Shown one piece after another: positions 1 through 64,000 of a stretch of 64,000 nucleotides of DNA. This DNA is from Clytia hemisphaerica (Eukaryota > Cnidaria > Hydrozoa > Leptothecata > Clytiidae), in NCBI GenBank assembly GCA_902728285.1, contig CACVBU010000758.1:496001-560000 (forward strand). The letters are read 5' to 3'. Position 1 is the first letter of the stretch; the number at the start of each line of letters is the position of its first letter. Under the pieces are notes generated by a model. It was not told the DNA's origin. It ran no database searches and was given only the letters and a program-made list of their open reading frames with translations. The position numbers and the translations under genes were made by a program.

Positions 1-143
1 TATTCAAAACTACCCATAATAATATTCGGAAAAGCCAACATTGTGCCAGCGTGAACAGGGTTTCTCAAACCTTCTCGAGGTGTCATTTTTTCCGTCGGAA
101 GGAAAGTTGGTCAGTTATTAGAGTTAATGGATTTCCATGCAAG

Positions 144-1790
144 TTAAGCCATGCTAAATTCTGCTCTCTCGCGTATTGGTAGCCATTTCAGCGAGATCAC
201 GTCTGATACGTTTAAGTAGCGACCTCTCACGAAACTGGTGGTTGCGTTTTGTATCCGCTGCATCTGCTGGATGAGGTAAGATGGTGCGTTGATGAAAAGA
301 GCATTGCCGTAGTCGAGCTGGCTCAATACAAGCGATTCTGCAAGCTGCTTCCGTAGATGGTAAGGTAGGTAGCGCTTGATACGACAAAGTGACTTGAGTG
401 TACCATATGCTTTAGAAGTGGCTTTTTTTATATGAGCGTTCCATTTCATATCCTCACTAAACGTTATACCGAGGAGTTTGAATGTTTTGACACGTTCGAT
501 GGTTTTTTCGTCAAGCGATTTTATCTCGTATTCAAACTGGTGTCGTCTGGCCATTTGTTGTGTTGAGAATAGCACGGTTTTCGTCTTTTTCGAATTGAAT
601 AGAAGATTCTGGGTTTTCGACCATCTCTGGAGATCTTTGATGTCGTTGTCGATTTTTTCAGTGCACTCTACGAGGTGTTGGGGTCTTGTATGCCGATACA
701 GGCTGGTGTCGTCTGCATATTGCATACACTCCGCATCAGTATTTATTGACATGTCATGAACGTAGATATTAAATAGAACAGGGCCGAGGATACTTCCTTG
801 GGGAACACCATTTAGTACGGTAAGTCTGTTCGATTCCTTGTCATTGATCTGTACGAATTGTAGACGGTTTGACAGGTAACTTGCCATTAGTAGCAATACA
901 GACTTTGAAAAGTTAAGTTTATGAAGTTTTTCAATCATTATTTTGAAATCGACTGTGTCAAATGCTTTCGAGAAATCGGCCATCACAGAAAGAGTGAGTT
1001 CACCACTATCCATCGCCTTGATGATATCACTCTTGATTTTCATACATGTTGTGATTGTACAGTGTCCTTTTCGAAATCCAGATTGGTGGTAGGATAGAAG
1101 TTTACGGGATTCGATGTGATCGACCATTTGAAGCATTAGAATTCTTTCGTATACTTTTGAAAGGATTGGGAGAATGGATATCGGTCGGTAATCTGACGGT
1201 TCACTTGGTTCATCGACTTTCGGAATAGGCGTGATCTTCGAGATTTTCCATTGGTTTGGAAAAACGTTCTCCTCGATTGCAGTGTTTATTATGTGACAAA
1301 TTGGACTGGTGATTTCGTAAATACAAAGTTTTAAGAATTTCGAAGGTATCTTATCTTGTCCGGTGGAGCAATCATTACGGAGTGAGAGGATTGCTTTTCT
1401 TACGCCCGAGTAGGTGGTTTTAGAGAAGCTGAATGTGTTCGGATTATCAGGAAGTGTATCAATCAAGTTTCGCAACGTTTCTTCAGGCTTAGGTACAGAG
1501 TTCAGTAGCCTTACTGTGGTTGTGTTATAATGTTCATTAAGTGCGTTTGGGTCAGCGTCGATACTCTTTGGGTTTGGATTTAAAATCCGGTAGATGGTAT
1601 TCCAAACTTCTTTCGGGCGTCTCGATGATAGTGCTTTTTTATAAAAGTTTGATTTGGTATTGCGTATGTTTTTCTTTACTTTGTTTCGAACTTTACGGAA
1701 TGCACCCCAATCTTGTTCGTTATGGGGTCGTTGATGTGCTCGAGATCGTAGTTGGTCACGCTCGCGGAGCTTAGCAGATAGATTAAGTTC
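144..1790 (-). pseudogene. LINE reverse transcriptase domain (inactive copy)
   Basis: The frame from 1790 down to 144 encodes a non-LTR reverse transcriptase. Visible motifs are SDYRPISILPILSKVYERIL, QSGFRKGHCT, ADFSKAFDTV (catalytic Asp), NGVPQGSILGPVLFNIYVHD and the catalytic QYADDTSLY. The fingers, palm and thumb look complete and the catalytic YADD box is intact. The first Met in this frame is at 1475, but the upstream codons 1476-1790 (KLRERDQLRSRAHQRPHNEQ and onward) are plainly part of the same protein. The frame continues past the stop at 144 as LAWKSIN and then NPVHAGTMLAFP to the window edge. It would nick the target and copy its RNA if intact. The stops mean it is not translated whole. 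Confidence 0.92.
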
Positions 1791-2718
1791 TTACAGCCAT
1801 GGGGCCGGTGGTCTCGTTATTTTGCATTTGACAAGTGGTGCATGTTCGTTTAAACAAGATAAAAACAGTTCATTGAAACAGTGTACCTTGTCCTCTGATG
1901 ACTCAAGTCCGTAAACGGCTGCGAAAGGGATTTTCTCAACATCAGATACAAATGAAGCGGCGTTGAAATTGGTTTCGATTCGGATATGTTTGTATCGTGG
2001 CTCGAAACGTGGTTTCTTGACGTCGAAAATGACATAAGGGCCGTCGTGATCACTGATTTCGTCACATGGAAGAACGTTCTCGTGGTTGATTTTGGGAAGA
2101 TTTGAGGCGATATGATCTATTAGCGTACGGTCATGTCTAGTAGGTCTGGAGATATGTTGATTGAGGCCATGGTTGCGTAAAAGTTCTCTATACTCTTGTG
2201 CAATTTCTGAGTTTTCTATCATATCAATGTTAGTATCACCGGTGATGACTATAGGGCCAGTCCAGATTGTTGAAACGTAGACAAGCAGGGTATCGAGCTT
2301 GGTCAGCCACACACGCTTATCTGCTAGGGTAGGACTTGGTTGATACAAAGCAGCTAGGAGAAAAGAGTCATGTTTACCTTTGATCTCCATCCACATGTGT
2401 TCGATCGAAGTGTCTTTTTCGGTGATATCGTCCCTTATTTTGAATTTTATGGACTCGTGTATATACATACATGCCAACACCGCCTCCACGTTTTTTATCT
2501 CGATTGCGGTCTTGGTTGAGGGCTCGCTGATGTTCGTCTTCCTCCGGATCTTCAGGTGCAACTTCATTGATATCTGTCAGGTCGCGGACACCGAAGAAAG
2601 GTAACACTGTAAGTAGACAGTTATGGCATGTCCACTGATTAAGTTTATTAGGAAAGTTTTTCACAGTACTCAATAATATCTCTTTATAGCTACATCCGCC
2701 CCTTAATGTATGACTCAA
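1791..2718 (-). pseudogene. LINE endonuclease C-terminal half plus zinc-finger-like linker, frameshifted
   Basis: From 2567 to 1791 the frame encodes the second half of an exonuclease-endonuclease-phosphatase fold, with FLLAALYQPSP, IVITGDTNID, LIDHIASN and EISDHDGPYVIFDV. The SDH motif is the conserved C-terminal catalytic box of LINE endonucleases. The start of the fold (GGGVGMYVYT) lies in another frame at 2718-2374, so there is a frameshift near 2460. The 5' catalytic Asn and Glu boxes are missing. It ends at a stop (1791-1793) after RPPAPWL, in frame with the downstream reverse transcriptase. Confidence 0.85.
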
Positions 2719-2720
2719 TA

Positions 2721-3774
2721 ATTTTTTTTTGAAACAAAATAGTAGATATTATAATATTGTTTGAACTACAAACCACATAGCACCATTCAAATTCGAATTT
2801 CTCCAAGTTGATGGTACAGGAGACTGTCACGTTATTTCATACTGTTTTATTTTAATATTTTTTATGATGGGAACAGAGATTTCAGAGATTTGTTTTTAGA
2901 TAGGCTGTTTTTTTCACTACAATAAAAAGTCTTCTTTTCCGTTTGAAAGTGCGACCATAATAATAAATGCCAATGCAACAACTTCTTTTTTGATGTCACA
3001 CATAATTTACATACTAAGTATATAATTTTCCCGCGGGAATTTCAATCTGGAGTTAGGAAAATGATATAGTGACGATTAAGTACTCGCAAATTTTATTGCT
3101 CTTTTAATGATTTTATTTAAAACGATCGATCTATTATTTACGCTATTTGGTAGTGCAATTACTAAGATTTAAAATTATAAAAATGTCTGCTAAGTAAAAA
3201 TTAAATATAAGAATAATTTTGATCTTAATGTATATAATGATGTAGTATAAAATTAATGCATAATCGCGTAAGCAAAACCGTTACGGCGTTTGCGACGCCG
3301 GCTTGACCGGCTAGTACAATTAAATTTTCACCCGTTTATGTAACGTATCGTTAATCCTTGGATGTGTTTTAAGCGTTTTTTATTGTTACTTCTATAGTCA
3401 ATTAATTTGTGCTCAAAAAAAAATTTTTAAAGTTTTAGCTGATTTTTTTAGCATGTTTTTAACTTTGACCCCATTACATATAAAAAGAACATAAATAAAT
3501 ATTTTTCGTGTATTTTAATCACTTTTAATTTTTTTATTTTAACCACAAGAAATTTTCAAATTTTTCCGCTCTACTGTAAATAGCGTCTTTCAAAATATAA
3601 ATTTATTTTGAAAAAAAAAATATGTTCATTATTTTATCTAAAATGTTCCAATGCCTTGAAGAACTAGTGCAAGGCTAAACCCGTTTCAAGATTTTCGAAT
3701 ATAAAATACAGTCCTCTCCTTTACTTCAAATCATTTTGTGCACAGTTTTTTATTATTTATAGTAAACCCTATCT
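2721..3774. other. AT-rich stretch with no gene
   Basis: I see no coding region, RNA gene or clear terminal repeat here. The one notable item is a GC-rich island at 3262-3315 (gcgtttgcgacgccgg) that recurs at 6145-6195. Confidence 0.6.
3262..3315. repeat. Short dispersed GC-rich motif, second copy at 6145-6195
   Basis: Both sites read roughly gcataa..gc..aaacc, then ggcgtttgcgacg, then a short palindromic gap and ctagt. They may be termini of a decayed element. Confidence 0.35.
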
Positions 3775-4130
3775 CTTTTTTTTGGACCCACCCCGATGGG
3801 GTGGAGGTCATTAACCAATGTTCGTTCGTTAGTTAGTTAGTTAGTTAGTTAGTGCGTGTGTTCGTTACCAGCTTTTCTCGAGATTGGCTCATTAGTTTTT
3901 TCTGATTTTTGGCACGAAGATGCATGACCATAAACCCTCAAATGTGACGGAGCCCGATTTTCAAAAAAAAATTGGGGGGCAAATTTGGGCCAAAAAACGG
4001 CTTAAAAACGGGTTTTTTGGACTTTGTGAAAAATTGGATCATTAATCTTTTCTGATTTTTTGCATGAAAGTAGGGTACAATCAAAGTTAGAAGATGGCTC
4101 AAGCAGATTCTTGCAAAAAAAATTTTTTGG
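3775..4130. repeat. Dispersed repeat, copy A (GGACCCACCCCGATGGGG head)
   Basis: It starts with a small palindrome around accccgatggggt, then a TTCG/TTAG tetranucleotide run (3820-3852), then atgtgacggagcccgatttt and aaaacgggttttttggactt. The same order recurs at 4655-4915 (copy B). Partial copies lie at 7800-8060 and 29185-29460. There is no coding content. Confidence 0.75.
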
Positions 4131-4143
4131 CTCAAAAATCGCA

Positions 4144-4605
4144 TTTTTATCTATAAGAACCACTTTTGATAAGAATACATCAATGTTCTTAGCCATATTA
4201 TTATTATTATTATTTTTATTAGTTTTTTTAAGATGAAAATGTCACGGTGGAGGGTAATGATTTGAGTTTTCTAGAAACACTTATTATTTTTTTGGCTGAA
4301 AAACGAATCTTTATCTATAAGAATCGCTAATTATAAGCATAGATCAATGTTCTTAGCCAAATTATTATTTTATTATTATTTTTTCTAAACAAAGAAAATG
4401 TCACCTTAGAGCGCGATGGTTTGAGTTTTCTGTAAACACTTATTATTTTTTTGGCTGAAAAACGAATCTTTATCTATAAGAATCACTATTTATGAGCATA
4501 GATCAATGTTATTAGCCAAATTATTTTTGTATTATTATTTTTTTTAAAAGAAGAAAATATCACGGTAGAGCGCGACGGTTTGAGTTTTCTGGAAACCTTA
4601 TTTAT
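4144..4605. repeat. Three tandem units of about 163 bp
   Basis: Units begin near 4144, 4310 and 4471. Each starts with ttatctataagaa, followed by atagatcaatgttcttagcc, an ATT-rich run, and ggtttgagttttct. A single unit also sits at 29400-29460 inside another copy of the surrounding repeat, so this is part of the family's internal structure. Confidence 0.8.
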
Positions 4606-4654
4606 TAAGCCGTGCATTTTTCTGATAGTGGTTTTTATAAAGAAAAGCGCTTAA

Positions 4655-4915
4655 TAGCTTTTTGGACCTACCCCGGTGGGGAATAAATTAACATGTGTTC
4701 GTTCGTCCGTCCGTTCGTTCGTCTGTTACCAACTTTTCTCAGGATTGAATCATAAGAATCTTTTGATTTTTGGTACAAAGGTGGAAAATGGTGGTGGCCA
4801 AAATGTGACGGAGCCCGATTTTCGAAAAAAAAAATTTTTGGGTAAATTTTCGGCTAAAAAACGGGTTTTTTGGACTTTATGAAAAATGGATCATTAATTT
4901 TTTCTGATTTTTTGC
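4655..4915. repeat. Dispersed repeat, copy B
   Basis: Same layout as the copy at 3775-4130: ggacctaccccggtgggg, a gttcgtccgtccgttcgttc run, atgtgacggagcccgatttt, then aaaacgggttttttggactt. Confidence 0.75.
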
Positions 4916-4935
4916 TTTTTTATTTTTTTTTCAAA

Positions 4936-5265
4936 AGTCTTTTTCAGTAGTGTTGATAGTTTCTCTCAATAGGTATACTTTCATTTTCTTTATTTTTTAC
5001 CAGTTATGTCTCAATGTGATTCATTGTTTCAATGTTCATTGATTAGTTTGATAATCAGGTAGGTCCATAAAAGTATCACTTGTTTATTTCTTTTTCAAAT
5101 ATTTTTCAATAGTGTTGATAGTTTCTCTCAATAGATATGCTTTCATTTTCTTTATTTTTTTTGTATTTTGACCAGTTATGTCTTATGTGTTTCATTGTTT
5201 CAATGTTCACTGATTAGTTTGATAGCCAGGTAGGTCCACAAAAGTATCGCTTGTTACTAGGTGTT
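4936..5265. repeat. Tandem duplication, two units of about 165 bp
   Basis: Both units carry tagtgttgatagtttctctc, then ctttcattttctttattttt, ccagttatgtct, gattagtttgata and caggtaggtcca. The units are only modestly diverged. Confidence 0.8.
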
Positions 5266-5428
5266 TTTCCTATAACTACCTGGATATTATAACCAGTTTT
5301 TAGTGAGGGTGTCTGACGACTCTTAAAGCTTTTCTTAAAAATTCAAGAAGCAGAGATCCCATAAGGATTCCAGGGCTAAACGAAACCTAAGCTAAACGAA
5401 ATTTGTCTTTTTTTATCTCTTCTTTTAG

Positions 5429-5651
5429 ATATTTTTTGTATGGTAAGAAGGACTTCAAATACGAAGGAGCGCGAAATGGTGACACTTTCATCAAATCATG
5501 GAAGATCCAAAGGAGGAGAGTGAACAACCTACGCATGCGCAAGAACAACAATGGAAAGACACGCCGAGTGGTGTTGTGCACTTGGGTGAAAGTGATTTTG
5601 ATGATTTTCTCAAATCGCATCCCTCACTGTTGGTGATGTTCTATGCGCCGT
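5429..5651 (+). pseudogene. Orphan exon of a PDIA5-like protein disulfide isomerase, frameshifted
   Basis: A 223-nt exon-like block with a good acceptor (tcttcttttag, ending 5428) and donor (gtaagt from 5652). The first part reads YFLYGKKDFKYEGARNGD. After about 5505 the homologous frame moves by one base and reads MEDPKEESEQP, TPSGVVHLGESDF and LLVMFYAP. The exon ends one base into the Trp codon of the CxxC thioredoxin site, as expected for a PDI exon boundary. Comparing the two frames suggests one base lost from the codon before MEDPKE. No neighbouring PDI exons are visible in the window. It may be an orphan duplicated exon, or a real exon carrying an assembly error. Confidence 0.75.
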
Positions 5652-5671
5652 GTAAGTTGTTGTTTTTATTA

Positions 5672-5862
5672 CAGTGGAATCTCTCTTTAAGACGGACATA
5701 TGTTCTAAAGTGGACAGCTCTATAAGACGGACAGTTTTCCTTGGAACGGATTGATTGATGACGGCTAAAATCTAATAAAAGAGTTTCTATAAAGCAGACG
5801 GACTCTATAAGACGGACATAATTTTCTGCAACGATTGTGTCCGCTTTAGAGAGATTCCACTG
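5672..5862. mobile_element. MITE with TA target duplication (CAGTGGAATCTCTCT termini)
   Basis: A 191-bp element flanked by TA on both sides. Its inverted termini of about 25 bp begin CAGTGGAATCTCTCT, and internal sub-repeats read TATAAGACGGACA. TA duplication and this terminus are typical of Tc1/mariner/pogo-type MITEs. It lies 20 bp inside the apparent intron after the PDIA5-like exon. Confidence 0.88.
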
Positions 5863-5865
5863 TAT

Positions 5866-6250
5866 AACGATTATACTAAAGTCTAATTCGCAGACCCTCC
5901 AAAATACATAATTGTGTTGGGTCTGCTCATTATACTATGTTTATTCTTTACTAAGCTAGTTTTATGGTGAAGATTTGAAGTCACATTCTCTCATTCAATT
6001 TGAAGCATAAAAAGGTATTTACGAGAAACCTTCCAAATACTTCGATATACTCCCGTGGCTGATGAAAACTAATTTGAATTCCCCTTAAAAATAAAGTTAG
6101 AGAGCATCAACAATAGCATTTTTTTCATCCTAAGTGTTTTTGATGCATAAGCTAAACCGGCGTTTGCGACGACGGGAATCGTCTAGTGTATACTTATAAA
6201 GTAAGTGATTAATTTGCAGGTTATATCTCTAAGAATAATTTGTAAGATGC
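5866..6250. other. Non-coding stretch
   Basis: No gene or RNA is visible. The second copy of the gcgtttgcgacg motif lies at 6145-6195. Confidence 0.5.
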
Positions 6251-6253
6251 CTG

Positions 6254-7066
6254 TTAAACCCAATCGATAAGAAAAGCATACTGTAGTAACACAACTCCAT
6301 GTTGGTTATCAAAAGAAATTGTGCTGCCAATCAAACTCAAGAACAACGTAACTTCTTCCCATCTAAGACCCGACGAATGATGTAAAAAATACTGCAAGTC
6401 TGAGTCTGTAGAAAAATCTCGTATCTCTGTTGTGTCAGTCACTGAGTGAACAAGAAAAAACACTTGTATGGTGTAAAAACTCAACGTAATCGAAAACAGT
6501 TGGCTTAGTTGCCGTCTTTTCCGTTATATCTGTCTCTGGTGAAGTATCTAGTTGTGTAGGGTATGGGCTCTTCCCTGTGCGATTTTTCTTAGTGGGCAAT
6601 GGGTGGCGTAATGCCCAAAACGTAGACAATTGAAGCATTTGATATCGTCAAAAGATTTCCTTGGTGGTGGTCTGTTATTGTTCCTTTGCCTATTATTCTG
6701 GGGAAATTCGCTCGTCAGTTTAGATTTCGTGTATCTGTCCCTAATCTCTCTAGCTGCTCTAAGAGCATTTTTCAATCTTTTTTTTCGTTGTCACTTGAAA
6801 GGATGCGTCGTCTTTCTGAAATTCTCGTGATCGGCTATCATAATTAACTTATTTCTGTCTTCTGAAGTTGAGGTGGATTTGTGATTCTTTCACCTGGTCT
6901 GGTCCTGTCCAATTTCTCCTTTAGTTCATTTATTTCGGTCTCTTGTTGCAGCAAGGATGGATTGATGATGTTGGTGTATATTGTCAGCAACACGTTGTTA
7001 GATATTGCTTGTAGTTGATCATTTGTTAGGTATGCTAATCACCCTTTGTGCTTGTTGGCCTGCCAT
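6254..7066 (-). pseudogene. Decayed retrotransposon gag with one zinc knuckle
   Basis: On the minus strand a gag-like reading starts at 7066 (MAGQQAQRVIS). It shifts frame into EINELKEKLDRTRPGERI and shifts again into ALRAAREIRDRYTKSK. It then carries a CX2CX4HX4C zinc knuckle, CFNCLRFGHYATHC, near 6650-6610. Frames 6638-6435 and 6484-6254 continue without recognisable protease or reverse transcriptase. It is too fragmentary to assign to a family and is unlike the gag at 11825-12874. Confidence 0.6.
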
Positions 7067-7240
7067 TGTTGATGCTTGTAAAGATATAGTTCGATTTAAT
7101 TTTGTTGTTGGAGAATTTAGACCAACGTCCATCAGTAAAATTAAAAAGGGATGCAAGTAGATCTGGATACTACATTATGTCTGTAAAAGATGATGAGAAT
7201 TTAATGCAAATATTTCCAATGGAAAAGTTTCCACGACTGA

Positions 7241-7486
7241 TACACAATTTTCTTATAAGAACATCATAAGGCTTCGATGGCCAAAATGTGAAGACCAAGT
7301 TAAGAATGTTTTAAAGTCTTTCTGGACTCTAAAGCACAAAATTACTTAGAAAATTGCACTAAACTACTCACAAAATGGTGAAATCATTAAGAACAATTTT
7401 AAGAACATTTTAGGCCTTAAAACTCAAAATTTAAAAATTTCGAAAAGTCCGTAGAATTTTTGGATGTTCTTATAAAAAAACGTGTA
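7241..7486. mobile_element. TACACG-family MITE
   Basis: About 246 bp, beginning tacaca and ending cgtgta. Just inside, ttcttataagaacat and ttcttataaaaaaacgtgta form a terminal inverted repeat. The interior carries repeated ttaagaaca words. Related copies are at 16240, 16822, 33895, 47700, 49077, 49722 and 58434. Confidence 0.75.
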
Positions 7487-7799
7487 ATACACTAACGTAT
7501 TGAACGATGTATTTAAAATTGAACTTACGCACACGCATCGATCATTTCGCCACATTTCACTTATTTCGTACGCGTTCTTAGTATAATAAAGATTTTGAAA
7601 CAATTTTTTCTAAAATTAATTGAATTCATAAGATTTCCAAAAAAGGTTAATTCAATTGAACATGTACGTTATTTACTATCTGCAATTTTCTCTATTTCAA
7701 AGAAGACTATACACTTTCCATGCTGAGATTAAATGTTTACAAATTTGAGTCGAGAAGGTCTAACTTTTTATTTAATCATTGAAATACCCCCAAAAAAAG

Positions 7800-8060
7800 T
7801 TTTGTTAATATTTTAAGGAAAATAAGCATTTCTCGTGATTGGCTTGGTATTTTTTCTGATTTTCCGCACAATGATGTATAAAATAATCTGATGTAGCCTG
7901 ACTTTTGAAAAAATTATTTTCAGGACAAATTTTGGCCAAAAAGTGGGTGTGTGAAAAGTTTTTTTCTGATTTTTTTTTCCCATGAAGACAGGAGGGAAAA
8001 TTCTCTAAAAAGTGGCTGAAACTTTTATCCGGAAAATTATATCTGGATAGTAATGACATT
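7800..8060. repeat. Diverged partial copy of the 3775-4130 repeat
   Basis: It contains tgattggcttggtatttttt, then a gacttttgaaaaaat block and ggccaaaaagtggg, in the same order as copies A and B but more diverged. Confidence 0.5.
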
Positions 8061-8204
8061 CTCCTGGTATCAAAAGTTTTCTTGAATAATAAATCTGGGG
8101 AATGACCTTGACGGCCGATGGAGACGTGCCGCTTGAGTTTGAAAAATGGATCCTTTCAGAAAGAAAAAATCATTTCCATTTTCACCCTGAAATTTTGTCA
8201 AAAG

Positions 8205-8348
8205 TGCAGAGTTCGTGGAAAACTTAATAAGAGTAAATCAATATAGACGAATGAATTACAAAGCTGATAAACGTGTCTTCCCTGTATGATACATGAACTA
8301 AAAGAGACCCTGGTCATATGGACCAGGATATAAATGATAAACTCTACA
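8205..8348 (-). repeat. 3' LTR (144 bp)
   Basis: On the element's strand it begins TGTAGAGTTTATC and ends CGAACTCTGCA, the standard TG...CA ends. It lacks 24 bp present in the other LTR at the junction aagagt|aaatc. A 7-bp hairpin (cctggtc/gaccagg) is present in both LTRs. Confidence 0.96.
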
Positions 8349-8361
8349 TGCCCCCTTTTGG
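8349..8361 (-). promoter_or_regulatory. Polypurine tract for plus-strand priming
   Basis: On the minus strand the bases immediately before the 3' LTR read ccaaaagggggca, a purine run abutting TGTAGAG. This is where RNase H would leave the plus-strand primer. Confidence 0.85.
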
Positions 8362-8390
8362 GGATCATAATGTCGTTATTAACAAATGAC

Positions 8391-11300
8391 TCAATCGTGT
8401 GATTGTCCTGACATTTTTGGAGACAAGGCTCTCGGTGGTCTTCTCTCTCTGGTACTTCTTCTGTGTGTCGGGACTTCTTGCTGTGCCCCTCGTTGACCCC
8501 CTTCGTCGGCGGTCTTTTGTGGTGGTTGGGAGGGTTGACAGCTTGGCTCATCACGGTGTAGTAGGGGTGTTGGAGTTTGTTGTATTTGGGGTGGATCAAT
8601 GGTGACCTCGGGTCGTCGGCACGATTCCAGTATCGGTCGAAGGAAACGTCGGTTTCTGAGGGTAGCTCTGCGACTGCCATCCACCATGACTCGATACTGG
8701 CGGTTTGGAAGTGTCTCTGTGATGTAACCCGTATTGTGCCATTTCGTTGGTTGGCTTCCTTTCTGGTTTTGGATCTGGACCGTGTCCCCGACGTTCAACG
8801 GGTTGAGGGGCTTTCGGGAATGATCGAGAGCGATGTGTTGTTTTCTCGCCATGGCTTGCTCGCGATAGTCGGCAATCTGGTTCCAACCGTCTTGAAGGCG
8901 AATTTCTTGAATCGGTAAGTGGTCTCGAACGGGTCTTCCAAAGAGGGCTACCGCTGGTGAGGTTCCAGTTTGTTGACACGGGGTGTTTCTGTGCGTGAGT
9001 AAGGCTTTAACTGCTTTTTCGTTGTCAAGCCTGCCTGTTTTTGGGTCGACGTTTCCTAGAAGAATTCTCTTGGCTGTTTTGACTCCTACCTCAGCCCTAC
9101 CATTGCTTTGGGGGTAGTATGCAGAGGAGAGCCGGCGGTGAATGTTCCAGGTAGTCAGGAAGTTACGGTATTCAAACGAGTCGAACGGTGGTCCCCCGTC
9201 TGATGCGAGTTCTCGTGGGACCCCGAATATGGAGAAATACATAAGCAATACTTTCTTTATGTATTCGAATGTGGAATAATTAATGGTTGCTACTTCTATC
9301 CATCCAGAATACGCATCTACGTAGATAATGTAGCCGAATCCGGAAAGTTTGAAGAGATCTATCGCAACTTGTTGAAAAGGGTATTCAGGTGGGTCGGTCG
9401 AGATTGCCGGTTCTTTGTGTTGGGACGGGGCTTGCTCGTTGCACTGACGGCATCGATCTCGTAAGACACGGACGGCAGCATCAAGTCCTGGCCAAAAGAA
9501 CCTTTCCCGGGCGTTGGCGAGCATACTGCTGACTCCTTGATGTGCCGCGTGGAGGCCTTCTAACACGGTTTGACGTAAGGATGCGGGGATCAACATCTTC
9601 TTTCCTTTGAAGGGAACGCCTTGGATGAGGTATAGCTCGTCTTTCATGCTCCAATAACTTCGGATATCCATGGGCAGTTGGTCCTTTGACTTTGGGAATC
9701 CGTTGGTGATAGATTCGGCGAGTAGCGAGCATTCTTCGTCAAAGATTGCGTGGTTCTTGACGGTTTCCCATGAGACATTTTTGACACCGTTTCCTTGGGT
9801 ATTGGCAAACATCACTGCTGCTATTTCGCTAGATTCGTCGTCGTCTGGTTTGACCGGGTTTCGGGAGGCGATGTCTGATACCTTCATTACTTTCGATTTT
9901 CCGGGGAAGTGGATAATGTTGAAGCTGTACATAAGAGTTTTCTCTTTAAAATTTCGTACTCGGGGGTTCTCTATCGTTGACAGTTCTCGGTCATTGAATA
10001 TGTTGATGAGTGGTTTGTGGTCTACCACCACGGTTAAATCGGGTGCACCCATTACAAACATACGACAGCGCTTTAGGCCAAAGGCGATGGCCAATGCTTC
10101 CCCTTCAATCGGTGCGTAACGACTTTCGCTATCCGTGGTGAAACGAGAGCCTGCAAAAATTAATTTCCAGTGTTCTTTACCGCAGTCTGGTTTCGATGGT
10201 TGCGGGCAGTTGCAATGTTTTTGGATCAGGTGGAATCCGATACCTGTCTTTGACCAATCTGTTATTAGACATGTTGGTCGTTCTCTAACGAAGGTCTCGA
10301 CTCCGTCTTGGACAAGCTTAATGATCTCTGCTTTTGATTGGATAAAAATCTGTTCGATTTGCTCGTCCCAGTAGAATGTTTTTGACGAAAGCAATTTACG
10401 GAAGGGTTCCATCACTCTGGCTTGTGCAAATGAGTAAGCTAATTGGTTGACTAAACCGAACCACGATCTAACATCTGTAATCGACTTTGGTGTTGGAAAG
10501 TTTTGAATTGCTTCGATGATTTTCCGCAGAGGTTTATAACCGTCCTTTGTGATTTCGAACCCTGCGAACTCGGCTGTTTCTTGAGCGAATTGGAACTTGT
10601 TTGTGTTAAATACAATTCCGTTGTCGTTGCAGAGTTTTAAGTAATCGACGGTGTGCCAGAACGATTGCTCGATGGAGTCATCCCATAACAAAGTGTCATC
10701 AATGCAACGGACTGTTTGCTGTACGTCGATTGTGATGTCGTCGAACCTTCTGGTGTATGCGTCTCCTGACACGTGGAAACCCATGGGCGCTCTTCGATAT
10801 CGATATCTGCCCCATTCAGTGATAAATGTTATCGCGTTTTCGGCATTTTCGTCTAGAGCGAGGCTGTGGTAGCCGTTCCACGCGTCAACGACTGTTTTGC
10901 GTGTGGACGGAGGGATGGTTGAGACTAGATCGAATGGGGTTGGTGTGTGGTGAGTTTCGCGGAGGGTTGCTTTGTTCAACTGCTGTAGGTCAACTGTGCG
11001 TCTCGGGTCACCGTTTTTCTTGGCCGTGACGACCATACGGGCGCACCATTCGGTAGGTGTTCCTTGTGGTACTTTCTCAATAATGCCCAAACGAACGTCT
11101 CTGTCTAAGTCTTGTTTGACACGCTCTTTCCAATGGTGGGGTACGGGAATTGGGGTGTGGACCGCATACGGCTTACAATCGTCCTTGAATTCGACTTTCA
11201 TTGGTTCCCCAGTCATTTGCGGTAGGGGTTGGTGGTTGAATGCGGATGACTCAAAAGTTTTAAGTAACCAATCTTTCAGTTTCGGAACATTACTCTCAAT

Positions 11301-11807
11301 AGGTTCAAACGGTATTTCTGTTGGTCTTGGTGGCGTTGGGGTACGAGGAATACATGGGCACGACTGACCTTGTGCACATGCGGATGACTGTGTGTTTGGA
11401 AAACTCTCCTCTACAATACCTAAGTCCTTCATTGCTGTCTGTGATAGGTAGAGTCCCTTGCAATTTTTGGAGATGTACACCATTTGGTTACTCTGGTGGT
11501 CATTGAGTTCGATTTTCAGAAAGAGAGCCCCCATGATCTCGAGTGGGGACCCTGTGATACCAATTGTCTTGTGTCTTGTCGATATCAAGTAGTTTTTGGG
11601 ACAGTTCAATAATGATAAGATTTCTGGTCCTGCCGTGCAGGTTTGGCAGCCAGAATCTGCTACCGCTTGCGTTGCACCCTGTTTTAGTGATGAGGGTGTT
11701 GTCTTTCCAAAACGTTCATGTGTTTGTCTTATAATGTCTACTTTAATATAAACATTTGGTGGCGGTTCGGGTCGTTGAGTACTAAAAGATTGATCTTTCC
11801 ACTCCAT
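8391..11807 (-). CDS. pol: Pol polyprotein: protease, reverse transcriptase, RNase H, integrase
   Basis: An intact frame of 1138 codons counted from the first Met. The aspartic protease has DSG at residues 51-53. RT (about 210-410) shows VVDAWNGYHSL, APMGFHVSGDAYTRRFD and CIDDTLLW, where the usual YVDD box is IDD with both aspartates kept. RNase H (about 515-640) shows TDWSKTGIGF, EGEALAIAFG and VVDHKPL. Integrase has the HHCC finger (HAAHQ ... CRQC) and the DDE residues in VAIDLF, SDGGPPF and NGRAEVGVK. The real product is probably a Gag-Pol fusion, since the frame is open upstream to 11837 and lies -1 to gag. No chromodomain is evident at the C-terminus. Confidence 0.96.
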   Translation of the reverse strand: MEWKDQSFSTQRPEPPPNVYIKVDIIRQTHERFGKTTPSSLKQGATQAVADSGCQTCTAGPEILSLLNCPKNYLISTRHKTIGITGSPLEIMGALFLKIELNDHQSNQMVYISKNCKGLYLSQTAMKDLGIVEESFPNTQSSACAQGQSCPCIPRTPTPPRPTEIPFEPIESNVPKLKDWLLKTFESSAFNHQPLPQMTGEPMKVEFKDDCKPYAVHTPIPVPHHWKERVKQDLDRDVRLGIIEKVPQGTPTEWCARMVVTAKKNGDPRRTVDLQQLNKATLRETHHTPTPFDLVSTIPPSTRKTVVDAWNGYHSLALDENAENAITFITEWGRYRYRRAPMGFHVSGDAYTRRFDDITIDVQQTVRCIDDTLLWDDSIEQSFWHTVDYLKLCNDNGIVFNTNKFQFAQETAEFAGFEITKDGYKPLRKIIEAIQNFPTPKSITDVRSWFGLVNQLAYSFAQARVMEPFRKLLSSKTFYWDEQIEQIFIQSKAEIIKLVQDGVETFVRERPTCLITDWSKTGIGFHLIQKHCNCPQPSKPDCGKEHWKLIFAGSRFTTDSESRYAPIEGEALAIAFGLKRCRMFVMGAPDLTVVVDHKPLINIFNDRELSTIENPRVRNFKEKTLMYSFNIIHFPGKSKVMKVSDIASRNPVKPDDDESSEIAAVMFANTQGNGVKNVSWETVKNHAIFDEECSLLAESITNGFPKSKDQLPMDIRSYWSMKDELYLIQGVPFKGKKMLIPASLRQTVLEGLHAAHQGVSSMLANARERFFWPGLDAAVRVLRDRCRQCNEQAPSQHKEPAISTDPPEYPFQQVAIDLFKLSGFGYIIYVDAYSGWIEVATINYSTFEYIKKVLLMYFSIFGVPRELASDGGPPFDSFEYRNFLTTWNIHRRLSSAYYPQSNGRAEVGVKTAKRILLGNVDPKTGRLDNEKAVKALLTHRNTPCQQTGTSPAVALFGRPVRDHLPIQEIRLQDGWNQIADYREQAMARKQHIALDHSRKPLNPLNVGDTVQIQNQKGSQPTKWHNTGYITETLPNRQYRVMVDGSRRATLRNRRFLRPILESCRRPEVTIDPPQIQQTPTPLLHRDEPSCQPSQPPQKTADEGGQRGAQQEVPTHRRSTRERRPPRALSPKMSGQSHD

Positions 11808-11824
11808 GTGAGATTGGGTTTGTG

Positions 11825-12874
11825 TTATCTTCCCCCCATTGTATAAGGGGCCAAACGAAAATCCCCTTGGAGGTTGGCTGATGCGATGGATGGGGGTTCT
11901 TCCATTTCCTCTTCGGTGACTGCATTGGAGCGAGAAGTGGTGTTTGATCTCTTCTGGCAGACGGCTTGGAAGTGTCCTTTAATCCCACAATTGTTGCATG
12001 TTTTATTGAAGGCAGGGCAGTCCTTTCTTGCCATAGTTTTACCCTCGTGTTGTGTTCTGCCACATCCTTTACAGTTCTGGGTGCTTTTACTTGAGGGGCT
12101 GAATCCTTTTGAACGGCGGTAGGCGGATCTGTTTGCGGCACTGATGCTAGGCTGAGAGTCAGTGGCCCTCATGAGGTCGGTGGACTCTTCGGTGGCTTCA
12201 AGGCATTGGAGACGTTCGACTTTCTGTTCAAGTGTTGGTAGCAGCGGAGACTCTGATAGAATACGGGATTGGTGTTGTTGGTTCTTTAACCCTGAGATGA
12301 GTTGTTGTGTTATCATGTCATTGGAATAGTTTATTTCAATCTCAGGTTCGTGTGTCGTGCAGGTAACTTTGAACTGGCAAAGAACGGCTTGGGATTTAAG
12401 GCGGGCAACGTACTGGGTAACTGTCTCGCCGTCCATCTGGGTTAAACGGAAGAAGTTAATTCGGTGGACCTCTTTGTGGGTACCTTTGACTGCTACACGT
12501 TTGATGTGGTCGAGTAGGTTTGCTTCGGATGATGTGTCGAGGGTATCAGACCCAATGTATTCGAATAAAAGTTTATTAACCTCCTGGGAGCATGATGCAC
12601 GAAGCTCCATACGTAAAATGTTCTGATCAGTGATACCTGTCATTGCCTTGTAACGGTTCCAACTGTCTTTAAACAATTCCCATTCTCGTTCGTCAGTATT
12701 TATGTTGATAATTGGGCGATCCGGGGCTTTGGTTTTTGGCCTGGCATTGGCTGGTCCGTTGTTTGGTTGCTGGTTGGCACGTAGTACTGCATTTTCTGTT
12801 TGTAAGGTTTGGAGTTGCTCCATTTGTTGCCTCATCATTTCGATCATTTGTTGAAATTGATCATTCGTCGCCAT
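11825..12874 (-). CDS. gag: Gag with two zinc knuckles
   Basis: 349 codons from MATNDQFQQMIEMMRQQ. An N-terminal Gln-rich, likely coiled-coil stretch (residues 1-35) precedes a capsid-like region of about 55-235. A first, irregular Cys-His cluster starts at C268 and a canonical CX2CX4HX4C knuckle, CNNCGIKGHFQAVC, covers 293-306. Gag packages the element's RNA. The C-terminus reads APYTMGGR-stop and overlaps the frameshift site. Start chosen as the first Met after the leader. Confidence 0.95.
   Translation of the reverse strand: MATNDQFQQMIEMMRQQMEQLQTLQTENAVLRANQQPNNGPANARPKTKAPDRPIININTDEREWELFKDSWNRYKAMTGITDQNILRMELRASCSQEVNKLLFEYIGSDTLDTSSEANLLDHIKRVAVKGTHKEVHRINFFRLTQMDGETVTQYVARLKSQAVLCQFKVTCTTHEPEIEINYSNDMITQQLISGLKNQQHQSRILSESPLLPTLEQKVERLQCLEATEESTDLMRATDSQPSISAANRSAYRRSKGFSPSSKSTQNCKGCGRTQHEGKTMARKDCPAFNKTCNNCGIKGHFQAVCQKRSNTTSRSNAVTEEEMEEPPSIASANLQGDFRLAPYTMGGR
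11831..11837 (-). promoter_or_regulatory. Predicted -1 ribosomal frameshift site joining gag to pol
   Basis: The last gag codons are ATG GGG GGA AGA TAA. The heptamer G GGG GGA fits the X XXY YYZ rule in the gag frame. A -1 slip gives GGG GGG AAG ATA ACA, which is the open pol frame and runs on through the pol Met at 11807. Gag frame positions are 1 mod 3 and pol 2 mod 3 on the minus strand, a -1 relation. I did not identify a definite downstream stem or pseudoknot. Confidence 0.8.
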
Positions 12875-13137
12875 GTTTGTTGTTGTTTGAGTTTCGAAAT
12901 CGAAAGTTGTTTTGGCGGATTGTTTCTAGCGTTGGCGTGTGTGTTCGTGGGCGGGCGGTGTCTTCGTTAGGTTGACGGGCGGCGCTCGCTGGATTATGGT
13001 TTACGGGTTATGGTGAGTGTGACCACGTCTACCAAAACAAGATGGCGAACAAGGCGAGTGGCGTACCTTGTGGAATCGTGTAGGATGGTTGACAATCGGT
13101 GAGTGTTCGCTATATTTTGAGTTTTCCTTCAGAAGTA

Positions 13138-13154
13138 TCCCACTTCTGACACCA
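13138..13154 (-). promoter_or_regulatory. Primer binding site for tRNA-Leu
   Basis: Directly next to the 5' LTR the minus strand reads TGGTGTCAGAAGTGGGA. This is complementary to the 3' end of a eukaryotic tRNA-Leu (acceptor ending TCTGACA plus CCA), as I recall the insect tRNA-Leu(CAG) sequence. Confidence 0.85.
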
Positions 13155-13322
13155 TGCAGAGTTCGTGGAAAACTTAATAAGAGTTTGATAGCAAACGGAT
13201 GGAATAGTAAATCAATATAGACGAATGAATTACAAAGCTGATAAACGTGTCTTCCCTGTATGATACATGAACTAAAAGAGACCCTGGTCATATGGACCAG
13301 GATATAAATGATAAACTCTACA
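13155..13322 (-). repeat. 5' LTR (168 bp)
   Basis: Same TG...CA ends and sequence as 8205-8348, plus 24 bp (ttgatagcaaacggatggaa and a few more bases). The extra block is bounded by agt repeats, which suggests the other LTR lost it by slippage or microhomology. Confidence 0.96.
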
Positions 13323-13839
13323 AAAAGTCCCCAAAAGTCAACTATGTCAGATACACATTTTGAAAATTAGTAAATTTGGGACCCTGATATCTTCAGAGCA
13401 TAAAAAAGGGACCGTGATCAGTGGCACCTCGACGTAACTAATTTTCTCTAAGTGCCCTCCTCCCGAATAAATCACATTAAATCAGGACACAAAGATGTAA
13501 AAAGTGTTTAAAGTATTATATATAAGGGTCTGGACCTCTAGGAAGACAAATCAAGAAAGAAAATAATGGACAAAGAAAGATTATATATTTTTTTGAATTA
13601 CAAAAATAAACAGAAAATTACAGCTGCAAAGAAAGTACAAAATGGTGCAAAATTACATGCGATTAATAATAAGTATCAAAGAAATGTTCATGTTTAAAAA
13701 ATTATAAATTGATTTGAAGTAACTAACAATTCTCTCTGACATAAAAGTGACGTGTATACAAAATATTATATTCCCTAGCATACGATAGCACTGAACATTA
13801 AAATTATTTTATTTACAAAAACATGGTACACAAAATAAT
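13323..13839. other. Intergenic and 3' flank of the 382-aa gene
   Basis: The target duplication aaaag starts it. The rest is AT-rich with no reading frame. The end of the minus-strand transcript from 14988 probably lies near 13790. Confidence 0.5.
13808..13813 (-). terminator. Polyadenylation signal AATAAA
   Basis: AATAAA on the minus strand, 27 bases beyond the stop codon of the 382-residue gene ending at 13840. Confidence 0.65.
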
Positions 13840-14988
13840 TCACTTTTTGCACAAATCATCATTTATATGTTCGAACAGCTCCTCGCCAGTCTCAATAGTT
13901 TTAGCGTTAACATCATCGAAACATTTCTCTATCCCTTTCGATAAAAATTGCCGGTAGTATAAGTCTTGCTTTTCAATAAATTGTGGACAATAATGCTGCG
14001 ATTCTTCCCCGAATAAAATTTGGATGTAAACATATCTTTTGTTCTTTTCCTTGTAAAGGGGATGGTTTTTCCAATGAAACTCAGTTCTACTCAACTGCCC
14101 GTCTGATGATAGTTTCATGCCTTTCCAGTAAGAAGAAAAATGAATTTCTAATGGTTCTTGGTTTACTTTAGAACGATGGTCGTTTACTTTTCTTAAAATG
14201 GCCGACGCCATTGGAACATAGGTAAATTTCATATAAAGAACAGTGATGAATATCTTTCGAATCTCCTTCATGCAATCATCAGTGAAAAAATTTCTCTTAG
14301 ACATGACCCAACGGTACGTCATATTGTAAACATCAAAGTCCGGATTTTTTATGACATCGAATAGTGTCTTAATGACTTGGTGCTGCATTGTAATACCAGT
14401 CATAATTTGTGTTTCAATATTTCGATTTAATGGAAGCCAATCTATTGGTTTATATTGAGAATATGTCCTATAAATGATAACTGCCCATTGTCTCTCTTCC
14501 TGCAGTAACTCCAGATATACGAGAATTTCATCAGCAAAACGGACATCATCTCCCATAAGGACAATAGTTTGTTTAATGTTTTTGTTATCTCCCATGATTT
14601 TGTCATCATAAAGCTGCTTTATTAGTTCGGCGATTCTACGCCATTCGTTCTTATATCGAGAGTATTCTAATCGAAAACTGTTTGTTCGTAATTGAAATTG
14701 ATTGATATTATAGTTCTTTCTCAATCTGACTATGTCAAAACCGTCGAAGTAGTTTACCATAAAACATGCTTCATTGTCAAGTAAATCGTTGAATTCTTGC
14801 AAGAAAAAACTGTCATCTAAAGTACGATCAAAACCACCAAAATAATGGTAATGAAAGGTTATGAAGGTGACGTTCCTGAACTCTGAACACCCTAACATTG
14901 AAAAATCGTCGAAATTCTGCACAACACCATTGGAAGTTGTAAAATAAACACATGTTGATATCACGAATATCAGTGTTACATGAAACAT
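13840..14988 (-). CDS. Secreted protein of unknown function, 382 residues, intronless
   Basis: An uninterrupted single-exon frame. Residues 1-20 (MFHVTLIFVISTCVYFTTSN) look like a cleavable signal peptide. No hydrophobic segment follows, so the product is probably secreted or lumenal. The mature part has six cysteines (in LGCSEF, EACFM, DDCMKE, HYCPQF, EKCFDD and DDLCKK) and N-glycosylation sequons NVT and NMT. It is rich in aromatic and charged residues. I do not recognise the family. Other genes here have introns, so this could be a retrocopy, but there is no poly(A) tail or target duplication to support that. A polyadenylation signal follows at 13813-13808. Confidence 0.85.
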   Translation of the reverse strand: MFHVTLIFVISTCVYFTTSNGVVQNFDDFSMLGCSEFRNVTFITFHYHYFGGFDRTLDDSFFLQEFNDLLDNEACFMVNYFDGFDIVRLRKNYNINQFQLRTNSFRLEYSRYKNEWRRIAELIKQLYDDKIMGDNKNIKQTIVLMGDDVRFADEILVYLELLQEERQWAVIIYRTYSQYKPIDWLPLNRNIETQIMTGITMQHQVIKTLFDVIKNPDFDVYNMTYRWVMSKRNFFTDDCMKEIRKIFITVLYMKFTYVPMASAILRKVNDHRSKVNQEPLEIHFSSYWKGMKLSSDGQLSRTEFHWKNHPLYKEKNKRYVYIQILFGEESQHYCPQFIEKQDLYYRQFLSKGIEKCFDDVNAKTIETGEELFEHINDDLCKK

Positions 14989-15103
14989 GTTTGTTTTCTT
15001 CTTATTTCGCCTTTAAACGTTTCCAGTGTCGACGATAGAGTGATATTACTGCTACTTTGGATCTAATCTCATTGTTTTTTTGCCTTCTCCCTTTTGGGAC
15101 AAG

Positions 15104-16055
15104 ATGGAGTTTTTTCAAGCTCTTATTTGATTTTGTTGGTCGTTAACCAGTAATAAAACAATTTTGTTACTTTTTCTAAAGAACGCGCCATTCTAATTAC
15201 TTCAAATGACCATTAAGAAAAAATCTGGAAGCCGCATTAATTGCCCTTAAGAGACCACGTCTAAATGACCAACTCGACTCTGCTCGTTTAATTCTTTTTA
15301 GAAATGGTGTAACATAGATTTTAATAGAAAAGAGACATTGGTCGTGTTCAGACCAAGGTTTAAAGCAATTAGGTCTGCATGTTTCTTTTATATTCCTTTT
15401 GTATTCAACGGCACGCTCCTCATTAGTTAAACCAAAGTTTAAAAAGGAATCACCCTCTGGTTTAAAGAAAAAGTTTTTACGATATTATCACAGTTTTCTG
15501 AATAGACGAAATCAGAATTTTCAAGCGAAAAGCATGCTCCTTTTGTAAATTATGAAAGGAGAACGTGAAATTTATGACTTAGAGACGCTCGGAGCTTCTC
15601 TAGCAGTAATGGCTTCAACGAACACGAATTAGTGTTTTGCAGAGGGATTCCCTGAAATATTTTTTGTTTCAAAGTATCTCAAGAGAGAAGATGACATGAT
15701 TTCAAATTAGGAAAGGACATTCCTCGAGATCGCCAATCGATGATGACAAAAGAAAAGTGATTATAATTGAATTCCCATATCAACAAAATAGTACTTAAAC
15801 CTTAAACTTAAACTTTCAGGTCTGAACACGACCATTCACATATCCCGTGAGAATGCCTCTTTTCATTTTTAATAGCTTTCTTTTATCACTTTTTAATGAT
15901 TTTAGACGAATAAATTTGTAACTTTTTTGATTTTCAATTTTACTATTCTATAGCACTGATGATGGAAAGACCGAAAAGCTTTTGCTAATTTTAAATGTTG
16001 TTGTTTTTTATTTTTTCAAATGACCAATTATTGAAGTATCTTATAAAAACTCCAT
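15104..16055. mobile_element. GATGGAGTTTTT-terminated MITE, interrupted by an 803-bp insertion
   Basis: The ends (atggagttttttcaagctct and aaaactccat) match the intact ~150-bp copies at 20394-20536 and 21288-21436. Here the element is split. The segment 15212-16014 is inserted between two copies of the 11-bp direct repeat TTCAAATGACC (15201-15211 and 16015-16025), which occurs once in the intact copies, so it is a target duplication. Confidence 0.85.
15340..15833. mobile_element. Second-level nested MITE with GGTCGTGTTCAGACC termini
   Basis: A 494-bp element inside the 15212-16014 insertion. Its 15-bp termini are perfect inverted copies of GGTCGTGTTCAGACC and its flanks carry a 3-bp duplication ATT (15337-15339 and 15834-15836). 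Three-base duplications suggest a PIF/Harbinger-like mobiliser, though the usual target is TWA. Confidence 0.75.
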
Positions 16056-16239
16056 TTCATCTTTCCCTTTCACTTAAAAAAAAATAATTAAAAGTAATTA
16101 AATAAAAAGGGGAAAAATGAAATTAATGTTGCGTTTGCTTAAATTACTTTACTTTGTCGCTACCTCGTTAAAACAGACTAATGATGCGATAAGATCACGT
16201 GGAAAAATTTCTTGTCTACATGTCTCATTTTTGTTGAAT

Positions 16240-16482
16240 TACACGTTTTTTATAAGAACATCCAAAATGTTTGAAACCTTCGGATGTTCTAAACTTTATT
16301 TTTTTTTAAGCTTAAAAATGTTCTTAACATATCCTTATTTTGACCGTTTTGTGAATGTTTTGACCATTTTCCTAAGAAATAGGGTGTTTTTGAGTCCGAA
16401 AAGCCTCAAAATGTTCTTAACTTGCTCTTAACATTTTGGCCAGCGAAGTGTTATGTTCTTATATAGTTTAAAAAAAGGTGTA
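16240..16482. mobile_element. TACACG-family MITE
   Basis: It starts tacacgttttttataagaac and ends agtttaaaaaaaggtgta, with internal words ttaagaaca / tgttcttaac. It is in the opposite sense to the copy at 7241. Confidence 0.75.
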
Positions 16483-16821
16483 TGTAAAGAAAATAAGAAT
16501 TTACAAGCTTAAACAGACTGCGGTACTGATCTAATAATAATCTAAGGTAATAAAAGACAATAAAGGATATTCAAGCTAATGGACAATCCAAAAAATATTT
16601 AAGCCTGAAAAAAAGCAACCTAAAAATCAGCCAAAATTTACTGGTTCTTATATACAGTAATGATAGAGCAATGTATTTGACAAACGAAAATGGGGTCCTA
16701 CTTTTTATCATTTCAATTTAAAATTCCACTTTTTGTATTTGCTTTAGATGTACTGTTTTCATTTACCCTTGGATTAAATATCTAGTAAGTCGCTTATTTT
16801 GATGTTTTTTTAAAAAAGTTT

Positions 16822-17087
16822 TACACACTTTTTTTTATAAGAATACACTTCATAAGAATGTCCATGATGAAAATGGTCAAAAAATTAAGAATATGCTAAG
16901 AATATCACCATCATAGAATTTTGCTACTCAAGCTAGGAATGCCATTTTTAGACCATTTTAAATTATAAATTGTCAATTAGGATCATAAACTAAGAATGCT
17001 GTAAGAATATTTTAGGATGATTTTCCCTAAACGTTAAGAATATCCATGATAAAATGATTTACACCATTCTTGTAAAAAAAGCGTGTA
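16822..17087. mobile_element. TACACG-family MITE, diverged subfamily
   Basis: Termini tacacacttttttttataag and gtaaaaaaagcgtgta. Interior words are ttaagaatat rather than ttaagaacat. A fragment of the same subfamily lies at 30355-30480. Confidence 0.65.
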
Positions 17088-17320
17088 AATGTTATTTGAG
17101 CTAGGAGTTCAAGTATGTGGTATATGGTTACAATTTTTTGCTTACATACGATTTTATTGAGGAACTTGCCTGCATACATATTGTCATCGAATTTATCAAG
17201 TTAAATTGTATTTTGATAGGAGGGTATAGGTATTTTGATAGGGGAATTTGATTTAAAACTGTATCGAGCCTTGATGTAAATTAATATATCGGTTTAATTA
17301 AAATATGAACAGGGTCAGGA

Positions 17321-17466
17321 CAGGGCCGGCGAAACTGGGGGGCCGGGGGGCCATGGTCACCCCCACATTTTTGCTAAGAAAGGCCCGTCGGCGCCAACCA
17401 TGGTGGCGCCTCCTTAGACACTTACTATTTGGCCCCTCCACTTTCAAAATTGATTCGCCGGCCCTG
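17321..17466. mobile_element. MITE with CAGGGCCGGCGAA termini and a 5-bp duplication
   Basis: 146 bp with 13-bp perfect inverted ends CAGGGCCGGCGAA. CAGGA lies directly on both sides (17316-17320, 17467-17471). Termini of this type are common in hAT-like elements. A second copy begins at 63808 in reverse internal order and runs toward the right window edge. Confidence 0.8.
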
Positions 17467-17559
17467 CAGGAGACATTTCTATATATGGGAGACGGGGAGT
17501 TGGACATTTTCCTTTGAAACAAGGAGTCTTTGTTTGGAAGTAGTCGTTGCTAAGGGAAC

Positions 17560-17644
17560 GACAACACTTTCAAGGGGATATTATGGCTTGTGATGTGATC
17601 GCAGAAATTATGTTCATCATAATGTTTTTAGATTCTCGATACCA
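17560..17644 (+). other. Possible 5' untranslated exon of the nrf-6-like gene
   Basis: A good donor (acca|gtaagt, 17645) lies 73 bases before the acceptor (tcaccag, ending 17717) of the first coding exon. The upstream boundary is not visible. ATGs in this stretch are out of frame with the main ORF, so it would be untranslated. The acceptor could instead take a trans-spliced leader. Confidence 0.35.
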
Positions 17645-17731
17645 GTAAGTTGATTATATCGCTAAAAATGAAAATCATGTTTTTCAATGAAACATTAAGT
17701 CGTTTTAATCTCACCAGGAATACAAATAAAG

Positions 17732-17953
17732 ATGAGCAGTGCATTCTGGTTGATCAGTTTGCTAGTCGCTACGGCAACCATGGTTAATGGAGCATCCCCA
17801 TTGGACAATCTTGCCAAATCCATGCATGATGCGAAAACTTATGAAGAATTCGAGGCAATTTTCAAGACGGTGAAATGGCAAACAGATGTTTTTGGAAATG
17901 AAGATTTTCAAAAAGGATTGATCAAAGCTGGCTTCAATAAAAATTATGTCAAG
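17732..17953 (+). CDS. nrf-6-like: nrf-6-like exon 1 (signal peptide)
   Basis: It starts with ATG 14 bases after a good acceptor and encodes MSSAFWLISLLVATATMVNG, a clear signal peptide. It ends YVK at donor gtattg in phase 0. Confidence 0.9.
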
Positions 17954-20900
17954 GTATTGATGATATGATTGACTACATACAGAGAGATTTCTTAGAAATA
18001 TGAGTTCTTATCTTCTAGGACCAAATGTTATGACCTTTCAATTTTTTATACAAATGATGTGTTCTGATTTCTCAACTCTAAGTGAGGCACAAAAATACTT
18101 CAGATGGTGATAAAAGCATGAAATTTGGCACAGATGATCCTTAGAGGGTCTAAAACTTAATTTTAAGCAGTAACACGAAATTTTCCCACCTGGCCACCTG
18201 CAAGATGATGTCATCAGGTGGCTGGGCAAAAATTTTTTTTGAAAATATTCAAAATCTGATGGTTTCAGCGGAAAGAGCATGAAATGCTGATGAAAATTGA
18301 TGTATAAAACATACCTTGAAAATCTTCCTTTTAAAAGTTATGAAGGTTGGAAGTTTTGTGATGACGTAATCATAAGCCTTTCCAGACAAAACCTAAAAAT
18401 CCCGTAATAAGGAAACTAGTAGACCAAATTTGGTTTTTTTTTTACATGAATCTATGTCAGAAATCGAAATTCCTTCTGACGTTGGGCTTGACATAAGAAG
18501 GCTTGAAACATCCAAAAAAAATTAGTTGGTTGTACATTGTGTTCCTGAAGGGAGGAAGCTGCCTTGATTTGCCTTGTAAACCTCAAAATCTAAGTTTAAG
18601 TATTCTGTAGGATTTAAAACTTTTAATTCAATTTGCACCTCAGAATCAGAAAAAGTAATGAATTTTGGTATGAATTCATGAATAAAGCATCAAATTTGGT
18701 CAGTTTTTTCCAAAATTACGAGGTTTTTAAGTTTTGCCTGGAAAAGCTTGTGATGACGTTATCACAAAACTTTCAACCTCCATTACTTTTGATAGGAAGA
18801 TTTTCAAGGCATATTTTATACCTTAATTTTCATCAGCATTTCATGCACTTGCCGCTGAAACCATCAGATTTTGAATATTTTCAAAAAATATATAATTTTT
18901 GCCAAGCCACATGATGACGTCAACTGGCAGGTGGCCAGGTGGGAAAATTTGGTGTTACTGTTTTTTACTTTGTTTTCCTCCACGAAAAATGTTTTCTGAA
19001 AATTTCTAGGGTTACTAGGCAACAAAATTACATCAATTTTCTCTTGGTTATACCCCTGTCTCTTTAAAAGATGTGTTCTGAAGCTTTCTAGGATTACCTA
19101 GACAGAACACGTTAGATGTCCTTAATTATACCCCTATCTCGTCAGAACACATCATCCTTTCTAGCTGATTGATTTTCGAAGATATGATCAGAGCAGATGA
19201 AAATTTCTAGCTGAAATATGCTCTTAGAACACATCATAAAAAAGGTCGACCCGCCGGCTGCTTTCGTACATATCCGGCTGTAGAACTATACTGTTTATCT
19301 TACTACTTTACTGTACAAGGGAACATTTAACCTCCAGCATGTAACCTAATTCGAATTTGGAAAGTTTATTTCTTTAACTTATTTTATTTTGGTAATTATG
19401 CTACATCCCATATCAATCCCCATCAAATTTCAGTCCGTTATTTTTATCAGGCCCATTGGAAGCGGAGAGACTGGGAAGACTTCAGCCTCCCCCTTTTACA
19501 GCTGTTCCGCTGGGCCTGTGTAACACCACTGGCTGAAAAAATCCTACCGGTTTTGTGAGAAAAGGGTGTTCTTTAGTGATGCCTTATTCAGTTGGTCAGT
19601 CAGTCCACCTCTAAAATTACCATTCAAAATGGTTCAGTTGTGAATCATGGTACCAAACCCTCCACCGTATCGAGGACTTTCGTTTTCTAATTTTTTTTCC
19701 GAGGACACCGCCGCCACCGCCGCAGAAAGGCTATCGTAATACTTTCGCTAAGCGAAATTAAAAAAGCCAAAGTTCGATCTATGGTACGAAATTAATTGAC
19801 TTTAAGCTTACCACCGGGCACTCATCCGTCAATTTAGTCAGCAGAGATTCCTTTATGATCATTTAAAAAATCATCATTCTGCTTCATAACATTTTACAGG
19901 TCTTAGCCGGAGTTGATATCGTCCCTTTGGTTGACACCAAAAAGATGTACGCAACTCTCAAACAAAGTAAAAATGCAACTTCTGACGTCATGTTTATGAC
20001 GTTTTTTCAAAACATTGATGTGATGAAAGCTATGGAGAATTTGGATTGGCAATCTTTGCTAGCCAGTGGTGGTATTTCTGATGATACTGTCTTTGTGCCA
20101 GGTGATAAAGGTTTCTATTAATTTGCGACCTCCTTGAAATCCCTCTCCGAGGGACCCGATTTGAAAACGAACGGATGTGCAGATAAAGTTGAGGGCATAG
20201 ATTTATAAAGCCTGAAGGGCTAGATGGCTTGTTTAAAGCCATCGCAGGCAAAAAAAATTGAATATCGGAAAAAATATTGTTGCTATTGTCTTCGAAAACC
20301 CGCGAAGCTTTTGATTGGTCAAGCGCTGAAATTCTATTGTAATGTCACGTGACTAGGATTTCCTACCTAACTATGGCACACTTTTCAGATGACATGGAGT
20401 TTTTATAAGATACTTTAATAATTGGTCATTTGAAGTAATAAAAATGACGCGTTCTTTAGAAAAAGTAACAAAATTGTTTTATTACTGTTTAACGACCAAC
20501 CAAATCAAATAAGAGCTTGTAAAAACTCCATTTCGTCCCACACTTTTCAGCAAAAGTTTGACATCTAGCCCTTCGGGCTTTATAAATCTATGGTGAGGGT
20601 CTTAACCCTATTATTAGGGACCTATAGCGTCTAGGATGGCGACTTGAATGAGGAGGTGAAATATATCATAAAATCAGATGGCAATTTTTATCCGATTTTA
20701 TCTAGATTTAATATCACGTGGACAAATTTGAAATGTAGTCAAGTTTTTGTAAAAAAAATAACGATATAATTCATGAGGGATTCATATCATTCAAAACTAT
20801 CATATTTTCCTTTACCGTCTTTGTCCCAAAGAATTTTCAAGTCGTTTGGAGATTTGAAAACGTCCATTAATTACCCAATTAAAATTCACTATTCTCATGA

Positions 20901-23900
20901 GAAAATTGATATGAAGAGAATAAAATCTAGCTACAATCCAGATATCAATCCCTAAGGGTTTCTTTTTGTTCGGTCCTGCTGTACGTTTTCAAAGTTGCCG
21001 TCCTTGATGCTAAAAGTCATATCATAAAGGGAGCTGTTTTTTACAGCCCTCTTATGACTTTTGATCTAGCAGCGCATAAATGTTCTAAAAAAAAGAAATT
21101 GGGTTGGTGACGTCATCATAGGGGTTAATATTTACATTTACCAGTGATAAAGTACCCTCCACTAAAATCGCAATTAAAGTTAGAAACAAATATATATTTT
21201 ACAGTTCTGTTTTTATTTTCTCAAGGCCAGAATTTCTTTAACATATTTGTATTTGCCGGTTTTCAATCTCTACCAATGAAATCAGATGAGATGGAGTTTT
21301 TATAAATTACTTTAATAATTGGTCATTTGAAGTAATAAAAATGACGCGTTCTTTAGAAAAAAGTAACAAAATTGTTTTATTACTGGTTAACGATCAACCA
21401 AATCAAATAAGAGCTTGTAAAAACTTCATCTCATCCCAATGAAATATATGATGAAGAGTTTCATGCTCCCGGCAATTGTCAGAAGAGAGTATAAAAAGAT
21501 ATATCGTATCTTCAAAAAATTAAATAATCGAAAAACAAAATTGATTTGATTTAAAATTAAAAAGATGATATAATGATGCGTGTCTATTAAATAAATATTA
21601 ATTGCTAATTTTAAATTCATAATGGCCTCTTTACCCTGAACTGACTGAATTTTCTACGGTTGCTATTTTTGTTTCTTTCAAAGGTTTACCGAAAGGTTTG
21701 ACAATCGACTGTGGTGTGAAGATTATGAAATTATTTGGTGTGTTGTTACAAGGAAACATGTCGCTTAGCAACCCTGCATCTTTGGTTGCCATTTTGTCTT
21801 CACCAGTTGGAAAAGGTGAGCGTTTTCATAAAAGACTTTCTCTAACTAACAATTAACATCACAATACAATAGCCACTAGCCAACAAAATTATTGTACCTT
21901 AAGGCCTAAACACCCTCAGAAAATCTTATCGTCAACCAAAAGCGTTGGGATAAAGTTTTTTGGTAATTTTGATTTGCTTCGTCCTATTTAGAGAAAAATG
22001 ACAATTTTTTTGAAAATTTGTCAGTATGGTGGCCCAACAGGATGGTAGAAATAAAGATTTAAGCGCTTTACCCCCAATGCTGGACAAAAGGTTTGTAGAC
22101 TTCTGCAATATTTGCAAAATACTTCAATATCGATCAAAAACAAGTTTCCAAGAGGCTCTGGGGTCTTTGAAAGTCACCCACTGCAGTCTTACCGCAAGGG
22201 CAAACCACAAGGGCTTGATTAATTGGCTTACACCAGTATCAAAACGCTGGTTTTTTGCTTGTGGTTTCCTCAAAAGCAATTCAAAAGCAATGCAACGACT
22301 TCAAAAGTGTTTTTCTTAACTTCCATCCCCTTTCAGACACATTGAAGGGTCATTTTGCTCTATTTCTCATCATTTTTCACTGAAATTTCATTTGTCTACA
22401 ACCTTTTGTCCGGCATTGCCGGCAAAGATTCAGGAAGCAGTAGGAATCATGTTTAGAGTATAAAACTTTGGATTTCGACGCTCATTAGATGGGCAACGGA
22501 ACGGTTTTTGCTTGGTTTTTCGATTACCTCTGTAATTCGATATTTAGATTGTATGATGAAATTTTCAGGTAAATCAAAGATATAAAAGTAAGGTTTCATA
22601 TGGGTCACTGTAAATTCGAGATCAAATTCCATCTTGCTCATTTTGTGCTCCTTTTTACCCTGAACAGATCTTCCAAATTTGGTGAATATCGGACTATTGC
22701 TTGAGCTTGAATCTTTGCCAGGAGGTCTAATAGTGACAATTCGAGTAAATAAGAATTTTTTCCCATCATTTTTTCAAACAAACAGTCAATTTGCCAAAAA
22801 GACGACATCAGCGTGCAAGCAAAAATTATTTTCTCAATTTACATATGGGGCAACTTCTGGAATGAATTTCAGTCATTTTCAGTCATTAAAGGGTAAAAGG
22901 TTAACTTTCAGACCAATTTTAAATTTTCCTTTAACAAGTTTTGGTAGGATTTCCTACCAAAGAAATCACGTGACAGCAAGCAATTTTCTTGGTTTGAGAG
23001 ATGCGAAATAGCGTTTGCCGCTTACATTGTTTGATCTCGCGCTCCGAAAACAATTAAAATGCTAGATCCTATCCATCGGCACGAAGTTAAAAAGTCAAAC
23101 TTTTGCTTCACTTTTTTTTGCTGGAGAAAGCTTAAAGTTGCCTATCTAGCCTTTGGGTAATCTGTGACCAGACCCAGATCTGTGGGTTTATTCTTTAATT
23201 GCTCTTAAACGGTTTCCTTTCCCATCAGGCTTATTCATACATTTTACAAACACGCTCTAAAAGAAAATGCTGAAAATGGAATGAAAATTGAGCTTTATTT
23301 TATGGGGATAACTTGATAAAGTAATATCCCAAGTCTATTCCTTTGGACAAAAAGGAATGAAGAAAAAAAGGTCTTTTCTTTTCTTTGACAAAACACATGA
23401 CAACTGGCATTGGATTGTGTTGAGTACAGGCTATTCAGTTTGACTAGTTTGCATAACTTCACATCTTTATGAAAAAAGTCGATATATCGTAAGGTATTTC
23501 CTCTACAAATTCATATGTTTTTTTCCCAATGACGGACTCTCTTCATGTTACGTAATTTTAGCAGAATCTAAAACCCACTATACTATTGTTCAAAGTGCCT
23601 TTGCAAAATAAAAATAAATATGTTATATCATTTAAACTGGAGTTAAGCTTTGAATATAAAAAAAAACTGATTCCCACAGACAATTGGAAAAGTTTCAACC
23701 ACACAGATATCTTTTTGGTCAGCCTAAGCTGAGCATTCAAATCCCGGGGGGGGGTACTAGGTTTGCGAGGTGACGGGTATGTCCGAGCCGAAAATCGAAA
23801 ATCGACCCTTTGAGAGACAAAATTTTGGTGATTTTGGGACCCTTTGAGAGACTTTTTCCAAAATTTTGGTCCATTTTTTTCCAAATTTTGGTTTGATTGT

Positions 23901-26900
23901 CACCAAATTTTGGTCAAAATTTTTGGAATTCGTGACCCTTTGAGAGAGAAATTTCTGATTTTCGTGATTTTGGGACCCTTTCAGAGACTAACTTTTGAAT
24001 TTGTACCCCTTTGAGACACTTTTGAGGAATGAAAAAAGGTACCCTTATGGCTCGCACATACCCGGCACCCATTTTGCCTAAGTACCCCCCCCCCCCCGGG
24101 ATTCAAATAGGTAAATTTTCTTCCAGTTCCATAAGACGGCAAAAAAAAAATCCGATTTCCCGATCGATATCACTTTGATTTCTAAACTTTCTTCCGATCG
24201 GGTTAACTTTTTGGGTACTTTTAGCGTGCGTTGTTTATCATAATGTGGTGTTTCAAGATGGCGGCTCAAGCGATAAGTCAGATGTGATAAGTCAGTGTTG
24301 TACCAAAGTATTTCCAGTGTAAATCTGTTGCAAGCTTCAATTTCTGTCATTTATTTTTTTAACTCAGCAAATCAAACACATGATTTTCATCAAGGGGATT
24401 CTTTTTCTACATCTTTTGAAGGTTTAAAGCCGTTTGCTCAAGTTTTTGTTTATGTTGAATTTTCGGATACTTTTTATTGCTGCTTTTTATTAGTTTTTGC
24501 AATAAAAACATATTTTTCTTGTTTCCTCTAGGTGGGATTGATGGTGTTATAATGTTATTGGAATTTGATAAAGTTTACAAAAGTACAGCTACTGTCTAAA
24601 TTTGATAAAGCCTGGATGCAATCGTGCTTTTTTGGACTTGGTTTGTAAGTGTTTGATAGGGCGAATCGCAAAAAATTATTTGATTCCCGTCATTTTTTTT
24701 TTAAAGTGGGGGTCATTCGGTCGGTCGGTCGGTCGGTCGAAAATATTTTTCTTTTAAGAAGCAGCTATACATCTTGTTGAAAGGGAATCCGTGTGGACTG
24801 ATCCGAATTAAGAAATTGAGAAACCGTGGATAAACTGGTTTTCGGTTTACTTTCCATTAGCATGCGGCTCGCTACTTCGATTTGAAAACTTGTAAACACA
24901 GAGCGTGCAGAGGTCGACATTGGAAATCCAGCAAAGCAGCGGAAAAGCTTTCCGACTCTCCAACTCTACCTGCTGACCGTAAATCAGGGTCGGTCAGATG
25001 ACGGGAACCAAATGATGACACATCACATCTCCTATTATTGGACTTGCAAAATTATGACAAATGGTCTTTGAAATTTGATCAATTATATTAATATTAATGT
25101 ATACAGTTCTTGTTGAAATTGATCTAACTATTTTTCACGCAGTTCCGGACGCAGATTGTGTTTTTCTAACCTTTTCTAACCTTGGCGCACGTTTTGACTG
25201 AATGAAGGAATGGAATGAATGGCGATAACAGTTTATACATATCTCTTATCAGACTTGCAGAAAGCGGACTGCAGAAGGTTATGAAAAATGGTTTCTAGAA
25301 TTTAATGAATTATACCGTCAAGTTACACAACATGCACACTCACGTCACAACTTGCACAGTCATAACAAACAGATCCATCTGGTCTTCATTTAACATTGTT
25401 TTAAAGTTTAAAAAACACTGCCAGTGCTTGGCACAGAAGAGAGGACTCCCAGTTTAAATTAATTGCTACTCCGCTGCCCTGTTAAATTTATTTATTATGG
25501 TCGTGTGTTTATTCTGTCAAGGCGGTAAAGCGATCGCCCAAATTCATAGACCAATCAAAAGGGAGTTTAAAGCAAAATGGGGGAAAAATGAGCTTCCCTG
25601 AATAGTTATGAATTTTAAGTTTTGCTTTCGATTATCATTTGCGACCAGCAAAGTCTTCAAGATGGTTGTGTGCATGTTGTGTAACTTGACGGTACTAAAC
25701 TACAAAATTTATTTACGAAGACTGGATGTAAATTATGTTTTTCTGACCATGCCAAATTATGGCTTTGACTGAATAGCAGTCAGTTTTTACGTACTCATTG
25801 GCCTTGCAGACAACTGACAAATGGTTTCTGTAATTTGACCAAGTCTACCAAAATACAGTTCCTGTTGAAATGTTATAAATATGAACTACGTTTGCAAAGA
25901 TTTTGATGCAAATTGTGTTTTTCTGGAGTTTGTGCTTTGTGACTTAAAGTTTGTAGCTTGTTAGTTTAAAGTGTTATTGGAGTTTTATCAAGTAAAACAA
26001 AAAGTACAATTTCTATGTATATTTGATGGATATCTTTATTTTGGTTCTGACGTTTTGGCAATTTACTAATTTATTTCTAGATAACACTTTGGTTAGATAT
26101 GGATATTGTCTACATCCAACAGAAGAAAATGTATCATAACTGACTGGAATGAAATTAACAAAAAGTTTTAATTACACTATGTTTCTCTTTTATTTTATAG
26201 TAATGAACTATAGCTTAATTGTTTGATGTCGTAGAAACAGTGCTACAATGCTAAAGAGAAGTATACTTTGATCTTCTCGTGGGGGAGGGGGGTTGGAGGA
26301 GCTCTCAGGCTTGTTTTAAAGAGGTCCCCCCCCCCAGCGGACCCTCAATTCACGCAATCACGCAATTTTTTTTCGAAATTCACGCATTCACGCAAATTTT
26401 CCTCGAGTTTCACGCAATAACCCGATTTTTCAGGAAATCGGAAAATTTTCGGGGAAAATCGGGGAAACATTGGAAAATCGGGAAAACTGCACATGATCGG
26501 TGGAAAAAAGGAAAAATTCACGTATTCACGCACAAAATAGCCCAGATTCACGCATTCACGCAATCAAAAAGTGAATTTTCACGTTCACGCAAGTTTTTTC
26601 AATTTGGATTTTTTTCAATTGGATTTATTTGACAAGGTTTATATACTAATTCTATATACACAAGGGAAAAAAATTATAGGTCTATTGACAATTAAAAAGT
26701 TCATCTGAGAATAAAAGTTAAAAAGGCGTTAAAATGACGGTGTAATGTACAATTGTAATTAACGAAAACAAATTAAGCTCGGGAGAATAAATAGGGTAAT
26801 AAAATATGATAAAGTAAAGCAGTTTTTTCTCAAAGGTTAAATTCCCGCCTGACAAGAAGACGAAAAGAACTAAACAAAGAAAGGGTAAAAACCTAGCCAT

Positions 26901-29900
26901 AATCGATCATCACTTCCCTCTCATTCAAGCCCTGAGGCTCAAAGGTCTGGAGTTTGTTAATCCAGAAATCTTCGCGTACCCGAAGACTCTGTTCATTCTG
27001 GGATTGATCGATAAGTGTAAAATCCCAGTCCTCCATACCATTATAACCCTCCTGACAAAAATGAGAGTGAAATGACATTTGAGGCGCTGTTTCACCTGGA
27101 CTGCATTTCCGGAAACAAGATTTATAGTTGTTAAACCTGTTTCTAAATTTTACGGCGCTGCCTCCATATTGTTTTGACATGAAGGAAGTATATCTATAGA
27201 GGTCTGCGATTCAGACTACCATGGTAACTGAAAGCATAATACGTGCATGTCACTAGTTCTATTTATACTGAGACCATTAATTTGTCTGAGACGAGAAGTT
27301 TAGAAAATGAGAATTATGGAGGAGTATACTTTCCATTCAATAAATAGGATCTCCTCCACATATCACATTTTACAAACTACTCGTCTCAGACGATTTTTCC
27401 GTCTCAGTATAAATGGAACTATTCTCGCATCGACATTTCATGAAGTTTACCAATTCACAAATTCTTTCGGATAACTTCTTTCACGGACGTCATTGTTTCC
27501 TGTATCAATCCCTCGAAGTTCTTCCCACCACAACAAACGATCATTGACAGGTTCTTGATGGCGATAACAAGATTTGATTTCCGCATTATTCAATAAATGG
27601 CCATAGATATATAATTTCGTCATTTTCCCATAAAATGATTGCACGATTTCGTTGACCACGCCATTATCAACATCCTGACCCAGAACAAAGCCTGTGAGTG
27701 GATTAGCTCCTGTAGCTACTAAAGCTGAAACAGAAATGGCTTTAACCGCCATAAATTTACCATTGATATAAAACCTGGCGTCAATTGCACCACTAATTTG
27801 CTTAAGTGTGACGGCATAGTGGTTCCAACTCCCTGGTGCATCTGCTTTTCCAAAACATACTCCTTCCGCTCGGACAGAAACGCATAGAGTAAAAGACGGG
27901 CTTATGTTGACTTGAATCATTTTCAAGTCATCATTTTTTGGGAAAGTAAAGATATGCTTCCCAAAGAGATTGGATGGAGGGTCAGGTAGCATAAGCCAGA
28001 AGCTGAAAGATATTTCTTGACCGACATTGATCTCTTTTGATGGCAACACAGGTACACTCAATGTCGGTGTTTTAAACGTGATAACGTATTCCGATGATTC
28101 TGGAAAAGACATAGATACAGAGTATAATATAGATGAATAGATGTAGCTAAGAAAAAAAACGTATAGTCTGCTAATCGTAGCAGCACTTCTCTCATCGCCT
28201 CTCACCCACACTCCATCGTAGAGACCGGTTAGAAAGACTTCAAAACAGAAAAGGAAATGACGACAGACTCTCTACGGTAATGAATTTTGAGATTAGCCCT
28301 AGATATCGGGTCTGTGTACAAACTAAGGGTACGCTTACAGCATACAAAAGAACTTACTTAGAACAGGCTCATATTCGACAGCATCTGATGAAATTTGTTG
28401 TTTCTCTTCATCGCCACAATCCGCTTTGCCGCAATAACATTTTTCGTCAGCATATATCACTACTCCTCTTCGCTTATTATTACACATTAAAATACATTCA
28501 ACTCGAGACTTGTTCTCTATAAGCTCGTCTCCTATACATGGAAACTTCCGAACTGCAAATCTCCGGCAATCAACAATGAAACAAAGTATCAACCACAAGA
28601 ATAATCGCCAAAGACAGATTTTCGTTTTCATTTTCATTTTCAACTTTTAATATTGACAGCATTACTGATTTCAGCGAGAAATTTTTATCTCGAATAAACA
28701 ACAAATTTCAATTTTGTTTTTTATTTATATCCCAGGTGAAATCTCAATTATTAAAGCGGTAATCAAGTTTTCAAAATAATGAAAGAAATCTGTATTGAGG
28801 TGTCACGGGTTTGAATAATTAAAATGTATAAATTAGATAGCAATCAACAAAGAATAAATTTCAATTTTGTTTTTTATTTATACCCCAGGTGAAATCTCAA
28901 TTATTAAAGCGGTAATCAAGTTTTCAAAATAATGAAAGAAATCTGTATTGAGGTTTCACGAGTTTGAATAATTAAAATGTATAAATTAGATAACAATCAA
29001 CAAAGAATTATCCTTATTTAAACAACATTGTTTTTCACACCCATCTAAAGCTTTATGGAGGTTTGATATATGTTGTTATGACGTTTCGCGTCAACTTGGG
29101 TGATAACAAATACACCCCGTTCTCACAGACCCGGTAGGATTCTTTCAGCCAGTGGGGGTGTGCATAGCACTACTTTGCCACATCTCTCCTCGAGATTGGC
29201 TCGTTCATTCTTTATGATTTTTTGCACAAAGATGCATAACTGTAAACCCTTGAATGTGACGGAGCCTGATTTAAAAAAAAAGGCTAAAAAAAGGGAAATA
29301 TTGGATCATTGTTTTTTTTCTGTTTTTTGCATGAAAGTAGATAAAAGATGGCTCAAGCTAATTTTTGTAAAAAAAGAATTTTTCAGCTCAAAAAACGCAT
29401 TTTTATTTATAAGAATCACTATTAATAAGCATACATCAATGTTCTTAGCCAAATTACTCAATTTTTTGATAAGATAGATGGGTTTTTTTTGCTAACGAAG
29501 TCTTGAATATGAATTGAATTTTAGTTTCTAAACGTTTTTCTTATAAGAAACAAACGACTAATTTTAATAGATCGTCACTAAACTTTTTGAACGTAAGCAA
29601 ACTCTACACAAGGCCTCTACTTAAGCTTAGGGAAATTCCCCACCCTTCAAGATCTTAAGTAAAATTTTACGTACATGTGAAAAAAGCTTAAGGCCTTAAA
29701 ACATTACGCAAGCTTAGGGAAATTAATTACTGGGCTATCCACGTCAAATATCGAATCTATCTATCCATATTCAATTGGAAACAAAAACGTTGCTCTCTTG
29801 TATATGAAAATTTCCATTTTGATTTATATTGATTTACGTTTCAGTTCTCGATTCATGGGCGAAGATACCATCAGGTCTTCTGAACGGGAACACAAGATGG

Positions 29901-32900
29901 TATGGTGCTTATGATGAATGTTCAGCCATTCCTGATGTCAAATATTGCTCTGTGGGTATGAAGGTCGTTAGCCAGGTTTGTGCACAAATAGTGTAATACT
30001 ATACACGCTTGACAGTTTTTTTTGGGTTTAAGCGAGTCGAATTTTCTTTCATTTTCAAGGCTATTTAAAAAAAAAACTTAACAATTTCCATAACATTATT
30101 ATTTTTGTCGTTTTTGTGATACTTAAAAAATGGTCGGATTCGGCTGAAATTTTGCACACTTGTTCTTTGGGTGAATAACTGGGGGTGTTTTTTTTCTTTC
30201 TTTTTTTTCAAAATTTTATCTTAAGGGCGTGATCACAAGGTTAGACCAAAACGAGGCTAAAACTTTTCTTATATCAAAAATTTTCTGTTGATTGGGCCTA
30301 TGAGTAAATAAAACATACTGAAGTTGAGCCATTGCGGTTAGCACATTTGACAGTTAGAATATTCCTAATATTATGTATTCCTAACCTAAAAATACCGTAA
30401 GAATATTTTAAGATGACTTTTCCTAAAAAGTTAAAAATATCCATGATGAAATGGAAAAATACCGTTCTTTATAATAACTTTTTCTGGGAGCTGAACTTGA
30501 AAGATTTTCGAGCAGAAAATATGAAAAACATCAAAAAGTTTATTTCTTAGGAAAAGAAGACGCAGCTATTGAACGGCTCAAATCAACGATGTAAAAATAA
30601 TAGATAACCAACTACCTCTAGAAGGCACTTCTCCCAAGAGAACAACCATTGTTTTCCTATTGAAATGAGCACTCCTTCAAATAGCTCTGTGTGCAGTGCG
30701 TGTTATGCTTTTAGCTAGATTTTGACACACTTTTTGACATTTGACATCCACTGAATTGATAGCAAATTTGAATTGTTATTTACTGCACATTTTGGAATTT
30801 TTTTCAAAAGATAAAGGTACCAATCTTTAGAGAAATTGACTACGGATCGGCCTGATACCACTTAATCTTCATCTGGATAAATAAACGCTCATAAAATGAT
30901 GTTATCTGAAAAATATATGTGTGATTTGAAGTGCGATATCTCACGAATGAAAAGTGCATGAAGGTTGCCTGATACAAAATAAACAGATGAATGTTTATAG
31001 AACAATAATATCTAATTAAAAAATTCCTTCTGTGAGGCTGCCTATAGGAAAATACACTTTTTCTAACCCAAATTTTGGAAAAAATATACATCACGTGATC
31101 GATTCTGTCAAATAGAAGGTTGCAAATGAAGCAAGTTTTTATTTAATTGCACTTTTTACGATGCAAAATGTCATTAATATTTTTACAACCGTAACACGGA
31201 TGTTTTTTGAGAATCAAGGCAAGTTGGTTATCTATTATTTTTACATCGTTGCTCAAATATCACGATAAAGACTAGCTTTATCGTCAGCTAACTTGCCTAT
31301 TCTTGGCTAAATAGACGATTTTCCGATTTTACAATTTGAAGTTGTTTCTGACTAATCTACAGTGACAGAATTGCTTCTCTTCTGCATTTCGAGGTCTAAT
31401 TTTAAGAAAAAGAAGGGTGTGGCAAGGAAAACATTGTTATAGAAACTAACATTAACACGAAACGGTTATATTGTGCTACCTTATTGGCTCATTTTACGCG
31501 ACCCTAATTTTACACCGGCTCCTTTTACCCCGGCCCTTATTACGCCAAGAGCCTAAAAAATAACGCCAATAAGGGCCGGCGTTAAAAGGGCCGGTAAGGT
31601 ATCGCAAAATATTGCATAACTCTTATTGTAAGCAATTCTGATTTAACCATAGTGATTGATCTTTACATTTTTAGAACGGAGTTTATGGCACGTGTATGCC
31701 AAAAGAATGTACGGAAAATGACGTGGCGTCTGTCTATTCAGCTATTATCTCCAAACGTAAGTTCTCTACAAAAACATCATAAAAACTTTAAGTTTTAGTT
31801 TTACATGATGTTCCCGTTTCATATCTGAAATATGTTATATATCAGGCCGTTGTTGTGCTGAATAAACAAAAAAAAGCTAAACCTATCTTGCTCCACATCC
31901 TGGTCAATTCAATGTGAAAAAGTTTGTTATTCAAAATGATGAGTTTAAGTAAACGATATCAGAGATTAAAACAAAACCTTTGATGGTGAATTGATTAACT
32001 GATTGATTAATTGGATAAGGATGGTTTCAGTCGCATTCCGTTACCAAAGAAGATGCTAAAATACTCTTTGTGCCCGATAAACCCTCCGTCTTCCTTATCT
32101 GATATTCCTATGGTGGATTGGTGGCAATGCTAAAGCTCTAAAGGAGCGGGCTAATTTCCCAATTTTTCTACTATTGCGCGTAAAGCTGAAAATATTTTGG
32201 TTGAACTCGCCAATCACCGAAACAAGGGCTGGGGTCTAGGACTACCGCTGCAAAATCGCTGACACAGTTTTGAAAAATTCCGCAATCTAAACCTTCTAGA
32301 TGTTGAAAACTTTCCCGCTCTTAAGAGCTTTAGCATGTCGGATTGAATTTCTGTATCTGGCGCCAGAAAACCGTCCCCCTTTAATCTACCCCTAGCTTGT
32401 ACCACCCCGCCACGAGTGTTTTTTATATTTTGAACTTTGCGTTATCTTTTCAGTCAGCGAAGAAGAGTCTAGGCTAATCTACCCCTTCCCTAAACAATGG
32501 CGAGATATGAAGGATGTATTTGTTAATTTTTGAATTCTTTTTTCTTCAGAATTGGGAGGTGCCATTCAGTTTACTGACGATGAGAAGTATGTTTGGTGCG
32601 ATGGAGAAGATTTCTCTTATTCCACTGGGTTCATCATCACATTGTAAGTACACATGTTTCCAGTAGCGTAGCCAAGAGGGGCACAAAATTTGTATGGGAG
32701 AGCAGATTTTTGTGACAATGTAATTATCTATTCATGTGGTATTAAAAGATAATTATAATGGGATAAAAATCTGCTCTCCTGCACAATTTTTTTTTGGCTA
32801 CGCTACTGTTTTTATAAATAAGAATAAACTATATAAGAGCATTAAAAGCTTCCATGTCAGCAATATTAAGAACAAGTTAAGAATTGTAATGCTTTAAGGT

Positions 32901-35900
32901 CTCTAAAACACTCAACAGTTAAGTTTTTATAGATAAAAATTTTTTTATTGCAGAGTAGACTTTGAATATCAATAAATGAGACATTTGTTTATTTCACAGA
33001 ACAATTTTTTGTATCCTTGGTTTACTGATGGTCCTCGGAACATTTATTGAAATTACCGAACAGAACTACGAATCGAAGATAGAAAAGTCAAATGTGACTA
33101 TATTGACGAATGGGAATGCGAATCATGGTATTTTTATTTCTTCTATCATCCTTTTCCAGCTGGAAAAACGTCGCGCTTCAACGTTTTTCTAAAGTTCACA
33201 ACAAAATAACGTTGGATGAACTCAAACTTTACTGCTCCTTTTTTCCGTATACCGCCCATTACGGCTGTAAACGCAGAGCATATATTTTCTTGCTTTGCTA
33301 TCCCTCTAACGGCCGATAGCATCGATGGCATTTTTCTTGAGCAATTTTATTGTTTTTTATGAAATCGTCATCTGAATTTCGACAATCAATTTTGTAAAAT
33401 TCTCCCTCAAACCTTAGGACCTACTGCTAAGGATTTATTGATTTATTAAAAAGTTCTTTCATCAAAGCTCGGGCGTTGTTTGCACCCTTTCTGGGTAGAT
33501 CACTAAAGGACTTTATACACTACACAATATATTGTTCGGCAATTGACAATTTATTGTTCGGCAATTGACAATGTATTGCTGAGTGCCGAAGTGCCGGCAA
33601 TTTATTGCCAGCTCGATTTACAATATTCTAATGATATAGGTGAATCGTTTACAGAGCAAAAATTCCTTTTTATAATAGAGTTGTTTGTTGTTTACTTCGT
33701 TAATTATGGTCCGCAAACCATATTGTCGAATATTGTGCGTCAATATATTGTGTAGTCTAAATGGCCCATTATAGATTGAATTTTTTCGCAACTTTCTATT
33801 TGAATTCTAGAAAACAAAGTGGAGATGAAAAACTTGGAAAGTAATGACCAACAAGATGAAAGTCATCTTCCAAAACGAACAGGTCAGTTTGCATTACACT
33901 TTTTTTTATAAGAGCAAACTATATAAGAACATAAGGCTTCGGTGGCCAAAATCTTAAGAACAAATTAAGAACATTTTAAGACTTTCTAGGCTCTAGAATA
34001 CCTGTTTTCTTAAGAAGATGGACAAAATGGCCAAAATCTTAAGAACAAATTAAGAACATTTTAAGGCTTTCTGGGCTCTAGAATACCTGTTTTTGTTTAA
34101 GAAGATGGACAAAATGGCCAAAATCTTAAGAACAAATTAAGAACATTTTAAGGCTTTCTGGGCTCTAGAATACCTGTTTTTGTTTAAGAAAATTGACAAA
34201 AATAATCAAAAAATGCTGAAAATAAGAACATGTTAAGAACTTTTTTAGGCTCGAAACCCGAAAAGTTAAGAACATCTGAAGGCTTCAAAACTTTTGGATG
34301 TTCTTATGAAAAAACGTGTATGTAACCAAAATCGAGTACATTTCAGAGAAAATTTTACCAAATTTTTAGCAAATTTTAAGCAAATTTTGAGCAAATTTGA
34401 TCCTTCATTCATATTTAAAGTGTTTTTGTTTTTTCATTCAAGAGATAAAACAAGGCCCACGCCATGAAATTGAAAATGAGGGCAATGAATATAGGAGGTG
34501 CAAAAAAGTGGCGTGGGCCCTGTAAATTGGTTACTTTTTCCAAAGCTTTGCTCAAAAATATTTTTTTGTTTTAAGCTTAGACAACTTAACCTACAATCCT
34601 GGCCATAATATTTGAGACAAAAGGGAAATTCCCACGAAATCTTATAACCACAAGTATTTTGGAAGCGCTCTAAATTAGGTTAGACGAATAGAGTTTTAAC
34701 TCTGAGTTTTAACATTAGACTTAAGACTTAGGACCTTAGAATCTGAGGATCCAAAAGTCCCAGAATGGTCCAACAGGGCTCAGAATATAGCCTGGAAGTC
34801 AATTAACCCCACCCAAATCGAAATACTCGAATAAATTTATCAATTAGCCCAAAAACGACTTTCTCGCCCGAATTCCAAATTTTGAAAAACGAGGAAATAA
34901 GCTAAATTCTCAATATATTTTGGCCAGGATTGTCTTTAAAAATAGAAAATGCTAAATTCTGCTCTGCTGGGGGTCTAATTTCAAACTAGAGGCATTTTTT
35001 CCTGTTAAAAATGTCCCATTCTTCAAATTAATAGCCAAAAACTCAGTAAAAGTTCAAAATTTTCTGAAATATTGGCGTTTTTGGATTTCCGTAAAAGTGA
35101 TCTTCACAAAAAGTGAAAAATTTCGCAAAATACTGATTTTGACTCGACGAAAATGCTTCAAAATGGCCAGAAAAAGGTTTTTTTTCAAATTTTTTGGCTT
35201 TTCTTGTAATTTTAGACCCCCCGCAGAGCAGAAATCAGCAATTTTTATTTTCAAAGACAATCCTGGCCGTAATATTTGAGACAAAAGGGAAATTCCCACG
35301 AAATCTTATAACCACAAGTATTTTGGAAGCGCTCTAAATTAGGTTAGACGAATAGAGTTTTAACTCTGAGTTTTAACATTAGACTTAAGACTTAGGACCT
35401 TAGAATCTGAGGATCCAAAAGTCCCAGAATGGTCCAACAGGGCTCAGAATATAGCCTGGAAGTCAATTAACCCCACCCAAATCGAAATACTCGAATAAAT
35501 TTATCAATTAGCCCAAAAACGACTTTCTCGCCCGAATTCCAAATTTTGAAAAACGAGGAAATAAGCTAAATTCTCAATATATTTTGGCCAGGATTGTCTT
35601 TAAAAAGAGAGGGGTAAAAATTGAATAACATCATTTATAGTTTATTCAAATATATTATCCCGTAACAGTTGTCGTATTATCATATTACACTTTACTATTA
35701 CACGATATCTCAAACTTCAAACGTTTCTAAAATTCCTTCTTTTTTTTTCCTTTTTTATAGTTCCGGGTCTGATGAAGTTTTTGTTATGCTTCTCTTTACT
35801 GAGAAACACACGTGCCATTATCTCGACCCAGGCCCCTAAAGGTGCAATCGAATCAATCAACGGTGTCCGCGTTATCAGCATGTGGTGGATTATTCTCGGA

Positions 35901-38900
35901 CACTTTTTGGGATTTCTTTTTCCATATAGCGGTAAGATATACAAGATATAAGATCATAAAAAATCATCTAAAACATCAAATACTTCGTGTCCGGAATTTT
36001 GGCAGGAAAGTAGATTTGGAGACAAGACAGAACAAAAAAAACTGAATTTAGCATAATTTAGCGGAAATTTTCTGATTTTTTGTGAAATCCTTGAAAAAAG
36101 ATAATTTTGGAGCCGGGTTTTTTCTATCTATTTAGACGATGAGACGGGATTCAGGGAAGCAGATAAAGTCACTACACTATAATAATCTAGGCTCAAATTT
36201 TCAACTGACTGTGTTCAATAAAAACTTTTGTGATTTCTTTATTTATTTTAGATAATACCCTAACAGCTGCTGGTACAATCATGAAACGTTGGACTTCACA
36301 GGCTATTCTTAACGCTTTCCCTTCCGTCGATACCTTCTTTTTGTTAAGGTAAAGCTTTAATTGCTCTGTTCCTAGAATAGGCGTCAAAGTTCAGGAGTCC
36401 GCCCCTTACATGGGCATGCAATTGCGTTTAAAAGATCGAAATCCGTTGAAACATTTTTCTTCGGTAATGTATCTTTGGTCAGGATGACCGCCCAGGGTGT
36501 TCCAGGGCGTTTTAAACTTTATACCATAGTATTATAGTCAGTGAGTTTGAAAAATTTAGACCAGAGGTCAATCTTACATACCCTCAGAACATTCTGACGA
36601 GTTCACTCGTCATTTAGTCGCGAGCTCCTAAACGAGGTTATGCCGAGATAACCTGTCATCAGTCTTTTTGGCACAGTCTGTTAAAAGACTTAGTGCAGCT
36701 AGAATTTGATACTTTCCTAAAATCGAATCGCAAAGCTCGAGACAATTTATCTTTTACCCGCGGTATTTTTGACACGAAAAATAAAAGGGTTGGTCGTTAT
36801 AAACTTCTTAGCTCTAGTTTAGACGGTCCACTTTTCGCCCTATTCTATTTGTGAATTAAAGTGGGCATAAAGTGGGCTGTCTAAAGTCAATACATTGCCC
36901 CTTTTGATGTCAATGCAATGACTTCTCTCTATCTGTTCCAAGTAAAGATTTTAACTCCCAACTCCTTGCCGGCATACTGGAGAAGTGGGACGTGGGACGG
37001 TGGGACGCTCAGGTGGGACGCTCGAGTGGGACGCTCAGGTGGGACGCTCAAGTGGGACGGTAGTGGGACGCTAAGGTGGGACGGTAGTGGGACGCTAAGG
37101 TGGGACGGTAGTGGGACGCTAAGGTGGGACGGTAGTGGGACGCTAAGGTGGGACGGTAGTGGGACGCTAAGGTGGGACGGTAGTGGGACGCTAAGGTGGG
37201 ACGGTAGTGGGACGCTAAGGTGGGACGGTAGTGGGACGCTAAGGTGGGACGGTAGTGGGACGGTAGTGGGACGCTAAGGTGGGACGCTAAAGTGGGACGG
37301 TAGTGGGACGCTAAGGTGGGACGGTAGTGGGACGCTAAGGTGGGACGGTAGTGGGACGCTAAAGTGGGACGGTAGTGGGACGCTAAGGTGGGACGGTAGT
37401 GGGACGCTAAGGTGGGACGGTAGTGGGACGCTAAAGTGGGACGGTAGTGGGACGCTAAGGTGGGACGGTAGTGGGACGCTAAGGTGGGACGGTAGTGGGA
37501 CGCTAAGGTGGGACGGTAGTGGGACGCTCTTTTATATGTATTTTGTCTTTTTCTTTTTATAATACAGTGAAGAGGGACAGGTCAAGTACTTATAAACAAT
37601 ACACAGATCGATCGAAATGTTTTTGACTTTTTTCATAGTGAATGGATTATAAAATAATAACATAATCAATTTGATCGAAGCTACAAAGACCTAGCCCATG
37701 AGGTCCAAGGTCAGTTCACCCGTATATGCAGTAGTGTTTTTTATAAGGATTTTTGAATTGCGTAGTACTGTATCGGCTCGATAGGGGTTGGTCTAAAAAG
37801 CAGGGTAGCCAATGGGGTAGCCAATTGGGCTAGGTTACGGGGTACCTCTTTTTGCCTAAACTTTTGAAATCTGAAACCTGTTTTCATGTGGAAATAACTA
37901 TACAACATCTTGTTAATGATTCCATGTAATAAAATTAAAGATTCCTTTCGAACTTCAGCCACAATAGCCTTTTTTCCAAAGGTACTGAACTTTGTTACTT
38001 CTCAAGAGACCTTGCGCCATTTTGTCTTCCTTCTTGGCTTCGTTTGAAAATTTACAGACCCGAATAAAAAATATATACAAAACAGTTTTTAATATTTTAG
38101 ATTTAGATTTTATTTATGTTTTTAATTGTTATTTCCGTGAAGCTGTAATTCGATGATAATAGCTTTGGAATCGCCTTTGGGCCATATGATCTCTAATCTT
38201 GTCATATCTTAACAATCCTTTGTTATTGAATCTATTGTTTAATTTAAATCATGTTTAGATGTTTCAAACAATTAATTCCTTTCAAAATTTTTAAATATGG
38301 CAGCTTAAAATAGGTACAAAAGGTCTTTTAAAAAGCTCTATTATAATGAAGCTCTATTTCTTACTCCTCGTGCATTAACACGTGGTAATTTATATCTTTG
38401 TTTATCTTTGGAATCATACATGATCAATCTAAGTATCAATTAGATTCATGCTCCCTGGTCAGTAAAATGTGGTTCTATGCATTCATTTTCGGTATTTCTA
38501 TTCTGGTCTGTAAAATATTTAGCTACCCCACAACCTAGCCCAATTGGCTACCCCAATTGGCTACCCTGCTTTTTAGACCAACCCGCTCGATAGTACATTG
38601 CTAGCGTGCCGGACTCAGAATCGTTGACAAGAGACTTTGGTAGTTCGAGCCAGGGTCAAATTTTCAGTTTTGAAAAAAAATTCTAAGTCGCAAGGCGTTC
38701 TAATCATTTAGCTACATTTCACTCTTGGTGTTTTCAAGTTAGTCTTTAATTATTGGAAATATGAATTAAAAAGGAAAATACTTTCATTTGTCTTTTTTTC
38801 TACGCTCAATGTCAATTTTCAGGATAGGACTCGAGGTTTGTTTACATCAGAGGAAACCCCGTTCTATTTAATTGTTAAAAAAATTCCATGACACAGCATT

Positions 38901-41900
38901 CGAAAAAGTAGAATAATTGGGCTTTCCACAAGTATATTACTTTTTGATAAATATAACGAGATTGCTCACGGAAATATCTAACCCGGGCCTGTCAATCATT
39001 TTCTAGACCTGTCAATCACTTTTTTGGCAGCATATTCAGTCAGTTTTGCTTTTCTTTTCATCGTGGTTCTGAAAAAAGTGTTTATAAGATATAATAAAAA
39101 AAGACGAAAGCCAATTTTTTTAGCATTATTTTAGTTGAAAGTTTTGGAACATTAGATTTTCAAGACAAGGGAAAGACATAACTCTTGACTCTTGACTCTC
39201 CACCCGCTAATCAAGGGGGGGGGGTTACCAATTGACAGTATGCTTTAGCGTGGGCGGCCGCCAATACGCCATCGGAATATCAGATAGCCTAAACCGCTGC
39301 AGATACCCGTCGCGGCGTCGGTCAATTTGCCTGACTGCCCCCCCCCCCAATTTTTGTTTCTTAAAATTTTAACGGAAATTTTCAAAAATATCAATAAGAG
39401 CTCATAAAACCAGAAAAAGTTTGATCAATGTTGACAAAACAGACAAAATAACACAATTTTCGTCGCACCCGTATAGGATTCAAACTCTCTATAATCATTA
39501 CCCTTAAGTTGCCGTTTCATCGACTTATCCACTCGGCCACGCAGCTGATGTGCAAGAGAAGTGAACAATGATTATTATGAGACCTTTATTTTGCCATGAC
39601 TTGTATAATTTTACCCTGTCAAGGTATTGACTTCTTAAAGAAATGATTTTAGATTATTTCCAACATGCAAGAGCCGATTGCACTAAATATATATAACACT
39701 CGAAAACTATCATGTTATATTTTTTTGTAATTAAATCTTGCATCAGCAGTTTTGAAACAAAAGCATGCTATATTTTTATGTAAAATTATTTTTATAAAGA
39801 GAAACGCTTCCTAGGATTAAAGGAAATAAACCAGCTGTGCTGGAAGGTCAGCCCGAAAGGATAAGAAAGATTAGAAGATAAGAAGATTAAAATAATTAAT
39901 TCAAGGAAAACTAGTTGTCCCTTATTTTCCAAGGAAAATTAGTTATCGCGTATTTTCCAAGGAAATTTAGTTATTGCGTATTTTCCAAGGAAATTTAGTT
40001 ATTGCGTATTTTCCAAGGAAATTTAGTTATTGCGTATTTTCCAAGGAAGATCACTAGACCGTATTTTCCAAGGAAAATCACTGGTCCGTATTTTCTGAGG
40101 AAAATAGTTGTTGCGTATTTTCCAAGGAAAATTAGTTGTTGCGTATTTTCCAAAGAAATTTAGTTATTGCGTATTTTCCAAGGAAATTTAGTTATTGCGT
40201 ATTTTCCAAGGAAGATCACTAGACCGTATTTTCCAAGGAAAATCACTGGTCCGTATTTTCTGAGGAAAATAGTTGTTGCGTATTTTCCAAGGAAAATTAG
40301 TTGTTGCGTATTTTCCAAAGAAATTTAGTTATTGCGTATTTTCCAAGGAAGATCACTAGACCGTATTTTCCAAGGAAAATCACTGGTCCGTATTTTCTGA
40401 GGAAAATAGTTGTTGCGTATTTTCCAAGGAAAATTAGTTGTTGCGTATTTTCCAAGGAAAATTAGTTGTTGCGTATTTTCCAAGGAAAATCACTGGTCCG
40501 TATTTTCTGAGGAAAATTAGTTGTTGCGTATTTTCCAAGGAAAATCCTTTGTTCCGTTCTTTCCCAGGAAAATCAATTTTCACGTATTCTCCAAGGAAAA
40601 TCACAGCACTTTATTGATTTTCTTTTGAAAGAAAAGGTATTTCCCTTGCAAAAAATACAAAATAACTGAAATTCCTTGAGCAATCATTAGTTGAATTTTT
40701 CTTTTTGAAAAAGAAGATTATTATTCCCTTGAGAAACCACAGAAAATCAATTTCCTATGCGAAAATTCATAGCCTGTCTTATTTAATTGGAAATACAGAT
40801 TTTATTCATTTTTCTCTTGGAAAACTGCTCAGAATGATGATTTCACAATCTGGGGGGAGGAGTCTTCAAAAGTCATGCATCCGACATCATCTAGTCCAAC
40901 AGCTAAAAAGTCCGATAAGGCAATCGAAGGTTGCTCCAGTTTTTCCGAACCGATTTTGTCCGGCAAAAAGTGTCAAAAGAATATTTGTTTCAGAAAAAAC
41001 GTTATTAGCCTGTCTGACTAGCCAACCAATTTTTAACACTTCAAAGTAGGCGGAGGACCGTGTCCTTCTAGTACAGACTTTTAAACTAAATTTAGGGAAA
41101 AAATCTCTCAAAGGGTCCCAAAATCATCAAAATTTTGTCTCTCAAAGGGGCGATTTTCGATTTTTGCCTCGGACATACCTGTCACCTCGCAAACCTAGTA
41201 CCCCCCCCCCCGGAGCATCCGTACCCCTTTTTGCCAATACCCCCCCCATGTATATCTCGAGGAAAGTGTATTGGAACTTTGTATGATTCAAAGACAGATG
41301 TGGATAGATTAGTTTAGAAAAGAAAAAAAAATACGTGTGGGGGAATCGAACCCTGGACCACCTGATCTTGAATCTGATGCTCTACCGACTGAGCTAGTTA
41401 ATCATGTTTCTTCGATGAGAGCAAATGTTTTTATATTACCATAAAAAGTAATAAAAAATGACGTAATGTAATTGCGTAAAACATTTTCATTCGCGCATAC
41501 AAACAATAGGCAGGATTTTCATTGTTATTTTGTCGATACTGGCGTAATCATTTGAGAGTATTCCGATCAGAATAACAACTAATACTGAAAGTATTCATTT
41601 ACTCATATTGAGTTCTTTTTTACTCGTACATAATTATCAGAGAAGCAAAAATACAAAAGCCTTACGAGAGAGCGTCCCACTACCGTCCCACCTTAGCGTC
41701 CCACTACCGTCCCACCTTAGCGTCCCACTACCGTCCCACTTTAGCGTCCCACTACCGTCCCACCTTAGCGTCCCACTACCGTCCCACTTTAGCGTCCCAC
41801 TACCGTCCCACCTTAGCGTCCCACTACCGTCCCACCTTAGCGTCCCACTACCGTCCCACCTTAGCGTCCCACTACCGTCCCACTTTAGCGTCCCACTACC

Positions 41901-44900
41901 GTCCCACCTTAGCGTCCCACCTTAGCGTCCCACTACCGTCCCACTTTAGCGTCCCACTACCGTCCCACCTTAGCGTCCCACTACCGTCCCACCTTAGCGT
42001 CCCACTACCGTCCCACCTTAGCGTCCCACTACCGTCCCACCTTAGCGTCCCACTACCGTCCCACCTGAGCGTCCCACTCGAGCGTCCCACCTGAGCGTCC
42101 CACCGTCCCACGTCCCACTTCTCCAGTATGCCCTCCTTGCCCACTTTCTGCCCACTTTCTAACAATAAGATTATTATCCATTCATTTTAGCGGTTTACTG
42201 GTAGCCTATATCGCTCTACGACGAATGGATAAAGACAGTGGAAAAATTAATTATGGCATGTACGTCTTGCATCGATTTATAAGGTAATTTATTCTTTAAT
42301 TTCTAAGTTCGTGTAAGAGTGTGTCCTTTAGTTTCACTGTTTTTCGCTGCATTGTATATATGACCTCAATATTGGCCACTAATTAAGTTCAGTGTCGGTA
42401 GATAATTTGCAAAGACGAATGGGCTCCCTTCAAACTTATTTTAATTAGTGTCACAGCAACTTTCTACAGGTGGCAAGGATATGCCACGCCGGAAATGCCT
42501 ACTTTGTTTTCTAGAACAACTTTTTTTCGAATGAAAAGCAAATATTTTTTGCAGGGCAAGTCTCTTTATTTGCCGTGACGCAAGGTTACAGAAAACCCGT
42601 CCATCGTTGCAAATTAATATTAGAAAATTAGCTACTGATACTTACTTAATCGCGCTATTAGGTTTTTGCGGAGAGATAAATAGTACAAGAAAGAAGTACT
42701 TACCCAGCTGGCACACAACGTTGTTTCAACGTTCACCTAATGTTATATGGACGTTGTGAACGTTAGATAAACGTCGAAAAAACGTTGTGTGCCAGCTGGG
42801 TAGTCTCATTCTTATTACTTCATACTTTTCTTGCTTATATAGATTGACACCACCATACATGCTTGCCATCTTATTTTGGAACAATATCGTACCTTGCTGT
42901 ACATCTGGTCCAAATGCGAAGGCAACCCGTGAAAGGGGAGACGGGGGTGCTTGTAACAAATATTGGTGGACTAACTTATTGTATATCAATAATTTCCACC
43001 CTGAAAAGATGGATGAAGAGGTAACAGCCTAAATTAATTATAATGAAATCAAACCATTAATTTAGGGTGTTAGGGAAGCAAAGTGAGACTCTGTACCTCG
43101 ACTGATACTACAAAAGGGGGTAAAATATAATAATATTATTTTGATAAAACTAAATGTCCCCAAATTGAAGGCCAAGGCAAGGCAAATGGCAATCATTCGA
43201 GTTTTGAAGAGGTCAAGCAATAGAGGGCAATGATACCCCCAAGGTAAGGTTATCCCTAGTAGTGGAGCATCAAAAACCGTTCGAGTTAGACGAAAGGGGT
43301 GCGCTATACGGTTTGCCAACTGAAAGGATCAGAAAACTTGATTGAGTTATGGAGAATTCGAGTTACAGAAGTTCGAGTTGAATAATTCACTTTAGAGCAT
43401 TAAAACAATGCAATTTAATATTATTCTTTACCGTCTATCCAGTACCATAGGATGGCTAAACTTTCTCATTCCCGCTGAACATTCATGATGTATCTCCCGA
43501 AGCTTTGCGCTGCTTTCAATAAGCAACCGGCTGGTGACTTTGGCAGCTTAGCAAGTTGAAGCTTTCTATTTACCTACCTAGAATTTCGGTCTTTTCCGTT
43601 GTAAAGTAGCGATAGAGTGCTGCTTTCCCGTGCATACCGGCAATCTGCTGCACACAAGTATGTAGTCTCGGTCTTTTCCGTTATAGAATACCGATAGAAA
43701 TGTTTAGCTATTCTACGGATATTGTTCTCTTCCATTCGGATATTTTTCAGTCAGTAAATTAATTTGTTCCTTTTATCTCGTAGTGTTTTGGTTGGGCTTG
43801 GTATTTGGCAAACGACATGCAATTCTATTTAATCGCACCAGCATTTCTCTACGCTTTCTATAGGTGAGTGTGTTAGTTCTTCTTGGGTTTAAACTTAGGC
43901 TAATAAGCTAGTCCCTTTACGAAAAAGTCAAGTTTCAAATGCTCAAAATGACGAATCAAGAACATATTTTTTCGAGGTCCTTTATTTTTTTAAAAACATC
44001 GTTATCTGGTATTCGATGTTAAAATCTCTTCAGACACGCTGAAACTCAAAAAGTCATTTAGAGCTCGAGCGTGGGTGGCCGCCAACCATCATCAGAATAT
44101 CAAATGAAAAACATTCAAACAACGTCTAGACTTTAACGTCTAAATAACGTTAGATAGATGAGCATTAAGTTGTACATAAGCAAGGACAGGGGCCGAGAAT
44201 TAGTTTGAATTTTAGAAAGGACTCAAACAGTAGAAGTACGATTTGGCGAATTTGACTCCTTTAAGTCCTGCACTAGGTTATGCTTTTTATTTATTTGACA
44301 CTATTTCCTATACAGGCTTGAACGTCGTTTCGCTAACACGAGATACCGTCATTTCGGAGCATTTATTGTTACAGCAGTTTGCTGCATAATTAGTGTCATT
44401 ATTCGAATCATATTTTTCGAAGTCAATGAATATCCAGCTCTAATCACAAAAGGTCAAGTTCCCGGACAACCTTACCCGTAAGTAATGCCATTGTTCAACC
44501 AATATGCTCCAAATATAACAAATCATACATCGTTGAAAAGTTAATTCAGAGAAACTATCACTATTTGGAAAAATAATTTCAAATATTTTTGCAAAATGAA
44601 GATGAAAAATGAAGAAGAAAAAAATTCTTTGATGCTATAAACTTACGGAGGGCAACTTAAGGTGGGTGACCTGCCTAGGAGCGGCTCGCTTTAGGATAAT
44701 TTTTTTAGGTCTCCCAAAGTGCACTGTTTCCCATTTGTGGACAAAAATTTAAATGATTCACCATAGTGTAGATTTGGTTACTTTTGCTCCATTTTTGATA
44801 AATTTCTCTACACTGTAAGGTTCCAAATCGAAAATACATTCGTTTTCAGATCGAGTTTTTATGTATTACACCTTTTCGACTGTAGCCGCCAAATACCGCG

Positions 44901-47554
44901 CGGGCATTTATTTTGTCCGTTTAATCACCCTAAAACTGAGAGTCATTTTTCGCACGTAAAGACAAAAAAGGATTAAATCGAGTTTAGGGTGGTAAATTAA
45001 ATAATAAAGTGGCACGCGCCTGACTGCACGACAACGGTCAAAAAGTTGTATTAGTTTCTTTTTTCCTTAGAATAAAAGATAGACAAGACCAGTTATACAT
45101 CAAACCGTACGCCCGCATTCCACCTTACTTGGTCGGTTTGTTTCTTGGTTATATCTTGTCCAGGAAGATCAGAATCACATTCCGAAAAACTGTATGTATC
45201 ATTTCGATTTATGATTGGCCAGGTGGCGTCGATACACCATGGCTCTATTTTGTCGCCAACACTGAGTCAAAAGGGTGTCTGATAAGCGCTATGATTTCCT
45301 TATCCTTCTACCCTAATATAGAATCGCATGGTTTTTTTGCATCTTTGCTTTGGTGGAACGATTTTCTTTCTGTATCTTTTGAAATTCAATAATAAATCTT
45401 TTTCCGAACAACTGTATTGTATCTTTGTTTTTGTTGCAGCTTATCTACACTCTTGGATGGCTGATGGCTATTGGCCTCGGATATGGCGTCGTTTATGGGC
45501 CTTACGAAGCCGCATTCAAGGACCCTTTAAAATTCTTCAGCAAAACGGAGAATGTTGTTTATGGTTCGTTCTCAGCTTTTGCATGGTCTCTGGCTGTGGC
45601 TTGGGTGATCTACGCTTGTGAAACAAATAACGCAGGTACAAGAATCTGTTTTAGAATATGTAATAGACTTACTTCCGGGAAACAAGAGGAAGAATTCATG
45701 GTGACACATGAAAAAATATAAGGCTTTGATCGCTAGCTGTGTGTCTAGTAGTTTACATTTTTACAACATCCATTATCATTATCAAGAGGCAAGGCGAACT
45801 AAAAAATGTTTTTTTAAGATTCATTTCAAAAGAAGTTCAAAGTCGTCAAGTACATCGTATCGAGCGATAAAGCCTCCCCTCCCCGATAAAGGGTCAGAGC
45901 TCTGGCTAATTCGAACTTCTTTTTATTCAAAATTTTAGTCACCATAATAATTAAAGGCCACTTTTTAAAGATAACTTTTTCTTCTTCAATCTATTTACTA
46001 TTGGAACAAATTATTTTTCCCTATTCGATTTGGAATTATAGAGAGTCAGCCTGTATACAAATTTACAAAGGGAGAGCCTTAACCCATACAGTGAATTGTA
46101 CAAAAAGTCCTCTGTTTTCACAAAGTTCTGATTTCATACCGTTGCAAAGAATAGGTAAATTGAGCCAGTTCCATAATATCTGATAAGTGTTTAAAATCAT
46201 TCTTTATAGGACTGATCAAGAACTTCTTATCCTGGAAATTTTGGATTCCATTGAGCCGGTTGACGTTCGGTGCATACTTGATGCATCCCATTGTTTTGTT
46301 ATGGTATGGCGGGATGCACGAACAAGGATACCATTTCCAAACTACCATGATTGTAAGTTTTTTGTACTCTGATCTTTATATAACCAGGCCTGGCGGAAGC
46401 GGGGAGACTGGGAAGACTCCCCACTTTTGGAGCAAATGAGACTTCCTAGAGAGTATTATCTCATTTAAGCCTTCAGTCTCCCCACTTTTACGGTTGTTCC
46501 GCCGGGCCTGAAAACCCTAGAGATAGGTCAACTCTTCCCCTTCTCCCCGAAAAATTGATGTTATTGGTACCCTCCGTCAGAGGCATATTTCAAACAGTAT
46601 TTACAATGGCCCGGAGGCCACTATAGCTTTATGATAGACTGGATGGCGCTGATAAGTGGCCCGGTGTAATTTGGCAAACTTTATTTTGGGCTTTGCTTGA
46701 GGTGGTAGCAAATCCCATGCCACTAGATCCAGTCCCTTTTACGGAGAAAAACAAACAGAAAGCTATGACCAATAGACCAATTTTTTTCAAATTTAGGAGG
46801 TATTTTCATCTATTTATCATAGTTTCATAAACTTTGTTGGGGTTTTAGAATATATTCCATTGTTTTAGTGTTTTTTAAGATTTTTGAAAACAAAAGTTAA
46901 AAAAATAAAGATGGCGAAATCCTCTTGTCTACTTCACTGGACATCAAAATCATCAGAAAGCAAAGTCCAGTCAGAAGTAGACTCTAGCCTATATTTACAA
47001 TGGCTTGATTGATGTCAACCGGTGCTTCATCATAAATTTCTGTGATAAAGTAAACCTAGTGCTCTCAGTGCAATTAGATATCAGATTACAAAAAGCTCCA
47101 TTGGTCCATCTAAGATTATACTCTGGGATCCTTCAACCCTAATGCTACAATTTGTTTAAGTTTAAGTTTACCTGGGTTCGGCTAACTTCAATTGCCTGCA
47201 AGTGTTATAATATAATTACTTCCAACACTTGAACCTCTCTTATGAGGTGTCTTTTCTAATTCGAACGTTCAGTGCTCGAATCTTTCTGTAATACGAACTA
47301 AAAGATTTGTTCACTTAACCTAGAAAGTCGCATATTTAGAATCTTTCTATAATTCGAAGAAGGTTTTTGGTCTCTTGGAGATCGAATTAGTGTCAACTGT
47401 AATTTCGAGCTCCACACCCTTTCATTACATATTGCTTTTTGTTTTCCAGGCGTTCGATTTTGTGTCAAATGTTTTCTTTTCTTACGCATGCGCGTTCATT
47501 CTGGCTGTTACCATGGAAATACCCGTTCTCAACTTGGAGAAATTGATCTTCTGA
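17732..47554 (+). CDS. nrf-6-like: Nose resistant to fluoxetine protein 6-like membrane acyltransferase, 18 exons, 802 residues
   Basis: Joined exons: 17732-17953, 19900-20101, 21684-21815, 29845-29975, 31675-31756, 32550-32643, 33000-33127, 33811-33882, 35761-35931, 36252-36348, 42191-42283, 42843-43020, 43784-43863, 44316-44477, 45071-45191, 45440-45635, 46210-46352, 47450-47554. They total 2409 nt, with matching phases at all 17 junctions, GT-AG throughout and one terminal stop. A signal peptide (residues 1-20) is followed by an extracellular NRF domain (about 150-285, cysteines in DECSAIP, VKYCSVG, YGTCMPKEC and VWCDGED). A first membrane helix lies near 286-305. The acyltransferase-3 domain covers about 375-785, with INGVRVISMWWIILGH carrying the conserved His, and KYWWTNLLYINNF. 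Nematode NRF-6 affects drug uptake and yolk transport; the acyl substrate is unknown. Introns are packed with transposons. Confidence 0.93.
18054..19155. mobile_element. 1.1-kb hairpin element in intron 1
   Basis: The ends are perfect 14-bp inverted copies of ATGATGTGTTCTGA. Long arms (about 18160-18450 against 18650-18965) pair over several hundred bases. CRE-like cores tgatgacgt recur in the arms (for example near 18361, 18751 and 18911). It has no coding capacity. Confidence 0.8.
19448..19518. mobile_element. Short MITE with CAGGCC termini, family of 46385-46510
   Basis: It runs from caggcccattggaagcggag to ttccgctgggcctg, with gagactgggaagact inside. The longer copy lies in intron 17 of the same gene. 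Confidence 0.6.
19900..20101 (+). CDS. nrf-6-like: nrf-6-like exon 2
   Basis: Acceptor attttacag; encodes VLAGVDIVPLVDTKK through DDTVFVP; donor gtgata, phase 1. Confidence 0.88.
20394..20536. mobile_element. Intact GATGGAGTTTTT-family MITE, copy 1
   Basis: About 145 bp with inverted ends (atggagtttttataa and cttgtaaaaactccat), in intron 2. Nearly identical to the copy at 21288. Confidence 0.8.
21288..21436. mobile_element. Intact GATGGAGTTTTT-family MITE, copy 2
   Basis: Same length and sequence class as the 20394 copy, about 900 bp downstream in the same intron and in the same orientation. Confidence 0.8.
21684..21815 (+). CDS. nrf-6-like: nrf-6-like exon 3
   Basis: Acceptor ctttcaaag; encodes LPKGLTIDCGVKIMKLFGV and onward to SSPVGK; donor gtgagc, phase 1. 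It holds the first NRF-domain cysteine. Confidence 0.9.
21816..23740. other. First part of intron 3, no recognised feature
   Basis: Short frames here (for example 22026-22319) have no recognisable domain or splice context. I call nothing. Confidence 0.5.
23742..24105. mobile_element. Poly-G/poly-C bounded repeat element
   Basis: It starts cccgggggggggggtactag, continues gtttgcgaggtgacgggtat, carries at least five copies of gaccctttgagaga in its interior, and ends cctaagtacccccccc and cccgggat. The ends are inverted copies. Relatives lie at 41106-41217 and 56861-57187. Confidence 0.75.
24552..26060. repeat. Diverged internal repeats, with a (GGTC)n run
   Basis: Blocks near 24552, 25055, 25275, 25700 and 25820 share words such as acaaatggt, tttgaaatttgatcaa, acagttcttgttgaaat and cagattgtgtttttct. 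A ggtcggtcggtc microsatellite lies at 24719-24737. Nothing coding is visible. Confidence 0.4.
26340..26595. repeat. Array of TTCACGCA motifs
   Basis: Roughly ten copies of ttcacgcaa / ttcacgcat occur within 255 bp, irregularly spaced and preceded by G and C runs at 26279-26335. Confidence 0.6.
26893..27216 (-). pseudogene. GIY-YIG domain fragment of a retroelement (Penelope-like?)
   Basis: The minus frame reads KQYGGSAVKFRNRFNNYKSC, MSFHSHFCQEGYNGMEDWDF, then REDFWINKLQTFEPQGLNER. The pattern of an incomplete YIG strand, then HF, then FWIxKLxTxxPxGLN is the GIY-YIG endonuclease-like tail found on animal Penelope-like and related reverse transcriptases. The GIY part and any reverse transcriptase are missing upstream, so this is a 5'-truncated relic inside intron 3 of the nrf gene. 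Confidence 0.65.
27256..27419. mobile_element. MITE with TA duplication (GTTCTATTTATACTGAGAC)
   Basis: 164 bp flanked by TA (27254-27255 and 27420-27421). The inverted ends extend about 40 bp, including two copies of a GTCTGAGACGAG-type word on each side. It lies just past the stop codon of the LamG gene. Confidence 0.85.
27447..28643 (-). CDS. Secreted PAN-like plus LamG/pentraxin-like protein, 312 residues, two exons
   Basis: Exon 1 is 28643-28358, ending in donor gtaagtt in phase 1. Exon 2 is 28099-27447, after acceptor tcttttccag. Together they make 939 nt. A leader (residues about 7-25, ICLWRLFLWLILCFIVDC) precedes a small cysteine module with CIGDE, CILMCNN and CYCGKADCG, which resembles a PAN/WSC-type disulfide domain. 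Residues about 97-300 form a concanavalin-like LamG/pentraxin fold with VGQEISFSFWLMLP, GSWNHYAVTL, ARFYINGKF and GKMTKLYIYGHLLNNAEIKS. Such proteins bind carbohydrate or matrix outside the cell; the ligand is unknown. The gene lies wholly inside intron 3 of the nrf-6-like gene, on the opposite strand. The start could be any of Met 1, 3 or 5 of MKMKMK. Confidence 0.85.
28703..29010. repeat. Two tandem 153-bp units upstream of the LamG gene
   Basis: Units start at 28703 and 28856 with aaatttcaattttg and differ at only a few positions. They sit 60-370 bp upstream of the minus-strand start at 28643, so they occupy its putative promoter region. Confidence 0.85.
29090..29460. repeat. Dispersed repeat, copy D of the 3775-4130 family
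   Basis: It carries ctcgagattggctcgttc, gaatgtgacggagcctgatt, ttttgcatgaaagtag and atacatcaatgttcttagcc in the same order as copy A, but lacks the GGACCCACCCCG head. Confidence 0.7.
29845..29975 (+). CDS. nrf-6-like: nrf-6-like exon 4
   Basis: Acceptor acgtttcag; encodes LDSWAKIPSGLLNGNTRWYG and YDECSAIPDVKYCSVG, the core of the NRF domain; donor gtttgt, phase 0. Confidence 0.93.
30584..31251. mobile_element. 668-bp element with ~30-bp inverted termini in intron 4
   Basis: The left end runs from caacgatgtaaaaataatag through ataaccaact. The right end is its inverse (agttggttat to ttacatcgttg). The interior is non-coding. Confidence 0.75.
31476..31615. repeat. Small GC-rich hairpin (TACCTTA ends)
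   Basis: ctaccttattggc at the left and gccggtaaggta at the right form inverted ends around a ggcccttatt/aataagggcc stem. Confidence 0.5.
31675..31756 (+). CDS. nrf-6-like: nrf-6-like exon 5
   Basis: Acceptor acatttttag; encodes NGVYGTCMPKECTENDVAS; donor gtaagt, phase 1. Confidence 0.92.
32090..32400. repeat. Dispersed ~300-bp repeat, copy in intron 5
   Basis: It shares tatctgatattcc, gctaaagctctaaagg, agcgggc.aatttccc, aacaagggctggg, aaaccttc.agatgttgaaa and agagctttagc with 59033-59330. Its ends show inverted gctaaagctct/agagctttagc. Confidence 0.7.
32550..32643 (+). CDS. nrf-6-like: nrf-6-like exon 6
   Basis: Acceptor ttcttcag; encodes LGGAIQFTDDEKYVWCDGED and onward to FIIT; donor gtaagt, phase 2. 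Confidence 0.92.
32661..32808. mobile_element. MITE with CAGTAGCGTAGCCA termini
   Basis: 148 bp with ~45-bp imperfect inverted ends (cagtagcgtagcca ... tggctacgctactg). hAT-like termini. It starts 18 bases after the exon 6 donor. Confidence 0.8.
33000..33127 (+). CDS. nrf-6-like: nrf-6-like exon 7 (first membrane helix)
   Basis: Acceptor atttcacag; encodes TIFCILGLLMVLGTFIEI, hydrophobic, then a polar stretch; donor gtattt, phase 1. Confidence 0.9.
33519..33756. mobile_element. MITE with ACTACACAATATATTG termini
   Basis: About 238 bp in intron 7. The right end caatatattgtgtagt is the inverse of the left. Two adjacent copies of attgttcggcaattgacaat sit inside the left end. Confidence 0.75.
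33811..33882 (+). CDS. nrf-6-like: nrf-6-like exon 8 (polar linker)
   Basis: Acceptor tgaattctag; encodes ENKVEMKNLESNDQQDESHL and PKRT; donor gtcagt, phase 1. It is the cytosolic linker before the acyltransferase domain. Confidence 0.85.
33895..34320. mobile_element. TACACG-family MITE with expanded interior
   Basis: Termini tacacttttttttataag and ttcttatgaaaaaacgtgta. A block of about 85 bp (ggccaaaatcttaagaacaa ... aatacctgttttt) is repeated three times inside. It begins 12 bases after the exon 8 donor. Confidence 0.8.
34596..35607. mobile_element. Composite element: two ~348-bp direct repeats around a 310-bp inverted-ended core
   Basis: The repeats 34596-34943 and 35258-35605 look nearly identical. 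Each starts CAATCCTGGCC and ends GGCCAGGATTG. The core between them has its own inverted ends (gctctgctgggggtctaatt against aattttagaccccccgcaga). It lies in intron 8 of the nrf gene. Confidence 0.8.
35761..35931 (+). CDS. nrf-6-like: nrf-6-like exon 9 (start of acyltransferase-3 domain)
   Basis: Acceptor ttttttatag; encodes FSLLRNTRAIISTQ, then INGVRVISMWWIILGHFLGF with the conserved His; donor gtaaga, phase 1. Confidence 0.94.
36252..36348 (+). CDS. nrf-6-like: nrf-6-like exon 10
   Basis: Acceptor tttattttag; encodes DNTLTAAGTIMKRWTSQAIL and VDTFFLL; donor gtaaag, phase 2. Confidence 0.92.
36962..36970. repeat. Left 9-bp target duplication CTCCTTGCC
   Basis: CTCCTTGCC directly abuts GGCATACTGG here. 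The same 9 bases follow CCAGTATGCC at 42133-42141. Confidence 0.92.
36971..37529. repeat. Left terminal array of the Foldback-like element (24-bp unit)
   Basis: The unit is gtgggacgctaaggtgggac plus ggta. The outer part is a variant run with gctcagg and gctcgag. The array has an open frame repeating SGTLRWDG, which is a by-product of 24 being divisible by 3 and not a gene. Confidence 0.97.
37785..38584. mobile_element. 800-bp nested element with 9-bp target duplication
   Basis: Inverted ends of about 50 bp begin GGGTTGGTCTAAAAAGCAGG. A perfect 9-bp duplication GCTCGATAG lies on each side (37776-37784 and 38585-38593). Its interior is AT-rich and non-coding. It has the duplication length of its host element but different termini. 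Confidence 0.9.
38585..38655 (+). tRNA. tRNA-like sequence (degenerate, tRNA-Gln-like), split by the 800-bp element
   Basis: With the 800-bp insertion removed, the sequence runs ggctcgatagtacattgcta, then gcgtgccggactcagaatc, then tagttcgagcc. This matches the order of a tRNA: 5' end and A-box-like region, anticodon arm ggactc.gaatc as in tRNA-Gln, then a B-box-like ttcgagcc. Stems do not pair well. It is a pseudogene or a SINE head. Confidence 0.35.
39450..39548 (-). tRNA. tRNA-like sequence, class II (Leu/Ser-like), degenerate
   Basis: The minus strand reads gctgcgtggccgagtggata, then a long variable region, then agtttgaatcc. The first block is a near-perfect A box of Leu/Ser tRNAs and the last a B box. 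The acceptor and T stems do not close, so I do not expect a functional tRNA. Confidence 0.45.
39898..40615. repeat. Minisatellite, ~31-bp unit with higher-order structure
   Basis: Units read ttagttattgcgtattttcc aaggaaa. Variant units (gatcactagaccgtattttc and cactggtccgtattttctga) recur in a fixed order, giving a higher-order period of about 120-150 bp. It lies inside the Foldback-like element. Confidence 0.95.
41106..41217. repeat. Partial poly-C bounded repeat, family of 23742-24105
   Basis: ctcaaagggtcccaaaatca, then gacatacctgtcacctcgca and aacctagtaccccccccc: the inverse of one end of the 23742 element. Confidence 0.75.
41331..41408 (-). tRNA. tRNA-like sequence with good A and B boxes, followed by a T run
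   Basis: The minus strand reads tagctcagtcggtagagca (A box and D arm, with gctc/gagc paired), atcagattcaagatcag, then gggttcgattccccc (B box and T loop), followed by a T9 run suited to Pol III termination. The anticodon loop would be TTCAAGA (CAA), but the stem has a mismatch and the acceptor stem does not pair. Likely a pseudogene or SINE head. Confidence 0.5.
41670..42132. repeat. Right terminal array of the Foldback-like element
   Basis: The same 24-bp unit as the left arm in inverse orientation (ctaccgtcccaccttagcgt), ending agtgggac-type variants and then cttctccagtatgcc. It is about 100 bp shorter than the left arm. Confidence 0.97.
42133..42141. repeat. Right 9-bp target duplication CTCCTTGCC
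   Basis: Perfect copy of 36962-36970. Confidence 0.92.
42191..42283 (+). CDS. nrf-6-like: nrf-6-like exon 11
   Basis: Acceptor ttcattttag, 58 bp after the Foldback-like element ends; encodes GLLVAYIALRRMDKDSGKI and YGMYVLHRFI; donor gtaatt, phase 2. Confidence 0.93.
42712..42803. mobile_element. ~90-bp palindromic MITE (CCCAGCTGGCACACAACGTT)
   Basis: Inverted ends of about 20 bp, flanked by TA. A second copy lies at 60456-60557. It ends 39 bases before the exon 12 acceptor, so it overlaps the likely branch-point region. Confidence 0.85.
42843..43020 (+). CDS. nrf-6-like: nrf-6-like exon 12
   Basis: Acceptor gcttatatag; encodes LTPPYMLAILFWNNIVPC and CNKYWWTNLLYINNFHPEKM, the most conserved block of the family; donor gtaaca, phase 0. 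Confidence 0.95.
43784..43863 (+). CDS. nrf-6-like: nrf-6-like exon 13
   Basis: Acceptor tatctcgtag; encodes CFGWAWYLANDMQFYLIAPA, a family hallmark; donor gtgagt, phase 2. Confidence 0.95.
44316..44477 (+). CDS. nrf-6-like: nrf-6-like exon 14
   Basis: Acceptor ctatacag; encodes LERRFANTRYRHFG, then the helix AFIVTAVCCIISVIIRIIFF; donor gtaagt, phase 2. Confidence 0.93.
45071..45191 (+). CDS. nrf-6-like: nrf-6-like exon 15
   Basis: Acceptor ttttccttag; encodes QLYIKPYARIPPYLVGLFLG and YILSRKI; donor gtatgt, phase 0. Confidence 0.95.
45440..45635 (+). CDS. nrf-6-like: nrf-6-like exon 16
   Basis: Acceptor tttgttgcag; encodes LIYTLGWLMAIGLGYGVVYG and VYGSFSAFAWSLAVAWVIYA; donor gtacaa, phase 1. 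Confidence 0.95.
46210..46352 (+). CDS. nrf-6-like: nrf-6-like exon 17
   Basis: Acceptor tctttatag; encodes GLIKNFLSWKFWIPLSRLTF and GAYLMHPIVLLWYGGMHEQG; donor gtaagt, phase 0. A broken copy lies at 53788-53896. Confidence 0.95.
46385..46510. mobile_element. MITE with CAGGCCTGGCGGAA termini
   Basis: 126 bp in intron 17. The ends caggcctggcggaa and ttccgccgggcctg are inverted, and inner words gagactgggaagact / agtctccccact also pair. Shorter relative at 19448-19518. Confidence 0.75.
47450..47554 (+). CDS. nrf-6-like: nrf-6-like exon 18 (terminal)
   Basis: Acceptor tgttttccag; encodes AFDFVSNVFFSYACAFILAV, then PVLNLEKLIF and a TGA stop, matching the usual C-terminus of the family. Confidence 0.95.
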   Translation, partial: AFDFVSNVFFSYACAFILAVTMEIPVLNLEKLIF

Positions 47555-47632
47555 GGAGATTGGGCACGAATTGTTATCATCCTCGCCGCTGTTTCCTGAT
47601 GGCATCAGATGATAATATTCAGTGTGTACGTA

Positions 47633-47638
47633 AATAAA
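47633..47638 (+). terminator. Polyadenylation signal AATAAA of the nrf-6-like gene
   Basis: First AATAAA after the stop codon, 79 bases downstream. Confidence 0.6.
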
Positions 47639-47699
47639 GCTTACGAATGAGGTTTGAATTATTCATTAATTAAGATAAACATGTTTTCTATATGATGAG

Positions 47700-47935
47700 A
47701 TTAAACTATATATTAACATAGGGCTTCGATGGTCAAAATATTAAGAACAAGTTAAGCTATTTTTAATATTTTTGCAGTTTAAAACACCCAATTTCTTAGG
47801 ATATTGCATAGAAATACTACTCACTAAATGGTGAAATTAGGAACATCTTTAGACCATTTTTAAGCTTAAAACTCAAAAAGCTAAGGAAATATAAAGACTT
47901 CAAAAGAGTATAGATGTTCTTATAAAAAAAGTGTA
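47700..47935. mobile_element. TACACG-family MITE, left end decayed
   Basis: Interior gggcttcgatggtcaaaata, ttaagaacaagttaag, and right end ttcttataaaaaaagtgta match the family. The left terminus is eroded. Confidence 0.6.
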
Positions 47936-47942
47936 TTACTAT

Positions 47943-48624
47943 TAAAGTCTATTTACGATAAGTGTGCACTCTTTTTTCATTTACCTATAACTTTACAAGG
48001 AAGTCTTTTTAATCTTTATAAATTTGGTATCGTTGGAGAGATATTTGTGAGTGGAACAATTTAGAATAAAAAAATCTATAAAAAAGTTCTAAAAATGAAG
48101 ATGAAAATGAAGAAGAAAAAAATGAAGATCTTATAGAAAGGTGCTATAACTATCATTTTCACTGAAGTGAATCCTTGATCATCGAGCGTCATTACTGTGA
48201 AAAAATTTCTCAAAAATAATCATTCAGTCAAAAGATATCAAACAAAGTTATAAGCTACGTCTGAAAACGCTGTTTTCTGCTTTTTTCTGCTGTTTTTTGG
48301 GGTCAATCACTTATTAACTTTGTATCATAACTTTATCTTGAATAAATATTTTAGTAAAATTTTTTCACAGTGATGACCTCCTAAGATCAAAGAATCTCTC
48401 CAGTGAAAATGAAAGTTACAGCACTTCTCTACAAGATCTTCATTTTTTTCTTCTTCATTTTCATCTTCGTTTTTAGAATTTCTTTAAAGACTTTTTTATT
48501 TCAAATTGTTCTACTCACAAATTGAAATATCTCTCCAACGATATCAAATTTTTAAAGATTGAAGAATTCCTTCGAAAGTTATAGGTAAAAGAAAAAAGAG
48601 TGCACACTTATCGTGAACAGACTT
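47943..48624. mobile_element. ~680-bp hairpin element, copy 1
   Basis: The two halves are inverted copies over nearly the full length (aaagtctatttacgataagt at the left, cacttatcgtgaacagactt at the right). The centre lies near gctgttttctgcttttttct. Arms share gtgtgcactctttttt, tttacctataacttt, tgaagaagaaaaaaatgaag and tgtgaaaaaatttt. A fragment lies near 44580-44625. Confidence 0.88.
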
Positions 48625-49076
48625 CAACTTTACACCTGTATTACTATTCAACTATTACACCTTTCGTGGCATCATTGGACCATTACATTACTCATCCTCG
48701 ACACGGAAAATTGTTCTTCCCAAAGAGGTTTGGACACCAGTGGTGTATTATAATCTAATTGTATATAAAAAGCCCTAAAGTAAGGCTTTTATAATAATTC
48801 GCTTATAATTTTCAGAGATTTTTATCAGAGTTTTAGATTCAAATGTACTTCATCTTATTCATATCTATTCATAACATCTTTTTGTAAATTTGTGTCTGAT
48901 TTTAATTATTGTAACTATTTGTAGATAAAATTTGATGATTTACTTATATGATTTTAAAGATTTTATATGTTTTCCATGATATTAGAAATTTTATATTTAT
49001 AAAAGTGATATCATTCTCATAGTCTGTGATAACTGAAAAAAATGGTTGGTGTAGCTTATTTATTTATACACGTTTT

Positions 49077-49429
49077 TTTTTTATTAGAACCTAGTTTATA
49101 AGAACATATAGGCTAAAATTCGTCGAAAAATTAAGAACATCTTAAGAACATGCCCATCCTTAGTTTGGAAAAAAATGACGAGAAACTACAATTTTTCCCT
49201 CTTTTTAAGCAGTTTTAACCGAATTTAGGGTTGGATCTTCAAAAGTCGAGAGTCAAATATTGTCCAAATTTTGCCAAAGTTAAGTGCTCTTTATTTTGTA
49301 TCATATTGTCGATTTAGAGTAGTGTGAAAAATTTTAGGCTGAAAATTGCTAAAAAAAAATTGCTAAAAAAAATAAGCACATCCAGGCTTAGCCAAATTTT
49401 AGGTGTTCTAATAAAAAAAAAAACGTGTA
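49077..49429. mobile_element. TACACG-family MITE
   Basis: Starts tacacgtttttttttt and ends aaaaaacgtgta; internal gaacatcttaagaacat. About 353 bp. Confidence 0.7.
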
Positions 49430-49721
49430 CCCCTCCCCACAGACCCACTAGGACCCCCCTCCTACTGGTAAGATTGGCCAAAATATCGTCCACAATGGAA
49501 AATTATACTCCAATTATAATCCCCGCTGATGATTATAAAAAGAAAAGAGTTGCTCACTGTAAAATATTGTGGCTATTTCTGCCTTCATACGTTTTTTTTC
49601 TGACTTTAAAACAATGTAATTAAGATCCCCAGCCTTGAAGAACATGGGAATATCAATCGAATTTCAGTTCGTCATTTTACCCCTTCTGTTCGAGAAGAGT
49701 GTGTTCATTTTCCTTATTCTA

Positions 49722-49996
49722 TACACGTTTTATTTTTTTTAAGAAACACACTTTTAAGAAACATGAGGCTCAGAATGCCTAAAAACTAAGAAACATCTAA
49801 GAAACATGCTGAGAATGAGAAAATAACATTTTTTAATTCGTTTTTTAAGAACCTTCCAATCCAGCCTTCCATGAGACTGATTATGTCAAAAAGTTTAGAA
49901 ACATGTAAGAAACATTTAAGGCTCAAAAGGCCGATTTCTTAAGAAACATTGAGGCTGCTTGGTAAAACTAGTTTCTTAAAAAAAAACAAACGTGTA
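49722..49996. mobile_element. TACACG-family MITE, aagaaaca subfamily
   Basis: Starts tacacgttttattttttt and ends aaaacaaacgtgta. Its interior words are ttaagaaacat rather than ttaagaacat, so it is a distinct subfamily. Confidence 0.7.
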
Positions 49997-50720
49997 CTTC
50001 CTTTTAAAAACCTCTGCATAATTGTCTTAAAATAATTGACTTTAAATTGTCTTTTCAGGAGACAAAATTGATATAAATTTTTAATATTATTACTAACACG
50101 TTAAAATACAAAGAAGGGAAGATCTTACTAGAATTAGTCATTACTGGTCATCTTGGTGCGATATACTGGTTCATAATATAGCAACGTTCACGGTTGACAT
50201 CGTACAACAACAGCATACTATCCTCTATTTGCATGGTAAAATGATGTGTTTATTGAAAACCATTGAAAGGAAAGGACTGGGGCTGATCAAAGAATCTCAA
50301 CTAGGAGCAGACAACATTCAAATAACATCCATTGAACGTCCATGACATAACTTTGATCTAACTTGGATAATTCTTTGATGAGTCTTCTATTGCCTCATAT
50401 TTTGTGTTTATAATAAATACCTTATCTTCGATGGTCCTATGTATCGAAATCAAAACTCTGTGTCATGGATTTTAACCCCACCCCCAGGATACTTATTTTT
50501 GGCACTTCTTTGGCCGCTGGGTGGACTGTTGGGGCAGTTGGTCCTTCTGTTTCACCTGCCACCACGCTACCTATATCTGCATCTTATAAAGTTCTCTAAC
50601 AATTTCATGCTTCTTGTAGACTTAGCTGTACTTTCTGCGGTTTTGGATAATAATCGGGATAATAATACCCCCTTCTCACCGACCAGGTAGGATTTTTTCG
50701 GCCAATGAGGACAAAAATTC
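49997..50720. other. Non-coding stretch
   Basis: Short frames here (for example 50439-50690) have no recognisable domain. The word ctcaccgaccaggtaggatt near 50676 is related to cacagacccggtaggattct at 29117. Confidence 0.5.
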
Positions 50721-50724
50721 AGAA

Positions 50725-51272
50725 GCAGCCAACGAGCCCTTTTCCCCGAAATATCTGTTTCCCTTTTCCAGGAGAGAGCTTTTTTTGAAAAATGGGGAAA
50801 CAGATCCGACTTTCTAGGAGAGACCTTTTCCTTAAAACTATCTGTTTCCCCGCTCCAGCTGATGACGTCATCAGAGAGAAACAGATCAATATTTCTAGGA
50901 GATGACATAATAAATTGGGAAACAGATATCTGTTTCCAAAAAAGATGATATTGCATTGGAAACAGATTGAACTTTATGGGGAAAACAGATATCAATAACA
51001 AAAAGAAAGGGAAACAGATGAAAATTTCCAGGAGAGGGGAACAGATATCCTATTTGGGAAAACAGATCAAAATTTTAATTCTGAAAATTGTGGAAACAGT
51101 TCAAATTTTCTAGGAAAGATACTTTGAGATTAAAAATTTAGGTTTTGCGGAGAAACAGATCTTCATTTCTAGGAATAAGATTTTTGAAATATTCGGCCAA
51201 CAGATCAAATTTTCCAGGAAGGCTATGTCTGGGAAACAGATATTTAAAAAAAGGTCCTCGTTGGATGCTTTC
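50725..51272. mobile_element. Hairpin-ended element filled with GGGAAACAGAT motifs
   Basis: Left end agcagccaacgagc, right end ctcgttggatgct (inverted). Roughly fifteen copies of gggaaacagatc or its inverse fill the interior at 30-60-bp spacing, many followed by a tttctaggaga word. No coding frame. Confidence 0.75.
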
Positions 51273-52394
51273 GAAAAATTGGAGGATAATTTTCCACCGG
51301 TGACAATATTTTGGCTATAAATCTAACTATGTGTCGAGTGTAAAGGTCAAAATCAGCAAAGATGAGAAAATTGCAATCTAGGGGTGTAAGATTTAGAAAA
51401 TCTTTGCTTTAAAAAGGTTTGCCTGAAAACGGTCGACCGAAATGGTTGATTTTTCGTCAAATTGACTCAAAATTTACTAAATATTTATTGCACTATAAGG
51501 GTCAGATTTCAAAGATCTAATGTTGGGCCGTACGTACGGTCGTTTTATAATCGAGTGCCCCCCCCCCCATGGGGAGCTATTAGGGTTCCTTGATTTCCTC
51601 TCTTCAATATTTCCCTATAGGATGAAATCGATTACTTTGCGCCAAACTTTGAAATTAATTGCATGGTTTCTTTCCTTTTCGAATGTTTTGATTTTGCGTT
51701 TCTATGCTTTTGTTTTCAATTATAAATGACGTAAGGTTTATACTTAGTGCGTTGTTGATTGGTTCTTTACGATATCAACAAGGCTTACGATTGGTCGAAA
51801 AATACTAGAAATCACCAGAGCGTGAAATTAGAACGGATAATTAGACTCACAAAATGAAAATCGTTCTTTCGCGTCACGAGGCCTTCATGAAAATACTGTT
51901 TTGAAGATGTTGAAAAGACAAGAAGTGGTTCAGAATAAAGTTTTTTTAAATTTCCGGATATTTGAAAATATTGGAAATATTTGTTTTCTTCTCGTTCTGT
52001 ATTATTTAACCAAAGTGTCAGAGGTAAGCGGTTAATAATGTTTTTATTTTCGTAATTTATTTTGAAATTCAACGATTCCCTCTAGGAGTTAGTTCAAGGC
52101 ATTGACGCATGTGGGATTCCCTATCTTCATAGGAAGATACCATGTGGATAATTTTGAACCTTCCTCGTCCTTTGAATGTTTATGTTTATGTTTCTTTTCT
52201 TTGTAGTTGATGTAAAGTAGTACAAATTGTACTTAGCTCAAGGCTAATCAATATCAACTTTTAATTACAAATCTATCTAAAAGGTTGATACTCAAAATCA
52301 CGTATTATTTACAAATTAACTTAAATTCAATCGATAAAAAAACCAACGCCATGGATAAAGGTGTGACAGTTTCGGCAAGGACAAGTAGTGGGCA
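51273..52394. other. Non-coding stretch
   Basis: I see no gene. A poly-C run at 51558-51566 and AT-rich sequence only. Confidence 0.5.
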
Positions 52395-52797
52395 GTACCT
52401 TTACGGCCAATCACAATTTTAGCTTCTCAAATCTAAAATCAGCCTCTCAGATTTGGAATTCGGCTTCTCAGATTATAATTTCAATTTCTCAGTTTTATGA
52501 TATCTTTTTACTATTAAAGTTTTTCTTCTTCAAAAATTAAGAATTGATTATTTTGCTTCTCAAATCATCTTTCCAGCTTTTCAGATCATCTTTTCAGCTC
52601 CTCAGATCATCTTTTCAGCTTCTCAGATTAACTTTATAACTTCTCAAATTGAATAACTGTGTTCTAATTCAAGTTGATGCCTGAGTTAATGCTATTGGGA
52701 ATAAATATAAGCTGAACAGCTGATTTGAGAAGCTGAAAGACTGAGAGTAAAAATTTGAAAAGTAGAATCGATGATTGGCCGAAAAATACCTCTCATG
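52395..52797. mobile_element. Hairpin-ended element filled with CTTCTCAGATC motifs
   Basis: Left end gtacctttacggccaatca, right end tgattggccgaaaaatacct (inverted). The interior has about twelve copies of a ~21-bp word around cagcttctcagatcatcttt, in one orientation on the left and inverted (tttgagaagctga) near the right end. Architecture parallels 50725-51272. Confidence 0.75.
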
Positions 52798-52961
52798 GGG
52801 CCTCCATTGCTACTTCATGATAAATTTTTTTGCCTTTTTTGCCTTTGCGTAGAACTCTTTATTTGCTTTGTTTGCATTTTTAAGACATCTTAGTTTCGGA
52901 CGATTGTGACCAATCTCTATTTGACAACCTTAAAGGGCCCCCTTAAAGGTCTGTTTGATAC

Positions 52962-53645
52962 TAAAGTCTGTTCACGATAAGTGTGCACTCTTTTTTCTTT
53001 TACCTATAACTTTTGAAGGAATTCTTCAATCTTTATAAATTTGGTATCGTTGGAAAGATATTTGTGAGTGGAACAATTTGAAATAAAAAAGTCTTTAAAA
53101 AAATTCTAAAAACGAAGATGAAAATGAAGAAGAAAAAAATGAAGATCTTGTAAAGAAGTGCTACCATAACTTTCATTTTCATTGGAGAGATTTTTTGATC
53201 TTAGGAGGTCATCACTGTGAAAAAATTTTACTAAAATATTTATTCAAGATAAAGTTATGATACAAAGTTTATAAGTGATTGACCCCAAAAAACAGCAGAA
53301 AACAGGAGAAAACAGCGTTTTTAGACGTCAATCAGCTTATAACTTTGTTTGATATCTTTTGACTGAATGATTATTTTTGAGAAATTTTTTCACAGTGATG
53401 ACGTTCGATAATCAAGAATTCGCTTCAGTGAAAATGATAGTTATAGCACTTTTTTACAAGATCTTCATTTTTTTCTTCTTCATTTTCATCTTCATTTTTA
53501 GAACTTTTTTATCAATTTTTTTACTCCAAATTGTTTCACTCACTAATATCTTTCCAATGATACCAAATTTATAAAAATTGAAGAATTCCTTCAAAAGTTA
53601 TAGGTAAATGAAAAAAGAGTGCACACTTATCGTGAATAGACTTTA
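52962..53645. mobile_element. ~684-bp hairpin element, copy 2
   Basis: Same family as 47943-48624, with cleaner ends TAAAGTCTGTTCACGATAAG and its inverse ending agactttaa. The arms pair over about 330 bp each. Confidence 0.9.
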
Positions 53646-53787
53646 ACATATGATATATTGTTCGGATTTTTTTCATAGTCTTTACAGAGGGTGTTTGAAT
53701 TCTTCGATTAGCAGTTATTCATTTTGGAAATAAAGGCACTGTTCTTGGCATATGATTATTTTCTTATTATTTTTTCCCCATTTATAG

Positions 53788-53896
53788 GGCTAATCAAAAG
53801 CTTTTTGTCGTGGATGCATACTTGATGTATCCCATTGTTTTGCTATGGTATGGCGGGATGCACGGACAAGGATACCATTTCCAAACTACCATGATT
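53788..53896 (+). pseudogene. Broken duplicate of nrf-6-like exon 17
   Basis: 109 nt with an acceptor (ccatttatag) and a donor (gtaagttttt) like those of 46210-46352. It encodes LIKSFLSW, then loses 34 net bases covering the KFWIPLSRLTF segment. That breaks the frame and brings a TGA (ATG CAT ACT TGA). The remaining codons match YLMHPIVLLWYGGMHxQGYH in the shifted frame. It cannot replace exon 17. Confidence 0.88.
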
Positions 53897-54548
53897 GTAA
53901 GTTTTTTAATCCTTTTAAGCTTCACTAAACTCTGAAATAAAGACTGGGCAATCGTATATCTTCGTTAATCAAGACAAAAAGTTTCAACTTTTAAGTGTAT
54001 ATACTTTCGCGGGTACTAAATTTTGGCTTGTACTTAAAGTACTTAAGCACAATTTTGCGAAATTTAGTGATGTTTAAATCTTTCAAAAACGTTAAATCGC
54101 AAAATTAAATTCATGAGTAAAATCTTAAAATAGGTGAAACATTTTTTTACATTATGTTACCCTTTGTTACCATTTTGCTACAATTCTGATGCTATTTTTT
54201 GTACCTAAATACGTTGTGTTTCAAGTATAATCCGGGTATCCGCTGCCTTCAGCCTTAACTCGTAGGACCAAAGTGTCGCTCCGGGTAAAGGGGGCTGAAA
54301 ACCTCGCACCTAGGGCCTGCCTCACTTTTTAGTAATTTTGAATATAGTTCAAAAGCAAATTCAACAAGTCACAGGGATAAAGCGAAGAAAGAACATAGAC
54401 GATTAATCTCCCAAAATGTGACATAATTTTGCACTGAACGAAAATTTCCATCGCAAAAATTTCTACAATTGAAAAAAATTCCTTAAATTTAACTATGATA
54501 ATCACAAAAGAATTCTCAAGAATAATTTTTTCAAAAAAATGATGTTTA

Positions 54549-55027
54549 TTAGTTTTTCGTTGTTATAACTTTAAGATTTTTAATGTAGGCATTTGCAGCA
54601 GGATACCATGGGTTTGATTTATAGACTTTGACATCACGAAAAGTTCTTGGTTGATTATTTTGAATTCGATATTTCTCGTCTCCATCAATTTTGATTGTAT
54701 AAAAATAAATTCCTTGAGTGTTTTCTTCCTGTTTAATGTTGATGTGAGTGTATTTATTTTTTGGTAAATCAGCCGCACTTGTGTAGCAGTGGTCGTAACT
54801 ACCATCTATTGATGAACAGACGCGAATTTTGAAATGACCAGGCTCAAACCAAACTGCCGGAATTTGGTCCCCGTATTTTGATAACTTTCCACCAACCGTT
54901 ACGTACAGAACGTTTCTCCAGTCGGTCGGTTTCGTTCCAAAGGGTTTGATATCAAATGAAACTTCATATTTGGGATAATATGTGCCGAATGTTTTAATGA
55001 TATTATCTCTTTTGATCGACTCATCAG
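54549..55027 (-). CDS. 308-residue secreted protein, exon 3
   Basis: Acceptor gatgttttttttcag; encodes the whole C-terminal lectin-like domain in one exon, ending KVITTKN-stop. Confidence 0.87.
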
Positions 55028-56296
55028 CTGAAAAAAAACATCGGAAACTATGCTGCAGTAATCTCGTAATAGATCGTTCATCTGTGCTTACCAGGCTCTG
55101 CTCTTAAAGGGATATGGCGAATGTGACGATCTTTCGCGGTCGTTTAGCCAAAAGCGTGAAAACCTCGTTGAAATTTGCTTGAAAACGGAAGCGACTGGGC
55201 TCTAATTTTGATTTTGGTGCGATTGTTTAGCTTTAGCCAATCACTTCTCTCGAAAGCTCATTTAATATTCATCCCAAAACTGGATGAAGAAGATCAAAGT
55301 GGTGCGCCAAACTGTACACATTCTCTTATGGAGCCTTTTAAAGAGAATACGTGCCATGTGGGGAGTATCATTGAACATTGATTGTAATTGACAATTTATT
55401 TATAGTTAAAAATGCAATTTACTCTGTCCAACTGGAATTGCCTAATCAAAATTTGTAAGAACGAATTTGTAAAGTTACCTGCAGTGGAAATTTTGACTTT
55501 AGAATACAATGGGCCACCTTGTATCTCTCCTTTCTTATTAATGAAAACAGCTGTCAAGTACAAAATCATAGATTCTTGAATATTTTGAATGGTGACTTCA
55601 ACTTGAGCATTCTTCTGGACATTCATAAACAATGTATCATTGAACTTTTCTTTACCAAATGCAGTTATTCCACCAATGTCCTGCCAGATTGATTTAATTT
55701 GCTGGTTTTCATTGGCTTGGTAATAAACGGTTATCCAATCTACATTTTCATTGGCCATTGGGATCAGTGACCACTTCATAGTGAAGTTTGAATCTTTAAT
55801 CGCATCCTTTTGATTATGTGTTGGTAAAAGTCGACCGCACGAAACTAAAAGAATTAATTAAGAACATAAAGAATTGAAGATTTGTACTAAAGTCTGTCTC
55901 AATGTATAACTTTCGATAGAACTCGCATGAATTGTGGTTTTTTTGCTCGTTGGAAAGATAAAAAGGAGTGGAATATTATGAAATAGAAAAACATCAAAAC
56001 AATATTTGAAAAACGAAGATGAATAACGAAGTTAGAAATATAAACTCCATCGTTAAGAATGTCTTGAAATTTTCTCTTTTTCCAAAGAGTGTTTTGCTTC
56101 GTCTTACAAAGTTCGACTGAACGTTCAACGTTACAATATTTCTTGGCCAATCGATGTTTTCAATTATTGTTCGAAAATTCTAGAAAAACCCATTGTATAT
56201 TCTTTTAGACTTACCTCCGTTGTATGATTGTCCAAAAAAGCAAGGGGTGGATAAAACTAATGCAAAAAATACTAGCGATCTCATTGTAGCAGCCAT
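54549..56296 (-). CDS. Secreted protein of 308 residues, three exons, lectin-like C-terminal domain
   Basis: Exons 56296-56215, 55844-55479 and 55027-54549 join in phase 1 at both junctions and total 927 nt. Donors are gtaagt and gtaact; acceptors are ttcttttag and ttttttttcag. Residues 1-23 (MAATMRSLVFFALVLSTPCF) are a signal peptide. The middle (about 30-148) is a beta-rich domain with FTMKWSLIPMANENVDWITV. The C-terminal domain (about 155-308) reads YEVSFDIKPFGTKPTDWRNV, GGKLSKYGDQIPAVWF, FRDVKVYKSNPWYPAANAYI and KNLKV. It looks like a jelly-roll fold I recall from cnidarian predicted proteins of unknown function. No membrane anchor. AATAAA overlaps the stop codon (54550-54545). Confidence 0.85.
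55479..55844 (-). CDS. 308-residue secreted protein, exon 2
   Basis: Acceptor attaattcttttag; encodes SCGRLLPTHNQKDAIKDSNF through YSKVKISTA; donor gtaact. Frame enters and leaves in phase 1. Confidence 0.85.
56215..56296 (-). CDS. 308-residue secreted protein, exon 1 (signal peptide)
   Basis: ATG at 56296; a second Met at codon 5 is also possible. Donor gtaagtct after TACAACGGA plus G. Confidence 0.8.
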
Positions 56297-56860
56297 TTTT
56301 ATCTAAGTCATATGTCTTTGTATGATTTTTTCTCGATTTCTGCGAACCCTGATATACCGTTCATATTTGTTTATATATTAACTGCTACTGTAAAACAATC
56401 ATACAGTGCAACCTGAGACAAGAGTTTACGAGGAAGACAAACAAATGAAGTACTTTTGACAAATATTAGTTTCCACAGGTCAATATACAATCTTCTTTTT
56501 ATAAGAACCAGTAAATTTTTGATGAAGTTCGTCTGTTCTTAATTTTTCGATATTTTGAGCCTGAAACTGATATTATTGTATTCTTATTTCTAGGTTAAAA
56601 CCGAGGTATTTAAATTTTAATACCATGTTTTAAGTAATGTATTTTACCCTTGTTTGCTCGAATTCAGCCATTCCAATATCACCATTTTTCTTAATTTTCG
56701 GTATTTAGCTATTGAATTTTTCTTACATGCATCTTTTTTTATAAGAACAATCAAAATTTTTGAAGCCTAAAAATGTTAAAACCATGATCTTACTTTCGCC
56801 ATTTTGTGACAATTTTCTGTGCAATTTCATAAAAAGTTGGGTGTTTTACAGTCCGCATAG

Positions 56861-57187
56861 CCCGGCGGGTACTAGGGTTGCGAGCTGACGGGGGGGGGGG
56901 GTGCCGCCCGTCTTTCGAACTTTGGACCCTTACCGGGACTAAAAAGGAGAAAACAAAGGAAAATTTGGGGAATTTTACGACCCTTAGCGGGACAAATTTG
57001 ACCAAATTTCGATCTTTCAGGGGGTAAAAAGTTGAAGTTTTCCTATTTTTCCGACCCTTAGTGGGTCTGAAATTCGATTTTCTGATTTTTCCGACCCTTA
57101 GCGGGACTTTAGAAGTCCAAAAAAGGTACCCTTAAGGGCGGCACATACCGTACCCGCCATTTGCCTAAGTACCCCCCCCCCCCCGCC
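56861..57187. mobile_element. Poly-G/poly-C bounded repeat element, GACCCTTAGCGGGAC type
   Basis: Starts cccggcgggtactagggttg, then cgagctgacggggggg, has four copies of gacccttagcgggac-like words, and ends cctaagtaccccccccc and cgccggg. The ends are inverted. It is a subfamily of the 23742 element in which the interior word differs. Confidence 0.8.
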
Positions 57188-57239
57188 GGGCCGCATAGCT
57201 ATGAATTTTTCTTCTAATACAGTTTGTTTCTATAAGAAC

Positions 57240-58433
57240 ACGCAGTAACGCGTAATTAACTGCCATAAACACTTCTCCTACAATGAAAATTCTTCTTGAC
57301 GACGGTATCAAAAACACAAGTATAGGAGCAATAATGTTCTTTTGGAAAATGTAAATTACCCTTGGATTGGAGTGATAAAGTTTTAGTTGAGCTATTCGAT
57401 GAATGCCGAAAATAGTTTGCTCCGTCGCAAATGCCCGGGAGATATCTCTAATATGAAATGCCGATGTTGTACGCTAAAACAAGTTTACCTGTAAATTCAT
57501 TATACCTTCGACAACACTTCAATACCACACACCTATTGTCCTAATACCCATTCACGCCTTTTAAGGACTTAGCAATTGCTATGTTGAGCCCTTCTAAAAT
57601 TTTGTGTTTTTGGAATTATAGTCCAGGAAGTGAGTCAGTCAGAAAGAAAAGACACTTTTTTATTGCTACTGGCAGTTTCATGCCAGTTTTGCGACAATGG
57701 TCCAGGAAGTGAAATTTTACGTCAAACGACGGTATATATCATGTCTAAAATTTGTAATAGTTATCGGACATTTGTGAGTAAAATATGAGAAATATTTTAC
57801 GAGTCCCGCGATTTTTCCGTACAATATTTCCCAAGCCTTTACTAAAGGCCCTTTAGGCGAGGAAAATATACGGAAAATCCAGAACCAGTGAAATATTTTC
57901 ATATTGTACGAGTAGATGTCTGATAACTGGTTTATTGGCGACCCAAAAAATGCACTTTTTGTGTTGGAGCAAAACACTTAGTAGCAAAGGGACGTTAGAT
58001 TGCTGTTACTGCTACATTGCAATAACATCTTTTTGTCATTTTACATATTGTACATGTAAAATACAAGATGTATTGTACTCTTCTTAACCAATCAGATTGC
58101 ATATAGTTTTTGGATCGCCAATAAAATATTATTGTCATCTGTACGAGTGGTAAGAAACTCCTATTTAAGAAGAAAATCACCGGCAGAGCGTATAGGCAAA
58201 ACTAGGCTATGAGACGTAGTCAGGGAACAGTTACCTTTTTTACCTCTGAAAACCCTGGATTGGGTAAAGTACAAAGTAAAAAACATCTATCTATAATAGG
58301 CTCTGTGACCTTAGATACACACATTTATGTATGGGTAGTACCTCTACTCCGGATAAAATCTCCACACATTTTAAAAATAGATTTGCAAACGGTGGCTCAT
58401 TAATGCATCATCATCCTTTTAGAAAAAAATGTC
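57240..58433. other. Non-coding stretch
   Basis: No supported gene. Two near-copies of gtccaggaagtga occur at 57622 and 57701. Confidence 0.5.
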
Positions 58434-58693
58434 TACACGTTTTTTTTATGAGAACATCCAACATTTTTGAAACCTTGGGATATTTTTAACTTTTTGAGTT
58501 TCAAACCTAAAAATGTTCTTAACTTCGTCTTATTTCGCCATTTTCTGAGTATTTTTGACCATTTTCTTGAGAAATTGGGTGTTTTTAGAGTCTGCAAAGC
58601 CTTCTTAACTTAAGGTTCTTAACTTGTTCTTAACATTTTGGCCATCTAAGCCTTATGTTCTTATATAGTTTCTTTTTATTAAAAAAACGTGTA
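58434..58693. mobile_element. TACACG-family MITE, best-preserved termini
   Basis: The outermost bases gtctacacgttttttt and aaaaaaacgtgtagac pair perfectly (58431-58696 if the gtc/gac bases are included). The interior is like the copies at 16240 and 7241. Confidence 0.8.
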
Positions 58694-59032
58694 GACTACT
58701 TCACTCACTGACCACTTAATCAATCGCTTATTACAATTTGTCAACCAAAGATAAAAAACACGTCCGAACCAAAGTTAATTAGGGCGTCGTTTAGAAAACA
58801 ACCAGTAATTAGAAGAGGTATTTTTGAACAAAATTCATTAGATATCGTGTCAAGACATTTTTGAATACGACCTTATAGAATGCTTTTTGCACGTGTAAAT
58901 CAATGCAGGCGGTCCTGTCAAAAGAGAGACTTCGTTCAAATCTTCGTTCTTTTTATATCCTTCTTATATCCTTCTAATTTCTCTATATATTTCTCTAGGC
59001 TGCGCGCATCCCCGAAACCGATTCCATTATTT

Positions 59033-59340
59033 ATCTGATATTCCGATGGCGGATTGGCGGCCGCCCACGCTAAAGCTCTAAAGGGAGCGGGCCAATTTCC
59101 CATCGGAGAGGAATGATTGTCGGCCTTTGTTGTGCCGCATCCTCAGTCGGGTTCAACAGTCCTGGCCCGTAAACTAGAAATATTTCGGTTGGACCCGCCA
59201 AACCCCGATAACAAGGGCTGGGTTACCAGACCTCCCGCTGCAAAATTCTTGACGCGGTCTCGCAAAATCCCGTAATGTAAACCTTCCAGATGTTGAAAAT
59301 TTTCCCGACCTTCAGAGCTTTAGCGTGTCGAATGAAAATT
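59033..59340. repeat. Dispersed ~300-bp repeat, family of 32090-32400
   Basis: Starts tatctgatattccgatggcg, then gattggcggccgcccacgct. Its first ~45 bp also occur inverted at 39247-39290 and, diverged, at 44066-44108. Confidence 0.75.
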
Positions 59341-60455
59341 TCACCATTTGGGTGCCAGATAATTCCATTATAGGAAAATGTGTATCGTGTATAAAATTTC
59401 CGTCCGAAAGAAGGAGAGTCAAATTAGTCCAAATTTGTGGAATGGCAATGAAAACACTATAACTTGAAACAGGCTACCCCAAATTAGGGGTAGGCTTCTG
59501 CTCATCCTCTAGCGAAAAAAGTTTCTTATATATAGGAAGTGTATCTATAGAGGTCTGCGATTCAGACTAAATTAGGGGTAACTCTCGAACGGGAAATCTA
59601 TACACGATAAGCATCCCCTATATAAAACATATCAGAGAGGGTGTTTGTCTCCTAAAACAAGCGTGTATTACTTAAGTTTACTTTTGCCTATAAAAATTGA
59701 CAATCTTTAATTCAAGCTTATCTAAGACTCGTACCAACCCCCATATCACTCTATCACACAAACGATTTTATCATCACTTCTTCGAAAAAATTTTAACCTC
59801 CCCCCTCTCCTGGCCCAATGAAGTAAAAGTATTTTGCCCTCTCCTTTTCCCTTATTAATTTTCTCGTTTACTAACATTATTATTTGGACCTCACGGACGT
59901 TGAATAAACGTTTCAATGTAGGACTATACACGTGTCGGAAATCTGTTCATAACTATGCTATAGCATGCTATAGTTACATACGAGGCAATTACTAATCTTA
60001 AAGTTACGCCGACTGTATATAAAGAGTTCCCTGAAGAATGTCACTTGCCGCTCTAATCACCAGACAGGAGAACACTTTATTTCTTAACCGATCAATTACG
60101 TTGTTTAGACAAAACACCAGAAATTATTTGGGTAATTTTTCCATTTCGAAACAGCTTCCAAAACAAGACCACCACGAATTGATGTCCTAACAAGGAGGTT
60201 TTTCTTGGGTTAGTATTGACGCATTTTAAATGAATACACGTTTAAATCTGGTTCGATCACGTTACCCTTTATTTTAATTTTTAACTTTAGATTATTTCCT
60301 AAAGGCTCATTCAAATTCACTCTAAGATCTAAGAAACATTGATCATTTTCGTAACTATGGTACCATTTTTGGACGTTAGTATTCATTTCTAGCCCTCAGC
60401 TTGTTTAACAAGGTACATTTTGTCACATACTTGATACCAATTTTGTCTAGAAGGT
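59341..60455. other. Non-coding stretch
   Basis: No gene found. A 36-bp motif at 59534-59569 matches 27183-27218. Confidence 0.5.
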
Positions 60456-60557
60456 CCCAACTGGCACACAGCATTGTTTCGAAGTTTATCTAGCGTTATA
60501 TGGACGTTATGAAAGTTAGATAAACGTCGAAAAAACGTTGTGTGCCAGCTGGGTAAC
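60456..60557. mobile_element. ~100-bp palindromic MITE, family of 42712-42803
   Basis: Left end cccaactggcacacagc, right end aacgttgtgtgccagctggg. Interior gttatatggacgtt and gttagataaacgtcgaaaaa are shared with the other copy. Confidence 0.85.
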
Positions 60558-60589
60558 ACTGGATTGCATCCTAACAGTGGTGTTGTGGG

Positions 60590-61290
60590 GAAATCTTTCT
60601 GGAGGGGCCAAAGTCATTTTTTTTAAATGGCGCCTCCCCCCCCCCTCCCCCCCAATTTCCCAAAGTGGTGCCCCCACCCACCAGTTTTTAAACTTTTACT
60701 AATTCATTTGCCTAGGCATAATGAGGAAGGAAATATTTAGTGGAGAAGAGTAGATATATCTTTGATGAATGGGAAAAGGAAAAAAAGGCCCCACCGTATG
60801 GTTGGTGCCGACTAGAAAATTTAGAAAATCAACTGCCAAGATACCCTAAATTACTAAATAAAAATAGACAAATTTGACACTTGCTAGAGTGAAAAGAAAC
60901 TTAAAGAAACAATGTGTAATGCGAGCGAAGCGAGCGAAAAAATTGGTGTTTTATGGTTTCAATATTGTTGTCAGCAAATTGGTCTTGGGGCGCCGTTAGA
61001 TTTTCATTTAATAATGCTATATTGTACACAAAAAAACTTGTAAATTAGCTAGATTGCAAAAAAGTTACCAATTAAACTGTATTGCGAGTGAAGCGAGCGA
61101 AAAAATTGCAAGTATTTTAAAACTATCTCAGTAAAAGTGATCCTGGGGCGCAATTTAAGGCGCATAAAGTAGGGTTTTTAAGATTGGGGCGTTTAAAAAA
61201 ATCTCCTTTGGCGCCCCTTGCTCTTCGGGGCCCCTTCAAAAAAGCTCCGCTGGGAGGGGGGCCATGGCCCCCCGGCCCCCCCCCCCCGCA
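60590..61290. mobile_element. Decayed element with gcgagcgaagcgagcg motifs and GC-rich ends
   Basis: It lies between ggaggggccaaag with aaatggcgcc on the left and tggcgccccttg with gggaggggggcc on the right, which look like inverted ends. Two internal copies of gcgag.gaagcgagcgaaaa lie near 60922 and 61084. Confidence 0.5.
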
Positions 61291-61299
61291 TCCTACCGC

Positions 61300-63800
61300 A
61301 GAGCTCAGATTTATTACATAAACACTTTCTCAGCGACCCTATCCTCTTCAGAAACTGTTCTATAGATGGAGGATATGTTCACCAGGGTTCTCTAATTTTT
61401 CTGATTTAATACGTACTCTAATTTGACGCCTACCTTCTTTTTGGTTAAAATGAAATTGGTAATGTGGTACTAAAATTCCTAGTACTTTATCTTCTTCTTA
61501 TTATTCCGCGTGGTAAGCCTCAAACATGAAATCGTAGACTGCGGTATTTTCTCAAAAAATGGATAAGGATAACAATTTCCTTGTCAATATTAATGACCTT
61601 GATAGAATCATAGAAACCTCGTTGTTCATGGGGGACGGCGCTGCCAGTACTTGCACAGTTTGACCGATGAACTAATATTATGCATTTAAACATTTTAAAA
61701 ATGTTAATAAGGAAAAGACCATTTAAGTTATTAAATTAACTAAATCTAACCTCTCCATCAGAGAGAAAATAGGTTTTATCCGCAATTATTGAATAATTGT
61801 CTGTATAATACATATGATTGGAAGATAACATCTTCGCTGTTGACCCAGACATAAGTTAGAGCCTCTTTTGAACCTCTTTTAACATCTCTATAATTGGGTC
61901 GAACGGTACGCGCAACTTTAGAATCCTTTAGAAGAAGTCACCTTTGTTTTTTAAGTTGATTTTAAATCTTAAATAAACTGTCACAAATCTAATTGACGAT
62001 AAGTACAATAATAAAAAAAACGTCTTCTCAATCCTTGTCAAATCTCGTTCTATATTACTTATCATCTTTGTTCCTTTGGCCATAGTCTAGCAAGCTAGAC
62101 GACTAATTCAGACATAGTAGGAATAAAGAAAAAAGTAATGGAGGGAACAAATTTTAGTCTATACAAACTAAATCCCGTAACAATAATAGTATTATCATAT
62201 AACGACTATACTACTGTATTACACGCATTATGAACGACTCCAGTCTAGGCCTTTCACGATCCCATCGTCTACATGGGAATAAGAAGCATGATAATTTTTG
62301 AAACGGGAAAACAGCCAAGGGTATTGACTGTTGCGTTTACACTCTGTCCGAAATTCTAATGTCGCTATTTTTCCGTTTGCCACCAAGTTCCAGAACACAT
62401 ACGATGTCAGAAATTCTCGCAGAATAAATTATCGCGGGATTTAATTTCGCTGTTTTTTTAACAAATCCGCGAAATCAAATTCCGCAAAACACAAATTTTC
62501 TCAAGATTTAAAAAATCACCAATGAATTACTCTTTTTAAGGCAAATAGTCATATTAGCGAGGTTAAACAACCGCAAAATTAAATTCCGCAAAAATTTCTT
62601 CGCGCGAAAATTTCTTTCCAGGTATTTTGTCATTCAAATTTAATTCTGAGTAAAATCCTGCCCTTGTTATCGATTTTTAATTCAATTTATGTTTTCTGCA
62701 TTTAATATGTATTTTATCAGCTTCTATCACTTTAGTAGATAGGAAATGATTTTATCTCGAATTTGTGATAGTTTTTATGATATTGCATAGCCTGGATGTC
62801 CAAGCTCATAATTTTAGAAAAAATAAAAACTACCTCAAAATACAAAGTTCTAAAATTAAAGAGCTTTGTGCAGGTAGATCAGTCTGATACAGAATGTTTG
62901 AAACAGTCTGTGTGTGAACCCTTTTTGGCAGACTTTCTGAACTGAACCCAGGCAGACACGCATAATCAACTTACCAAAAAAACTCTTTAACAAGCTCTAA
63001 AAACTTTCAAAACTACTAAAAGGCCCTAAAAGCCAGGGGGGGGGGGTCGGTACTAAAATTTCAGACATCATGACTTTTAGTGACGTGGTGGTATTACAAA
63101 AAAAGCCTAAAAGAATTCTAGTACCATGTGTACTAAAATCCCAAATTAGGTGGGGTCTTCAAGAAATTTAAGAAAAATTTTAGTACAAAAAACCACCAAA
63201 TTTTAGGAAATTTAACTATTGACTGAGCATTTTAGGCAAAATGAAAAAATACTCTCTATATAAGATTTAAATACGTCCCTGTGTCACAAATTAAGCAAAA
63301 ATTTTGTCCCCGGTGGTAAAATACCCTTGAATTTCAGCCCCACTGGGAAATTGACTTTGATTTCATCCACACTCAAAATTCCATGTTTAAAAATTGCACT
63401 CCAAAACCATATCCCTACTGGGTTTTTAACCTCGGAACAATAGAATTTCAATCCCCATTAGCATTTCAATAGGAAATTTTATCTCAGAGGAAAAAGGTTC
63501 CTCTGGGGCTGTGAAACACCCATGTTTCAATTTAATTGTTCTGCTTTTATATATTATGGAATGAAAAATGTTTTCGAAGTTGAATGCTTTGTTTTTTGTA
63601 AAGAACCGTGGATAACTGGATAGAAAAGAAATAGCAAGCTGTAAATTAGAGGTGAAAAATAACCAATCAATCTTTGCAATAACTAAAGTAGAGCAGAGCA
63701 AAAGTGTCTTGACTGTTTCTGAGTCTTTATCTAGAATAGATAGAGATATATCAGGTTCATTGACAGCTTAAATAACCAGAGTTGGCATTTTGTTGAAAGT
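61300..63800. other. Non-coding right arm
   Basis: No gene supported. Near 62400-62630 are several cgcgaaat / aattccgcaaaa words. Near 63040-63170 are tagtac.tgtgtactaaaat words. Confidence 0.5.
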
Positions 63801-63807
63801 CCAAAGA

Positions 63808-64000
63808 CAGGGCCGGCGAATCAGTTTTGAAAGTGGAGGGGCCAAATAGTAAGTGTCTAAGGAGGCGCCACCATGGTTGGTTGGTTTTTTTTTTATTATT
63901 AAAAAAGTGGGGGGCCATTTTAGTACATGTGTACTAAAATTCCTTTTTCAAAAATCGTTAAAAAACCTTGTAGTACTCATATATGTCTTGGATTTTAGTA
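63808..64000. mobile_element. Second copy of the CAGGGCCGGCGAA element, cut by the window edge
   Basis: Begins acagggccggcgaatc, then the inverse of the 17321 copy's interior (gtggaggggccaaatagtaa, gtctaaggaggcgcc). It then diverges into an AT-rich stretch without reaching a right terminus. Confidence 0.65.

Follow-up and report, generated by a model that had tools for sequence, protein, structure and literature searches.

The Foldback anatomy, long terminal inverted repeats composed of short tandem repeats, is that of Drosophila Foldback (FB) and also of the Clytia hemisphaerica element presented here. When the parts are compared one by one, two other systems are closer to the Clytia element than FB. 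Tm1, a Mutator/Foldback element of the Phantom group from root-knot nematodes, is described as having composite terminal repeats built from short tandem motifs, with a distinct inner motif; its duplications measure 9 bp, most of its copies are non-autonomous, its interiors vary between copies and its arrays are unequal at the two ends (PMC3169594). All these points it has in common with the Clytia element. In the same account Tm1 differs by a unit of ~14 bp in 1-9 copies, asymmetric 7-bp ends and a known putative transposase; the Clytia element has 11- and 13-bp units, 5 to 55 per arm, and one 14-bp motif at both ends. Muta1 and its relatives from Aedes aegypti, called type 2 Foldback in their description (PMC5225508), likewise possess a short motif at the terminus and, next to it, subterminal tandem repeats with units of 12 bp; their duplications measure 8-9 bp, and their derivatives have mostly the ends in common and vary in repeat number. 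The Muta1 arm has 145 bp and 9 units, whereas Clytia arms reach 675 bp; its transposase is known and active in yeast (PMC5225508), whereas none is linked to the Clytia family. Tetris shares the Foldback anatomy, 8-10-bp duplications and, as far as its description goes, the lack of a known transposase; its unit of ~220 bp resides in an intermediate domain, and the likeness is anatomical (PMC4079207). Galileo, of the P superfamily, has long arms, and its repeats contain transposase binding sites; it differs by its P-type transposase (PMC3688188). An earlier note on this DNA had likened the element to Drosophila Foldback. The likeness holds for the anatomy, which is not peculiar to FB.

The window, a stretch of 64,000 bp, contains an element of 5,162 bp at 36971-42132. 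Its ends, arms and flanking host exons are:

~36252..36348, + strand: host exon upstream of the intron, presumed nrf-6-like acyltransferase gene (boundaries counted by eye)
36962..36970, + strand: left copy of the 9-bp target-site duplication, CTCCTTGCC (from the sequence)
36971..36984, + strand: left terminal motif, 14 bp, GGCATACTGGAGAA
36985..37530, + strand: left arm array, 46 GTGGGAC cores, inner end GTGGGACGCTCT
41669..42118, - strand: right arm array, 38 GTGGGAC cores, inner end GTGGGACGCTCT as in the left arm
42119..42132, - strand: right terminal motif, 14 bp, GGCATACTGGAGAA
42133..42141, + strand: right copy of the target-site duplication, CTCCTTGCC (from the sequence)
~42191..42283, + strand: host exon downstream of the intron (boundaries counted by eye)

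The bounding 9-bp duplication is perfect and exact base for base as previously reported. CTCCTTGCC has exactly two occurrences in the window, 36962-36970 and 42133-42141 (0.27 expected). The terminus GGCATACTGGAGAAGTGGGA, searched in the whole window with up to 3 mismatches, has two matches, at 36971 (+) and 42132 (-), with 0 expected. A search of the window for inverted ends (10 bp or longer) flanked by repeats of 8-10 bp gave 4 matches, i.e., the 5,162-bp element, a second element nested in it, and two with a palindromic flanking repeat; 40 first-order Markov sequences gave 0. The location in a host intron is borne out by the flanking exons, which join across the element over a split Ser codon to read ...DTFFLLSGLLVAYIALRRM.... 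We presume the host gene to be nrf-6-like; its match to Pfam Acyl_transf_3 (E=9.8e-7, 28.6 bits) stays below the 31-bit cut-off.

Including the terminal motifs, the arms extend over 36971-37530 and 41669-42132 and are inverted relative to each other. Their outermost 76 bp are identical, and a global alignment of arm against arm shows 459 identities, 3 mismatches and 96 gap positions. The earlier note had described two inverse arrays of one 24-bp unit. The arrays stand; the period resolves into an 11-mer, GTGGGACGGTA, and a 13-mer, GTGGGACGCTAAR, both around one GTGGGAC core. In the left arm the unit lengths are 7, 8 and four times 13 bp, thereafter 11 and 13 bp alternate with breaks.

The interior contains the following features:

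37531..37690, + strand: left subterminal block inL, 160 bp (from sibling comparison)
37776..37784, + strand: left target-site duplication of the nested element, GCTCGATAG
37785..38584, no strand given: nested element, 800 bp, inverted ends GGGTTGGTCTAAAAAGCAGGGTAGCCAAT.. with repeated GGTAGCCAATTGG
38585..38593, + strand: right target-site duplication of the nested element, GCTCGATAG
39902..40601, + strand: internal 28-bp minisatellite
41339..41396, - strand: tRNA-like fragment (27.8 bits, below the Rfam gathering score of 29)
41586..41668, - strand: right subterminal block inR (from sibling comparison; the 85-bp query is 41586-41670)

The 5.2 kb thus include a second, independent element at 37785-38584, which had been missed. 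It carries its own perfect 9-bp duplication, ten siblings of the outer element hold the same site without the insertion, and with up to 2 mismatches allowed its termini number 568 in the genome, against 0 for the control. The two subterminal blocks recur among the 27 complete copies described below: inL is present over its whole length in 26 of them, window copy included, with identities of 96% or more, and missing from L027; inR is at least 98.8% identical in 25 (77/85 bp in L020) and missing from L010 and L026. As inL differs from inR, the element has a polarity. The longest frame outside the arrays has 127 aa, in agreement with the earlier statement that no transposase-sized frame is present; among ten interior frames compared with Pfam none reaches the cut-off, the best being Transp_Tc5_C (E=0.027, 15.3 bits vs 27.4).

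The element is one copy of a large multicopy mobile family. The genome search for further copies with the same termini, suggested earlier, returned 439 matches of the 20-bp terminus in the 417-Mb assembly when 2 mismatches at most were allowed; the reversed pattern, searched as a control, gave 0. Thirty regions were fetched. The 27 complete copies are not a random sample: they come from the matches with the highest scores to an arm query, for which 40 of 196 candidates were scored, and were selected by terminus match with up to 4 mismatches; L021, L029, L035, L036 and L037 had one terminus only and stand outside the 27. Where the pairing of ends was ambiguous, the longer L017 pair and the shorter L034 pair, both without duplication, were dropped. 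Long terminal inverted repeats of short tandem repeats were found in the 27 copies, that of the window included. Perfect 9-bp duplications flank 22 of the 27, compared with 0 of 702 in a cross-pairing control; the other five have 8 bp (L022, L033), 7 bp (L019), 9 bp with one mismatch (L013) and none (L028). A 28th copy of 14,604 bp, L036 when completed, has a perfect 9-bp duplication too. Of the 54 ends of these terminus-selected copies, 53 have the same first 21 bp, terminal motif plus first core. Related empty sites exist for 3 of 25 elements tested: the joined flanks of L015 continue in L026 (297 bp, 93.9%) and L012 (247 bp, 95.5%), while those of L009 and L023 do so in adjacent repeats, over 220 bp (94.1%) and 254 bp (89.8%), respectively. 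The interiors fall into two subfamilies, and some stretches are up to 99% identical between copies. Together with the shared subterminal blocks this indicates a recent spread; the family has many members and seems to be young.

The arms vary considerably. Among the 27 copies arm length ranges from 80 to 675 bp, or 5 to 55 units, and the two arms of one element can differ. The GTGGGAC core is exact in 1520 of 1561 units, where detection allowed at most one core mismatch and worse cores were missed. Seventeen of the 27 elements carry the variant GTGGGACTGTA, always in the inR-side arm. Copying from arm to arm was considered and rejected: rare unit variants were common to both arms of one element in 0 of 114 variant-by-element cases, hence there is no sign of hairpin-mediated conversion. 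The G4Hunter means of the arms in the window are about +0.99 and -0.97.

The earlier note had also called for a full-length copy which encodes a transposase. None is present among the copies read: 26 of the 27 have no long frame, and the remaining one contains RT. The 14.6-kb copy (C649:1790631-1805234) was examined as an autonomous partner and rejected, as its coding block is a separate inserted element of 12,389 bp. This insert has inverted ends of its own, TAGACAGGCAGCT, and a duplication of 3 bp, TTG; the siblings L030 and L017b continue across the site without interruption. The junction shared with siblings was likewise dismissed as an internal deletion, the junction sequence being that of an insertion. 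We take the insert to be Academ-like; inspection of its gene by eye suggests motifs of XPG-like and CXC type (for CXC, Pfam gives 18.6 bits vs 23.5). In the genome, 91 matches to the MULE domain were detected, 19 of them in open frames of at least 400 aa. None lies within 100 kb of the 138 exact termini listed (nearest 127.7 kb), a set outside of which stand ~10 exact termini preceded by A after contig C549 (extrapolated) and ~290 with 1-2 mismatches; by chance 0.6 MULE-terminus pairs are expected within 10 kb. At L040, the single MULE locus read (5 kb, with a frame of 601 aa), there were AT-rich inverted matches of 12-13 bp only and no arms.

We consider it probable that this is a non-autonomous Foldback-type cut-and-paste family which is mobilised in trans, most likely by a MULE transposase. 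A transposase made elsewhere would recognise the 14-bp terminal motif plus the arrayed GTGGGAC cores, the two mirror-image arms would be brought together, and the element would be excised and reinserted through a 9-bp staggered cut. The numerous cores would represent redundant binding sites, and array length would be free to drift in each arm independently. The family, its termini, the 9-bp duplications, the related empty sites and the lack of a transposase gene in the copies read are observations; we infer the cut-and-paste in trans, the core as binding site and the superfamily. Target-site duplications of 8-11 bp are given as the MULE range (PMC6446971), and 22 of 27 copies have perfect 9-bp duplications; the superfamily is not identifiable from a 9-bp duplication alone. 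Arthropod MULEs are described with G/C-rich first three terminal bases (PMC13359780); GGC is found at 54 of 54 ends, all from one terminus-selected family. In the literature, Tm1 (PMC3169594) and Muta1 (PMC5225508) combine this Foldback-style architecture with a MULE transposase.

It is unlikely, yet worth considering, that the same Foldback-type element is served by a transposase of another superfamily (Merlin, P/Galileo-like, or undescribed). The lack of a MULE near the 138 listed termini is in favor of this, Foldback arms arose more than once, and the architecture is reported with different transposases (PMC3169594, PMC4079207). However, the prevailing 9-bp duplications fit the MULE range cited above. 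Galileo-type elements generate 7-bp duplications, and only L019 of the 27 copies has 7 bp. Membership in Rehavkus, described as a sister group of the MULEs in which duplications are 9 bp long and a minisatellite precedes the 3' inverted repeat (PMC6446971), is decidedly improbable. The duplications agree and the 28-bp minisatellite at 39902-40601 lies ahead of the right arm, but it is 1.1 kb away from the arm; several copies of subfamily A match it, yet L011 and L012 skip it and subfamily B gave no match. Further, no PHD-finger transposase is linked to the family.

An assembly artefact, one array misassembled into two, or a pair of unrelated minisatellites is already refuted for the family. 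Such arrays are hard to assemble and exact copy numbers may be wrong, i.e., array lengths are provisional; yet the 439 termini, the agreement of the 9-bp duplications beside paired, opposed ends in 22 of 27 cases and the related empty sites leave the single mobile element of 5,162 bp, as originally proposed. Elsewhere in the window, a large inverted repeat at 47942-53646 was rejected as a second Foldback element: it consists of two inverted copies of a ~685-bp palindromic element, and its outer ends revealed no repeat of at least 5 bp.

A hydrozoan is hereby added to the hosts of Foldback-type elements that make 9-bp duplications; our searches of an open-access library yielded no earlier report of this kind, though Cnidaria already figure among the hosts given for MULEs in general (PMC6446971). 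Arrays that resemble minisatellites call for caution in such genomes, as they can be the ends of transposons. With one 7-bp core, linkers of two main lengths and 5 to 55 units each, the arms form a neat natural series in which it can be tested whether long repetitive arms serve binding or specificity or simply reflect drift. At least four sequence families with 9-bp duplications and tandem-array arms are present in the window and the fetched loci: GGCATACTGG.., GGGTTGGTCT.., GAGGCCCGG with 15-bp AAAAACCCGAGTTAC units, and GAGTCTGCTAAATTACGTGGG... Tentatively, unrelated hydrozoan elements with 9-bp duplications may each have built tandem-array arms and be served by few transposases, a possibility to which we give about one chance in four. 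If so, tandem arms would be a selected, recurrently evolved scaffold for multivalent transposase binding, and would let elements outlive their autonomous parents.

Searches for the element's DNA patterns in viral_contigs and prokaryote genome_contigs gave 0 matches. A protein search with the array frame identified four ENA proteins (best E=3.8e-5). The three which were read, P0002-P0004, contain GTLRWD-type repeats resembling translated arms; they may stem from relatives with similar ends on other contigs, or reflect chance or composition. P0004 has GIPEKWDPGTWSGTLRWD where the element in the window reads GILEKWDVGRWD..GTLRWD.

The two arrays in inverse orientation with common 20-bp ends that an earlier note had described are borne out exactly in the window sequence, as is the 9-bp repeat flanking this Foldback-type element (36971-42132). 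Its proposed intronic position also stands: the element lies between two exons of a gene that probably encodes an nrf-6-like acyltransferase. Scanning the window for inverted ends of 10 bp or longer, flanked by repeats of 8-10 bp, returned this outer element, a second element nested within it and two cases with a palindromic supposed duplication; 40 first-order Markov sequences returned none. The arms measure 560 and 464 bp, with 76 bp identical at the outer ends. From the outside inward they are built as follows:

Outermost part, both arms: 14-bp motif GGCATACTGGAGAA
Next inward: GTGGGAC cores, with unit lengths of 7, 8, then 13 bp
Main run: 11-bp (GTGGGACGGTA) and 13-bp (GTGGGACGCTAAR) units, mostly alternating
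Inner end: GTGGGACGCTCT, common to both arms

Behind each arm lies a subterminal block (left, 37531-37690; right, 41586-41668). The blocks differ, which gives the element a polarity. Interior pieces recur within the window (39242-39286 also at 59076, 32125 and 44068; 41088-41209 also at 23746-23866), i.e., the interior holds other dispersed repeats. Two tRNA-like stretches were seen by eye at 39465-39550 and 38590-38660; neither was called by ARAGORN or Rfam.

The element belongs to a large family. In the assembly of this hydrozoan (417,433,876 bases, 951 contigs) the genome search proposed earlier gave 220 and 219 matches to the 20-bp terminus with up to two mismatches, and 0 and 0 to the reversed pattern. 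Used as query, the left arm matched at least 68 times (40 of 196 candidates were scored). Of thirty regions fetched around matches, 25 yielded another 26 complete elements (1,421-6,321 bp), making 27 with the window copy. The 9-bp duplication, which the note had expected in other copies, is perfect in 22 of the 27, window copy included. It is reduced to 8 bp in L022 and L033 and to 7 bp in L019, has one mismatch in L013, and no flanking duplication was found in L028. When left flanks were paired with right flanks of other copies, 0 of 702 combinations matched. At 53 of 54 ends the first 21 bp are the same, and at 42 ends the identity extends to the first 44 bp; because copies were picked by terminus, only the latter figure is informative. 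Arm length varies between 80 and 675 bp, and the left and right subterminal blocks were found in 26 and 25 of the 27 copies, respectively.

The interiors form at least two groups, having mainly the arms and subterminal blocks in common. Interior stretches of the window copy, which is in group A, share 98.4-99.5% identity with L011 and L012 and 97.6-99.0% with L032; against other copies some stretches drop to 78-90%, mostly across the internal minisatellite. We interpret the high interior identity as a recent spread of the family. Empty sites were sought with 25 joined flanks. Those of L015 are continuous in L026 and L012, and neighbouring repeats hold continuous counterparts for L009 and L023. 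Rows of other elements, with 20-48 gap positions, were set aside. The match to the window copy's joined flanks extends only 15 bp beyond the junction at 79% identity, and this copy was left out of the count. L012, L015 and L026 are inserted in related dispersed repeats, a hint that the family may prefer such targets or find in them a refuge for insertion.

The window copy indeed carries no transposase-sized frame: among ten frames no Pfam match reached cut-off. In 26 of the 27 copies the longest interior frame has 76-180 aa; the 354-aa frame in L019 is a reverse transcriptase by Pfam, and nine long frames from nine other siblings gave no Pfam match at cut-off. A frame scan misses a spliced or decayed transposase; the genome search would catch a recognisable MULE. 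PF10551 has at least 91 matches above cut-off in the genome (150 of 157 candidates scored). None is closer than 100 kb to any of the 138 exact termini compared (those preceded by A up to contig C549, the others on all contigs); chance expectation is 0.6 pairs within 10 kb. One MULE frame, in the region C605:307300-312300 (L040), is open over 601 aa. By eye it shows a Cys/His cluster of SWIM-like type, and near its 3' end it has an in-frame 51-bp minisatellite of 5.2 copies, which resembles those reported in Rehavkus and aphid Phantom (PMC6446971).

A further copy of 14,604 bp on contig C649 (L036/L039) has a perfect 9-bp duplication and contains a large gene. This gene, which has several exons and, by eye, XPG-like and CXC motifs, was rejected as the family's own, since the insert that carries it is a separate one, flanked by a 3-bp duplication. 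The insert is presumably Academ-like.

The structure is consistent with cut-and-paste transposition in trans. In such a scheme the GTGGGAC core would be the binding site of the transposase acting in trans, a reading suggested by core constancy and by analogy with Galileo, whose arm arrays contain binding sites (PMC3688188). The core is exact in 1520 of 1561 units, a figure biased by locating units through the core, and the linkers are variable. Array length is unequal between the arms of one element and rare unit variants never occur in both arms of one element (0 of 114); therefore the arms drift independently. Our best guess for the superfamily is MULE, considering the 9-bp duplication, within the 8-11 bp range given for MULEs (PMC6446971), the MULE genes in the genome and the precedents of Tm1 and Muta1 in the literature.

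Foldback-type MULEs are already published from nematodes and insects (Tm1, PMC3169594; Muta1, PMC5225508). In the mainly open-access literature, including PMC6431247, no report of a cnidarian one was found. The family stands out by its long, regular arms and by its surroundings, in which several other families also combine 9-bp duplications with repetitive arms. Other mobile elements in the window and the fetched regions are:

Window 37785-38584: nested element, 800 bp, perfect 9-bp duplication GCTCGATAG
L039 740-5183: element with perfect 9-bp duplication GTTCTTGAA, arms of 15-bp repeats AAAAACCCGAGTTAC
L039 3490-4688: element with perfect 9-bp duplication ACAAAAATG, arms of short repeats TCGTGGGT
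C649:1791015-1803403 (L039/L036): 12,389-bp insert, inverted ends TAGACAGGCAGCT, 3-bp duplication TTG
L027 3892-4583: inverted-repeat element, perfect 9-bp flanking repeat TAAACAAAG
L027 4724-5397: inverted-repeat element, perfect 9-bp flanking repeat AAAATTTTT
L029 4178-4854: inverted-repeat element, perfect 9-bp flanking repeat GTCGGCGGT
L033 3733-3977: inverted-repeat element, perfect 8-bp flanking repeat TTTCTAGT
Window 30584-31251: 668-bp element, 30-bp inverted ends CAACGATGTAAAAATAATAGATAACCAACT, perfect 7-bp duplication CTCAAAT
Window 47942-48624 and 52964-53646: palindromic element of about 685 bp, present twice in inverse orientation (639 identities, 36 mismatches, 16 gap positions)
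Window 8391-12925 (-): Gypsy-type frames; reverse transcriptase, RNase H and integrase by Pfam in 8391-11978
Window 11825-12925 (-): gag-like part of the Gypsy-type frames, by eye, no Pfam match
Window 144-2748 (-): by eye, reverse transcriptase of LINE type plus endonuclease

The smaller L039 element sits within the larger one, and both within the 12.4-kb insert. The nested element is absent from all 26 siblings; ten of these have the uninterrupted site, five with exact GCTCGATAG once and five with a one- or two-base variant. Its own family counts 292 + 276 = 568 termini genome-wide (control, 0). Within the first 100 of these, the majority of pairs are separated by about 800 bp; a few span 4-5 kb (C128:1212028, C170:2018648) and could represent longer members.

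Three unnamed ENA proteins (P0002, P0003, P0004) show translated GTLRWD-type repeats, and P0004 also resembles the translated terminus; they are possible relatives of the outer-element arms in other genomes. The species, a hydrozoan, was inferred from one frame in the window (27447-28271): pentraxin-like and 274 aa long, it shares 94% identity across 71% of its length with a protein of Clytia hemisphaerica, the sole match listed.
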